Shown: positions 1 through 45,834, counted from the first letter of the stretch. The stretch: 45,834 nucleotides of DNA from an uncultured Gammaproteobacteria bacterium (GCA_905612355.1 CAJQRU010000067.1:1-45834); one strand, 5' to 3'. Program-made: numbers and translations. Notes: generated by a model from the letters alone, not told the origin.

Positions 1-999
1 GCGCTTGGCAATGGGCGTCCCACGGTAACGGATGCCAATGTCGTGTTAGGGGTTCTCAATCCAAATAGTCTGGCCGGTGGGAGTCTGCCGATTGATGCGA
101 AGTGTTCGATGAACGCGATTGATCGGCATATCGCCGATCCCTTAGGTTTGAGTCGTGTGGAAGCAGCGGCAGGGGTTCGACAGATTATTAATGTGGCAAT
201 GGCGCGTGCGATTCGTTCGGTTACGGTCGAGAGGGGCCGTGATCCGCGTGATATGACATTGTTTGCTTTCGGTGGTTCTGGACCGGCGCATGCAGTTGAT
301 GTGGCCGTGTTACTAGGTATTACAAAAGTCATTGTGCCGGTCATGTCGGGGGTGTTTTCAGCAGTGGGCATGTTGGGAGCCGATGTTGAACACAATCTGG
401 TCCACAATTTGTTCCGAGAATTGGACCAACTCGAAACGGTGGAAGTTATGGATGTGATCCAGCACCTGCGCCATGAAGGTGCGCAGCGCTTGTACAACGA
501 TGGATTTGACCAGTCTGATTTTGATATGCGGTTTAGCGCCGATATGCATTACCTGGGGCAATCGTCAGAGTTAACCGTTGGTTTTGACCCTAGCGAGATC
601 GAACGGAAAGGGCCGGAGTCTCTTTCTGCAGCATTTCATGCTGCCTATCTTGAGACCTATGGTTATCAGAATAACGAGCCCGTTGAGCTCGTTAATATTC
701 GCTTAAGTGCCTTGGGGGTTCGGCAGGACCGCGTCGCGTTTGCAGAGGGCAATGCGGGGGTCGCTGCTCGCGAGGCGACAGGCGCCATGCGCGAGGTGTG
801 GTTTGAGTCGAGCCGTCAACTCATGTCTGCGATGATATACCCGCGGTCAGTTGTTGATACGGAGGCGGTAACGGGTCCAGCTATACTGGAGGCTTATGAC
901 ACCACTATTGTAGTGCCTCCCCGATGTGTCGCCCACAATGATGCATGCGGCAGCGTCGTGATTGATATAGCGCCTGAGTTAATAGGTGATGCTGCATGA
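1..999 (+). CDS. hyuA: Hydantoinase/oxoprolinase family protein HyuA, C-terminal part (5' end outside window)
   Basis: The frame is open from base 1 and reads GNGRPTVTDANVVLGVLNP, typical of the middle of HyuA/5-oxoprolinase A proteins, so the gene starts before the window and no start is assigned here. Further HyuA signatures are FGGSGPAHAVDVA and a PVMSGVFSAVGML segment, followed by the usual C-terminal domain ending in an IVVPP-type strand. The family works with HyuB in ATP-dependent opening of hydantoin, N-methylhydantoin, oxoproline or related cyclic amides; the exact substrate cannot be read from sequence. Its stop overlaps the HyuB start as ATGA, which supports translational coupling of the two subunits. 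It is the first of three HyuA homologues in the window. Confidence 0.9.
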   Translation, partial: ALGNGRPTVTDANVVLGVLNPNSLAGGSLPIDAKCSMNAIDRHIADPLGLSRVEAAAGVRQIINVAMARAIRSVTVERGRDPRDMTLFAFGGSGPAHAVDVAVLLGITKVIVPVMSGVFSAVGMLGADVEHNLVHNLFRELDQLETVEVMDVIQHLRHEGAQRLYNDGFDQSDFDMRFSADMHYLGQSSELTVGFDPSEIERKGPESLSAAFHAAYLETYGYQNNEPVELVNIRLSALGVRQDRVAFAEGNAGVAAREATGAMREVWFESSRQLMSAMIYPRSVVDTEAVTGPAILEAYDTTIVVPPRCVAHNDACGSVVIDIAPELIGDAA

Positions 1000-2723
1000 A
1001 TCCTAGAACTGATCCGGTGACCTTCGCAGTCATTAAGCATGGACTGGATGCTATCGTCGATGAGATGGCGTATACGGTCTTGCGGACCGCGCGTTCAGAA
1101 ATCGTCAAGGATGTAATGGATTACTCTGCGGCTATTTGTGATAGCGAAGGACGAATGATTGCTCAGGCAAAAACCATTGCCCTGCATCTTGGGGCGGTGC
1201 CCGAGGCGATGCACGTTGTCCTGGAGAGATACAAGGATACCCTGGAAGAGGGTGATGCGGTCATTCTGAATGATCCCTATCAAGGAGGAATGCACCTTCC
1301 TGATATTTTCATGTTCATGCCTATTTTTTCCGAAGAGGAATTGCTGGCTTTCGCAGTGGTTATTTGCCACCACACCGATGTGGGCGGTCGGGTACCCGGT
1401 TCTAATGCAAGTGATTCGACCGAAATTTATCAGGAAGGCATTCGTATACCACCACTGAAACTCTTCGAAGGAGGGCGCCCAAACACCACTTTGATGCGCC
1501 TAATTGAGTTGAATGTCCGGTTGCCCGATAGAGTGATAGGAGACCTTAAGGCGCAATATGCTGCGTGCCGGGCCGGTTCCCTTGAACTTGCGAAGCTGTC
1601 AAAACGTTATGGCGTTAGTGGCCTCCAAGAACATTTTTCGGCGTTACTTGATTATGCAGAACGTATGACTCGTGAAGAGATCGCAACCTGGACCGATGGC
1701 ACTTACACTTTTGAGGATCATATTGACGATGATGGTTTGTCTGATACCCCTCTGCCGATCCGAGTCGCGATTACCGTGGCAGGCGATTGCGTATTGGTTG
1801 ACTACAGCGGGTCGGCCCCGCAGGTAGCGGCTGCATTGAATTCGACAAAATCTTACACCAACTCCTGCACGTACCTATCGGTACGGTGTGCGCTAAAGGG
1901 GGATATTCCCAACAACGCGGGAGTGTTTAGAGCCATTTCAGTCAGCGCTCCTGAAGCATCCATTCTGAACCCCGTCCTGCCGGCAGCTTGCGCCGCGCGG
2001 GCATTGACCGGTTACCGGGTAGTCGATGCTATGTTTGGCGCGTTGGCGCAAATAGTCCCTGATCGCGTCCCGGCGGCCGGAGAAGGTGGAAACACGGTGG
2101 TCTGTCTTGGTGGTTATCGGGGCGATGGCTCCCCCTTTATTATCGTTGACATGATCTGTGGCGCCTGGGGTGCTCGCCCGAATAAAGATGGAATCGAGGG
2201 GGTGACCAATCCGTCCCAGAATCTCTCGAATACTCCCGTTGAAACACTTGAATCTCAACATCCTGTACGAGTTGAAGAATACGCACTGGTGCCAGATTCT
2301 TGTGGCGCGGGCCGTTGGCGAGGAGGACTGGGGTTGTCACGTTCTTATCGCGTCCTGGCTAAAGAGGCGGGCCTGCAGTTGCGCGCGGACCGGATGAAGT
2401 TTCGACCTTACGGATTACAAGGAGGCGGTGAAGCGCCTGGGTCTAAAAACACCCTCGTTGAAGCCAATGGTGAAACCCACTTGTTGCCGAGCAAAGTGAA
2501 TCGACAGATGTATAAAGGCGACTTGATTCACCATATTCAACCGGGTGGAGGTGGCTTTGGCGATCCCATGACCCGGGACCCGATTCGGGTTGCAGCGGAT
2601 GTGTGGAATGAAAAGATTTCGGCTGTTTATGCACGTGATGAACACGGCGTTGTTGTCGATGGGTTAACGGGAGAGCTCGACCGAGTGGCGACCACCGATC
2701 TTCGCGCGTCCCTTGGGAAGTGA
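996..2723 (+). CDS. hyuB: Hydantoinase B/oxoprolinase family protein (HyuB)
   Basis: A 575-residue protein beginning with the family hallmark DPVTFAVIKHGLDAIVDEMAYTV. It carries the conserved ILNDPYQGGMHLPDI and CHHTDVGGRVPGS segments (residues about 90-135), a PDRVIGDLKAQYAA helix, and the glycine-rich C-terminal core PGGGGFGDPMTRDP. The length is normal for HyuB, about 550-600 residues. It is the partner subunit of the HyuA immediately upstream, whose stop it overlaps by 4 bp. Family knowledge says HyuA/HyuB form an ATP-dependent cyclic-amide hydrolase or an acetone-carboxylase-like complex; the substrate here is unknown. The following dehydrogenase gene starts 144 bp later on the same strand. 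Confidence 0.92.
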   Translation: MNPRTDPVTFAVIKHGLDAIVDEMAYTVLRTARSEIVKDVMDYSAAICDSEGRMIAQAKTIALHLGAVPEAMHVVLERYKDTLEEGDAVILNDPYQGGMHLPDIFMFMPIFSEEELLAFAVVICHHTDVGGRVPGSNASDSTEIYQEGIRIPPLKLFEGGRPNTTLMRLIELNVRLPDRVIGDLKAQYAACRAGSLELAKLSKRYGVSGLQEHFSALLDYAERMTREEIATWTDGTYTFEDHIDDDGLSDTPLPIRVAITVAGDCVLVDYSGSAPQVAAALNSTKSYTNSCTYLSVRCALKGDIPNNAGVFRAISVSAPEASILNPVLPAACAARALTGYRVVDAMFGALAQIVPDRVPAAGEGGNTVVCLGGYRGDGSPFIIVDMICGAWGARPNKDGIEGVTNPSQNLSNTPVETLESQHPVRVEEYALVPDSCGAGRWRGGLGLSRSYRVLAKEAGLQLRADRMKFRPYGLQGGGEAPGSKNTLVEANGETHLLPSKVNRQMYKGDLIHHIQPGGGGFGDPMTRDPIRVAADVWNEKISAVYARDEHGVVVDGLTGELDRVATTDLRASLGK

Positions 2724-2867
2724 CGCTCGGAGGCTTGGAGTTCGATGGGGATGATTGGGCAACGTGTTACCAGGTTGGTTGATCAGGCGGTGAGACCTGT
2801 TATTCACCAGGTGGGTTGTATTGTGATGAATATACTGCCGACGGAGAACTTAGGGGGGGCAAATTGA

Positions 2868-4025
2868 ATGGCTGAGCATCGCTTGGGCATCATCATGCAT
2901 GGAGTGACGGGCAGGATGGGGACCAACCAGCATCTGGCGCGGTCTATCGTGGCTATGCGCAACCAAGGTGGTGTGCTGTTGGAGAATGGCGATCGCATTG
3001 TGTTGGATCCGATACTGGTCGGACGAAGTGAAGAGAAGCTGCGCGCTCTAGCGCAGGAATATGGGGTCGTTCGTTGGACTACCGATCTTGGTGAGGCTTT
3101 AGCAGATTCTCGCGATAGATTGTTTTTTGATGCGGGCACGACTCAAATGCGCGCGGGGTTAATCGAACGCGCAATCTTGGCCGGAAAGGATATCTATACC
3201 GAAAAGCCGGTGGCGGAGAATATCAACGATGCCCTCAAGGTGGCGAGTCTTGCCCAGAAAGCGGGAATCGCCAATGGAGTTGTTCAGGACAAATTATTTC
3301 TGCCTGGCTTGATTAAGTTAAGGCGCCTGCGGGATGAGGGTTTCTTCGGGCGTATTCTTGCTGCACGCATTGATTTTGGTTATTGGGTTTTTGATGGATT
3401 CGAAGCCCCGGCGCAGCGGCCGGCATGGAATTATCAACTCGGCCAGGGTGGTGGGATTATTTTGGATATGTTCTGTCACTGGCGATACGTGCTTGACCAC
3501 ACGATAGCTCCGGTGACCGGTGTCTGTTGTATTGGTCGTAACCATATTCCTCAAAGACGCGACGATGCAGGGGAGTCTTATATCGCCGATGCGGATGACG
3601 GTGCATTTGCCATGCTTGAATTGGAGGGCAATGTGATTGCTCAGGTCGCGAGTTCTTGGACTACTCGAGTACGCCGCGATGATTTGGTAACCGTGCAGGT
3701 CGATGGGACAGCGGGATCAGCAGTAGCAGGACTGCAACGTTGTTGGGTCCAAAGCGGGGCAGAAACGCCACGACCGATATGGAACCCGGATGAGCCGCAG
3801 TCGATGACTTTTCCTGATCAATGGCGAGAAGTGTATGCGAGCGAATCATTCGATAATGGATTTAAAGCGCAATGGTTACTATTTCTTCGCCATTTGTATG
3901 ACGGCGCGCCGTACATCTACGATTTGATGGAGGGCGTTAAAGGTGTCCAGCTTGCTGATGCGGCTTTGAAAAGCTGGCGCACGCGTCGTTGGGTCGACAT
4001 TGGTTCGGCAGTTGGGATAGCCTGA
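2868..4025 (+). CDS. Gfo/Idh/MocA family NAD(P)-dependent oxidoreductase
   Basis: A 385-residue protein with an N-terminal Rossmann segment LGIIMHGVTGRMGTNQHLA, the family's EKPVAEN motif (near residue 107), and a C-terminal GFO_IDH_MocA domain containing FDGFEAPAQRPAWNYQ and an MFCHWRYVLDH segment that could hold the active-site residues. The family oxidises or reduces sugars, inositols and related polyols with NAD(P). The ATG follows a purine-rich leader with a G7 run (2853-2859) and an upstream GGAG. The next gene starts two bases after this stop, so the two are surely co-transcribed. Pairing with a DUF993 protein suggests the dehydrogenase product feeds that lyase-like enzyme; this is inference. 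The substrate cannot be assigned. Confidence 0.85.
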   Translation: MAEHRLGIIMHGVTGRMGTNQHLARSIVAMRNQGGVLLENGDRIVLDPILVGRSEEKLRALAQEYGVVRWTTDLGEALADSRDRLFFDAGTTQMRAGLIERAILAGKDIYTEKPVAENINDALKVASLAQKAGIANGVVQDKLFLPGLIKLRRLRDEGFFGRILAARIDFGYWVFDGFEAPAQRPAWNYQLGQGGGIILDMFCHWRYVLDHTIAPVTGVCCIGRNHIPQRRDDAGESYIADADDGAFAMLELEGNVIAQVASSWTTRVRRDDLVTVQVDGTAGSAVAGLQRCWVQSGAETPRPIWNPDEPQSMTFPDQWREVYASESFDNGFKAQWLLFLRHLYDGAPYIYDLMEGVKGVQLADAALKSWRTRRWVDIGSAVGIA

Positions 4026-4027
4026 AC

Positions 4028-5194
4028 ATGGCGGCGCTTCATTTGCCGAGTGTAACCGGCCAGTTGGAGACCTATGAGACTGGTGATGCCGGAAGTTTTT
4101 CGAGTGCACCGGGGCCGTTTTGTCGCATTGCCTACGCCGCTGCCCATGTGGTTGCTGACCCACTGGCCGCTAACGATCCGTGGTTAACACCGGCTATTGA
4201 CTGGGAACGAACGATTGCCTATCGAGAGTATTTATGGTCAATGGGATTAGGCGTAGCGGAGGCGATGGATACGGCGCAACGTGGAACGGGTCTTGAATGG
4301 GACTGCGCGCGCGAGCTGATCAAACGTAGCGTCTCGGCAGCACGTGCGTACGGAGATGCCACTATAGCTAGTGGTTGTGGCACTGATCACTTAGTTTCCG
4401 CTCGCGACAATACCTTGGATGACATTCAGTCGGCATACGAGTTGCAAGCGGAATTCATTCAAGCGCAGGGAGGGCGACTCATTTTGATGGCCAGTCGTGC
4501 CTTGGCGGCAAGCGCCCGTTCGCCCGATGACTATTACCGTATTTATGAGAGACTGTTGGCGCAGGTTGATGAACCAGTCATTATTCATTGGTTGGGCCCG
4601 ATGTTTGATCCGGCACTGGCGGGATATTGGGGGCATAGTGACCTGGACAAAGCTATGGATGTCTGTCTCGATGTGATTCGCTCGCACCCGCATAAGGTGC
4701 AAGGGGTGAAAGTATCGCTGTTAGACAAGCACCGCGAGATTGCTATGCGGCGACAGTTGCCGCCCGGTGTCGGAATGCTGTCAGGGGATGACTTTAATTA
4801 TCCGGAGTTAATAGAAGGAGATGAGCAGGGCTATTCCGATGCGTTGTTGGGTATTTTCGACGTGATCGCTCCAGCTGCATCGGCTGCTTTAGCTGCTCTG
4901 ACGGCTGGCCACGTCGACACCTATCGCAAGATTCTTGCGCCGACAGTGGCCTTGTCGCGTCATATTTTCGAAGCCCCCACCCGTTTTTATAAGACAGGTG
5001 TCGTACTGATGGCCTATCTGAATGGGTTACAGGATCATTTTGTTATGGTCGGTGGTCAGCAGAGTGCACGATCAGTCATTCATTTAAGCGAGCTGTTTCG
5101 ACTCGCCGACCGCGCGCGCCTTTTTCACGACCCTGAGGATGCATCAGATCGTATGGTGCGACTCTTGCGGCTTTATGGTGTGTCGCAAGCATAA
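4028..5194 (+). CDS. DUF993 / dihydrodipicolinate synthase-like protein
   Basis: A 388-residue protein resembling the DUF993 family, TIM-barrel proteins distantly related to DapA-type aldolases. Recognisable segments are GPFCRIAYAAAHVVADPLA near the N-terminus, ASGCGTDHL, EPVIIHWLGPMFDPAL and KVQGVKVSLLDKHREI, where the lysine lies at the end of a predicted strand and may be the Schiff-base residue. The chosen ATG lies two bases after the dehydrogenase stop; an in-frame start at 3989 would intrude into the upstream gene and adds non-family sequence. No experimental function is known to me for this family. Genes of this type often accompany Gfo/Idh/MocA dehydrogenases, which fits a sugar-like catabolic role. 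It is convergent with the next gene, with only 15 bp between them. Confidence 0.75.
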   Translation: MAALHLPSVTGQLETYETGDAGSFSSAPGPFCRIAYAAAHVVADPLAANDPWLTPAIDWERTIAYREYLWSMGLGVAEAMDTAQRGTGLEWDCARELIKRSVSAARAYGDATIASGCGTDHLVSARDNTLDDIQSAYELQAEFIQAQGGRLILMASRALAASARSPDDYYRIYERLLAQVDEPVIIHWLGPMFDPALAGYWGHSDLDKAMDVCLDVIRSHPHKVQGVKVSLLDKHREIAMRRQLPPGVGMLSGDDFNYPELIEGDEQGYSDALLGIFDVIAPAASAALAALTAGHVDTYRKILAPTVALSRHIFEAPTRFYKTGVVLMAYLNGLQDHFVMVGGQQSARSVIHLSELFRLADRARLFHDPEDASDRMVRLLRLYGVSQA

Positions 5195-5209
5195 ATATGC
5201 CTGCGAGGT

Positions 5210-6232
5210 TTAACGTGTGCTGCTTGTACCCAGGTAAGTATCACGTCCAGCGACCAAACTTCGTATTTTAGCGTCGGCGATCGATCGATCCAACATCCAG
5301 AAGCCACAATCCGGGTGCACATAGCGAAGGCGATCACGTCCCAGTATGTGGGCCGCATGCTCAATGGCTTTTGCGACTTCATCCGCGCTCTCGACCTCGG
5401 TTTTTTTTATATCAATGACGCCAATACCCAAGCCGATGTCTTCGCGCACTTCGCGCAGAGCTTCCAGATCTGTAATCGGACGATGCGCGCACTCCATTAC
5501 GATGTGGTCGACATGGAGTGCATTTAAATAATCAACTAATGAAGACCAGTCACCTTTTTGAATGCTTTGTCCGCCATAGTTGCCGAAACATAAATGAACA
5601 GCGGGAATGGATGGCACGGCGTCCAGGACGACATTGATGGCGGCAGCGGCCCACGTGGCTTCTTCGGGGTTTCCGGGTAGATTGGCCTCGTCAATTTGAA
5701 TGATGTCTGCATTGAGTGATTGGACCTGTTCAGCGAGCACTCGAGCCAAGGCCATGGCCGCTTCTGAGGTATCGCCGTATCGGTGATTAATTAACGTTTT
5801 GGCGAGCATGTGAGGCCCGGTTAACGTGAATTTCAGTGGTCGCGTGGCGAGTTGTTTGGCCCGGTTGCAGGCGCTGGGCAAATCCAGCGAGCCGTGATCG
5901 ATGTCGTCGTGGATCACCCCTGGAGGGGTGTTGCGAAATCGGGTGCCGGCATGTTGGCGATAATCCATTAATTCGGCAAAGCTGATGTCCGTTCGAATGC
6001 CTGCAAGCGGACGAACGAAGTATTCGATCATGCCATTGGTTTGCGGATGATTCGGATCGAAACGGTAGAGTTCACCATCACACACGACATCAACACCGGC
6101 TTGTTCCTGCGTGCTGATCACAACGCGCGTTGCATCCGTTAGGGCTTGGGTCGATGGGTTTTGTTGTAACCACTCTGGCACTGGATAGGAGCCGACGACG
6201 GTTGTTTGGATGCTCGGCGTTTGATACGTCAT
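5210..6232 (-). CDS. MetE-like cobalamin-independent methionine synthase family protein (short, C-terminal barrel only)
   Basis: A 340-residue protein matching only the catalytic barrel of MetE and lacking the N-terminal duplicate domain of the roughly 750-residue enzyme. The zinc ligands are visible: VHLCFGNY (His213, Cys215), VMECAHRP (Glu247) and HPDCGFWML (Cys309). The start begins with MTYQTPSIQTTVVGSYPVP, the usual beginning of such proteins, and is preceded by a strong GGAGGGG Shine-Dalgarno sequence; the open frame upstream of it is not family-like. Members of this short class act on methyl-thiol transfer or thiolation of small molecules; a true methionine synthase role is possible but not shown. 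It diverges from the Liv binding-protein gene, sharing a 215 bp intergenic region. Confidence 0.8.
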   Translation of the reverse strand: MTYQTPSIQTTVVGSYPVPEWLQQNPSTQALTDATRVVISTQEQAGVDVVCDGELYRFDPNHPQTNGMIEYFVRPLAGIRTDISFAELMDYRQHAGTRFRNTPPGVIHDDIDHGSLDLPSACNRAKQLATRPLKFTLTGPHMLAKTLINHRYGDTSEAAMALARVLAEQVQSLNADIIQIDEANLPGNPEEATWAAAAINVVLDAVPSIPAVHLCFGNYGGQSIQKGDWSSLVDYLNALHVDHIVMECAHRPITDLEALREVREDIGLGIGVIDIKKTEVESADEVAKAIEHAAHILGRDRLRYVHPDCGFWMLDRSIADAKIRSLVAGRDTYLGTSSTR

Positions 6233-6396
6233 GAAAAGTCCCCCTCCAAGTCCTGCTTGCTGACACGCGAAACGCGAGAGGTTAGCAGAACGAGTCCTAA
6301 ACAGTTGAATATAAAGAGTAATACACATCTTATAGAAAAAGCTTCAAGATGGCTCAGGCTTCCACAACCTTGGGCTTAATGTTTATACTGACAAAG

Positions 6397-6425
6397 TTGA
6401 CAGTCGTCTCAACGATGTATCTATT
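6397..6425 (+). promoter_or_regulatory. Candidate sigma-70 promoter of the Liv/lar unit
   Basis: A perfect -35 hexamer TTGACA (6397-6402) lies about 45 bp upstream of the binding-protein start. The -10 is not clean: TATCTA follows at 15 bp and TCTATT at 17 bp spacing. The site sits inside ACTG-N10-CAGT symmetry and the sequence repeats TGACA nine bases apart, so a regulator could bind here. This is the only good promoter-like sequence I found for the 15-gene unit downstream. Confidence 0.4.
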
Positions 6426-6447
6426 GTTTATTCAGGAGGATAAGAAT

Positions 6448-7773
6448 ATGAAACACAGAGTTTTAAGACTTGTGGCAGTTGGCGTCGCCGCGGTGCTGAC
6501 AACCTTTGGCGTGGCAGTAGGCAATGCCGTTGCGAAAGACAAGATGGTGATTGCCGTACCCACGTTCTTGACTGGGGGCGGTGCGCCGGCCTTCGGTGTT
6601 CCCGCTCGAAATGGCACTGAATTGATCATTCAGGCGATCAATAAAGGACAGGTGCCTGCGCCCTACAATACAAAAGGAATAGCCGGCGCGCAGGTTGAGG
6701 CCATTATCTATGATGAGTCTGGCGGTGGCGCCAAGCAGGTAACGGAATACAGAAACAAAGTACAGAAGTTGGGTGTCGATATGTTTGCAGGCTTTGTGTC
6801 GTCTGGCACTTGCGCGGCCATCACGCCAGTGGCTGAAGAACTCAAGACCCTTACGGTGTATGCCACATGCGGTACGCCACGGGTTTTTGAGGAATTAGAT
6901 AAGAATCCGAAATATGTTTTCCGGACAATGAGTCACGCGACGGCTGACGGCGTTGCATTGGCACATTACGTGGCAAGCAAATACCCTTCTGCTAATGGTT
7001 ATACCGGTATCAATCAGAACTACGCGTGGGGGCAGGACTCGTGGCGCGATTTTGATTTAGCGATGAAGGTATTGGCGCCCAACATCAAAGGTTCGGATAA
7101 GGGCCAATGGCCCAAGATTTTTGCGGGTCGCTATGGGGCCGAAATCTCTGCACTATTAAAATCACCAGAAGACCTGGTCCATACCAGTTTTTGGGGTGGG
7201 GATCTCGAGGCATTTATTTTTCAAGGTTTGGCGCGGGGATTATTCAAGAAAAAGACGTTTCTGATGTCGGTGGCAGGTACTGCTGCCTACCGATTAGGCA
7301 AGAAACTGCCTGCTGGAATTGTGTTGGGCTCCAGAGGGCCCTACGGCATTTATGCTAACCAGTTGACTGATACGCCGATGGTTAAGTGGTTTAATAATGC
7401 GTATGTCAATCGATATGGAACACAGCCAACGCAGCCAAGTTACCAATACGCCCAGGCGATTCTTGGCGCAAAGTTTGCCTATGAGAAAGCCGCAGCAGCG
7501 AATAGTGGGAAATGGCCGTCAACCGATCAGGTCATTGCAGCGTTGGAAGGGGCAACTTTCCAAGGTGTCGCCACAGAAGTTCGTATGGCGCGCAGTAATG
7601 GGCACCAGGGTGTGACTGATCACGCCTGGGGTGTGGCGAGTTTTGATAAAGAACTCGGTCTGCCGGTGGTGAGCGAGGTCATGCACTTTAAAGGCGATTG
7701 CATCATGCCGCCCGATGGCATGGACAGTGTCACTTGGCTTAAAGGTGGGATGAAAGGCGCGAAGTGCGACTGA
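6448..7773 (+). CDS. ABC transporter periplasmic substrate-binding protein, branched-chain amino acid (Liv/type 1) family
   Basis: A 441-residue precursor with a signal peptide (MKHRVLRL, hydrophobic core, then NAVAKDK as the likely cleavage region). The mature protein has the type 1 periplasmic binding fold: NGTELIIQAIN, IIYDESGGG, DMFAGFVSSGTCAAITPVAEE, and a NQNYAWGQDSWRDF segment in the second lobe. The ATG was chosen because AGGAGG sits seven bases upstream and a signal peptide follows directly; an upstream in-frame ATG at 6349 lacks both. It is followed by a perfect hairpin and then livHMGF-type genes, so it is the binding protein of that importer. The ligand is unknown; this family binds amino acids, amides, urea and aromatic acids. 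Confidence 0.88.
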   Translation: MKHRVLRLVAVGVAAVLTTFGVAVGNAVAKDKMVIAVPTFLTGGGAPAFGVPARNGTELIIQAINKGQVPAPYNTKGIAGAQVEAIIYDESGGGAKQVTEYRNKVQKLGVDMFAGFVSSGTCAAITPVAEELKTLTVYATCGTPRVFEELDKNPKYVFRTMSHATADGVALAHYVASKYPSANGYTGINQNYAWGQDSWRDFDLAMKVLAPNIKGSDKGQWPKIFAGRYGAEISALLKSPEDLVHTSFWGGDLEAFIFQGLARGLFKKKTFLMSVAGTAAYRLGKKLPAGIVLGSRGPYGIYANQLTDTPMVKWFNNAYVNRYGTQPTQPSYQYAQAILGAKFAYEKAAAANSGKWPSTDQVIAALEGATFQGVATEVRMARSNGHQGVTDHAWGVASFDKELGLPVVSEVMHFKGDCIMPPDGMDSVTWLKGGMKGAKCD

Positions 7774-7792
7774 TTTGATTTGATATGTTTGT

Positions 7793-7819
7793 GGTCCGGG
7801 GCAGTTCTTGCCCCGGACC
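7793..7819 (+). other. Intercistronic hairpin between binding protein and permease genes
   Basis: A perfect 11-bp inverted repeat, GGTCCGGGGCA (7793-7803) and TGCCCCGGACC (7809-7819), with a 5-nt loop, lies 19 bp after the binding-protein stop. It is very GC-rich but no T-run follows, so it is not a classic intrinsic terminator. Such hairpins can protect the upstream mRNA from 3' decay or partly attenuate transcription, giving more binding protein than permease. Confidence 0.75.
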
Positions 7820-7878
7820 CTCTCTGTAATGCTGAGCGTGGATCGCCGGCTCGATACGTCATAACGGTCACATAGATT

Positions 7879-8805
7879 ATGGTTCAACTGCTTTTGGGAT
7901 GGTTTGATCTACAGCTGATTTTTACGATCCTTACTGATGGTTTGATCTACGGATCCTATCTTTTTATTGTTGCGGTGGGGATGACGGTGATTTTTGGCGT
8001 GCAGCGAGTGCTGAATGTGACGCACGGTTCGTTTTACGCTTTTGGGGCTTATCTTGCGGCTTACCTCGGAGGCATTTGGTACGAGCATGAGTTACCGGAT
8101 TTTGGTGGATTCGTCATCATTTTTTTGGCTGCCATTGTGGTGGGTGTCTTTTTTGGCATTTTGATCGAGCGAGGATTGCTTAAGCATCTTTACGGAAAAG
8201 ACGAGCATATTGTTGTTTTAGCCACGTTTGCGGCGTTTCTAGCGCTCGAAGGCATCGGCTTGTTTATCTGGGGCACGGATCCTTACTTTTTCTATCAACC
8301 CCAAATGATGCTGGGATTCGTTGAGATTCTGGGGATGACCTATGATTACTACAATCTCTCGCTCATTGTTCTTGCGCTCATTATCTCGCTTTCGATTTGG
8401 TATTTTTTGAGTCGAACAATATGGGGCAGATTGTTGCAGGCCGTCATTTTTGATCGAGAGGTTAGCCAGGCGATGGGAGTCAATGTCACGGCGGTGTTTC
8501 TTGGGACATTTATTCTAGGGACAACGCTTGGGGCATTAAGCGGGGCTGCGATAGCGCCCACGATCTCGGTGTTGCCGGGGATTGGCGTCGAAGTTGTGGT
8601 GCTTGCCTTTGCGGTAGTGGTGATAGGGGGAATGGGAAGTATCCCAGGGGCTTTGATAGGCTCGGTTCTGGTGGGCGTGGTTCGCGCAGCTGCTATACAT
8701 GAGTTTCCTCAGGCGGAGATGTTTGTGATTTACGCGATCATGGCTATCGTACTGGTCTTTCGGCCTGAAGGTTTGTTCGCACCGCCAGCTGTCAGGAAGA
8801 TCTGA
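7879..8805 (+). CDS. livH: Branched-chain amino acid type ABC permease (LivH family)
   Basis: A 308-residue hydrophobic protein with about eight membrane segments. Family landmarks are GLIYGSYLFIVAVGMTVIFGVQRVLNVTHGSFYAFGAY at the N-terminus (shown here in part as VLNVTHGSFYAFGAY), a FDREVSQAMGVNV loop, and the C-terminal AFAVVVIGGMGSIPGAL with RPEGLF near the end. It forms the inner-membrane channel with the LivM homologue that follows; the two genes overlap at TGATG. The ATG begins a protein of normal length. It is placed between the binding protein and the ATPases of the same system. Confidence 0.9.
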   Translation: MVQLLLGWFDLQLIFTILTDGLIYGSYLFIVAVGMTVIFGVQRVLNVTHGSFYAFGAYLAAYLGGIWYEHELPDFGGFVIIFLAAIVVGVFFGILIERGLLKHLYGKDEHIVVLATFAAFLALEGIGLFIWGTDPYFFYQPQMMLGFVEILGMTYDYYNLSLIVLALIISLSIWYFLSRTIWGRLLQAVIFDREVSQAMGVNVTAVFLGTFILGTTLGALSGAAIAPTISVLPGIGVEVVVLAFAVVVIGGMGSIPGALIGSVLVGVVRAAAIHEFPQAEMFVIYAIMAIVLVFRPEGLFAPPAVRKI

Positions 8806-9755
8806 TGTCCGCTGATAAAACTATTATTGGTGTCACCATCGCCGTTGTGCTGTTGGCGTGTGCTAACTTTTTTATCGCCGATTGGATTCGTCAGATCGGC
8901 TTGTTGAGTATGGCGATTGGGTCGGTGGCCCTGGGGCTGTTGGTGCTATGGCGGACGGGCCTGATTTCTTTTGGTCATGCGCTTTTTTATGGTTTCAGTG
9001 CCTATGGTGTTGCGTTATTGAATTATCTTGGGGTTCGTGATGCCTTTGTGTTGGTCATTGTTTCTGCCGCTGCCTCCGGATTACTTGCCTGGGGGCTTGG
9101 ATTTCTCGTGCGGCGCTATCGGGCAATTTTCTTTGCGCTGTTGACCATGGCATTCTCCATGATTCTGTACGGGGTTTTGGCCAAGACAGAACGATTTGGC
9201 AGTACCGATGGCCTTAATGTTCACCCCCCGACATTTCTTGGGTATGCGCCGGTCGACCAGGCGGCTCAGATTACCTTATTTCTGTTTGGCTTATTGGTGA
9301 TCTATGGACTGATCTTGGGCGTGCAGATTTATCTTCGTTCAGTCCTTGGACAAATGACAACGGCGGTGCGGGAAAACGAAATCCGAGTGGAGTACCTCGG
9401 TTATTCGGTGGAGCACGTCATCCATATAAAATATGTCATCTCTGGCCTGTTAGCTGGTTTTGGTGGCGCGATAATGGCGCTTGCGGTGGGTCAAGTTGAC
9501 CCAGAGTCGATGGCTTACTGGACTGCTTCGGGAGAATTTGTTTTTGTAGCGATCCTCGCGGGTACGGGTAATGTGGCGGCACCGTTTATTGGCGCGGTAG
9601 CTTTCGAAGTCATTCGCCACTTTGCTTGGGAGCATGGCGCTAATCTGTGGCAGTTGATCATGGGGGGCACGCTACTGGCTATCATTATGTTCGTCCCCGA
9701 CGGTATTTGGTCCGTGCTGCAGCGTTTGGTAGGGAAAAAGGATGGTGTGAAGTGA
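8805..9755 (+). CDS. livM: Branched-chain amino acid type ABC permease (LivM family)
   Basis: A 316-residue membrane protein with the LivM pattern: GLISFGHALFYGFSAYGVAL (residues about 48-67), the cytoplasmic loop TTAVRENEIRVEYLGYSVEHV that contacts the ATPases, and LAGTGNVAAPFIGA near the C-terminus. It begins at an ATG whose A is the last base of the livH stop, so it is translationally coupled to livH. Together the two permeases make the translocation pore for the substrate delivered by the upstream binding protein. Confidence 0.9.
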   Translation: MSADKTIIGVTIAVVLLACANFFIADWIRQIGLLSMAIGSVALGLLVLWRTGLISFGHALFYGFSAYGVALLNYLGVRDAFVLVIVSAAASGLLAWGLGFLVRRYRAIFFALLTMAFSMILYGVLAKTERFGSTDGLNVHPPTFLGYAPVDQAAQITLFLFGLLVIYGLILGVQIYLRSVLGQMTTAVRENEIRVEYLGYSVEHVIHIKYVISGLLAGFGGAIMALAVGQVDPESMAYWTASGEFVFVAILAGTGNVAAPFIGAVAFEVIRHFAWEHGANLWQLIMGGTLLAIIMFVPDGIWSVLQRLVGKKDGVK

Positions 9756-10525
9756 CAACTATTCTGGAGGTTAACGGCCTTGAGAAGCGTTTCGGGGGTG
9801 TGGTCGCCGCCCAGAATATTGGTGTGACCGTTTCTGCCGGCGAGACGATCGGGATCATCGGCGCGAACGGTGCTGGCAAGACGACATTCGTCAATATGGT
9901 GACCGGTCATCTCCCCCCAAGCGCAGGGACTGTCAAGTTTCTAGGGACTAATATCGTGGGCTTGCCACCACGGCGCATCACGGAATTAGGGCTTTGTCGC
10001 TCTTTCCAGGTTCCCCAGGTCTTTCTGTCAGAGTCGGTGTTTGATAACGTTTTGATGGCCTATGGCATTGCGGAGGAGTCCGGTTTCAGCATGTTGCGCC
10101 CCCTTCGAAACAAAGAGCGCGATGCGCGCGTTAGAAAGCACCTGGCCAGTTACCAGATCGCTGAGCATGAAGAAACCGCTGCCAGTGCATTGTCCCAGGG
10201 CATTCGAAAGTTGTTGGATATCGCGATGGCTACTGTGCGCAAACCGCAGTTACTGATGCTCGACGAACCCACCAGTGGCATTAGTGTGGAGGAAAAATTC
10301 GATCTGATGGATATCATCATGGCTGCACTACGTGAGGAACAAACTACGGTGATGTTTATTGAACATGACATGGAGATTGTTCAGCGTCATGTTGCGCGCG
10401 TGCTGGCGTTTTCTCAGGGTGAAATCATTTGCGATGCACCCACTGCGAAGGCCATGGTCGACCCCAAAGTGGTCGAGTTTGTTTTGGGCCAGGAGTACCA
10501 CGTCGGGATACGCAGTGATGCTTAA
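9752..10525 (+). CDS. livG: Branched-chain amino acid type ABC ATPase (LivG family)
   Basis: A 257-residue ATPase. The Walker A motif is GANGAGKTT (residues about 36-44), the signature reads LSQGIRKLLDIA rather than LSGGQ, Walker B is LLMLDEPTSGI, and the H-loop is IEHDM. The LivG-specific SFQVPQVFLSESVFDNVLMA segment is present. I chose the GTG overlapping the livM stop (GTGA), which gives VTTILEVNGLEKRFGG, the normal family beginning; the longer frame from 9647 runs far into livM. It works as a heterodimer with the next ATPase on the cytoplasmic side of the importer. Confidence 0.88.
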   Translation: MTTILEVNGLEKRFGGVVAAQNIGVTVSAGETIGIIGANGAGKTTFVNMVTGHLPPSAGTVKFLGTNIVGLPPRRITELGLCRSFQVPQVFLSESVFDNVLMAYGIAEESGFSMLRPLRNKERDARVRKHLASYQIAEHEETAASALSQGIRKLLDIAMATVRKPQLLMLDEPTSGISVEEKFDLMDIIMAALREEQTTVMFIEHDMEIVQRHVARVLAFSQGEIICDAPTAKAMVDPKVVEFVLGQEYHVGIRSDA

Positions 10526-11165
10526 AGTTAATCGTCTAGATGCAAGTATTGGCCCGACGCCAATTTTGAGGGCGATTGATTTAGAGGTTTCTGCGGGCAC
10601 TATGTGCGGTCTGATAGGACGCAACGGCGCAGGCAAAACAACCGTAATGCGAACGATCATGGGTCTTCTGACGGCAACGGCCGGGCACGTCGAGTTTGAG
10701 GGGACAGATCTGGTGCCGATTGATGGTTATCGCCGCGCACGTTTGGGAATTGGCTACATGCCAGAGGATCGCCGCCTAGTGCCCCAGTTGACGACTGAGG
10801 AGAATATCATGGTGCCGGTTTGGGCAACCCATTTAGCGAATTCACAACAGCGGTTACGCTGGATTTTCGACCTCATGCCTGAGGTGGAAGAATTTCGGCA
10901 TCGAAGAGCAGCTGAGTTGTCCGGTGGTCAGCAAAAATTCGTGGCCTTCGGGCGGGCTTTAATGGCAGGCACCCGCTTATTGCTCCTGGATGAGCCAAGC
11001 GAGGGAATCGCGCCGGTGTTTGTGCGGCGAATGATTGAAATCCTGAAAGATTTGAAAGACGAGGGACAGGCAGTTTTAGTTGCAGAATCCAACGATGTCC
11101 ATATCAGCCATTTGCTGGACCAGACGTTTGTTATCGAGCGCGGGAGCATCGTCGAGAAACGTTGA
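10518..11165 (+). CDS. livF: Branched-chain amino acid type ABC ATPase (LivF family), short C-terminus
   Basis: A 215-residue ATPase with Walker A GRNGAGKTT, the LivF-typical GYMPEDRRLVPQLTTEENI, signature LSGGQQKFVAFGRALM and Walker B LLLLDEPSEGIAP. The H-loop position reads AESN, whereas LivF proteins usually have EQN. It starts at an ATG eight bases before the livG stop. It is about 20 residues shorter than common LivF proteins because the protein ends at IERGSIVEKR, without the usual GPASEL-type tail; translation beyond the TGA does not restore a family-like end, so this looks like a natural short form rather than a fresh nonsense mutation. Confidence 0.85.
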   Translation: MLKVNRLDASIGPTPILRAIDLEVSAGTMCGLIGRNGAGKTTVMRTIMGLLTATAGHVEFEGTDLVPIDGYRRARLGIGYMPEDRRLVPQLTTEENIMVPVWATHLANSQQRLRWIFDLMPEVEEFRHRRAAELSGGQQKFVAFGRALMAGTRLLLLDEPSEGIAPVFVRRMIEILKDLKDEGQAVLVAESNDVHISHLLDQTFVIERGSIVEKR

Positions 11166-11200
11166 TCGCCAGGCTCTTGCCCAGACAGGGAGTGGTAGCA

Positions 11201-12163
11201 ATGCCTAAACGAATGACTTTTGTGCCAGAAGGGGTTATCCCTGCGGTTCTATTACCGTTTCTAGAAGACCTATCGATTGATGAGGGCGCTTATCGGCAAC
11301 ATCTGCGCTATGTCGCGAGCACAACGGGTCTTACAGCGTTGGCAACGAACGCGCATTCGTCTGAAGTGGCGTCGTGTACGTTCGAAGAACAGGTCCGAGT
11401 GCTAGAGCTCACCCTGGATGAAGTAGGTGACCAGTTGCCCATTGTCAATGGGATTTACGCCGATGGCAGCCTAGAGGCTGCCCGTCTGGCCCGCATGGCC
11501 GACGTTGGTGGTGCTTCCGCGCTGCTTGTGTTCCCTCCTAATCCGTTCAGCTTGGGTGCGCAATCCCGTCCCGAAATGGCGATCAAGCATTTTGAAGTCA
11601 TCGCGGAGGCAACGGATCTTCCCATCATTGTCTTTCAATACCCTTTGGCAAGTGGGCAAGGCTATCCGTTGGAAACGTTGCTCCAAATTTGCGATGTCGT
11701 GCCAAGCGTCTGCGCTATCAAGGATTGGTGCAACAACGTTCAACAACATGAGAGACAAATCCAGGCGTTGCAGTCATTAGCACGCCCCGTCAATGTGCTG
11801 ACCACACACAGTTCGTGGTTATTGAGCTCATTAGTGCTCGGATGCAAGGGGTTGTTGTCGGGTTCGGGCAGTGTCATCGCAGACTTGCAGGTGGCGTTGT
11901 TTAATGCGATCCGGGAAGGCCGCCTGGATATTGCGAAAGACCTGAATGAGAGAATTCGGGCCACCGCAGACGTGTTTTATGCGGATCCGTTTGTTGATAT
12001 GCACAACCGTATGAAAGTGGCGCTAGTGGCTTTGGGCCGGATTCCCTCGGGGGCGGTTAGGCCGCCCCTGGTGCCACCGGATTCAGCGGAAAAAGTGCGC
12101 ATTGCTGACGCGATGACGTTGGCGGGAATCGCACCTGAGGGAGCCATCCTCGAGGCTGCATAA
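11201..12163 (+). CDS. DapA/NanA-family lyase (dihydrodipicolinate synthase-like aldolase)
   Basis: A 320-residue TIM-barrel protein of the class I aldolase DHDPS/NAL family. The Schiff-base lysine is K174 in CAIKDW and the catalytic tyrosine is Y147 in VFQYPLA. The N-terminal GTTGE-type loop is replaced by TNAHSSEV, so it is unlikely to be a true dihydrodipicolinate synthase. Relatives cleave or form 2-keto acids from pyruvate. The ATG at 11201 starts next to family sequence (TFVPEGVIPAVLLPF); a longer frame from 11162 would extend only into livF. Position in the unit suggests an aldol step that releases pyruvate, or a keto-acid dehydratase step; this is inference. Confidence 0.85.
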   Translation: MPKRMTFVPEGVIPAVLLPFLEDLSIDEGAYRQHLRYVASTTGLTALATNAHSSEVASCTFEEQVRVLELTLDEVGDQLPIVNGIYADGSLEAARLARMADVGGASALLVFPPNPFSLGAQSRPEMAIKHFEVIAEATDLPIIVFQYPLASGQGYPLETLLQICDVVPSVCAIKDWCNNVQQHERQIQALQSLARPVNVLTTHSSWLLSSLVLGCKGLLSGSGSVIADLQVALFNAIREGRLDIAKDLNERIRATADVFYADPFVDMHNRMKVALVALGRIPSGAVRPPLVPPDSAEKVRIADAMTLAGIAPEGAILEAA

Positions 12164-12190
12164 GGGTCGCAAAGATAAAAAGGTGTCGCA

Positions 12191-13048
12191 TTGAATAACG
12201 AACACATCACGCTGGAGGCTATCGCGCGCCTCGAGGATGCACCTGACGCACGATTTAAAGCGGTGATGACTTCTGTGGTAAGGCACCTCCACGACATTGT
12301 CAGAGAGGTCGAGCCCACGATGGCGGAATGGGAGCAGGCCATTCGTTTCTTAACCGAAGTGGGACACTGGAGTGATGATAAACGTCAGGAATTTATTATT
12401 TTATCGGATACCCTCGGCATTACGATGTTGGTCGATGCCATTTCCAATCAAAAACCCGAAGGCGCGACAGAAACGACCGTGCTCGGACCTTTTTTTGTCG
12501 AGGACGCGAAGTCGCTCCCTTACGGCGCTAATATTTCGGAGAGTGGGGATGGCGAACCGACCCTGGTAACGGGCTCGGTCAGGGGGCTAGATGGGGAGTC
12601 GGTGAGTAATGCTCGTCTGGATGTGTGGCAGGCAGGGCCCGACGGATTTTACGACGTACAGCAACCGAACAAGTTTCCACATGGAAATCTTCGTGGTGTC
12701 TTTAAAACGGATGAAGCGGGCCGTTTTGCATTTTGTACAGTGAAACCCGCCCCGTATCCGGTACCTACGGATGGACCTGTCGGGCGCATGTTACTGGCGG
12801 CAGGCCGCCATGCGTGGCGACCTGCTCACCTGCATTTCATTATCACGGCTGATGGTTACCAGCGGGTTACTACGCATCTTTTTGTTGCCGGAAGCGAGTA
12901 CTTGGATGGAGATGTTGTGCAGGCAGTCAAAGCAAGTTTAATTGTGGACTTCACTAAGTGTGATGACCCTGAAGAATCGGCACGTTTCAATTTACCTATT
13001 CCTTATTTCAAACTAGATCATCAGTTTGTACTCGCACCGGAGATTTAA
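12191..13048 (+). CDS. Intradiol ring-cleavage dioxygenase (catechol/hydroxyquinol 1,2-dioxygenase family)
   Basis: A 285-residue non-haem Fe(III) dioxygenase. The N-terminal helical dimerisation domain includes FLTEVGHWSDDKRQEFIILSDTLG; the catalytic domain starts after TVLGPFF. All four iron ligands are visible: Tyr154 (GFYDVQQP), Tyr189 (PAPYPVP), His213 and His215 (RPAHLHF). The WQAGPDGFYD and HLHFI arrangement is closest to hydroxyquinol or chlorocatechol 1,2-dioxygenases. The start is TTG, seven bases after AAGGTG; no in-frame ATG lies before the N-terminal domain. The enzyme opens a catecholic ring between the hydroxyls. No maleylacetate reductase or muconate cycloisomerase follows directly, so the downstream route is unclear. 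Confidence 0.88.
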   Translation: MNNEHITLEAIARLEDAPDARFKAVMTSVVRHLHDIVREVEPTMAEWEQAIRFLTEVGHWSDDKRQEFIILSDTLGITMLVDAISNQKPEGATETTVLGPFFVEDAKSLPYGANISESGDGEPTLVTGSVRGLDGESVSNARLDVWQAGPDGFYDVQQPNKFPHGNLRGVFKTDEAGRFAFCTVKPAPYPVPTDGPVGRMLLAAGRHAWRPAHLHFIITADGYQRVTTHLFVAGSEYLDGDVVQAVKASLIVDFTKCDDPEESARFNLPIPYFKLDHQFVLAPEI

Positions 13049-13055
13049 CGTACTT

Positions 13056-13715
13056 ATGTCTGATCCGTTAATTGAATTCGACGATCGGGATTTAGCAGCA
13101 CAGCGCGCGGTTAAGCATCTTAGAGGTCTTGTCATTGATAAGGACACGATAAGACGCCTGTTGTCGGAGGCGCGCACACACAATGCCTGGCATGAACGTG
13201 ATGTGCCCGATGAAACGCTGCGATCCATACATGATTTAATGCAAAAAGGGCCGACCAGTGCTAACGGGTCCCCGGCCCGTCTCGTTTTTTTGCAAAGCGA
13301 TGATGCTAAGGAAAGGCTGCGCCCCGCATTAACACCAGGAAATGTTGAAAAAACCATGAGTGCGCCTGTTACGGCTATTTTGGGTTACGACATTGAGTTC
13401 TGGCGGAACGCGGATGTCACGTTCCCGCACAAACCGGAAGTTCAAACGGCTTATCAGGAAAAGCCGGAGGCATCCGAGACCGTAGCATTTCGCAATAGTT
13501 CTTTGCAGGGTGCGTACCTGATTATTGCCTCGCGGGCCCACGACCTCGACTGCGGCCCTATGTCGGGGTTTGATAACAAGCTGGTTGATCTTGAATTCTT
13601 CGCAGGCACTACGATCAAGTCCAACTTGTTGTGCAATCTAGGTTATGGTGATGCCGATCGGCTTCTAAAGAGATCACCGAGGTTAGGGTTTGATATGGTG
13701 TGCGAGATTTTGTGA
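13056..13715 (+). CDS. RutE-like nitroreductase-family reductase (malonic semialdehyde reductase type)
   Basis: A 219-residue flavin reductase of the nitroreductase fold. The segments ARTHNAWHERDVPDETL, HDLMQKGPTSANGSPARLVFL and GPMSGFD match the RutE/HadB subfamily. RutE reduces malonic semialdehyde to 3-hydroxypropionate at the end of uracil breakdown. No other rut genes are present here, so it may act on another 3-oxo acid or quinone-like product of the ring cleavage next door. It starts eight bases after the dioxygenase stop; GGAGAT lies upstream. An extended start at 13026 would overlap that gene and adds non-conserved residues. Confidence 0.82.
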   Translation: MSDPLIEFDDRDLAAQRAVKHLRGLVIDKDTIRRLLSEARTHNAWHERDVPDETLRSIHDLMQKGPTSANGSPARLVFLQSDDAKERLRPALTPGNVEKTMSAPVTAILGYDIEFWRNADVTFPHKPEVQTAYQEKPEASETVAFRNSSLQGAYLIIASRAHDLDCGPMSGFDNKLVDLEFFAGTTIKSNLLCNLGYGDADRLLKRSPRLGFDMVCEIL

Positions 13716-13717
13716 GT

Positions 13718-14539
13718 ATGGAAGTCTCAGCATCCTCTGGAGGGTTTGGAGCGGAAATCAGTGGAATCACCACTTCACAGGCATTGAGTGATGACGAGTT
13801 AACGACCCTCCACGATGCCCTTGTGAGTCACCGGGCGATTGTCGTGCATGATCTTGATGAAGACGTTGGTTGGCTGCGTCGTTTGGGCCGATATTTCGGT
13901 CCGTTAGTGCCACATATTTTGGATCAGTATCATCACCCAGAAACGGATGAGGTTTCAATCATTGCCCGCAACATGGATAGTCCCGAATCACGTACAACGG
14001 CAACGCCCGCGGGATCATTTTGGCATACGGACCTCACTTACAAGAATGAGCCGTCTGATGCCATCTTTCTTTATGCGACCCATCTCCCAACGAAAGGTGG
14101 CGATACCCTGGTGGCCGATTTGGCGGCGGCTTATGCTGATTTACCCGAGGCAACCAAAGAAAGGATCGAGAATCTGACCGCAACCCACCGATTTGGTTGG
14201 AATACTGGGGGTGGAACGCCGAAGTTGACGGATTCTCAAGAGAACGCTCACCCAGACGTCATTCATCCAGTCGTTCGCCGGCATCCGAAGACTGGAGAGA
14301 AGGTTCTTTACGTCAATCCCGGTTATACGATGTGCATTAACGAGTTAGCCCGCATTGAAGGTGACGGGCTTCTGGATGCATTGTTCGCCCATAGCTTGAA
14401 CGAGAAATACCAGCATAGACATCATTGGGAGAAAGGGATGCTGCTTGGTTTGGATAACCGGGCGACGATGCATAAGGCGGTTAATGACTATGACGAACCG
14501 CGTCGGATGCTTCGAATGATTGTAGGCCATACTGGCTAA
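13718..14539 (+). CDS. TauD/TfdA-family Fe(II)/2-oxoglutarate-dependent dioxygenase
   Basis: A 273-residue protein starting MEVSASSGGFGAEISGI, the standard TauD/TfdA beginning, two bases after the upstream stop. The metal-binding facial triad is complete: His103 and Asp105 in WHTDLTY, and the distal His at about 252 in NRATMHKA; the 2-oxoglutarate-binding arginine is in the following DEPRRMLRMIV. Alternative GTG starts at 13700 and 13712 overlap the previous gene. The family hydroxylates small acids such as taurine, 2,4-D or sulphonates, using 2-oxoglutarate and oxygen. Its role may be to hydroxylate or dealkylate the transported substrate. A decayed relative of this gene lies at 29068. Confidence 0.88.
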   Translation: MEVSASSGGFGAEISGITTSQALSDDELTTLHDALVSHRAIVVHDLDEDVGWLRRLGRYFGPLVPHILDQYHHPETDEVSIIARNMDSPESRTTATPAGSFWHTDLTYKNEPSDAIFLYATHLPTKGGDTLVADLAAAYADLPEATKERIENLTATHRFGWNTGGGTPKLTDSQENAHPDVIHPVVRRHPKTGEKVLYVNPGYTMCINELARIEGDGLLDALFAHSLNEKYQHRHHWEKGMLLGLDNRATMHKAVNDYDEPRRMLRMIVGHTG

Positions 14540-14612
14540 TGTCTGATTAAGACTGAGCTACAAACCCGCGCGTGATTCGACGAGGTCTCCCGATTTGGTA
14601 CCATTGGGCGTT

Positions 14613-15809
14613 ATGAGCTCCCAGCATTTCAATCATTTGCACTTGGATGTGGTTGGCGGCATTGCCGGTGACATGTTCGCTGCTGCGATTCTGGATCTTC
14701 TGCCGGAGCTTCAGGCTGAAGTTGATAGCATGCTGTCGGCGACCGGCTTGATCGATATGGTCAATGTCCGACGACACGATCATAGCGACGGCATGCTCAC
14801 GGGTTCGCGCGTTTCCGTAATGCCCGTTAGTGCGCCTGCGCATCATCACCGCGCATGGCGTGAAATACGCGAGATGATCGCTTCGATGGACCTTTCTGAC
14901 GGTGCGCGGGTGTGTTCAATCGATATTTTCTCACGGCTGGCCGAAGCGGAAGGACGTGTGCACGGAAAGCCGACTGACGACGTGAGCTTTCATGAAGTCG
15001 GTGCATGGGATTCAATTGCGGATATTGTTGTAGCGGGCTGGCTTGTTGACCGCTTATCGCCTTTGACCTGGTCTTGTTCTGCGCTACCCAAAGGATCGGG
15101 GGAGGTGACCACGGCACATGGACCGCTACCGGTGCCAACCCCGGCCACCGCGCTATTGCTCGAGGGCATGCCGTTGGTTGACGATGGCGTTGCCGGTGAA
15201 CGGATTACTCCGACTGGGGCTGCGATCTTGGCTCATCTTGGTCCGACGTTTGCCGGTGATGCTGTAGTGCGTACGCTTGCCGGCACGGGGACTGGGTTTG
15301 GAACGCGGGAACTGCAGGGTCGCTCAAATATCCTACGTGTTCTAGGCTATCGTGATGAACTAGGGTCTGAGTGGCAACAGGAAACAGTGGGGGTCTGCGA
15401 GTGCGAGATCGACGACCAAACAGCCGAGGATCTTGCGGTTGCACTCGAGCGTCTCCGTCAGTTGGAGGGTGTCTACGATGTGTTGCAGTCACCCGTCTAT
15501 GGCAAGAAGATGCGTATCATGGCTAATATTCGAGTATTGTTTGACCCTTCGATTGAGGAAACGCTCGTGAGGACTTGTTTCGCTGAAACAACGACGCTTG
15601 GACTTCGGCTTTCGAGTGTCCGCCGACAGTTTTTGTCACGGAATTTCCGTAGCGTAACGCGAGATGGCGAGACCTTCCGTCTAAAGGAGAGTGAGCGACC
15701 CAGCGGCGGCAATAGCCGGAAAGTAGAGATGGATGACATTAAAAATGTTGAAGGAGGTCATTTGGCTCGCGAAAGCATACGGCGAAAGACAGAAAATGAA
15801 GACGCCTGA
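14613..15809 (+). CDS. larC: LarC, nickel insertion protein (cyclometallase) of nickel-pincer cofactor biosynthesis
   Basis: A 398-residue protein beginning with the LarC hallmark HLDVVGGIAGDMFAAAILD (residues about 9-27). Other conserved parts are HHHRAWREIREMI, VHGKPTDDVSFHEVGAWDSIADIV, GPLPVPTPATALLLEG and a C-terminal segment with CEIDDQTAEDLAVALE and SPVYGKKMR. LarC inserts nickel into the dithiolated nucleotide using CTP, the last step of cofactor assembly. In Lactiplantibacillus larC is split by a programmed frameshift; here one uninterrupted frame covers both halves. An ATG at 14595 is also possible, but 14613 is closer to the family start. larE overlaps its end by 14 bp. Confidence 0.93.
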   Translation: MSSQHFNHLHLDVVGGIAGDMFAAAILDLLPELQAEVDSMLSATGLIDMVNVRRHDHSDGMLTGSRVSVMPVSAPAHHHRAWREIREMIASMDLSDGARVCSIDIFSRLAEAEGRVHGKPTDDVSFHEVGAWDSIADIVVAGWLVDRLSPLTWSCSALPKGSGEVTTAHGPLPVPTPATALLLEGMPLVDDGVAGERITPTGAAILAHLGPTFAGDAVVRTLAGTGTGFGTRELQGRSNILRVLGYRDELGSEWQQETVGVCECEIDDQTAEDLAVALERLRQLEGVYDVLQSPVYGKKMRIMANIRVLFDPSIEETLVRTCFAETTTLGLRLSSVRRQFLSRNFRSVTRDGETFRLKESERPSGGNSRKVEMDDIKNVEGGHLARESIRRKTENEDA

Positions 15810-16599
15810 TTTTACCGACAAACTCAGTAAACATCTTTCCGGTTTTGGCTCTGTTGCTATAGCTGTCAGTGGCGGCGTGGACAGTATGACTCTCGCCTGT
15901 GTTGCCCATGAGGCAACCGCTATTGTCGTTTATCACGCAGTATCTCCAGCAGTTCCTTTCGAAGCAACGGATCGCGTCCGACGCTATAGCGAGGCACGCG
16001 GGTGGGCGTTAGAAATCATCGATGCGGGAGAATTTGAAGACCAAGCCTACATTGCTAATCCTGCTAACCGATGTTATTTCTGCAAGAACAATCTGTACGG
16101 GACCATCGTGTCTGCCGCAGGGATACAGGTCTTGTCAGGAACAAATACAGACGATCTTGGCGATTACCGACCGGGCCTTAAAGCGGCCGCAGAATACGGT
16201 GTACGCCATCCGTTTGTTGAATGTGACATTGATAAAAACGGGATACGTGCAATCGCAGCGCAGCTGGGTTTAACGGACCTTGCTGAATTGCCATCTGCGC
16301 CGTGTCTTTCCAGTCGAATTGAGACGGGTCTGCCGATCCACGCTCCGATACTCGCGGTCGTTCATCGAGTTGAAAAACTGGTGAGAGATAGGCTGCATCC
16401 GTCTACTGTTCGGTGCCGAGTACGGGCAGAAGATATTGTGGTGGAGATGGATGAACCAACTTTTAAAAATATTAATGATGAGGAACGAGTTAAGCTTGGG
16501 TCGACGGTAGGGGATTATTTCGATGAGGTCGGAGTCAATCGACCCGTCCGATTTGCCGCTTATCGTCGAGGCAGTGCTTTCATCAGGGTGGCCACATGA
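15796..16599 (+). CDS. larE: LarE, sulfur transferase of nickel-pincer cofactor biosynthesis (CxxC type)
   Basis: A 267-residue PP-loop ATPase with SGGVDS (residues 25-30) and TNTDDLGDYRPGLKAA. LarE adenylates the carboxylated pyridinium nucleotide and converts its two carboxylates to thiocarboxylates. The cysteines are informative: NRCYFCK gives Cys93 and Cys96, and SAPCLSSR gives Cys170. This pattern resembles the iron-sulfur cluster-containing LarE class, rather than the form that sacrifices a single cysteine as in L. plantarum. The ATG lies inside the larC end, so the pair is coupled; the AAGGAGG at 15751-15757 has no usable start in this frame close behind it. The stop overlaps larB (ATGA). 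Confidence 0.92.
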   Translation: MKTPDFTDKLSKHLSGFGSVAIAVSGGVDSMTLACVAHEATAIVVYHAVSPAVPFEATDRVRRYSEARGWALEIIDAGEFEDQAYIANPANRCYFCKNNLYGTIVSAAGIQVLSGTNTDDLGDYRPGLKAAAEYGVRHPFVECDIDKNGIRAIAAQLGLTDLAELPSAPCLSSRIETGLPIHAPILAVVHRVEKLVRDRLHPSTVRCRVRAEDIVVEMDEPTFKNINDEERVKLGSTVGDYFDEVGVNRPVRFAAYRRGSAFIRVAT

Positions 16600-17273
16600 G
16601 TGATGAGGTTGTACTCGACGATGATCGTATTAATCGGGTTGGCATAGATGAAGGTATCTTGTGTGAGGGGAAAAGCGTTGAACAAATCGAAACGATTATC
16701 ACAACGGCTCAACGGGTTGATCGCAGACTGTTCCTGACTCGACTCACGCCAAATCACTTCGGCCAACTCGCAAATAATATTCAGACCTTGCTGGATTATG
16801 ATTCTGTTTCACGTACCGCCATACTTGGAGCCATCAGGACTCCTTTCGGTGATCCGAAAGTGGCGATTGTCACGGCAGGCACGTCGGACGTGCCTATCGC
16901 CCGTGAAGCGACGCGCACACTTTTGTATCATGGTGTGAGTTCGACTGAGATCCACGATGTGGGAGTGGCTGGACTTTGGCGATTACAGCGACGCGTGTCT
17001 GAACTCTCAGATTACCCGGTAATTATTGCTGTCGCGGGAATGGACGCGGCCTTACCGACAGTGCTTGGGGGCTTGGTCTCCGGTCTATTGATAGGAGTTC
17101 CGTCGTCAACTGGATACGGGGTGAGTCGAAAGGGAGAGTCAGCGCTGGCTTCGATGCTCGTGAGTTGTGCGCCGGGCATTGCTGTTACCAACATAGATAA
17201 TGGATTTGGGGCCGCCTGTATTGCGCTTCGAGGGTTACGCGCCGCCGCGCTGGTTGGTATGGCTTCAGGATAA
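16596..17273 (+). CDS. larB: LarB, NaAD carboxylase of nickel-pincer cofactor biosynthesis
   Basis: A 225-residue protein with a PurE-like C-terminal domain: AIVTAGTSDVPIAREA, IIAVAGMDAALPTVLGGLV, GVPSSTGYGVS and TNIDNGFGAACIA are diagnostic LarB segments. LarB carboxylates nicotinic acid adenine dinucleotide at C5 of the pyridine ring and hydrolyses the phosphoanhydride, giving the first cofactor intermediate. The N-terminal 90 residues match the short LarB-specific region including RTPFGDPK. The ATG overlaps the larE stop and larA starts nine bases after its stop, so the whole lar set is one coupled unit. Confidence 0.93.
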   Translation: MSDEVVLDDDRINRVGIDEGILCEGKSVEQIETIITTAQRVDRRLFLTRLTPNHFGQLANNIQTLLDYDSVSRTAILGAIRTPFGDPKVAIVTAGTSDVPIAREATRTLLYHGVSSTEIHDVGVAGLWRLQRRVSELSDYPVIIAVAGMDAALPTVLGGLVSGLLIGVPSSTGYGVSRKGESALASMLVSCAPGIAVTNIDNGFGAACIALRGLRAAALVGMASG

Positions 17274-17281
17274 ACCTTTCC

Positions 17282-18589
17282 ATGGACATACAGCTTAAAT
17301 ACGGACGGCGGGGTCTTTTGGTTTCTTTTCCGCCATCGGTAGCCCCAACAATTATTCGAAAACCCGTTATGCCGCTTGTAGAGGATACGGCGGAAACCAT
17401 TCGTAATGCGCTGTTCGATCCGATCGGTTGTAAGCCTCTCTTGGAAATTGGCAGGAGTGTGCAATCTGTGGCAATCGCAGTTTGCGATATTACTCGCCCC
17501 GTTCCAAACAGATTGTTTCTTCGACCGCTGATTGAATGTTTAATGCAGGCGGGAATTGAACGCCGTCATATTAAGATATTGATAGCAACTGGGCTGCACC
17601 GGCCCAATATTGGTAATGAGCTCAGTGAGGTTATTGGGGACCCCTGGGTTGAGGAATGTGTGGAAGTCATCAACCATGATGCGCGAGATGATCATCAACA
17701 TGTATTGATTGGCCATACAAAAAAACGCAATACCCCGGTGCGACTCGATAGACGATTCGTAGAAGCCGACCTTCGCATCGTATCGGGATTGGTCGAACCC
17801 CATTTCATGGCGGGGTATTCAGGAGGTCGTAAAGTGATTGCCCCGGGCCTTGCTCATGCTGAGACCATCACTACGTTTCATAACGCACGCTTTATGGGTG
17901 ATCCGCTTGCTGAAAACTGTACCCTTGTGGGTAACCCGCTGCATGAAGAACAGCTTGAGATTGTTGAGATGTTGGGAGGGGCGTTCGCGGTCAATACGGT
18001 TATTGATGAGTCGAAGCGTTTGTCATATATCAATTTTGGAGAGATACGGAAAAGTCATATCGATGCGGTTAAATTTGTTCGCCAGTATTGCGAAATTGAG
18101 ATCGATAAACAGTATGCGACCGTTGTTACGACGTCGGCTGGATATCCACTTGACAAGACGTACTACCAGACGGTGAAGGGCATGGTGGGTGCGTTAGGGG
18201 TGCTGCGGCCCGGAGGGCGTTTAATTATCGCTTCTGAAATCTCGGAAGGGCTTGGATCGCCAGAATATGTCGAGTCCCAACGACGCTTATTAAAACTCGG
18301 TGCCGAGTCGTTCATGAAAATGATCGAAGCGCAACGGCTTGCCCGGGTTGATGAGTGGCAGACTCAAATGCAACTCAAGGCGATGGCGCGCGGTTCCATC
18401 AGTCTTTACTCAACTGGTCTGAGTCTGGAAGATGGTGAGTTAACCGGTGTCGAACGGATCGACTCTATAGCAACAGCGGTTATGTCGAGTGTCGCAGCGT
18501 GCGGGGATTCGGCAGTGGCTGTTATTCCTGAAGGCCCCTACGTCGTGCCGATCTATCGTGATCGGAGTTTGCTGGAGGTGGCGGCGTAG
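17282..18589 (+). CDS. larA: LarA-family nickel-pincer 2-hydroxyacid racemase/epimerase
   Basis: A 435-residue DUF2088 protein. Cofactor and catalytic residues are present: VCDITRPVPN, His106 in ATGLHRP, and GLVEPHFMAGYSGGRK, where His174 and Lys184 carry the same numbers I recall for L. plantarum LarA (Lys184 holds the cofactor), and His200 in TTFHNAR. GYPLDKTYYQTVKGM is also typical. The ATG follows AGGA in the larB stop region. LarA proper racemises lactate, but the superfamily includes racemases and epimerases of malate, longer 2-hydroxyacids and aldonates. Its place among oxygenases and aldolases argues for a catabolic hydroxyacid other than fermentation lactate; this is inference. No lactate permease or nickel transporter adjoins it. 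Confidence 0.92.
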   Translation: MDIQLKYGRRGLLVSFPPSVAPTIIRKPVMPLVEDTAETIRNALFDPIGCKPLLEIGRSVQSVAIAVCDITRPVPNRLFLRPLIECLMQAGIERRHIKILIATGLHRPNIGNELSEVIGDPWVEECVEVINHDARDDHQHVLIGHTKKRNTPVRLDRRFVEADLRIVSGLVEPHFMAGYSGGRKVIAPGLAHAETITTFHNARFMGDPLAENCTLVGNPLHEEQLEIVEMLGGAFAVNTVIDESKRLSYINFGEIRKSHIDAVKFVRQYCEIEIDKQYATVVTTSAGYPLDKTYYQTVKGMVGALGVLRPGGRLIIASEISEGLGSPEYVESQRRLLKLGAESFMKMIEAQRLARVDEWQTQMQLKAMARGSISLYSTGLSLEDGELTGVERIDSIATAVMSSVAACGDSAVAVIPEGPYVVPIYRDRSLLEVAA

Positions 18590-18631
18590 CTTTTAAGTTA
18601 ATCGTTGAACATAGTCAGGAAAATCTAACCG

Positions 18632-19480
18632 ATGCTTACACCAAAACAAATGATTGATTACCGTGAACACGGTTACGGAGGGCCCTTTCCCGCTCTCAGT
18701 ATGGCCGAGGTGTCGCGGTTTCGCGAAGAGCTTGAGGCATTCGAAGCCTCGCAGGGTGCGCGACTGTCTGTATTGCCTGGCCAGATTCGCGCCAAGACAC
18801 ATCTCTTGTTACCTTTTATGCAGGAATTGATTCGCTTAAAGCCGGTATTGGATGCAGTGGAAAGTTTAATCGGATCCAATTTGTTGGTCTATCACCTCAC
18901 CTGTTGGCTTAAGGAGCCTGGTGACGGCGCGTTTACGTCTTGGCACCAAGATGCGGCGTATTTTTTCCTCGATCCTCCCGAACATGTCACCGCGTGGATA
19001 GCCCTTTCGGACGCGACGCAAGAAAGCGGCTGTATGCGGGTGATTCCAGGGAGTCATCGAAGGGGTGCAATTGAGCACGGCAAAGGTGAGACGAACAACA
19101 ATCTTTTATCTAATGGACAGTTCGTGGATTCAGGAGAGACCGCACTAACTCAATTTCTCGAAGTGCCGGCCGGTCATTTTAGTTTGCACGACACCTATCT
19201 GGTTCATTCGTCGGCACCGAACAAAAGCTCTGAAAGACGCATAGGCATCGGAGTGAGTTATATCCCTACGCGTGTTAGGTGTACGCACGGAGGACCACTG
19301 AGTGCAACTTTGGTGCGCGGGGACGATGAGTACCGACACTTTCGACCAGAGCCACCGCCGTTGCGGGCGTATGATGCTGAGGCGGTAGCGACCCATGCTG
19401 AGGCGACGCATAACTTTTTTTCGCAACACGGTTCCGACCGGTCGGGTGCGGCTGAGCCTGAGGCGCAGGATGGAGAATAG
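18632..19480 (+). CDS. Phytanoyl-CoA dioxygenase (PhyH) family protein
   Basis: A 282-residue Fe(II)/2-oxoglutarate dioxygenase. The HxD pair is His105/Asp107 in SWHQDAAYF, the distal histidine is His192 in VHSSAPNKS, and a conserved arginine follows in ERRIGIG. AWIALSDATQESGCMRVIPGS is the standard PhyH strand region. AGGAAA precedes the ATG. Bacterial PhyH proteins hydroxylate many small molecules, including ectoine, phosphonates and amino acids, so a phytanoyl-CoA substrate is not implied. It is the second 2-oxoglutarate dioxygenase in the same unit and follows larA by 42 bp. Confidence 0.87.
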   Translation: MLTPKQMIDYREHGYGGPFPALSMAEVSRFREELEAFEASQGARLSVLPGQIRAKTHLLLPFMQELIRLKPVLDAVESLIGSNLLVYHLTCWLKEPGDGAFTSWHQDAAYFFLDPPEHVTAWIALSDATQESGCMRVIPGSHRRGAIEHGKGETNNNLLSNGQFVDSGETALTQFLEVPAGHFSLHDTYLVHSSAPNKSSERRIGIGVSYIPTRVRCTHGGPLSATLVRGDDEYRHFRPEPPPLRAYDAEAVATHAEATHNFFSQHGSDRSGAAEPEAQDGE

Positions 19481-19484
19481 TACG

Positions 19485-20648
19485 GTGACGAACACTTTAG
19501 GATTGCGTTTGGCAATTGAACGGATGCCGGTATCCCGAATTCGGGAGGTCGCAAATAAGAGTATGGGATTGGCTGATGTTATTCCTTTGTGGTTTGGCGA
19601 GCCAGACGTAGAAACCCCACAGTTTATTCGCGACGCCGCGGTTCAGGCGCTGGCTGATGGCGAGACATTTTATACCCCTAATCGGGGCGTTCCTGAGCTT
19701 CGTACGGCTTTGGCTGCCTATAGTTCCGCACTCTATGGTGTTCCAATCGGTGAAGACCGCATAACGGTTACCGCCTCTGGGATGAGTGCAATGATGCTGG
19801 CTCATCAGCTTCTGATTGAGCCGGGCAGCAACATCGTATGCCCGACACCCCAATGGCCAAACGTCAAGGGTACGGTCGATGTTCTCGGGGGGGATTTTAG
19901 GTCAGTCCCGCTTAACTTTACTGGCGATGACTGGGAACTCGATCTGGATGCCCTGTGTGCTGCGGTCGATGACAAAACCAGAATGATATTTGTTAACTCC
20001 CCGGGTAATCCCACGGGTTGGGTAATGCCAAGGGAACAACAGAAACGTTTGTTGCAGTACTGTCGAGAACAGGGATTATGGCTGGTGGCAGATGAAGTCT
20101 ATGCTCGCATTGTCTATGGTATGAAGCATGCGCCTTCCTTTCTTGAGCATGCAAAACCAGACGACCGCCTGATTGTCATCAACAGCTTTTCCAAGCCGTG
20201 GGCGATGACAGGATGGCGTTTGGGGTGGCTTACGACGCCAGGTCGGCTTGGTGAGCGCTTAGAAATCTTAAATGAATTTAACGTGGCTGGTGCATCGACA
20301 TTTGTCCAGCTTGCTGGGATAGTGGCCTTGCGTGATGGTGAGGATTTTATCTCACAACAGGTAGCGCGTTACCAGAATGCCCGCGATTATGTCTACGAAC
20401 GACTTGTCGAGCATACAAGAATACGTGTGGCTCGACCGCGTGGGGCGTTTTATGCGTTCTTTGCTATAGAGGGGATCGAAGACGATCTCGCTTTTTGTCA
20501 GGAATTGGTGAAAACGGCGAAAGTTGGTTTGGTTCCCGGGAGTGCCTTTGGGGCGTCCCAAGAAGGTTGGTTACGACTGTGCTTTGCGAGTGAAATCAAC
20601 ACGCTCGATAAGGCGCTTACGCGTCTGGAAGAAGCGATTGCGGCCTGA
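19485..20648 (+). CDS. PLP-dependent class I/II aminotransferase
   Basis: A 387-residue fold-type I aminotransferase. Motifs are PLWFGEPDVETP at the N-terminus, NSPGNPTG (171-178), DEVYARIVYG (Asp203 contacts the pyridine nitrogen) and SFSKPWAMTGWRLGW with the PLP lysine at 237. The GTG start is chosen because GGAGA lies eight bases upstream and the residues after it match the family; an ATG at 19470, overlapping the PhyH gene, would add five residues. The family moves amino groups between an amino acid and 2-oxoglutarate or pyruvate. As last gene of the unit it may process an amino acid imported by the Liv system. Confidence 0.88.
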   Translation: MTNTLGLRLAIERMPVSRIREVANKSMGLADVIPLWFGEPDVETPQFIRDAAVQALADGETFYTPNRGVPELRTALAAYSSALYGVPIGEDRITVTASGMSAMMLAHQLLIEPGSNIVCPTPQWPNVKGTVDVLGGDFRSVPLNFTGDDWELDLDALCAAVDDKTRMIFVNSPGNPTGWVMPREQQKRLLQYCREQGLWLVADEVYARIVYGMKHAPSFLEHAKPDDRLIVINSFSKPWAMTGWRLGWLTTPGRLGERLEILNEFNVAGASTFVQLAGIVALRDGEDFISQQVARYQNARDYVYERLVEHTRIRVARPRGAFYAFFAIEGIEDDLAFCQELVKTAKVGLVPGSAFGASQEGWLRLCFASEINTLDKALTRLEEAIAA

Positions 20649-20665
20649 GAAATAAGCGGGAAGTG

Positions 20666-21805
20666 TCAGGGCGCGGGCAACCAGTTTCCACCGATCATCA
20701 AACTGTGTGGACGGATTTGGGTTTTTCCGATGCGCATTTCACCTTCAACGTCAAGGAATTCGAATTGCCCCTCCTCAAGTTTCAGCACACTAATATCAGC
20801 TGGGGTTCCGATAGCGAGGTGGCCTAATTCGGGGCGCCGAACTGCTTTGGCAGGTTCACAGGTGCTCGCGGCGATCACTTGATCCAGGGACATTCCAAGA
20901 GCAAGGAATTTCGACATGGTCACGAGCTGATCGTGTGCCGGCCCTACAATGCTGAGAACGTGGACGTCACTGGAAATACAGTCTGGGGTAAATCCGGATT
21001 CCAGCATGACTTCGGCCGTCGCGTAGCCAAAAGAACCTTGTCCATGGCCTATATCAAAAATCACGCCACGTTCGCGGGCGGCAATGATCTCTTCGCGAAC
21101 CGTCGCATCGCGTAGCCTCACGGGTGCGTTTGGAAAGGGTCGAAAGCAGTGGGTAAGGATATCGCCTTGTCGCAAACGACTGACCACATCGAGTCGACTG
21201 GGTGGTGGATGGTCGAGATGACACATCACAGGAAGCCCCAGCTCGTCGGCTACTTCTATGGCGATATCAAGGGGCGCAATGCCTTGTTCACCGCTGGCTC
21301 CGCGTCCGACTCTTACTTTAATACCGACAATTAGGTCAGAGTGTTCGCGCGCGACTTTCAAGCACTCTCTGGGATCGAGCAAATCCAGATTGGCACACTC
21401 ACCCACCATGACAGATTCACTAAAGGCATAAATGCCCGGAAAAGAGATGTTAAGAAAGGCCAGGATTCTAGGTTGCGCTTTCTCAATTACATGTTTTCGG
21501 AAGCCCAGGAAGTTTGCAGCCCCGGCAGTGCCTGCATCGATCAAGGTGGTGGTGCCCGCCTGATGGGCGTACCGGGTGGGTTCAACTCCGATTGAAGTTC
21601 CGGCCCAGTAGACATGTGTATGCAGATCAATTAGCCCCGGCGTCACAAGACAACCGCTGAGGTCCTGAGTTTGTTTTGCTTCGGTGGAATCGATCGATGC
21701 CGCGATCGCGGCGATCGAACCATCTGCGATGGCGATGTCCATGACCGCGTCAAGTTTATTTGCAGGATCGATGACTCGACCGGATTGAAGCAGAATATCG
21801 TACAT
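20666..21805 (-). CDS. Amidohydrolase/deacetylase family metallohydrolase (dihydroorotase-like)
   Basis: A 379-residue amidohydrolase-superfamily enzyme with a binuclear metal site: HTH motif DLHTHVYW (His62, His64), carbamylated lysine K163 in VGIKVRVG, His196 in CHLDHP, His219 in LTHCF and an Asp in ISSDVH. The sequence fits the amidohydrolase/deacetylase group often labelled EF_0837/AHA_3915-like, which hydrolyses N-acyl or cyclic amide bonds; no substrate can be assigned. A GAGGT ribosome site precedes the ATG. It converges with the aminotransferase, 17 bp apart, and diverges from the enolase-superfamily gene across an inverted repeat. Confidence 0.85.
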   Translation of the reverse strand: MYDILLQSGRVIDPANKLDAVMDIAIADGSIAAIAASIDSTEAKQTQDLSGCLVTPGLIDLHTHVYWAGTSIGVEPTRYAHQAGTTTLIDAGTAGAANFLGFRKHVIEKAQPRILAFLNISFPGIYAFSESVMVGECANLDLLDPRECLKVAREHSDLIVGIKVRVGRGASGEQGIAPLDIAIEVADELGLPVMCHLDHPPPSRLDVVSRLRQGDILTHCFRPFPNAPVRLRDATVREEIIAARERGVIFDIGHGQGSFGYATAEVMLESGFTPDCISSDVHVLSIVGPAHDQLVTMSKFLALGMSLDQVIAASTCEPAKAVRRPELGHLAIGTPADISVLKLEEGQFEFLDVEGEMRIGKTQIRPHSLMIGGNWLPAP

Positions 21806-21814
21806 TGCGATTAA

Positions 21815-21858
21815 CCTCGATTAATGATTACGTCTATATTAAGGAATGGCAATCGAGG
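21815..21858. promoter_or_regulatory. 8-bp inverted repeat in divergent intergenic region
   Basis: CCTCGATT (21815-21822) and AATCGAGG (21851-21858) form a perfect inverted repeat spaced by 28 bp, between the divergent amidohydrolase and enolase-superfamily genes. The left arm contains the amidohydrolase ribosome-binding site on the minus strand. It could be a regulator site serving both genes, or a chance symmetry of two GAGG-containing elements. Confidence 0.3.
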
Positions 21859-21918
21859 AGGATACCAGCCTCGGCGATGCTCCTTCTACACAAAAATATT
21901 AGGGAAATAGGTAAAAGC

Positions 21919-23106
21919 ATGAAACTGGAGGCTTATCAGGTACTGCACTGTGATGCAGGCTGGCGAAATTTTTCTTTTCTAAAACTGGTTGCTGAAGATG
22001 GAACCATCGGTATATCGGAATACAACGAGTCCTATGGCAGCCCCGGGCTTACTGGCGTTATAGAGGGAGTGCTGAAATGGGCTCTCGGGAAAAATCCTTT
22101 CGCGCATGAGCGATTGATGTCAGAGCTTTATGCCAGAACACGTCAGGCACACGGGGGTATCGCACAACAGGCGCTCGCTGCCATTGAAAACGCATTGGTC
22201 GATCTAAAGGCGCGATCTTTGAATATACCGGTATACGAACTACTGGGTGGTGCTGTACGCGAGCGTCTGAATCTCTATTGGTCACACTGTGGTAGTTACC
22301 GATTGCCGCGCACGGCTGGTTTCTTGTCGGTTGAACCCGTGTTAAATCTTGACGATATCGTCAGTTTGGGCCGCGAAGTAGTGTCCTCTGGCTTCTCGGC
22401 ACTTAAAACGAATATTTTTCTTTTCGATGATGAGCCGCACATGCATCAGCCCGGATTTGCAGGAACTGAAGGATGGCCCGAGTTAAACTCATCGAGGAAG
22501 GTGCGTGAGGCTTTGCGTGAGCAGTTGCTAGCGTTTCGCGAGGGTGCAGGGCCTGATGTCACGATTCTGCTCGACCTGAATTTTAACTATAAGACCGAGG
22601 GTTACCTCTCAGTAACTCGAGCACTAGATGATCTTGGCCTCGGTTGGTTTGAAATTGATCTCTATGATCCAGCGGCGCTTGCATTGATAAGACGTAGCGT
22701 GAAGACGCCGATTGCATCCTGTGAGTCGTTGTTTGGGCTGCGCGGCTACAGACCATTTTTTGAGGCGCAAGCGATGGATGTTTCTATTGTTGATGTGCCC
22801 TGGAATGGAATATGGCAATCCCTCAAAATTGCAGCTTTGGCCGAGAGTTTCGAGGTGAATGTTGCGCCCCATAATTTTTACGGGCATTTGTCGACTTTGA
22901 TGAGTGCCCACTTCTGTGCAGCCATCCCCAACTTTCGGATCATGGAAATTGATATCGATGATGTGCCCTGGAAAGATGATCTTGTCACTGTCCCGCCTAA
23001 GATAGAAAATGGTTGTTTGGTCGTCCCAGATGGCCCTGGGTGGGGGACTGAACTCGATGAAGAGGCGATTGCAGCGCATCCCCCCAAAGATCAAAGTAAC
23101 CAGTGA
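21919..23106 (+). CDS. Mandelate racemase/muconate lactonizing enzyme family protein (enolase superfamily)
   Basis: A 395-residue enolase-superfamily enzyme. After the N-terminal capping domain the barrel shows a KxN motif (Lys163 in SALKTNIF), metal ligands Asp219 (LLDLNFN), Glu245 (FEIDLYDP) and Glu269 (SCESLFG), Asp292, and His318 in VAPHNFYGH. The His/Asp pair points to a mandelate-racemase-like general base, as in acid-sugar dehydratases. The substrate is probably a hydroxy or sugar acid. The ATG at 21919 starts the family-like MKLEAYQVL and has TAGG seven bases upstream; the frame upstream to 21805 is not conserved and overlaps the amidohydrolase start. Confidence 0.85.
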   Translation: MKLEAYQVLHCDAGWRNFSFLKLVAEDGTIGISEYNESYGSPGLTGVIEGVLKWALGKNPFAHERLMSELYARTRQAHGGIAQQALAAIENALVDLKARSLNIPVYELLGGAVRERLNLYWSHCGSYRLPRTAGFLSVEPVLNLDDIVSLGREVVSSGFSALKTNIFLFDDEPHMHQPGFAGTEGWPELNSSRKVREALREQLLAFREGAGPDVTILLDLNFNYKTEGYLSVTRALDDLGLGWFEIDLYDPAALALIRRSVKTPIASCESLFGLRGYRPFFEAQAMDVSIVDVPWNGIWQSLKIAALAESFEVNVAPHNFYGHLSTLMSAHFCAAIPNFRIMEIDIDDVPWKDDLVTVPPKIENGCLVVPDGPGWGTELDEEAIAAHPPKDQSNQ

Positions 23107-23145
23107 TGCGGGGATGGTAAGGGTTAATTAGAAAGCAAAATGGTG

Positions 23146-24606
23146 TTAGTGAAAGCCGTTTGGAGGCATGAAGCCGCCAAGGGTTTGTTCGGCAAGTCCA
23201 GCGAATTCCAATGCAGTATAGTCTTCAAGATAATCCGTGATAATTTGCAATCCGCACGGAAGGTTATCTGCAGCCGTACCCACCGGTATTACGCTAGAGG
23301 GGAGGCGTGCCAGGGTCGTAATGCCCGCCCAAAACAACTGATCAACGACCGCTTCTGGTTGTCCGTTAATGGGTATGGTTCGATCGGCGCGCTCGCCGCT
23401 GTGGTCATGTGGAAACGCCGTTGAAGCAGCGACCGGGCATAGCAGGACGTCGTAGTCACTAAAGAATCGTTTCCATTCAATACGGAACTTTTCGCGCTCG
23501 TTATGCAGGTGCCACCATTGCTTGTAATGAAGGCTGACACCGCGGTCTATGTGAGCGCGGTAGCTATGGTCACTGACCGATCGCAAACGCGCACCCTTCA
23601 GATGGTCTTGGAATTCATTCTCCGACAGTATGGTCCCTGTGGCTGCTCGTAACAGCAAAAGATAAACGTGGTGGTAGTGTTCGAAATCGAGCTTTGGGCG
23701 AGCCACTTCAGATATGTTCGCGCCCGCTGCCCTTAAACGATCGAGTGCCGAGTGAAGCTGTTGGGTCAGCGGGTCATCTTGGGCGCAGACTGGACTCTCC
23801 AGCATGGCCGCGACTCGAAACTCTCCGAGACTGGTTTTGCGAGCCGCCGGCAGTGTGAGTGTCCACGCCTTTTCCTCATGACCGGCAGCGCCCGAAAGAA
23901 CATCCAGTGCGGCTTTGAGATCAGGGGTGCTGCGCGCCAGCGGGCCGCCGACGAGTAAATCAAGAAACGCGCTGTGACCCGGCGGTTGATGTCCATGCAG
24001 GGGAACGATTCCGTAAGATGGATTGTGCCCAAACAGTCCACAGTAGTGGGCTGGATTACGTATGGAAGCACCAATATCACTACCAATTTCGAGTGATGAC
24101 ATCGAGGTCGCGAGGGCGGCAGCAGCGCCGCCAGAGGATCCGCCAGGAGTACGTTCGAGATTCCAGGGATTGTTGGTGGTTCCGTAGATTGCGTTGAAAG
24201 ACTGCCAATCGGCGATGCGGTGAGGAACGTTGGTCTTGCCGTAGATCACCAGGCCCGCTGCTTTCAGGCGAGTCACCGCCAAAGAGTCTGTATCAGGAAA
24301 GTTGGCGCGAAGCTCGGGAATACCCCAGGTGCTGGGCGTGCCAAGTAAATCATAGCTGTCCTTAACCGTCATGGTGACGCCGTGAAGAGGGCCTCGTGAT
24401 GTCCCTTTGCGAAGTTCTTCATCAAGTTGGTCGGCGGTCGCGCGGGCTTCCTCTAGACGAGTAAAGATGACGGCGTTGATCTTGTCATGGTATTTTTTAT
24501 ATTGTCCAACATGTAGTTCGAGCAATTCTCTCGCGCTGATCTTGCCCGAACGAATAAGTTCGGCTTGTTCAAGCGCGCTCTGGAGCAAAATATTGTGGCA
24601 GGTCAT
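23146..24606 (-). CDS. Amidase signature family protein
   Basis: A 486-residue serine amidase. The Ser-cisSer-Lys triad is present: Lys in VTMTVKDSYD, cis-Ser in PGGSSGGAAAAL and nucleophilic Ser in GSDIGASIRNPA. The length is normal. The family hydrolyses carboxylic amides to acid and ammonia, with broad substrates. It lies 34 bp downstream of the SDR gene on the same strand, so the two form a small operon. It is one of two amidases in the window; the second at 31634 is clearly divergent in sequence. Confidence 0.9.
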   Translation of the reverse strand: MTCHNILLQSALEQAELIRSGKISARELLELHVGQYKKYHDKINAVIFTRLEEARATADQLDEELRKGTSRGPLHGVTMTVKDSYDLLGTPSTWGIPELRANFPDTDSLAVTRLKAAGLVIYGKTNVPHRIADWQSFNAIYGTTNNPWNLERTPGGSSGGAAAALATSMSSLEIGSDIGASIRNPAHYCGLFGHNPSYGIVPLHGHQPPGHSAFLDLLVGGPLARSTPDLKAALDVLSGAAGHEEKAWTLTLPAARKTSLGEFRVAAMLESPVCAQDDPLTQQLHSALDRLRAAGANISEVARPKLDFEHYHHVYLLLLRAATGTILSENEFQDHLKGARLRSVSDHSYRAHIDRGVSLHYKQWWHLHNEREKFRIEWKRFFSDYDVLLCPVAASTAFPHDHSGERADRTIPINGQPEAVVDQLFWAGITTLARLPSSVIPVGTAADNLPCGLQIITDYLEDYTALEFAGLAEQTLGGFMPPNGFH

Positions 24607-24640
24607 GTCTATATAACCGGGAGTGCTTCTGGTTCTTGCA

Positions 24641-25342
24641 TCACCAGTTTTCCGTATGGGGTCTCAGATCCACTTCAAAGGTCCAGGCTGATCGTGGTTG
24701 TTGTGTGATATTGGCAACCGTATCCGCGATGTCATCGGGCTGGAGATAAAAGTCGTCGGGGGCATCGGGACGTTTTTCGCGAGTTCTAGGCAAGTCGATG
24801 ATTCCATCAATGATAATGTGACTCACATGTATGCCCTTAGGCCCAAATCGTCGGGCTAATGATTGTGCCAGGCTGCGCTGGGCCGCTTTCGCTGAAGCAA
24901 AAGCGGTCGATGTGGCGCCACCTCGAAGCGAGGCGGTTGCGCCGATGACCACAATATTACCGCGGCCCTGTGTGCTCATATCTTGAAACATTGCCTGGGC
25001 ACTAACGAGTAGCCCGAGGGCGTTTGTTCGCCAAGATGACTCGAATCCCTCCAGCGTGGTCTCCTCGGGAGGGCGCCATTCGCCTTCGCCTGCGTTGTAG
25101 ATCATGACTGACGCGGGCCCAAGACGTTCTGCGACCTCGGCCAGCGTCTTGCGCAGCGCTTCGGGCTTTTGTACGTCGCAAGGAAACGCATCGCACTCTG
25201 GTATCGATTTTGCCAAAGAGTTGAGGTAATTGGCATTTCGGGCCAAGATGGCGATGTGATGAGCATCGCTTGAGAAACGCCTTGCGAAAGACGCTCCATT
25301 CCCTGGACCGACGCCAATAACAATGCACAGTGGTTTCGTCAT
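24641..25342 (-). CDS. SDR-family protein with Phe in place of the catalytic Tyr
   Basis: A 233-residue short-chain dehydrogenase/reductase fold. The nucleotide-binding loop is GVGPGNG (residues 10-16), the NAG motif is at 83-85 (YNAGEGE) and the active-site helix reads FASAKAA: Phe148 replaces the usual Tyr while Lys152 is kept. This matches the atypical SDR_c10-like group that has Phe at that place, so catalysis by the normal Tyr-Lys mechanism is doubtful. It could be an NAD(P)-dependent enzyme with another acid, or a non-catalytic binding protein. It is upstream of the amidase and diverges from the ThDP gene. Confidence 0.82.
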   Translation of the reverse strand: MTKPLCIVIGVGPGNGASFARRFSSDAHHIAILARNANYLNSLAKSIPECDAFPCDVQKPEALRKTLAEVAERLGPASVMIYNAGEGEWRPPEETTLEGFESSWRTNALGLLVSAQAMFQDMSTQGRGNIVVIGATASLRGGATSTAFASAKAAQRSLAQSLARRFGPKGIHVSHIIIDGIIDLPRTREKRPDAPDDFYLQPDDIADTVANITQQPRSAWTFEVDLRPHTENW

Positions 25343-25506
25343 GATATGGCCTTTATAGTCCTTCTCCAGAATTCATTCTGACCAATATAGACTTGCTAAT
25401 CCATACCCCAAAGCCACACACAGACCTAATGAGTGGAAATGACGGTAAATCGGAGCGCGGAAGTTAAATAGGTCGACTAATCATTGTTATTGAAGGGAAA
25501 CAGCCC

Positions 25507-27048
25507 ATGAATGGTGCGGAATCACTTGTGCGTAGTCTGTTGGCAAGTAATGTTGACGTGTGTTTTACCAACCCGGGGACATCAGAGATGCACTTTTGTG
25601 CGGCCCTCGATCAGGTTGATGGCATGCGCTGCGTTCTGTGCTTGTTTGAAGGGGTAGTAACGGGTGCCGCCGACGGATATGGGCGCATGCTTGATCGTCC
25701 GGCGGCAACTTTGCTGCATCTGGGACCTGGGCTAGGCAACGGGCTAGCGAATCTTCACAACGCGCGTAAAGCAAATACCCCAATCGTGAACATCGTTGGG
25801 GAACATGCCACTTACCATGTTGAATATGATGCTCCGCTAACTTCAGACATTGAAGGCATCGCGCGACCCGTTTCCGATTGGGTTAGGACATCCCGTTCCG
25901 CTGATGACATTGGAAATGCTGCAGCAGCAGCCGTCAGCGCGTCTATGACACCACCGGGCGGTATCTCAACGCTGATTCTCCCGGCCGATACGGCCTGGAC
26001 CCAAACCGCGTCAGTTGCTGATCCGTTAGGCGGCCAGGTGGCGCCCTGTGTTAGTGATGAGGTGATTGAGGCCTGTGCAAACGTTCTAAAACTAAACGAA
26101 CCCACCATGCTTGTTGTCGGCGGCAAGGGGCTCAGAGCGGATGCACTCGCTTACGTCGGCGCAATCGCAAGGCAGTGTAAGGTGGAGGTGCGTGCAGAAT
26201 TTGCCTCAGCACGAACTGAACGGGGGGCAGGTCGTGTCACTATTGAGCGGGTGCCCTATGTCGTTGGTCAGGCACTTGAGGTGACGAAACATATACGTCA
26301 TGTCATTCTAATCGGTGCAAAAACACCGGTAGCCTTCTTTGCTTATCCGGATTTACCGAGCCTGCTCATTCCTGAGGGGTGCAAGGTTCATCACCTTGTC
26401 AGCGTTAATGAAGATATTGGCAATGCGTTATTGAGGTTGGCCGGTCGCGTCGGTGCTGAGCCAGCTAAGAATGATGGGCAAAACTTAGATCGGCCGACTC
26501 TGCAAAGTGGTGAGTTAAATGCAGACTCCATCGGTGCAGCGATCGGTCACTTGCTTCCCGAAAATGCGATCGTTTCGGATGAATCGATCACTGCGGGCCG
26601 AGCGCTTCATCCCTATACCAAAGGGTGTCCTCCGCATGATTGGCTATCTGGTACCGGTGGTTCAATCGGTCGGGCATTGCCCGAGTCCACCGGCGCTGCG
26701 ATTGCCTGTCCCGATCGGCGCGTTCTGTGTTTGTCGGGAGATGGCAGCGCCATGTATACGGTGCAGGCTTTGTGGACCCAGGCGCGGGAAAGTCTCAACG
26801 TAACGACGGTAATCTATGACAATCGTTCGTATGCGATTCTTCATGGTGAACTGCGAAATGTTGGCGCGAAGGCAGGTCAGAAAGCGAGAGATATGTTTGA
26901 TCTGGATCGTCCGGTACTCGACTGGCTCAGCATAGCGAAGGGGCTTGGCGTCGAGGCCGTTCGAGCGACAACTGCTGAGGAATTTAATCAGGCTTTGGCA
27001 CGGTCATTTGCCACTCCAGGGCCCATGCTGATCGATGCCGTCATCTGA
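25507..27048 (+). CDS. Thiamine diphosphate-dependent acetolactate synthase-like enzyme
   Basis: A 513-residue ThDP enzyme with three-domain order. The N-terminal PYR domain has FTNPGTSEMHF and the conserved glutamate E48 in CLFEGVVTGAADGYGRM; the C-terminal PP domain has GDGSAMYTVQAL (from 411) through YDNRSYAIL, the Mg-ThDP motif. It resembles the ilvX-like group annotated as acetolactate synthase large subunit homologues, whose members decarboxylate 2-keto acids. No small regulatory subunit is adjacent, so a role in isoleucine/valine synthesis is unlikely; benzoylformate- or phosphonopyruvate-decarboxylase-like activity is possible. AAGGGA precedes the ATG. Confidence 0.83.
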   Translation: MNGAESLVRSLLASNVDVCFTNPGTSEMHFCAALDQVDGMRCVLCLFEGVVTGAADGYGRMLDRPAATLLHLGPGLGNGLANLHNARKANTPIVNIVGEHATYHVEYDAPLTSDIEGIARPVSDWVRTSRSADDIGNAAAAAVSASMTPPGGISTLILPADTAWTQTASVADPLGGQVAPCVSDEVIEACANVLKLNEPTMLVVGGKGLRADALAYVGAIARQCKVEVRAEFASARTERGAGRVTIERVPYVVGQALEVTKHIRHVILIGAKTPVAFFAYPDLPSLLIPEGCKVHHLVSVNEDIGNALLRLAGRVGAEPAKNDGQNLDRPTLQSGELNADSIGAAIGHLLPENAIVSDESITAGRALHPYTKGCPPHDWLSGTGGSIGRALPESTGAAIACPDRRVLCLSGDGSAMYTVQALWTQARESLNVTTVIYDNRSYAILHGELRNVGAKAGQKARDMFDLDRPVLDWLSIAKGLGVEAVRATTAEEFNQALARSFATPGPMLIDAVI

Positions 27049-27075
27049 GTGAATTGGCAACCATCAGCTTCTTGG

Positions 27076-28131
27076 TCACAGACCGACAGCGTAGAATATA
27101 TTGGTCTGGCTCTTGATCTCGAGGGTTTCAAAGCGGCTAAACCCCGCTTGGCGAGTGAGGGCTTCCATTGAAGCGGGTCCCATGCAGGTCCCAAGACCTG
27201 GACCACCGCTTGCCAGAGACTGAGTCATGCAATGGAAGACGCTCATGCCATAGTACATTGCCCCAACGGGGTGGATGTTATCTTCCAGATGGTCTGCGGC
27301 TTTGGGCTCGATAACGAATAGGATACCGTCATCAAAAAGCAAGGTGCGAAGGTTTTCCAGCGTGCCCAAAGGGTCGTTAAGGTCATGAATGCAGTCGCAA
27401 ATCGTGATCAAGTGATAGCGTTCATTATCTGGCAGTTGATCGGTCGTTCCACACTCGAAGCGGACCTGTTCTGTTAAGTTTTCTTGGAGAACGGAATCTT
27501 TGGCGACTTTAATTGATGCAGAATCGGTATCGATTCCTGTGAATGAGCTTTTCGGGAAGGCTTTTGCAAGCGCAATGGATACACGTCCTGAGCCACAGCC
27601 GAAGTCAAGCACGTTGCCACCCGTTGTTAAGCGTTCGTGTGTAGTGGGGCAGGTCGTTAGCCAATAGTTAGCGAAGCGTTTCTCGTAAAGTCCACGGTTC
27701 ATGAGATCAACGGCCAATACGCCCTCAGAGCCGTAATCTGAAAAAGGGACACCACCACCATGAACAAATGCATTAGCAACTCGTGGAGCCATCCCTAACA
27801 TCATAGGGACGCTGTAGAAGAGACCACCAACGTAATGATCGCTACCCTCCGAGGCCAGCAGATATGCATGCTCGTCGGGCAGTTCATAAGTTTCATTTTC
27901 GGGGTCATAGTCGAGATACCGCGCGCACGTCATGCCTTTTAGCCACTCGGTGACATAACGTGATTGAAGCCCGGTTTTCTTTGCAAGGTCATCTGCGTTT
28001 ATGGGTCCGGCACCAGCCATAGATCGAAAAAGACCAACTTTTGTGCCGACATATGCAAGCCCGGCCCCCATAGCAGAACCCATGTCGCCGATCACTTGAT
28101 CAGCAAATGTCTTGATTCTATTCTTGTCCAT
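27076..28131 (-). CDS. Class I SAM-dependent methyltransferase with N-terminal winged-helix domain
   Basis: A 351-residue protein. Residues 1-90 form a winged-helix-like dimerisation domain (GLFRSMAGAGPINADDLAKKTGL, WLKGMTCARYLDYD), and the SAM-binding motif I is LDFGCGSGR (about 175-183), followed by GIDTDSAS and CDCIHDL. This layout resembles Rv2258c-like and other small-molecule methyltransferases rather than a DNA-binding regulator. The acceptor is unknown. It converges with the ThDP gene with 27 bp between and diverges from the Hyi-like gene. Confidence 0.8.
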   Translation of the reverse strand: MDKNRIKTFADQVIGDMGSAMGAGLAYVGTKVGLFRSMAGAGPINADDLAKKTGLQSRYVTEWLKGMTCARYLDYDPENETYELPDEHAYLLASEGSDHYVGGLFYSVPMMLGMAPRVANAFVHGGGVPFSDYGSEGVLAVDLMNRGLYEKRFANYWLTTCPTTHERLTTGGNVLDFGCGSGRVSIALAKAFPKSSFTGIDTDSASIKVAKDSVLQENLTEQVRFECGTTDQLPDNERYHLITICDCIHDLNDPLGTLENLRTLLFDDGILFVIEPKAADHLEDNIHPVGAMYYGMSVFHCMTQSLASGGPGLGTCMGPASMEALTRQAGFSRFETLEIKSQTNIFYAVGL

Positions 28132-28183
28132 GACGATGTTCGTCCCGTGGTTTCAGGAATTCATAGGTTCACTTTATCTTAAG

Positions 28184-28212
28184 TTGCCTTGAGTCCGATA
28201 TTGACCTATAAG
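28184..28212 (+). promoter_or_regulatory. Candidate sigma-70 promoter of the Hyi-like gene
   Basis: TTGCCT (28184-28189), 17 bp, TATAAG (28207-28212) lies 26 bp upstream of the ATG in the divergent intergenic region. Spacing is ideal and each hexamer has four matches to consensus. No matching start site can be shown from sequence alone. Confidence 0.4.
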
Positions 28213-28237
28213 GATCCAACATAATCGCGTACATCTC

Positions 28238-29026
28238 ATGCCTAAACTTTCTGCAAATATTTCGACTCTTTATCCCGAGATAGGATTTTTGCAACGGTTT
28301 TCCGCGGCGGCTCAAGATGGTTTTGATGCGGTGGAATTTCAGTTTGCTTATGAGTACACCTCGGCAGAATTGGTGGCGGCAGCAAAGGAAGCGTCTGTCA
28401 AAGTGGTTTTACTGAACTGCCCTGCGGGTGATGTTGAAGCCGGCGAGCGTGGAACGGCGGTGTTCGAAGAAAGAATCGAAACTTGTCGTCAAGAAATTGA
28501 CAAAGGAATAGCTTATGCACGCGCGTTGGACTGCAAAAGTATCCATTTAATGGCGGGAATTCTTGCCGATGAGGATAGGCAGGTAGCCCAGGCCACATTC
28601 AAGGACAATTTGCGTTATGCGGCTGACCGATTTGACCGTTCTGATGAGGTCGTGTTGGTCGAGGCCCTTAACACCATCGATACCCCAGGTTACTTTGTAT
28701 CAAACCTAGCGCAGGCGGCTGATATTATTGACTCTATGGGTTATGCAAACGTTCGGTTACAGTTCGATTTTTATCATTGTCAAATGACTCAGGGTCGTTT
28801 GGCAGAAACGTTCGATCTTTATTTAAGATTAATTGAACATATTCAAGTGGCTGGTGTACCGGGGCGTCATGAACTCGATTGCGGTGAAGTTAATTATGAT
28901 TTTTTGTTTAATCACATTGATGCCTCAAGGTATTTTGGTTATGTAGGTTGTGAATACCATCCATTAACGACGACGTCGGAAGGATTAGGCTCGTTAAGGC
29001 CGTGGTTGAGGAGTAGGGCGAAGTGA
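28238..29026 (+). CDS. Hydroxypyruvate isomerase family protein (Hyi-like TIM barrel)
   Basis: A 262-residue xylose-isomerase-like barrel with the Hyi pattern: LSANISTLYPEIGFLQRFSAA (in part NISTLYPEIGFLQRF), FDAVEFQFAYE, LNCPAGDVEAGERG and IHLMAG. Likely metal ligands are Glu in VEALNTID, Asp in FDFYHCQ and Glu in VGCEYHP. Hyi interconverts hydroxypyruvate and tartronate semialdehyde in glyoxylate and allantoin metabolism; OtnI relatives act on 2-oxo-tetronates. No glyoxylate carboligase or tartronate semialdehyde reductase adjoins it. Its downstream neighbour is a decayed TauD gene. Confidence 0.83.
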   Translation: MPKLSANISTLYPEIGFLQRFSAAAQDGFDAVEFQFAYEYTSAELVAAAKEASVKVVLLNCPAGDVEAGERGTAVFEERIETCRQEIDKGIAYARALDCKSIHLMAGILADEDRQVAQATFKDNLRYAADRFDRSDEVVLVEALNTIDTPGYFVSNLAQAADIIDSMGYANVRLQFDFYHCQMTQGRLAETFDLYLRLIEHIQVAGVPGRHELDCGEVNYDFLFNHIDASRYFGYVGCEYHPLTTTSEGLGSLRPWLRSRAK

Positions 29027-29067
29027 CGCCAGATGCATTCGACGATTGTTAGGGCTGAATTGTTGTA

Positions 29068-29477
29068 GTGATGACCATAAAGCCAAGGTCCCCATTTCTG
29101 GGCGCGGAAATTGAAGGGGTAAACCTGTATGGCGCGGATCGTCATCTCACGTTTCGTGAAGCGGATCGAGATAGCTTCTCCGAAGCCTCAAGGCATCCTC
29201 TTGTTCGAACGCACCCGGAGACTGGACGTCATGCACTGTATATTCATCCCTCAAAAATGTGGTCAATTGAGGGAATGACAACAGAAGAAAGTGGAACATT
29301 TGTTAACGAACTGCTTGATGCGACGATCGATCTGTCAGAGGTTTATCGACACCAATGGCGACTTGGGGACCTCGTGCTGATAGATAACCGCGCGTGTCTG
29401 CACAAGGCCGCGAGAGATTATGATCCGACCGTGGGGTGGGGCATAGGATGATCATTGAAGGTGATCGACCGGTATGA
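29068..29477 (+). pseudogene. TauD/TfdA dioxygenase remnant with internal deletion and 3' frameshift
   Basis: The frame starts MMTIKPRSPFLGAEIEGVNL, a normal TauD beginning, then after about 22 unmatched residues jumps to HPLVRTHPETGRHALYIHP (from 29194), which belongs near the C-terminal third of the family. Roughly 130-140 residues carrying the HxD metal site are missing. The distal His region IDNRACLHKAARDYD is kept. The frame then ends at TGA 29449-29451, while the expected end RMIIEGDRPV is encoded in another frame up to 29477, so a frameshift lies between about 29427 and 29445. The deletion itself keeps the frame, so a 127-residue product could be made, but it cannot bind iron normally. 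Confidence 0.8.
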
Positions 29478-29486
29478 TGGATCAGA

Positions 29487-30719
29487 TCAACCAGTCCGCA
29501 GGTCTTTAACCCACCAGAACAACGAGCATGCGAGTCCGCCGGCCATCACTGCAATGGCGAAGCTTGCTGAGTATCCACCGGTGAGATCGACGAGAAGACC
29601 TGACAGTGATGCGCCAACCATGCCACCAAGACCGACACCCATGGTGATTGCACCATGCACCAGACCCAACGAGGTGGCAGGATAAAGACGCGATACTAGC
29701 GTCGATACGATGGGTCCTCTTGAGCCTTGGCTCAGTCCGAGTGGCAAAATGGCCGCGCAAAGTAAAATCAGATGCGGAGAGTGCATGAGTAGCGAAAGAC
29801 CCAAGAGACCCGTGATGGTCATAGCATAGGTGAGCGTTGCAACGCGGCGACTGCCAAAACGACTCACGAGCCAACCAGTAGTCGCTATCCCAAACAAGGC
29901 CATCAGGCCAGTGACGCTATATGCGATGGTCGCGATGGTCTTTCCAAATCCACTCGCAACGAGGTACGCCACTAGCTGTGGTGAGATAGCATAGATGGCA
30001 ATTGCGGTTAGAAATAACACTCCAAATAATGCCCAGAACGTGGGTTGACCGACAATAAATAGTATGGGCTTTCGGTCCAGTCGGATAGGTGAGTGTGTTT
30101 TTTCTTGCCTTTCCATCAGTGGGCGGGCAAGACGATCCCAAGGAAGCACATAGACGATGCCGGTGAGAGAAAGTGTGGCGACACCGAGCCACAGGTAGGC
30201 GGTGCGCCAACCACTATGTTCAATAAGGAGATGAGCAATAGGAACCCATAGTATGACTCGGGCACCGAGTCCAGCATAGGTTACCGAGATGGCCATGGGC
30301 CTCCAGCGCTCAAGCTCTCCGCTGTACCACGCGGTGAGAAGTACGGTTGCCGTTGTCATACCGATTGATGTCATCGCGACGCCGGCAACAACGCCGATGG
30401 TCACAAAGAGATGCCAAGGCGCGGTGGCAAACTGGGCGAGAAAGAACGCGGCGGAGTAAAGCAACAATCCTAGCGTATAGACGGGGCGGGGGCCGACTCG
30501 ATCTAACAGTCAGCCTACCAGTATTCCGCTGACCCCGTGGGCGCCCATGTATAAGCCATAAATAGTAGACAACGTTGCCCGATTTCATTTGATTTCTGAT
30601 TCAATCGGCAGTAGAAATCCGACAAATGTGTCACCCAGCCTCGACATGAGGTTGAGGGAAAAGGTTAAGGCGACAACGATGAGTGCTGCACGATATGTCG
30701 CCTTAATTGGAGCTAGCAT
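29487..30719 (-). pseudogene. MFS transporter interrupted by two in-frame UGA codons
   Basis: Read from ATG 30719, the frame gives 410 codons, a normal MFS length, with two internal TGA codons at 30585-30587 and 30510-30512. Around them the protein reads EIK(UGA)NRATLSTIYG and GILVG(UGA)LLDRVGPRPV, which fit the common MFS patterns GWSRATLS and GWLLDRFGPR, so both UGAs sit where Trp would be expected. The rest, with about ten membrane segments and the second-half loop WLVSRFGSRRV, looks intact. An alternative TTG start at 30467 would lack the first two helices. Other genes here use TGA as stop, so a disrupted gene is the simplest reading. It follows the HAD gene on the same strand. Confidence 0.78.
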
Positions 30720-30804
30720 AGAACAACCGGATGAGTTCTTGATGGAAGTCCATAAGCCGAATCAGAGCGTTCCAGCGAGGCTAGCGAGTGATGTTTTGCA
30801 AGGC

Positions 30805-31539
30805 TTAGGTTGGGCCTGTCACCGCATCAGCCATTGCTTGCAATGAAAAGAATACAAAGTCAGTTTCCGGTAGGTTGTCTACCTTCGCGGTCGCCCCCCA
30901 GTCACCATTTTCGGACAGACGTTGGCGATCTATCCATGCATTAGCTAATCCAATTTTTCGCGCCGGAACATGATCGTGATGAAGCGATTGCGCCGTATGT
31001 AAAACCTGATGGGGTTGTATCTGATGATCATCTCTCAAACGTTTAAGCATATATTCGAAATTACGAATGTCGGGTTTGTATGTTCCTATTATTTCTGCGG
31101 TATAAATGCCATCGAACTCAACACCGAGTTTTCTGTTAGAGGCCGCGAAACCAGCGGTATGTACGTTAGATAAAATAACCAACTTATAGTGACGCTTAAG
31201 GGTTCGTAGTGCATCTACTGAATCAGGGAAGACGGGCCACAGGGGAACTGACTCGCCAAACGCCTGGTCAAGTGCGGGCGTGGTCTCGAGCGCTAGTTTG
31301 GAGGCTATACGTTTGTGGACGTGGGTAAGTAGTAACGGATAGGCCATATCGGGTGTTTCAGATTCCTGTATGGCTTCTGTTTGTGCGAACGCGTTGAGGG
31401 CGAGGGCGCGATGAATATGGGAGCCTTCCTGAGTGCGTAGTAAAGGTTGAAGGGCTGCCCAAATGCCGGATTCCCAGTCGATCAACGTGCCGTAACAATC
31501 AAATGTTAGTGCTGCGTAGTCGTGAAGTGATTTAGTCAT
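30805..31539 (-). CDS. HAD-superfamily hydrolase, 2-haloacid dehalogenase type II-like
   Basis: A 244-residue HAD enzyme. Motif I is FDCYGTLIDWE with nucleophile Asp14; motif II is ILSNVH, and motif III with the type II dehalogenase look is TYKPDIRNFEYML, followed by LHTAQSLHHDHVPARKIG. These match the haloacid dehalogenase type II family more than phosphatases, though the substrate may be non-halogenated. It belongs to a minus-strand series OsmC, amidase, HAD, MFS. The 94 bp to the amidase stop has only a weak 5-bp hairpin. Confidence 0.85.
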   Translation of the reverse strand: MTKSLHDYAALTFDCYGTLIDWESGIWAALQPLLRTQEGSHIHRALALNAFAQTEAIQESETPDMAYPLLLTHVHKRIASKLALETTPALDQAFGESVPLWPVFPDSVDALRTLKRHYKLVILSNVHTAGFAASNRKLGVEFDGIYTAEIIGTYKPDIRNFEYMLKRLRDDHQIQPHQVLHTAQSLHHDHVPARKIGLANAWIDRQRLSENGDWGATAKVDNLPETDFVFFSLQAMADAVTGPT

Positions 31540-31633
31540 GATTCCGTTCGCAAACCTTCATCGTTGCCAAACCGGTGACCAACTCTTGAAGGATTTCAAT
31601 CCACGCCTTCACGTGGTTACAGTTAATTGTCCG

Positions 31634-33070
31634 TTACCTCTTGAAATCTTCTAGGGTGGGAACTGGACGTTTAGTTAACGGATCCATCTGAAGCAATAGT
31701 TCGATTTCCCCGGCACAAGCCAAAGTGAATGCGTCACTATGGCGCTTGGGCCCGACTACTTGGACTCCGATCGGCGCACCAGTGTGATCGAGGCCGATTG
31801 GGACCATAGTCACTGGGTGGCCTGTTAGCGTGATGGCGGATGCGATTCCTAACCATTCGATGTAATTCGAGAGTTTCTGTCCATTGATTTCGTCACAGTA
31901 AAGCGTCTCAAGAGGGAAAGGGGGTACCGCATTCCCCGGACATAATAGTAGGTCATAATCTTCAAAGAACTGTTGAAAGTTTCGGTAAAGGCGTGTTTGT
32001 TCTGCCATGGCCCAGCCGATATCACTGGAAGTCATCTCAAGTGCTGCCTTAATATTGCTAGATACGTTGGGTCCTAGCTTGTCTGGTGTCGTTTTATAGG
32101 CATCGAGATGTGATGCTAGGAAATGAACGCCGCGGATGATCCAAAAAGTCTCGAGTGCTGTTTGCAGTTGTGGATTCTGTTCAGTACAACTGGAAAACGA
32201 GGTCCCCAGTCGATTCATGCGTTCACGGAAGATCGTGGCTATTTGATTATCGACCGGCGCGACACCTAGATCTGTCGACCAGGCTACCTTCAGTTGGCTC
32301 AAGTCGACTGATGGTAAGTTTGCAAATTCAGACGCGTCTACCGGTCCGGACAACGGGTCCACTGTGGAGTGTGTCGCCATGGCGGATAGCATGAGCGCTG
32401 TATCGTGCACATTGCGGGCCATGGGTCCTTGAACACTATAAGTACTCAGGCCGATGGTTCGTCTGTCGGAGGGGACTAGCCCCGGGGTGCCGCGGTGAGA
32501 TGTGATGCCGCAGAATGATGCGGGAGTCCTGAGGCTGCCGCCGGTATCGGAACCAGTCGCTAACGGCACCATCCCGCAAGCCAGCGCAACGGCTGACCCT
32601 CCAGAAGAGCCGCCGCATGTGCGCTTGACATCAAACGGATTCCCGGTTGCGCCGTAGACGCGATTGATCGTATTGGCCCCGGCGCCAAACTCAGGGGTAT
32701 TTGTTTTTCCAAGGACGATGGCCCCAGCCGCTCGTAGGGCGGCGATGATGCGCTCGTCAGATTCCGGTACCCAATCCGCATAAAGTTCGGACCCGAAGGT
32801 CGTACGTAAACCGGCTGTCACATTCAGATCTTTGACGCCCAATGGGAGGCCATGCAGCGCCCCTAAGGGCGATCCATTCATTACGGCTTTTTCTGCTAGG
32901 AGAGCTTCTTCGCGCGCCCGCTCATAGCATGTTGCTACTATCGCATTGACCGCATGATTTACCGCTTCGATTCGGCCAATACAGGCATCAACTAATTCCA
33001 GTGGTGAAATTTCTTTGGTCTCTATTTTCTGGCGTGCATGACAGGCCGTCAGGTCGCAAAGGTCACTCAT
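31634..33070 (-). CDS. Amidase signature family protein
   Basis: A 478-residue amidase. The catalytic Lys is in PLGVKDLNVTAG, the cis-Ser in CGGSSGGSAVAL and the nucleophile Ser in GSDTGGSLRTPA, all canonical. The chosen ATG gives MSDLCDLTACHARQKIETKEIS, the normal N-terminus; a TTG at 33097 adds nine unconserved residues. Unlike the amidase at 23146, this one keeps the common GSDTGGS form. It probably hydrolyses an amide released by or imported with the other pathway compounds; the substrate is not readable. Confidence 0.9.
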   Translation of the reverse strand: MSDLCDLTACHARQKIETKEISPLELVDACIGRIEAVNHAVNAIVATCYERAREEALLAEKAVMNGSPLGALHGLPLGVKDLNVTAGLRTTFGSELYADWVPESDERIIAALRAAGAIVLGKTNTPEFGAGANTINRVYGATGNPFDVKRTCGGSSGGSAVALACGMVPLATGSDTGGSLRTPASFCGITSHRGTPGLVPSDRRTIGLSTYSVQGPMARNVHDTALMLSAMATHSTVDPLSGPVDASEFANLPSVDLSQLKVAWSTDLGVAPVDNQIATIFRERMNRLGTSFSSCTEQNPQLQTALETFWIIRGVHFLASHLDAYKTTPDKLGPNVSSNIKAALEMTSSDIGWAMAEQTRLYRNFQQFFEDYDLLLCPGNAVPPFPLETLYCDEINGQKLSNYIEWLGIASAITLTGHPVTMVPIGLDHTGAPIGVQVVGPKRHSDAFTLACAGEIELLLQMDPLTKRPVPTLEDFKR

Positions 33071-33132
33071 AGGGATATTCCAGGCAAATGAGGCCAATGG
33101 GTTCGTCGAATGGAAAGCAGCGTGATGGTGGA

Positions 33133-33639
33133 CTATTCACGTATCCAATCCACGCGCAAGGGAACACCGGCGTCTTCCAATAGACGGCTGACTGGACATA
33201 GCTTTGCGACATGTTGTTTAAGTTCTTCTAGACGTTCATCGGTTTCCACCGTTGAGATATGGATTTCCTGATGCACATCGTAAAAATGGTAACTTAAAGG
33301 TTCCACTTCGGAATATTTCTTTCCGGTCCGTTTCATTTCGACTCGCCGGACGTCAATTGTACCTTCGGCGCGCGATCGCATTGTGTCAAGTTTGAAACCC
33401 ATTTCACGCTGCATGATGTGAACAATCATAGACGTGCAACTACAAAGAGAGGCCAGTACATTCTCTAGTGGAGTAGGCCCCATATTTTGACCACCCAACT
33501 CTTTTGGTTCATCTAAGGAATATGGTTTCAAATCGCGAATGCAGACTTCGCTTTGGTAGCGCCCACAATATCGGGTCTCTACTGAAATCGGTTGCAACCT
33601 TTCATTGATAGCTACGTCGTTGGTTGTAGAACAAGTCAT
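33133..33639 (-). CDS. OsmC/Ohr family protein
   Basis: A 168-residue protein with the OsmC fold. GPTPLENVLASLCSCTSMIV (Cys66, Cys68) and the C-terminal KLCPVSRLLEDAG (Cys148) supply the paired cysteines typical of peroxide-reducing OsmC/Ohr proteins. A GGAG ribosome site precedes the ATG. OsmC proteins reduce organic hydroperoxides with thiols in the cytoplasm; some in catabolic clusters are of unknown role. It is the first gene of the minus-strand series and starts next to the long intergenic region. Confidence 0.88.
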   Translation of the reverse strand: MTCSTTNDVAINERLQPISVETRYCGRYQSEVCIRDLKPYSLDEPKELGGQNMGPTPLENVLASLCSCTSMIVHIMQREMGFKLDTMRSRAEGTIDVRRVEMKRTGKKYSEVEPLSYHFYDVHQEIHISTVETDERLEELKQHVAKLCPVSRLLEDAGVPLRVDWIRE

Positions 33640-34405
33640 GTGGATTACTCCATTACATAAAGATAGTTAAAGTAGAAAAATTACCTTTTTGAATAAAAGA
33701 AGGTATTTTTAGGCCTCATCTGGGCGTATGCTTTTAACGTGCAATAACCTCGTTTGCCGAGAATTATGTTTTATTGTCAGATCTGAAATCGGTACATTCA
33801 AGTCTTCCATGATCAATGGCAGATCCAATGTCACACATCACATCACATCAGGACAGCACCTTCTTCCGATAAAACATAATCACTCACAAGATAGTTTTAG
33901 GAGGCTTGTAGTCTTTAACATTAGGAATGCATCCTCATCGTGTCGCTGAATATCTGGAGTGAACCTTGCTCTACCACCGATTGCTTTTTCAGAAGATATT
34001 CCCCTAAGTCTTCTAAGTTCGTGGGTTTGAAACACTTTATGGATTTGGGCATATCGACATCGAGTCGATCTATGGTCTTTATCCATGATATGGATAGTGC
34101 TGCCTGTTCAGGGAATTATTCATTTTATCAAGAGTGGCTAATAGAACTGTGCTCGATTTGCATTAAGGGTTTCAGGCTCATTGCGATTGTTATTGCCGCA
34201 AATATCCTTCACAAACGTTAGGGGAATGAGTTTGAGGTGACTATATACTGTACAGAGAAAGTATATCGACCATGCAGTATCCGTTGATACTCTGATAAGA
34301 GATGTTGGCTTTGATTGACGGGTAACGAAAAATTAGAAAGCGAAATAGTGCTGTTGTTCGATGCTTGATAACTTGGAAAAAGAGTTAACTTAAAGTGAGC
34401 ATGTT
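33640..34405. other. 766-bp intergenic region without a recognisable gene
   Basis: This is the longest gap in the window, visibly AT-richer than its surroundings. Short open frames on both strands (up to about 90 codons) show no family resemblance, no good ribosome site and no coding-like composition, so I do not call them. It must hold the divergent promoters for the OsmC series and for the second hyu cluster. The only structure I can point to is an inverted repeat at 34243-34266. A degraded regulator gene is possible but not visible. Confidence 0.6.
34243..34266. promoter_or_regulatory. ATATACT/AGTATAT inverted repeat upstream of hyuA
   Basis: Perfect 7-bp arms ATATACT (34243-34249) and AGTATAT (34260-34266) are separated by 10 bp, about 140 bp upstream of the HyuA start. 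This size and spacing suit a dimeric regulator, but AT-rich DNA yields such repeats by chance. Confidence 0.3.
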
Positions 34406-36451
34406 ATGACATATCGTGTTGGCGTTGACATTGGTGGAACATTTACTGATTTTTGTGCGTTTAATGATGAAACGAATGAGATTCATACCTTAAAAGTTTT
34501 ATCAGCACCGGAAGATCCAGGTTCGGAGGTAATGCGTGGAATCCGTGAATTACATTCTCGCTATGGGATAAACGCTGCTGACGTTGTTTACTTTACGCAT
34601 GGAACGACGGTGGGAGTTAATACGGTTATCCAGCGTAAAGGTATCCGTCTTTGTCTTTTTGTAACTGAAAACTTCGCCGACGTTCTAGAGGTCGCGCGAC
34701 TAAAGATGCCAAATCCTTACGATCTTTTGTCCACAAGGCCAGAGCCCCTAGTTGATCGGCAGCGAGTTCTTGAGATACGTGAGCGAGTGCGTTCCGATGG
34801 CCGTATCGAACTCGAACCGGATGAGAACAATATTCAACGGGCTGTTAAGAAAGCCAAAGGCATGGGGGCGGAAGGTATCGTAGTGGCGTTAATTAACGCT
34901 TATCGGAATCCGACCAACGAACATACCGTAAAGAGACTCATTCAGACGCAAGAGCCTGATTTTCCAGTGTTTTGTTCGGCAGATGTTTGGCCAATCATTC
35001 GTGAGTATGAACGCACAACAACGGCAGTTGTTCATGGCTATGTGCAGCCGCGAGTCAGTTATTACCTTTCATCCTTGGAGAGAGCGTTGTCCGAGGTTGG
35101 TGTTTCGGCGACACCTCAAGTAACGAAATCTAATGGAGGCATCATGTCTGCGAAATCCGGTCGTGAAGACTGTGTGCAGATGCTGTTGTCGGGTACGGCG
35201 GCCGGAGTGATTGGTGCTAGTTATATATCCAGCCTTTCTGGTTTTGACAACACCATGAGTCTTGACATTGGTGGAACGAGTGCTGATGTTGCATTTATAA
35301 GGGATGCTTCACCGCAATACGGAGTCGGAGAAGTGGTAGGAGACTTTCCGATTTATGTCCCCAGTATCGCGGTGACATCGATTGGTTCTGGCGGTGGGTC
35401 CATCGCATGGGTTGACGACCTAGGAGTTATTCGTGTTGGGCCAGAAAGTGCCGGATCGACCCCGGGCCCAGCCTGTTACGGGAGAGGGGGAGAGCGTCCT
35501 ACCACGACGGACGCGTTTGCCATCCTTGGATATATCGGGCAGTTCAAAATAGGTTACAGCGCTATCGACGTGGATGTTGAGAAATCCCGTTCTGCAATGA
35601 GTCCTCTAGCTAAACGTCTCAAACTGTCTGTAGAAGCGACTGCGCAGGCAATCATCGATATAGCTGTGTCAGGAATGTATATGGAGGTCAGCAAACTGAT
35701 CTCACGTTATGCGATCGACCCACGAGAGTTTGTTATGCAAGCATTTGGCGGAGCGGGTCCAATGATGGGATGTTTCCTTGCTAAAGAATTAGGTCTTGGC
35801 AAGGTGATTGTGCCATCAACCCCCGGTGTGCTGAGTGCTCTGGGGGGATTAATTGCAGACATCAAGAACGATTTTATTGCAACGGTATATCTTGAGTTGG
35901 CTGAATCCGAGATTTCTGAGATACAACGCGGATTTATTAACCTGAAGGAGCGGGCGATCGACTGGCTTCGAAAAGAACAAGGTTATAAGGGAGAATTCAG
36001 GTTAATTTATGCTGGTGACATGCGTTATCGCGGGCAGGCATTCGAGCTCGAAACAACATTGAATTGGGACGACATTCACGCAGGGAATTTGAAGGACTTG
36101 GCCGAAAACTTCCATGTAGAGCATGAAAAAGTTTATGAACACTGCGACAGAAATGCCCCGGTCCAGATCGTTAACTTGCGTCTCGTGATTGTGGGCGACA
36201 GTCCCAAACCTGTTTTTACGAAACAGGTGCCCACTCCGAAGCCTGCACAATCACGGGGCATGATTGACGTGTTTATCTCGGGGAAGTTAGAGAAGGTTCC
36301 GTTGTTTGAGCGAGAATCTATGTCAGCTGGTGACACGCTAACCGGACCCGCAGTCGTTGCTCAGAGTGATTGTACGACTTGTGTGCCGCCAGATATAGAC
36401 GGAGAGGTTGATGGTTATGGTAATTTAATATTAACTGTGAATGCGGCTTAA
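34406..36451 (+). CDS. hyuA: Hydantoinase/oxoprolinase family protein HyuA
   Basis: A complete 681-residue HyuA. The N-terminal actin-like phosphate loop is GVDIGGTFTDF, then FTHGTTVGVNTVIQRKG, a second ATPase strand LDIGGTSADVAF, SIGSGGGSIAWVD, GPACYGRGGERPTTTDA, FGGAGPMMG and a C-terminal domain to VPPDIDG. Such proteins supply the ATP-dependent half of cyclic-amide hydrolases; with HyuB they open hydantoin- or oxoproline-like rings. The gene is the first of a plus-strand cluster with a frameshifted HyuB and a polyamine-type importer. An upstream ATG at 34401 is closed after two codons. Confidence 0.92.
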   Translation: MTYRVGVDIGGTFTDFCAFNDETNEIHTLKVLSAPEDPGSEVMRGIRELHSRYGINAADVVYFTHGTTVGVNTVIQRKGIRLCLFVTENFADVLEVARLKMPNPYDLLSTRPEPLVDRQRVLEIRERVRSDGRIELEPDENNIQRAVKKAKGMGAEGIVVALINAYRNPTNEHTVKRLIQTQEPDFPVFCSADVWPIIREYERTTTAVVHGYVQPRVSYYLSSLERALSEVGVSATPQVTKSNGGIMSAKSGREDCVQMLLSGTAAGVIGASYISSLSGFDNTMSLDIGGTSADVAFIRDASPQYGVGEVVGDFPIYVPSIAVTSIGSGGGSIAWVDDLGVIRVGPESAGSTPGPACYGRGGERPTTTDAFAILGYIGQFKIGYSAIDVDVEKSRSAMSPLAKRLKLSVEATAQAIIDIAVSGMYMEVSKLISRYAIDPREFVMQAFGGAGPMMGCFLAKELGLGKVIVPSTPGVLSALGGLIADIKNDFIATVYLELAESEISEIQRGFINLKERAIDWLRKEQGYKGEFRLIYAGDMRYRGQAFELETTLNWDDIHAGNLKDLAENFHVEHEKVYEHCDRNAPVQIVNLRLVIVGDSPKPVFTKQVPTPKPAQSRGMIDVFISGKLEKVPLFERESMSAGDTLTGPAVVAQSDCTTCVPPDIDGEVDGYGNLILTVNAA

Positions 36452-36491
36452 ATGTTCAATAAATCCCAATCGAATAAAGGTAATGATAGGT

Positions 36492-38472
36492 ATGACTATT
36501 GATCCTGTGACGCTTCAGATTCTTGCAAACCATTGCGCGGCTGCTACAGAAAGTATGGCGCATACCCTTGTTCGGACTGCTCATTCTACTTTTGTCAAAG
36601 AGACCGAGGATTTTACAACAGGTCTTGCGACTGTCGATGGAAAAACATTTGCATCGCCGTTTGATTTGGGAGCAACCTGGTTCGTTGGTCTTGATTACGA
36701 AGTTGCAATCAAGATGATTGATACTTACGAAGAAGGTGATCTGTGCTTAACTAATGATCCTTATAGTGGGTTCGTATGTACTCATACGCCAGATATTCAC
36801 CTTTGGCAGCCAATCTTTCATCAAGGCGAAGTAATTTGTTTTGCCGTGGGCCATGTTCACAATACGGACGTTGGAGGCGCTGTACCGGCCAGTCTATCCC
36901 GTGCGAATACAGAGATTTTCCAAGAGGGAATCCGCATACCACCGCGGAAACTCTATAAGAGAGGTGTGTTGGATCAAGAGTTGCTTGATCTGATGCTGAC
37001 AAATGTCCGAGTGCCGGAACAGAACTGGGGTGACCTTAAAGCGCAAATCGCGGCCATGAGGACAGGTGCTAGGAAGGTCGGTGAGATGATCGACCGCTTT
37101 GGGTTAGAAACCTTTCGTTCGGGCATGACTGAATTGCTCGACCATGCAGAAAAACAAGCCCGCCGATTAATTGATCAAATACCGGATGGTGACTATTTCT
37201 TTGCGGATTATATGGACGAGGATTCGGTTGATGGTCATCCGTGCCGTCTAGCTGTGAATATGATCGTAAAGGGAGACGAGATCGAATTTGACTTCTCACA
37301 AAGCGACCCGCAAGTTACAGCGTCCTTGAATATCCCGACGGGCGGAAATCAACGCCATGTATTGTTAATGATCCCTCTGATCTATGTGCTGTACACGATG
37401 GATAACAATATTTTCTTGAATAGTGGTTTGATTCGTTCGTCCCGTTCAATAATTCCGCCCGGTTCCATAGTGAATCCTCTCTTTCCTGCGGCTGTTGGCA
37501 TGCGAAGTCTCGGTGTTATGAGGTTGATGTCGTGTGTGTTCGGCGCATTCGCTCAAGCCTTGCCTGACTTAATTCCTTGCGCGCCCGGAGATGGTGGTCC
37601 ATTGCTCAACGTTAGGACGACTGATATTTCAACTGGGCGAAAAATTATGGCGAACCTCGACCCAATAACAGGCGGTGCAGGTGGAACAGCATTTCGAGAT
37701 GGTACCGATGGGTCAGGCGCAAGTTTCGGATTCCTGAAAAACACGCCTGTTGAAATCAACGAAGCAGAAGTACCCGTTAAGATTTTAAAATATGGTCTGG
37801 AACGCGATTCTGGGGGTGCAGGGAAATGGCGTGGTGGCAACGGTACCATGTTGGAGTTTCAAACTCGCAACAGAGATCGGTCGCATTTCACTCCGTGGGG
37901 CGCTAAGGGGGGGGGCTGCTGGTGAAGCATCGTCCTTCTTTTTGAATCCGGGGACTGATCGAGAGGTGAATTTGGGGAATACTGATGTAGTCACTGTGGC
38001 TCCTGGAGATATCATACGAATTGCCTCGTCTGGTGCTGGTGGTTGGGGTGATCCGTTAGAGAGGGACCCAGAACGGGTCCTAACGGATGTCAGGTGTGAC
38101 TTCATTAGTGTGGAGGCCGCAAAAACGAAGTATAAAGTCGTTATTCGGAACGACGAAATCTCAGCCGATGAAACCGACACTTTGCGACAGGAAGCGAGGA
38201 AAGAAAATGTGTCACGTAATCGCAATGATGCGTTTGGATTCAATCCATATAGGCGTGACTTTGAGGCAATGTGGACTCCGGCTAATTATGCGGCTCTAAT
38301 GGATGCGATCTGGCGACTGCCCGTTGACTGGCGATTCTTCGTCAAGCACCAGGTTTTCAGTCGTATCAAGTTGGTGGATAGTAACTCTCGTTTAGGCGAT
38401 GGTAGCGAGGTGATGGCAGTGCTGCGGGATATCGCAGAAGAATATCCCGATATAGCGCAATCCCTTCGCTAG
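36492..38472 (+). pseudogene. hyuB: HyuB with a +1 frameshift at a G9 tract
   Basis: The first frame runs from DPVTLQILANHCAAATESMAHTL through LTNDPYSGFVCTHTPD, GHVHNTDVGGAVPAS and the core to FTPWGAKGGG, then stops at 37923-37925. The homology continues at once in the other frame as AGEASSFFLNPG and AGGWGDPLERDPERV up to 38472. The switch lies in nine consecutive G residues (37907-37915); eight would keep one frame of 659 residues, somewhat longer than most HyuB. So the gene is either disrupted, phase-variable, rescued by slippage, or the tract is a sequencing error. The start could also be ATG 36483. It pairs with the HyuA upstream, 40 bp apart. Confidence 0.85.
37907..37915 (+). repeat. 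G9 homopolymer inside hyuB
   Basis: Nine consecutive G residues on the coding strand. Changing the count by one restores the HyuB reading frame, which is the property expected of a contingency (slipped-strand) locus and also of a homopolymer miscall. Confidence 0.9.
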
Positions 38473-38497
38473 ACCAAGTTGTCATAGGAGTTATTCC

Positions 38498-39619
38498 ATG
38501 AGCAGCAACAACAACACAGATCGGCAAAGTCTTGAGTTAGTCCTGAGAGGGATTAGCAAGCGTTTTGGTGATGTTGTTGCCCTTGAGCCCTCTGACCTAG
38601 TGGTCAAACCTGGGGTTCTCTTGTCTTTGTTGGGACCGTCCGGATGTGGAAAAACAACGACACTACGGGTGATTGCAGGATTTGAAGCGGCTGATACTGG
38701 ATCTGTTCTCATAGGCGGTAAAGACGTGACGTTGTTACCGCCCAATAAACGCGGTCTTGGGATGGTCTTCCAAAACTATAGTTTATTTCCGCATATGACA
38801 GTTGCTGACAACGTTGCTTTTGGTTTGCGGATGGAGAAAGCATCTGAACAAGAGATCAAACGTCGCGTGGGAGAAATGTTGGATCTCGTTCAGTTACCGG
38901 GTGTAGAAAAACGATTCCCAAATCAGTTATCAGGGGGGCAGCAGCAGCGAATCGCGTTGGCTCGATCATTGGTGACCAACCCGTCCGTCTTATTGCTCGA
39001 TGAACCTTTAGGTGCGTTGGATAAGAATCTGCGCGAAACAATGCAATTTGAATTGCGACGTATCCAAAACACTTTGGGTATAACCACTATATTGGTGACT
39101 CATGATCAAGAGGAAGCGTTGACTCTGAGCGATCAGGTGGTGGTCATGGATCAGGGAAGGTTCCAACAGATCGGCACCCCCAGCGAAGTGTACGAAAGTC
39201 CAGAGACCCGGTTTGTCTCTGAATTCCTTGGTACGTCAAATCTGTTGAGCGGTGATATCTCGGCGCCAACTGACAGTGATGATCGGAAAGTCACGCTTCA
39301 ATACGGTGAAGTCAAAACAGTTATTGAGTCGCCGGGGGCTCCCTCAATCCCAGCTGGCCCAGCAACCATCGCCATTCGCCCTGAGAAAATAGTGCTATCA
39401 AAAAGATCACCCGAGATGAGGAATGTACTTCAAGGCATTGTGAAAGGACATGTGTTCCGAGGGAGTTATCACGCCTATGAAATCAGTGTTGCTGGTCGCG
39501 ATGATCCGATCTTTGTCTATGATCAGGCAGGTGAGCGATCAACTGATGCAGTGCATCCAATCGGTTCTGGGGTGTATTTGACATGGAAGCGTGAAAATTC
39601 AGTGGTTCTGCGGGATTGA
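38498..39619 (+). CDS. ABC transporter ATPase, spermidine/putrescine type (PotA family)
   Basis: A 373-residue ATPase with Walker A GPSGCGKTT (residues 46-54), Q-loop VFQNYSLFPHMTV, signature LSGGQQQRIALARSL, Walker B LLLDEPLGALD and H-loop VTHDQEEA. The C-terminal 120 residues form a TOBE-type regulatory domain, as in PotA and FbpC. A TAGGAG ribosome site precedes the ATG by eight bases. It energises the two permeases encoded at 40849 and 41725; the binding protein gene lies next. Substrates of this class include polyamines, GABA-like amines, 2-aminoethylphosphonate and iron, so the ligand is open. Confidence 0.9.
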   Translation: MSSNNNTDRQSLELVLRGISKRFGDVVALEPSDLVVKPGVLLSLLGPSGCGKTTTLRVIAGFEAADTGSVLIGGKDVTLLPPNKRGLGMVFQNYSLFPHMTVADNVAFGLRMEKASEQEIKRRVGEMLDLVQLPGVEKRFPNQLSGGQQQRIALARSLVTNPSVLLLDEPLGALDKNLRETMQFELRRIQNTLGITTILVTHDQEEALTLSDQVVVMDQGRFQQIGTPSEVYESPETRFVSEFLGTSNLLSGDISAPTDSDDRKVTLQYGEVKTVIESPGAPSIPAGPATIAIRPEKIVLSKRSPEMRNVLQGIVKGHVFRGSYHAYEISVAGRDDPIFVYDQAGERSTDAVHPIGSGVYLTWKRENSVVLRD

Positions 39620-39704
39620 TGAGGTAAGGTGTGGCAAGTGTAAAGCTGTGTATATGTGTAATTGAAATATCGTAATGTTTTACTTTTAAGTTAAGGAGGA
39701 AGTC

Positions 39705-40754
39705 ATGAAATTTGATAATCATATTAGACGGAGTGGTCCAGCAATGCTCGGTGCTGCCATGCTGGCATTCAGTGTAAATCCCGTATCGGCTGAGGATATT
39801 ACCGTTACATCCTTTGGCGGTATTTGGGAAACCGCTATCAAGGACTGTTTTGCCAGTGAGTTTGAAAAACGCACGGGCTCGAAAGCAAACGTTTTGATAG
39901 GAAGTCCTGCTCAATGGATGAGTCAAATTGAAGCAAATCCGGATAATCCACCGATTGATGTCATCGTTACTACGCAAAGTCAGACGATGGCTGCAGGCGA
40001 AGGTGGACTGATATCCAGGGCAACCGCTAAAGAGGTTCCAAATCTTGCAGACGTTGACCCAATTTTCATCAAGGCGGTTGATGGCTGGGGTGCTTGCTTT
40101 GACTTTGGCGCTTTTATCTTAGCCTATAACAAAGATACGATTAAGAACCCGCCGAAGTCGATTAAAGAGTTTGTCGATCGCACTATCAAAGGTGACTGGA
40201 TGGCCACTATGCCGTCAGTGTCGTATGCAATTGCACCGGACATTATTTGGTCATTTGCCGATCTTTATGGCGGCAGCGCCGATAACGTGGATCCTGCATT
40301 TGCTGTCTTTAAGCAATTAAAAGATAGCGGCAATATGATTTCATGGTCGAGCGTCACGGATTTTTTAAATCAAATGTCCACGGGAGATGCTGATATCGGT
40401 ATGTATTGGGACGGACGCGCCTACGCATTTATCGATAAAGGGAATGACTGGATGGGTGTCATTAAGCCGACGGATAAAGCGTTCATGAGTTGCGTTGCAA
40501 TGAATAAAGCCAAAGGCGCTCCGGACGCTGCCTGGGATTATCTGAACATTGTCTTTGAACCCGGTCCGCAGGCATGTTTCTCTGACCATTTGAAATACGG
40601 GGTGACTAACCAAAAGGTCCAGTATTCGGAGGAAATGAAAAACCGCGTTACCTGGCCTAAGGATCTTCGTGCGCCGAATGTCAGCACATCCCGCAAGATT
40701 GCGCAGAATGCTGCTGACTGGATAGAACGTTGGAATAAAGAAATAGGATTTTAA
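39705..40754 (+). CDS. ABC transporter periplasmic binding protein, PotD/polyamine type
   Basis: A 349-residue precursor with a signal peptide ending near NPVSAEDITV. The mature part begins ITVTSFGGIWETAIKD, the classic PotD-type start, with GSPAQWMSQIEA, the FGAFILAYNKDTIKNPPKS region and DADIGMYWDGRAYA in the ligand cleft. AAGGAGG lies six bases before the ATG, the strongest ribosome site in this cluster, which fits high expression. The ligand is unknown. A perfect 13-bp hairpin follows the stop, before the permease genes. Confidence 0.88.
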   Translation: MKFDNHIRRSGPAMLGAAMLAFSVNPVSAEDITVTSFGGIWETAIKDCFASEFEKRTGSKANVLIGSPAQWMSQIEANPDNPPIDVIVTTQSQTMAAGEGGLISRATAKEVPNLADVDPIFIKAVDGWGACFDFGAFILAYNKDTIKNPPKSIKEFVDRTIKGDWMATMPSVSYAIAPDIIWSFADLYGGSADNVDPAFAVFKQLKDSGNMISWSSVTDFLNQMSTGDADIGMYWDGRAYAFIDKGNDWMGVIKPTDKAFMSCVAMNKAKGAPDAAWDYLNIVFEPGPQACFSDHLKYGVTNQKVQYSEEMKNRVTWPKDLRAPNVSTSRKIAQNAADWIERWNKEIGF

Positions 40755-40769
40755 GGGTTGACGTTGATT

Positions 40770-40801
40770 CATGGTGTCAGGGCGTAGTCCCTGACACCAT
40801 G
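40770..40801 (+). other. Intercistronic hairpin between binding protein and permease genes
   Basis: CATGGTGTCAGGG (40770-40782) and CCCTGACACCATG (40789-40801) make a perfect 13-bp stem with a 6-nt loop, extendable by one more A-T pair, 15 bp after the binding-protein stop. No T-run follows, so it is more likely an mRNA-stabilising or partly attenuating element than a full terminator. Confidence 0.8.
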
Positions 40802-40848
40802 AGCTAGTGCTGGAAAATATTTATGAATAACAAGAGTTGGTTTTCTTT

Positions 40849-41721
40849 ATGACCGACCAGGTACGACGAGGAACTTCACGAGGATTCTCTGGTGTTGTCA
40901 GTCCGTGGTGGATCGCGGTAACGGCCTTATTTCTTGTTGTCTTCTTCGTTATCCCAATTATCAACAATCTGTTAAATACAGATCAGTTGGTAACCCTGGC
41001 AAAACAGCGGCCCGCTAGCTTTTATTATGAGAAGCTTTTTACCGATCCGTATTATCTCGGGATAGTTGCTGACACCGTTACCCTTAGCGTCGGGGTGACG
41101 GTTATTTGCATTATTATTGGCTATCCTGTTGCACTTTTTCTCGTTAGGCACGCGGGTCGATGGTCTGGGTTGGTTATTTTCCTTTTGATCGCGCCACTTC
41201 TTACTTCGATCATAATGCGGACATTCGGGTGGCGGGTTTTGTTTGCGCGTCGCGGTTTGTTGAATGATTTTCTGCTCTGGATCGATGCGATTGAAAAACC
41301 CATCCTGTTTCTGAATGGCCCCACATCGGCCGTTATCGGACTTGTCCACGTGTTGGTTCCATTTATGGTTTTGTCAATTGCCTCGGTATTACGAAGTATT
41401 GACTTGCAGTTAGAGGAAAGCGCGAGAATCCTGGGCGCATCCCGGTTTAAAACATTTTTGAAAGTGACATTTCCGTTAAGTCTAGATGGGATTGGAACGG
41501 GTTTTATTATTGTGTTCCTTTTAGCTAACGGCAGTTTCGTCACACTGCTTCTTCTCGGTGGGGGAGAACTTAAAACACTGCCTTTACTCATCTACCAACA
41601 GTTTACGATCAGTCGAGATTTTCAATTTGCAGCAGCCATGAGTAACGTGCTGCTCGCTATTGCGGTAGGGTGTCTTTATCTGCAGTTACGTCTTATCAAA
41701 CGTAAGGGCGTGAAGGGGTAG
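40849..41721 (+). CDS. ABC transporter permease, PotB type
   Basis: A 290-residue inner-membrane protein with about six helices. The cytoplasmic coupling loop is EESARILGASRFKTFLKVTFPLS (in part ESARILGASRFKTFLKV), the EAA motif of the PotB/PotC class. The ATG at 40849 gives MTDQVRRG; a TTG at 40837 is possible. The ribosome site is weak, in contrast to the binding-protein gene upstream, which fits lower permease output. It pairs with the PotC-type permease that follows. Confidence 0.88.
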   Translation: MTDQVRRGTSRGFSGVVSPWWIAVTALFLVVFFVIPIINNLLNTDQLVTLAKQRPASFYYEKLFTDPYYLGIVADTVTLSVGVTVICIIIGYPVALFLVRHAGRWSGLVIFLLIAPLLTSIIMRTFGWRVLFARRGLLNDFLLWIDAIEKPILFLNGPTSAVIGLVHVLVPFMVLSIASVLRSIDLQLEESARILGASRFKTFLKVTFPLSLDGIGTGFIIVFLLANGSFVTLLLLGGGELKTLPLLIYQQFTISRDFQFAAAMSNVLLAIAVGCLYLQLRLIKRKGVKG

Positions 41722-41724
41722 TCT

Positions 41725-42546
41725 GTGAATAGTCGGTTTTTTTACCATCTGCGGTTGGGCCTTCCCAAGGCCTGGATGTTAATTTACGTGGTGTTATTTT
41801 TTATTTTTCTGCTGGGTCCAATATTTATTGTGGTGTCGATATCGTTCACAGAAACGGAATTTGTAGCATTCCCGCCACAGGGCTTTTCGTGGAAATGGTA
41901 TCAGCGCTTCTTCGAGTACGAACCGTTTATTGACAGTTTTATTGTCTCGGTGGAGTTGGCTATCGCTACAGCGCTATTGGCGGTTGCTCTCGGAGTGCCA
42001 GCCGCGCTGGCGGTCACTCGGGGTAGGGTGCCTTATGCAAATACCATCATGACTTTTCTTCTATCCCCGTTGTCTATGCCGTTGATCGTCGTTGGGTTTG
42101 CACTCTTGTTTTATTTATCAGCGCTAGGTTTGGGGGTATCTTTTGTTTCACTTCTCATTGCACACACGGTCATCAGCCTTCCCTATGTGGTTCGGACTGT
42201 CGCCGGAGTGTATCGTGGAATCTCCCCTGACTATGAGGAATCAGCGGCGGTACTTGGGGCAAACCGTATGCAAATATTCTGGTATGTCACTTTACCCATG
42301 ATTAAGCCAGGAATTTTTGCAGGAATGTTATTCGCAATGTTGATCTCAATCGACAACCTTCCGATATCGTTCTTTTTCGGAAGTGCCGATACCAATACAC
42401 TGCCTGTCGTGATGCTGTCGTATTTAGAACATCAATTTGATCCATCTGTCGCTGCGGCGAGTTCAATACAGTTGATAGTCGCCATCATCGGTCTGTTCAT
42501 TGTAGAGCGAATTTATGGTCTGGATGCGATGGCGCCGGCAAGTTGA
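41725..42546 (+). CDS. ABC transporter permease, PotC type
   Basis: A 273-residue membrane protein with about six helices and an EAA coupling loop EESAAVLGANRMQIFWYVTLP. PPQGFSWKWYQRFFE near the N-terminus is typical of PotC. It starts at a GTG, six bases after AAGGGG and three bases after the PotB-type stop. It completes the importer: ATPase, binding protein, hairpin, two permeases. The third HyuA gene begins 42 bp after its stop, so transporter and hydrolase are probably co-transcribed. Confidence 0.88.
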   Translation: MNSRFFYHLRLGLPKAWMLIYVVLFFIFLLGPIFIVVSISFTETEFVAFPPQGFSWKWYQRFFEYEPFIDSFIVSVELAIATALLAVALGVPAALAVTRGRVPYANTIMTFLLSPLSMPLIVVGFALLFYLSALGLGVSFVSLLIAHTVISLPYVVRTVAGVYRGISPDYEESAAVLGANRMQIFWYVTLPMIKPGIFAGMLFAMLISIDNLPISFFFGSADTNTLPVVMLSYLEHQFDPSVAAASSIQLIVAIIGLFIVERIYGLDAMAPAS

Positions 42547-42588
42547 TGCATTGATAATATTTAACGAGTTTAGTTGGGCGGTTTGCTA

Positions 42589-44643
42589 ATGGACGTTAGA
42601 CTCGGCATTGACGTCGGTGGGACATTCACTGACTTTGTTTTGCTCTCGCCAGCAACGAAGTTGCCCACTACTCATAAAGAAGCAAGTACCCCACTCGATC
42701 CTTCATTAGCGGTTGAACGAGGCCTTATAGAGATTTTCTCAAGAGGTCTTGTTGGTCCATCAGATATTTCAGTCGTAGTCCATGGAACAACTCTAGGACT
42801 GAATGCGATCCTACAAAAGAAGGGTAGTGAGACCGCTTTGGTTGTGTCAAACGGTAATAAAGATGTACTGGAACTGGCACGTGGAAGAATGCCTTCTCCT
42901 TATAATTTTCTGTTGCCACGTGATGAACCGCTGATACCGCGCGATCGAGTCTTAGAAGTCGGGGCACGATCTTCCGCAACGGGTGCAGTGATCAATAGAC
43001 CCGGTAGTGTAGAGCTTGACAGACTGGCGGAGGAAATACGTGCCTTAGGGGTCCGCTCAGTGGCGGTCGCATTGATTAATTCGTATATCGATTCAGCGCT
43101 GGAATATGAAGTTGCAGACGCACTGGAAAGTCGACTGCCATCGATTATGATTACACCATCGACGCGAGTATGGCCGGAAATACGCGAGTATGAACGCACC
43201 ATGCTGGCGGTAATGAACGCATACATCCATCCGCTGCTTGATGAATATTACGTCAGCCTAGAGAGGCGACTTAGCAAATTAGGTTTGGACGCCAGTCTTT
43301 ATATAACGGCCTCAAATGGAGGTGCGCTGAGTGTCGAGTCCGCACGGCAAAGACCCGTCGATACATTATTGTCCGGGCCAGCCTCGGGTGTTGTTGCTAC
43401 CTGCGCTCTGGGCGCTGATGATCAACGTGATGAATTAGTTGCTATTGATATGGGCGGAACCAGTTGCGATATGTCGATTACCCGCGCGGGTCGGCCGGTA
43501 TTGACGACAAATGCCAAGGCGGGTGGTTACCCATTAATCTCGCCTACCGTTGATGTCTCTGCGATCGGCGCTGGTGGTGGGTCGATTTTGTGGCTCGACA
43601 ATCAGAACATTTTGAAAGTGGGACCCCACAGTGCTGGCGCTGACCCGGGGCCTGCTTCGTATGGGCGAGGAGGGCTTCATCCAACGATTACCGATTGCTT
43701 CGTGGCGATGGGTCTCATCGATCCCGAGAGATTTCTTGGTGGTCGTATGCGATTGGATCGTGAGGCGGCCATTAATGCGCTGGATACGTTGTCCGCCGGC
43801 CTTGACTTTGAGGGGGTTGATTCGGCGCTTAAAGTCGCAGATGCTGCTTTGCGTGTGGCTACTGCGATGATGTCGTCCGAACTTTATAAGGAGCTCGCCC
43901 AACGAGGGGTTGATCCACGTGGCCGATATCTAATGGCATATGGAGGCGCAGGACCAACACTGGCTACAGCATTGGCTCAGGAAGCAAAACTTGGCGGTGT
44001 TCTCGTACCCATGAGTCCAGGAACGCTTTGCGCGTATGGGGCGATTACTAGCCAAGTGAGACGCGATTTTATACGTAGTGTCCGAACCCGGTTGCCGCCT
44101 GGGCGAGTGGAGATAAATTCAGTCGAGGAGGCTATCCGAGAGATGGAGGGAGAAGCCCGAACTTGGGCGAGTGCTCAAGGAGATGGGCTTGCAGATCCCG
44201 TACTCTGGGTGGCGGCTGATATGCGTTATGTGGGGCAGGCGTATGAGTTAGAGGTTGTGCTATCAAGACTATCGAGCGAACGAAAAGCCTCGGAGGTGAG
44301 CACGTTATTTCATGAGGCCCACACAAACGCCTATGGCTTTCCCGACAACGATAGCGGAATTGAGATCATGAATGTTCGACTAAGTGTCGCCCGGCCGCTG
44401 CCAGCGCTTCCTGTAAATACGCTGGAAAATGCAGAGGATGAGATTCCCCCCTTGGGAAGAAGATCTGTTTTCTGGAATCAGCAGAGGTTTGAGGCAGACG
44501 TTTTTTCCCGATCGAATATGAAGGCGGGCCATACCATCACGGGCCCGGCTATAGTCGAACAACAAGATACGACAACCTGGCTGTCGCCAGGATGGAACGG
44601 CCGGGTGCTGGCATCTGGAACTCTCGAACTCCAACATGAGTAA
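42589..44643 (+). CDS. hyuA: Hydantoinase/oxoprolinase family protein HyuA
   Basis: A complete 684-residue HyuA: GIDVGGTFTDFVLL at the start, VHGTTLGLNAILQKKG, AIDMGGTSCDMSI, AIGAGGGSILWLD, GPASYGRGGLHPTITD, YGGAGPTLATALA and a C-terminal domain with ADMRYVGQAYELEV. It differs throughout from the homologue at 34406, so it is not a recent duplicate. ATG 42589 gives MDVRLGIDVGG; earlier in-frame starts add only a few residues. It is followed 26 bp later by its HyuB partner and lies right behind the polyamine-type importer. Confidence 0.92.
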   Translation: MDVRLGIDVGGTFTDFVLLSPATKLPTTHKEASTPLDPSLAVERGLIEIFSRGLVGPSDISVVVHGTTLGLNAILQKKGSETALVVSNGNKDVLELARGRMPSPYNFLLPRDEPLIPRDRVLEVGARSSATGAVINRPGSVELDRLAEEIRALGVRSVAVALINSYIDSALEYEVADALESRLPSIMITPSTRVWPEIREYERTMLAVMNAYIHPLLDEYYVSLERRLSKLGLDASLYITASNGGALSVESARQRPVDTLLSGPASGVVATCALGADDQRDELVAIDMGGTSCDMSITRAGRPVLTTNAKAGGYPLISPTVDVSAIGAGGGSILWLDNQNILKVGPHSAGADPGPASYGRGGLHPTITDCFVAMGLIDPERFLGGRMRLDREAAINALDTLSAGLDFEGVDSALKVADAALRVATAMMSSELYKELAQRGVDPRGRYLMAYGGAGPTLATALAQEAKLGGVLVPMSPGTLCAYGAITSQVRRDFIRSVRTRLPPGRVEINSVEEAIREMEGEARTWASAQGDGLADPVLWVAADMRYVGQAYELEVVLSRLSSERKASEVSTLFHEAHTNAYGFPDNDSGIEIMNVRLSVARPLPALPVNTLENAEDEIPPLGRRSVFWNQQRFEADVFSRSNMKAGHTITGPAIVEQQDTTTWLSPGWNGRVLASGTLELQHE

Positions 44644-44669
44644 TAGGAGAGGTGTGGAGCTGATATCTC

Positions 44670-45834
44670 ATGGTTAACCTAGACTCGGTTTTGTTGGAAA
44701 TTCTGCTACATAAAGTAACCGCTGTGGCAGAAGAGATGGGCATCACGTTACAACGAACAGGCCGTACTCTTTATGTTAAGGAGACAGCCGATTTTGGAAC
44801 GGCCATTGCGGACTTGGAAGGAAAATTCTTTGCTTTTCCGGTAGGCATCGGTGTCGCGGGTTTCGTTGACCTGGACTGTAAACCAACGATCGATGCGGTC
44901 GATGATCTCGCCGAGGGTGACGTGATTATGACTAATCATCCTTATGCGTCTGGGGGGTTGTGCACACATACTCCCGACCTCAATCTGGTACGGCCCTATT
45001 TCTACCAAGGAGATATCGTAGGATATGGCTGGTCTTTTTTGCACTCTGCGGATGTTGGGGGCAAGGTGCCAAGTAGTGTTTCACCGACCAATAGTGAAGC
45101 GTTTCAGGAAGGGTTGTTGATTCCACCGATGAAAATTATTCAAGGTGGTGACTTTAATCCAGATCTCTTGACAATTTATCGACACAACGTAAGAACGCCA
45201 GATTTGAATATAGGCGATATCAAAGCGATGTTGGCCGCCCTTGAGGTTGGACAGCGTCGAGTAACTGAGATGATCGAGCAGTATGGTATTGACTGTTTTC
45301 TTGAAATGCAATCCGCGCTTATTGATTATGGTCGCCTAAAGGCAAGAGAGGCTTTTCGACAAATCCCAGATGGTGAGTACGATTTTTGGGATTATCTGGA
45401 TGATGATTCATTCACCCAAGTGCCCGTTAGAATAAGACTTCAAATGACGGTAGACGACGGTCGTATTCATCTTGATTATCGTGGGACTGATGCACAGACC
45501 CTGGGGCCGTTTAATATCGTCACTTTAGGTCGATCCCATCCATGGGTAACGCTACGGTTATTACATTACGCAATTAGCACGGATCCGAGTTGCCCGGTTA
45601 ACTCCGGGGTCTTCAAGAACGTCACTGTCACGCTGCCACCCGGTAGTGTTCTGAACCCGGAATTTCCTGCAGCCTCTGGGATCAGGACCGCCGCTGGAGC
45701 GCGCTGTTACGATGTCCTAAACGGAGTATTGGGCAAGGCGCTTCCAGATTTCATGCCGGCCGCTTCCGGCGGGAATATAGTGCCGGTCGTTCTGGTTGAG
45801 CCCGCTGACGAAGGCCAAAGTGTGGTGACTGTTG
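44670..45834 (+). CDS. hyuB: Hydantoinase B/oxoprolinase family protein (HyuB), 3' end outside window
   Basis: An open frame of 388 codons from ATG 44670 to the last base with no stop. It reads VNLDSVLLEILLHKVTAVAEEM, then ITLQRTGRTLYVKETADFGTAI, IMTNHPYASGGLCTHTPDL, FLHSADVGGKVPSS, LNIGDIKAMLAAL and LPPGSVLNPEFPAASGIRT, all HyuB landmarks in the right order. GGAG lies about ten bases upstream. The glycine-rich C-terminal core expected near residue 520 is beyond the window. It is the partner of the HyuA just upstream and the third HyuB in this region. Confidence 0.9.
   Translation, partial: MVNLDSVLLEILLHKVTAVAEEMGITLQRTGRTLYVKETADFGTAIADLEGKFFAFPVGIGVAGFVDLDCKPTIDAVDDLAEGDVIMTNHPYASGGLCTHTPDLNLVRPYFYQGDIVGYGWSFLHSADVGGKVPSSVSPTNSEAFQEGLLIPPMKIIQGGDFNPDLLTIYRHNVRTPDLNIGDIKAMLAALEVGQRRVTEMIEQYGIDCFLEMQSALIDYGRLKAREAFRQIPDGEYDFWDYLDDDSFTQVPVRIRLQMTVDDGRIHLDYRGTDAQTLGPFNIVTLGRSHPWVTLRLLHYAISTDPSCPVNSGVFKNVTVTLPPGSVLNPEFPAASGIRTAAGARCYDVLNGVLGKALPDFMPAASGGNIVPVVLVEPADEGQSVVTV

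Follow-up and report, generated by a model that had tools for sequence, protein, structure and literature searches.

The nickel-pincer genes and their setting

We found a complete set of nickel-pincer nucleotide (NPN) genes, larC-larE-larB-larA, on contig C67 of an uncultured gammaproteobacterium, a contig of 45,834 nt that was analysed at its full length and is referred to here as the window. The host genome (2.1 Mb, 62% complete) presumably belongs to a marine bacterium, as suggested by the ALOHA isolate name of one near gammaproteobacterial relative. The lar genes lie within a run of fifteen same-strand genes (6349-20648), which opens with a HAAT-type ABC transporter and closes with an aminotransferase (Table 1). 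All four lar reading frames are open, point in one direction and follow each other at spacings of -14, -4 and +8 bp.

Table 1. Genes of the run, in their order along the window
Feature	Position	Strand	Evidence
HAAT/LIV-type ABC transporter, five genes: binding protein, two permeases, two ATPases	6349-11165	+	Pfam
DapA-like lyase	11201-12163	+	PF00701; alignment with 6mqh
Intradiol dioxygenase, hydroxyquinol 1,2-dioxygenase type	12191-13048	+	PF00775, PF04444; top PDB match PnpC 3n9t, 279 bits
RutE-like reductase	13059-13715	+	NF003768, 262.5 bits (cut-off 152)
TauD-family 2-oxoglutarate dioxygenase	13700-14539	+	PF02668, 204.8 bits; PDB 3pvj
larC, LarC1 and LarC2 halves in one frame, predicted CTP-dependent nickel insertion (cyclometallase)	14613-15809	+	PF01969, 317 bits; TIGR00299, 178.9 (cut-off 90); NF052512, 100.4 (cut-off 50)
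larE, predicted sulfur insertase, [4Fe-4S] type by motif	15796-16599	+	TIGR00268, 232.3 bits (cut-off 150); 14-nt overlap with larC
larB	16596-17273	+	NF033503, 237.9 bits (cut-off 175); 4-nt overlap with larE
larA, predicted NPN-dependent 2-hydroxyacid racemase	17282-18589	+	PF09861, PF21113; residues; model pLDDT 92; top PDB match 9eia, TM 0.94
PhyH-family 2-oxoglutarate dioxygenase	18632-19480	+	PF05721; HxD motif
PLP-dependent aminotransferase, final gene of the run	19476-20648	+	NF004770, 517.5 bits (cut-off 422)

The original prediction, which described the four genes as a complete set coupled head to tail and LarA as carrying His106, His174, Lys184 and His200, is borne out by the family models, the residues and the spacing, and the DapA-like, intradiol dioxygenase, RutE-like, TauD and PhyH neighbours that it named are all in place. 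Its description left out the five-gene transporter and the aminotransferase, both of which are part of the run. A chance match can be excluded because four family matches stand side by side. Compared with a 96% identical relative, dN/dS is 0.09-0.14 for the four lar genes and ranges from 0.04 to 0.17 across thirteen genes within the run, and these genes are thus in use. Sequence comparison confirms larC-larE-larB-larA as a genuine, intact and closely coupled set that evolves under purifying selection. The four genes may be transcribed together; scans for promoters and terminators gave signals not clearly above those of shuffled sequences.

Two of the flanking proteins deserve comment. Judged by its HxD motif, the PhyH-family protein is a hydroxylase rather than a halogenase. 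The DapA-like protein retains the Schiff-base lysine and has Phe at the position of the usual catalytic Tyr, a replacement that makes even its assignment as an aldolase tentative.

Cofactor biosynthesis and nickel supply

Membership of LarC1, LarC2, LarE and LarB was assigned by curated NCBIfam cut-offs, and the NPN biosynthesis set is complete, with LarB, both halves of LarC, and LarE each scoring above them. LarE contains the PP-loop SGGVDS and the cysteines Cys93, Cys96 and Cys170 (CYFC...C, numbered from the called start), which form the CXXC-C set that marks the [4Fe-4S] type of this enzyme (PMC9283937). In this comparison of motifs alone, PP-loop and cysteines are shared with the [4Fe-4S] sulfur insertase LarE of Thermotoga maritima. 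The cofactor enzymes of the Lactiplantibacillus plantarum lar operon (larA-E) have their counterparts here, whereas LarC is encoded in one frame and LarE carries CXXC-C instead of the single sacrificial cysteine of L. plantarum.

Nicotinic acid adenine dinucleotide would be the starting material from which the three enzymes assemble the nickel-pincer nucleotide: LarB would form the pyridinium biscarboxylate, LarE of the CXXC-C type would exchange oxygen for sulfur, and LarC would add the nickel. No lactate channel, lactate permease or known nickel transporter was detected among the scanned proteins of the window, in agreement with the earlier statement that channel and nickel transporter are missing from the neighbourhood and unlike the L. 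plantarum operon. In a search that covered NicO and HupE, neither family was found in four genomes (G000, G001, G002, G007). Nor was a proper urease seen: the urease-alpha matches were short pieces of some 40-50 residues, located in other frames of amidohydrolase type.

Residues, fold and substrate pocket of LarA

LarA matches Pfam Lar_N with 186 bits (cut-off 23.3) and LarA_C with 53.6 bits (cut-off 25), and all catalytic and cofactor residues are present (D69, R72, H106, H174, K184, H200, Y295, Q296, K299). Residues D72, R75, H108, H174, K184, H200, Q295 and K298 of L. plantarum LarA (5huq/6c1w) correspond to D69, R72, H106, H174, K184, H200, Q296 and K299. The AlphaFold2 model (pLDDT 92) finds its best structural match by Foldseek in the D-lactate complex of Isosphaera pallida LarA (1.5 A, TM 0.94), followed by the lactate racemases of T. 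thermosaccharolyticum and L. plantarum (TM 0.83-0.90) and then by malate racemase (0.70).

The predicted side-chain pocket consists of F175, M176, W359 and Q360, and in the I. pallida complex it is lined by Leu174, Met175, Trp356 and Gln357 (PMC11851776). According to a 2020 survey, Leu-Met or Phe-Met marks the short-chain aliphatic 2-hydroxyacid racemases (SAR, group 2; PMC7583248), and LarA has this pocket: its second catalytic His is followed by Phe and Met, and helix 14 carries Trp-Gln (PMC7583248, PMC11851776). The protein thus resembles I. pallida LarA (LarAH2/SAR; 9eia, 9eid) in fold, in catalytic and NPN residues, in the Met, Trp and Gln of the pocket and in the motifs GLHRP and EPHxMAGYSGGRK. 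It differs in having Phe175 for Leu, in an overall identity of 38-39% and in its position in a separate, long-branched clade.

Several other activities do not fit this pocket. Malate racemases carry Lys at the T359 and His or Gln at the W358 position, against Gln and Trp here, and the malate racemase models NF052593 and NF052595 score below their cut-offs (278/500 and 272/462 bits). The pocket marks of the GntE, HGR and HHR groups are given in a 2024 survey (PMC11770544). The F-M-W-Q pocket matches neither D-gluconate epimerase (GntE, E-V-A-H) nor 2-hydroxyglutarate racemase (HGR, Y-F-H/Q-T), and Trp359 does not fit the hydrophobic-acid HHR type, which has Phe or Tyr at W358.

An ordinary lactate racemase acting on lactate only would account for Ni_dep_LarA being the top NCBIfam model (331 bits) and for the nearest solved structures being lactate-racemizing enzymes. 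We nevertheless regard this reading as very unlikely: the score of 331.5 bits lies below the 460-bit equivalog cut-off (NF033504), identity to L. plantarum LarA is 28%, Met176 and Gln360 are those of the broad SAR enzyme as opposed to Phe and Thr/Glu, and no lactate permease was seen within the window.

A distinct clade of LarA homologues

In a tree of 98 sequences, LarA falls into a clade with 99% support together with planctomycete, verrucomicrobial and proteobacterial homologues. This clade has long branches and stands apart from every characterised or solved reference used. The branch of I. pallida LarA is also long and arises from an unresolved fork. More than 80 homologues from Planctomycetota, Verrucomicrobiota and Pseudomonadota belong to the clade, and we found no characterised member.

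The catalytic residues and Trp359 are invariant in 83 homologues, and the only change at Gln360 is to Glu, in 4 of them. F175-M176 is invariant too; in the 80 genome loci this is partly a selection effect, since one search peptide contained HFM. The same F-M pocket was found in six homologues that were retrieved without this motif filter. In the phylum of the host, LarA matches occur in 5 of 398 sampled genomes, one of them the host itself. Among 61 relatives, those with LarC and those with LarA proper are one and the same set of nine; G009 gave only fragmentary, weak matches.

Separable modules around the lar genes

The full cassette is also present in two genomes of the same genus, G002 (96% identity) and G001 (78%), and in its complete form it was seen only within this genus; a further member (G003, 82% complete) has neither LarA nor LarC. 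Elsewhere in the family the parts of the run occur separately. G012, which contains neither LarA nor LarC, possesses the transporter-DapA unit (binding protein, permease, permease, ATPase, ATPase, DapA) at 77-90% identity, and its intradiol dioxygenase and RutE pair (61/56%) lies 63 kb away from this unit. The same pair is conserved in G014 and G016, while G043 encodes the transporter-DapA unit and the lar genes on different contigs. Genes for the intradiol dioxygenase, the RutE-like protein and the aminotransferase are absent from about 29 other lar loci, which were all others checked.

The original prediction tied the lar genes to the flanking oxygenases, and these genomes and loci show that they move independently. 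With the modules apart in relatives and lar genes found elsewhere without either, the run appears to be an assembly of separable modules. The transporter plus DapA-like unit and the intradiol plus RutE unit are therefore best seen, from gene neighbourhoods, as modules gathered in one genus and not as a fixed pathway around LarA.

Gene order itself varies among the other lar loci, with C-E-B-A in a Burkholderiales clade, as here, and A-C-E-B in an alphaproteobacterial group. The larACEB loci of two alphaproteobacteria, Rhizobium ruizarguesonis (pRlX3) and Rhodovastum atsumiense (RHOApc), share with our locus a LarA of 58-59% identity, the pocket and a full NPN set, but differ in gene order, have a glycerate kinase gene directly after larA-C-E-B and contain none of the oxygenase/aldolase genes. 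Throughout the clade, the LarA pocket remains constant in members with unrelated neighbours.

PhyH or TauD genes also occur within 10 kb of the lar genes at eight of the other loci, as different and distant members of their families. We put no weight on a wider association of SAR-type LarA with 2-oxoglutarate dioxygenases. A LIV-type transporter precedes larA at three Rhizobiaceae loci. The link between LarA and the ABC transporter is weak, as the transporter goes with the DapA-like gene in the family of the window. All-against-all BLAST clustering of the neighbours yielded no recurrent partner beyond larC, larE and larB and was dominated by planctomycete synteny and by antisense frames in GC-rich loci.

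LarA could, as originally proposed, serve as a dedicated pathway step that epimerises a specific 2-hydroxyacid from the TauD and PhyH dioxygenases for the DapA-like lyase or the aminotransferase. The run is co-directional from 6349 to 20648 with overlaps or short gaps, and three related genomes, all from a single genus, keep the cassette whole; its order is the same in a relative at 75-95% protein identity, where synonymous sites are near saturation. PhyH adjoins larC at another locus as well (L026, 31% identity). Synteny in this genus is, however, equal outside the run, so that gene order alone says little. The transporter plus DapA and intradiol plus RutE units occur in genomes without LarA or LarC, the identical LarA pocket is found where none of the oxygenase/aldolase genes is near, and the DapA-like protein is without the usual catalytic Tyr. 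On balance, we consider such a dedicated role rather unlikely.

A predicted second nickel-pincer enzyme

The host encodes a second LarA homologue on contig C96, which belongs to NCBIfam group 22 (510 bits, cut-off 400); group 22 also scores well above the cut-off in the two relatives of the host. In G001, a gap of 239 bp separates the counterpart of the C96 end from that of the beginning of the window, which would place the group-22 gene of the host about 17 kb before larC, past the left edge of the window. Group 22 was found in seven sampled genomes, all of which (7/7) have LarC, at a distance of about 1 kb in G146 and of roughly 9 kb in G359. As small counts from related genomes, these numbers amount to good but not final support. 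One lar cofactor set thus probably supplies both LarA and the group-22 enzyme.

Taken further, the cofactor genes might mainly serve the group-22 enzyme upstream, with LarA as a secondary client. The group-22 gene in the host and its two relatives, its position just beyond the window according to G001 and its constant company of LarC could all be read in this way. Against it, larC-larE-larB is joined head to tail to larA rather than to the group-22 gene, no group 22 is present in G007, which has both LarA and LarC, and we found no demonstrated activity for group 22. We judge this division of roles to be highly improbable. A broader picture would be that of a marine gammaproteobacterium with a catabolic island, about 60 kb in size, in which a LarA of the uncharacterised F-M clade and a group-22 isomerase share one cofactor set and at least one of them acts on a hydroxyacid from the neighbouring 2-oxoglutarate dioxygenases. 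This is an unlikely scenario.

Discussion

LarA is probably a racemase for small 2-hydroxyacids such as lactate, 2-hydroxybutyrate, glycerate and similar compounds, encoded within a self-contained lar module, as its pocket, its predicted structure and the comparison of loci suggest. This retains one part of the original prediction, an NPN-dependent 2-hydroxyacid racemase outside the strict lactate-racemase equivalog, and leaves the other, a dedicated step placed after oxidation and before aldol cleavage, unsupported. The premise that most known lar operons are devoted to lactate no longer holds, since isomerases of malate, 2-hydroxyglutarate, gluconate and hydrophobic acids also belong to the LarA superfamily (PMC7583248, PMC11770544).

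The cofactor and hydride-transfer chemistry is established for the LarA family (PMC11851776) and predicted for the proteins of this locus. LarA would bind the nickel-pincer nucleotide via Lys184 and His200. His106 and His174 would alternate as acid and base, while the C2 hydrogen of the substrate would pass to the cofactor as a hydride and be returned on the other face. Such a proton-coupled hydride transfer would invert C2 of a small 2-hydroxyacid. A cell equipped in this way could exploit either enantiomer of the acids that the surrounding catabolic genes bring in or set free.

That the LarA pocket stays constant despite unrelated neighbours points to a general short-chain substrate and not to one that this operon dictates. 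This short-chain reading is also favoured by the closer superposition of LarA on I. pallida LarA than on lactate or malate racemases, and by the position of larA-C-E-B before a glycerate kinase gene in R. ruizarguesonis and Rhodovastum. An identity of 39% to I. pallida LarA is too low to fix the substrate, and the authors of both surveys caution that substrates in the LarA family are often wrongly predicted from pocket models and gene context (PMC7583248, PMC11770544).

Our results show that the operon context at this lar locus is modular and a poor guide to the substrate. Among the sampled genomes of the phylum, such LarA enzymes are rare. The locus is thus a clean test case for the F-M clade of LarA, for glycerate as a substrate and for the supply of two enzymes by one NPN set.

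Gene neighbourhood of the lar genes

In the DapA-like protein, whose gene directly follows the five-gene ABC transporter of the window, the catalytic Tyr of DHDPS-family enzymes is replaced by Phe (VFQYP versus LYNVP), and the Schiff-base Lys is retained. Transporter and DapA-like gene also occur together in two other genomes of the family (G012 and G043). In genus g6, which belongs to the host's family, the hydroxyquinol-type intradiol dioxygenase and the RutE-like reductase are conserved as a pair, and lar genes are absent there. The syntenic site in G001, a relative from the host's genus, does not contain the 2680-6360 segment. In a betaproteobacterial locus (L056), larA has a GFO and DUF993 pair close by, at about 62% identity.

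The host encodes a second putative isomerase dependent on the nickel-pincer nucleotide (NPN), a member of NCBIfam group 22, which by synteny with G001 would lie about 17 kb left of larC; an SDR gene adjoins it. LarC is present in all seven sampled genomes that carry this group.

Elsewhere, larA is immediately adjoined by a divergent aldo/keto reductase in two proteobacterial loci, and these reductases share 76% identity. A LarA homologue (L117; 35% identical, same class) contains one in-frame TGA.

The hydantoinase B encoded by two frames in the window (profile positions 1-471 and 465-519) is split by a frameshift or an assembly error. Two amidases accompany the hydantoinase genes; taken with the three A-type genes and the B partners of two of them, they point to an island devoted to the catabolism of nitrogen-containing compounds.

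Location of the features discussed (window positions unless a contig or locus is named)
Feature	Location	Remark
Hydantoinase A-type genes (three)	43-999, 34406-38472, 42574-44643	two with hydantoinase B partners
Split hydantoinase B	36441-38472	
Segment with GFO/IDH/MocA, DUF993 and MetE-like genes	2680-6360	
DapA-like gene	11201-12163	
Intradiol dioxygenase and RutE-like reductase	12191-13715	
Second NPN-dependent isomerase	host (G000) contig C96:14008-15180 (= L102:8996-10270)	NCBIfam group 22
Aldo/keto reductases beside larA	L014:9018-9890, L026:8988-9998	
LarA homologue L117	G368:C22:179495-180760
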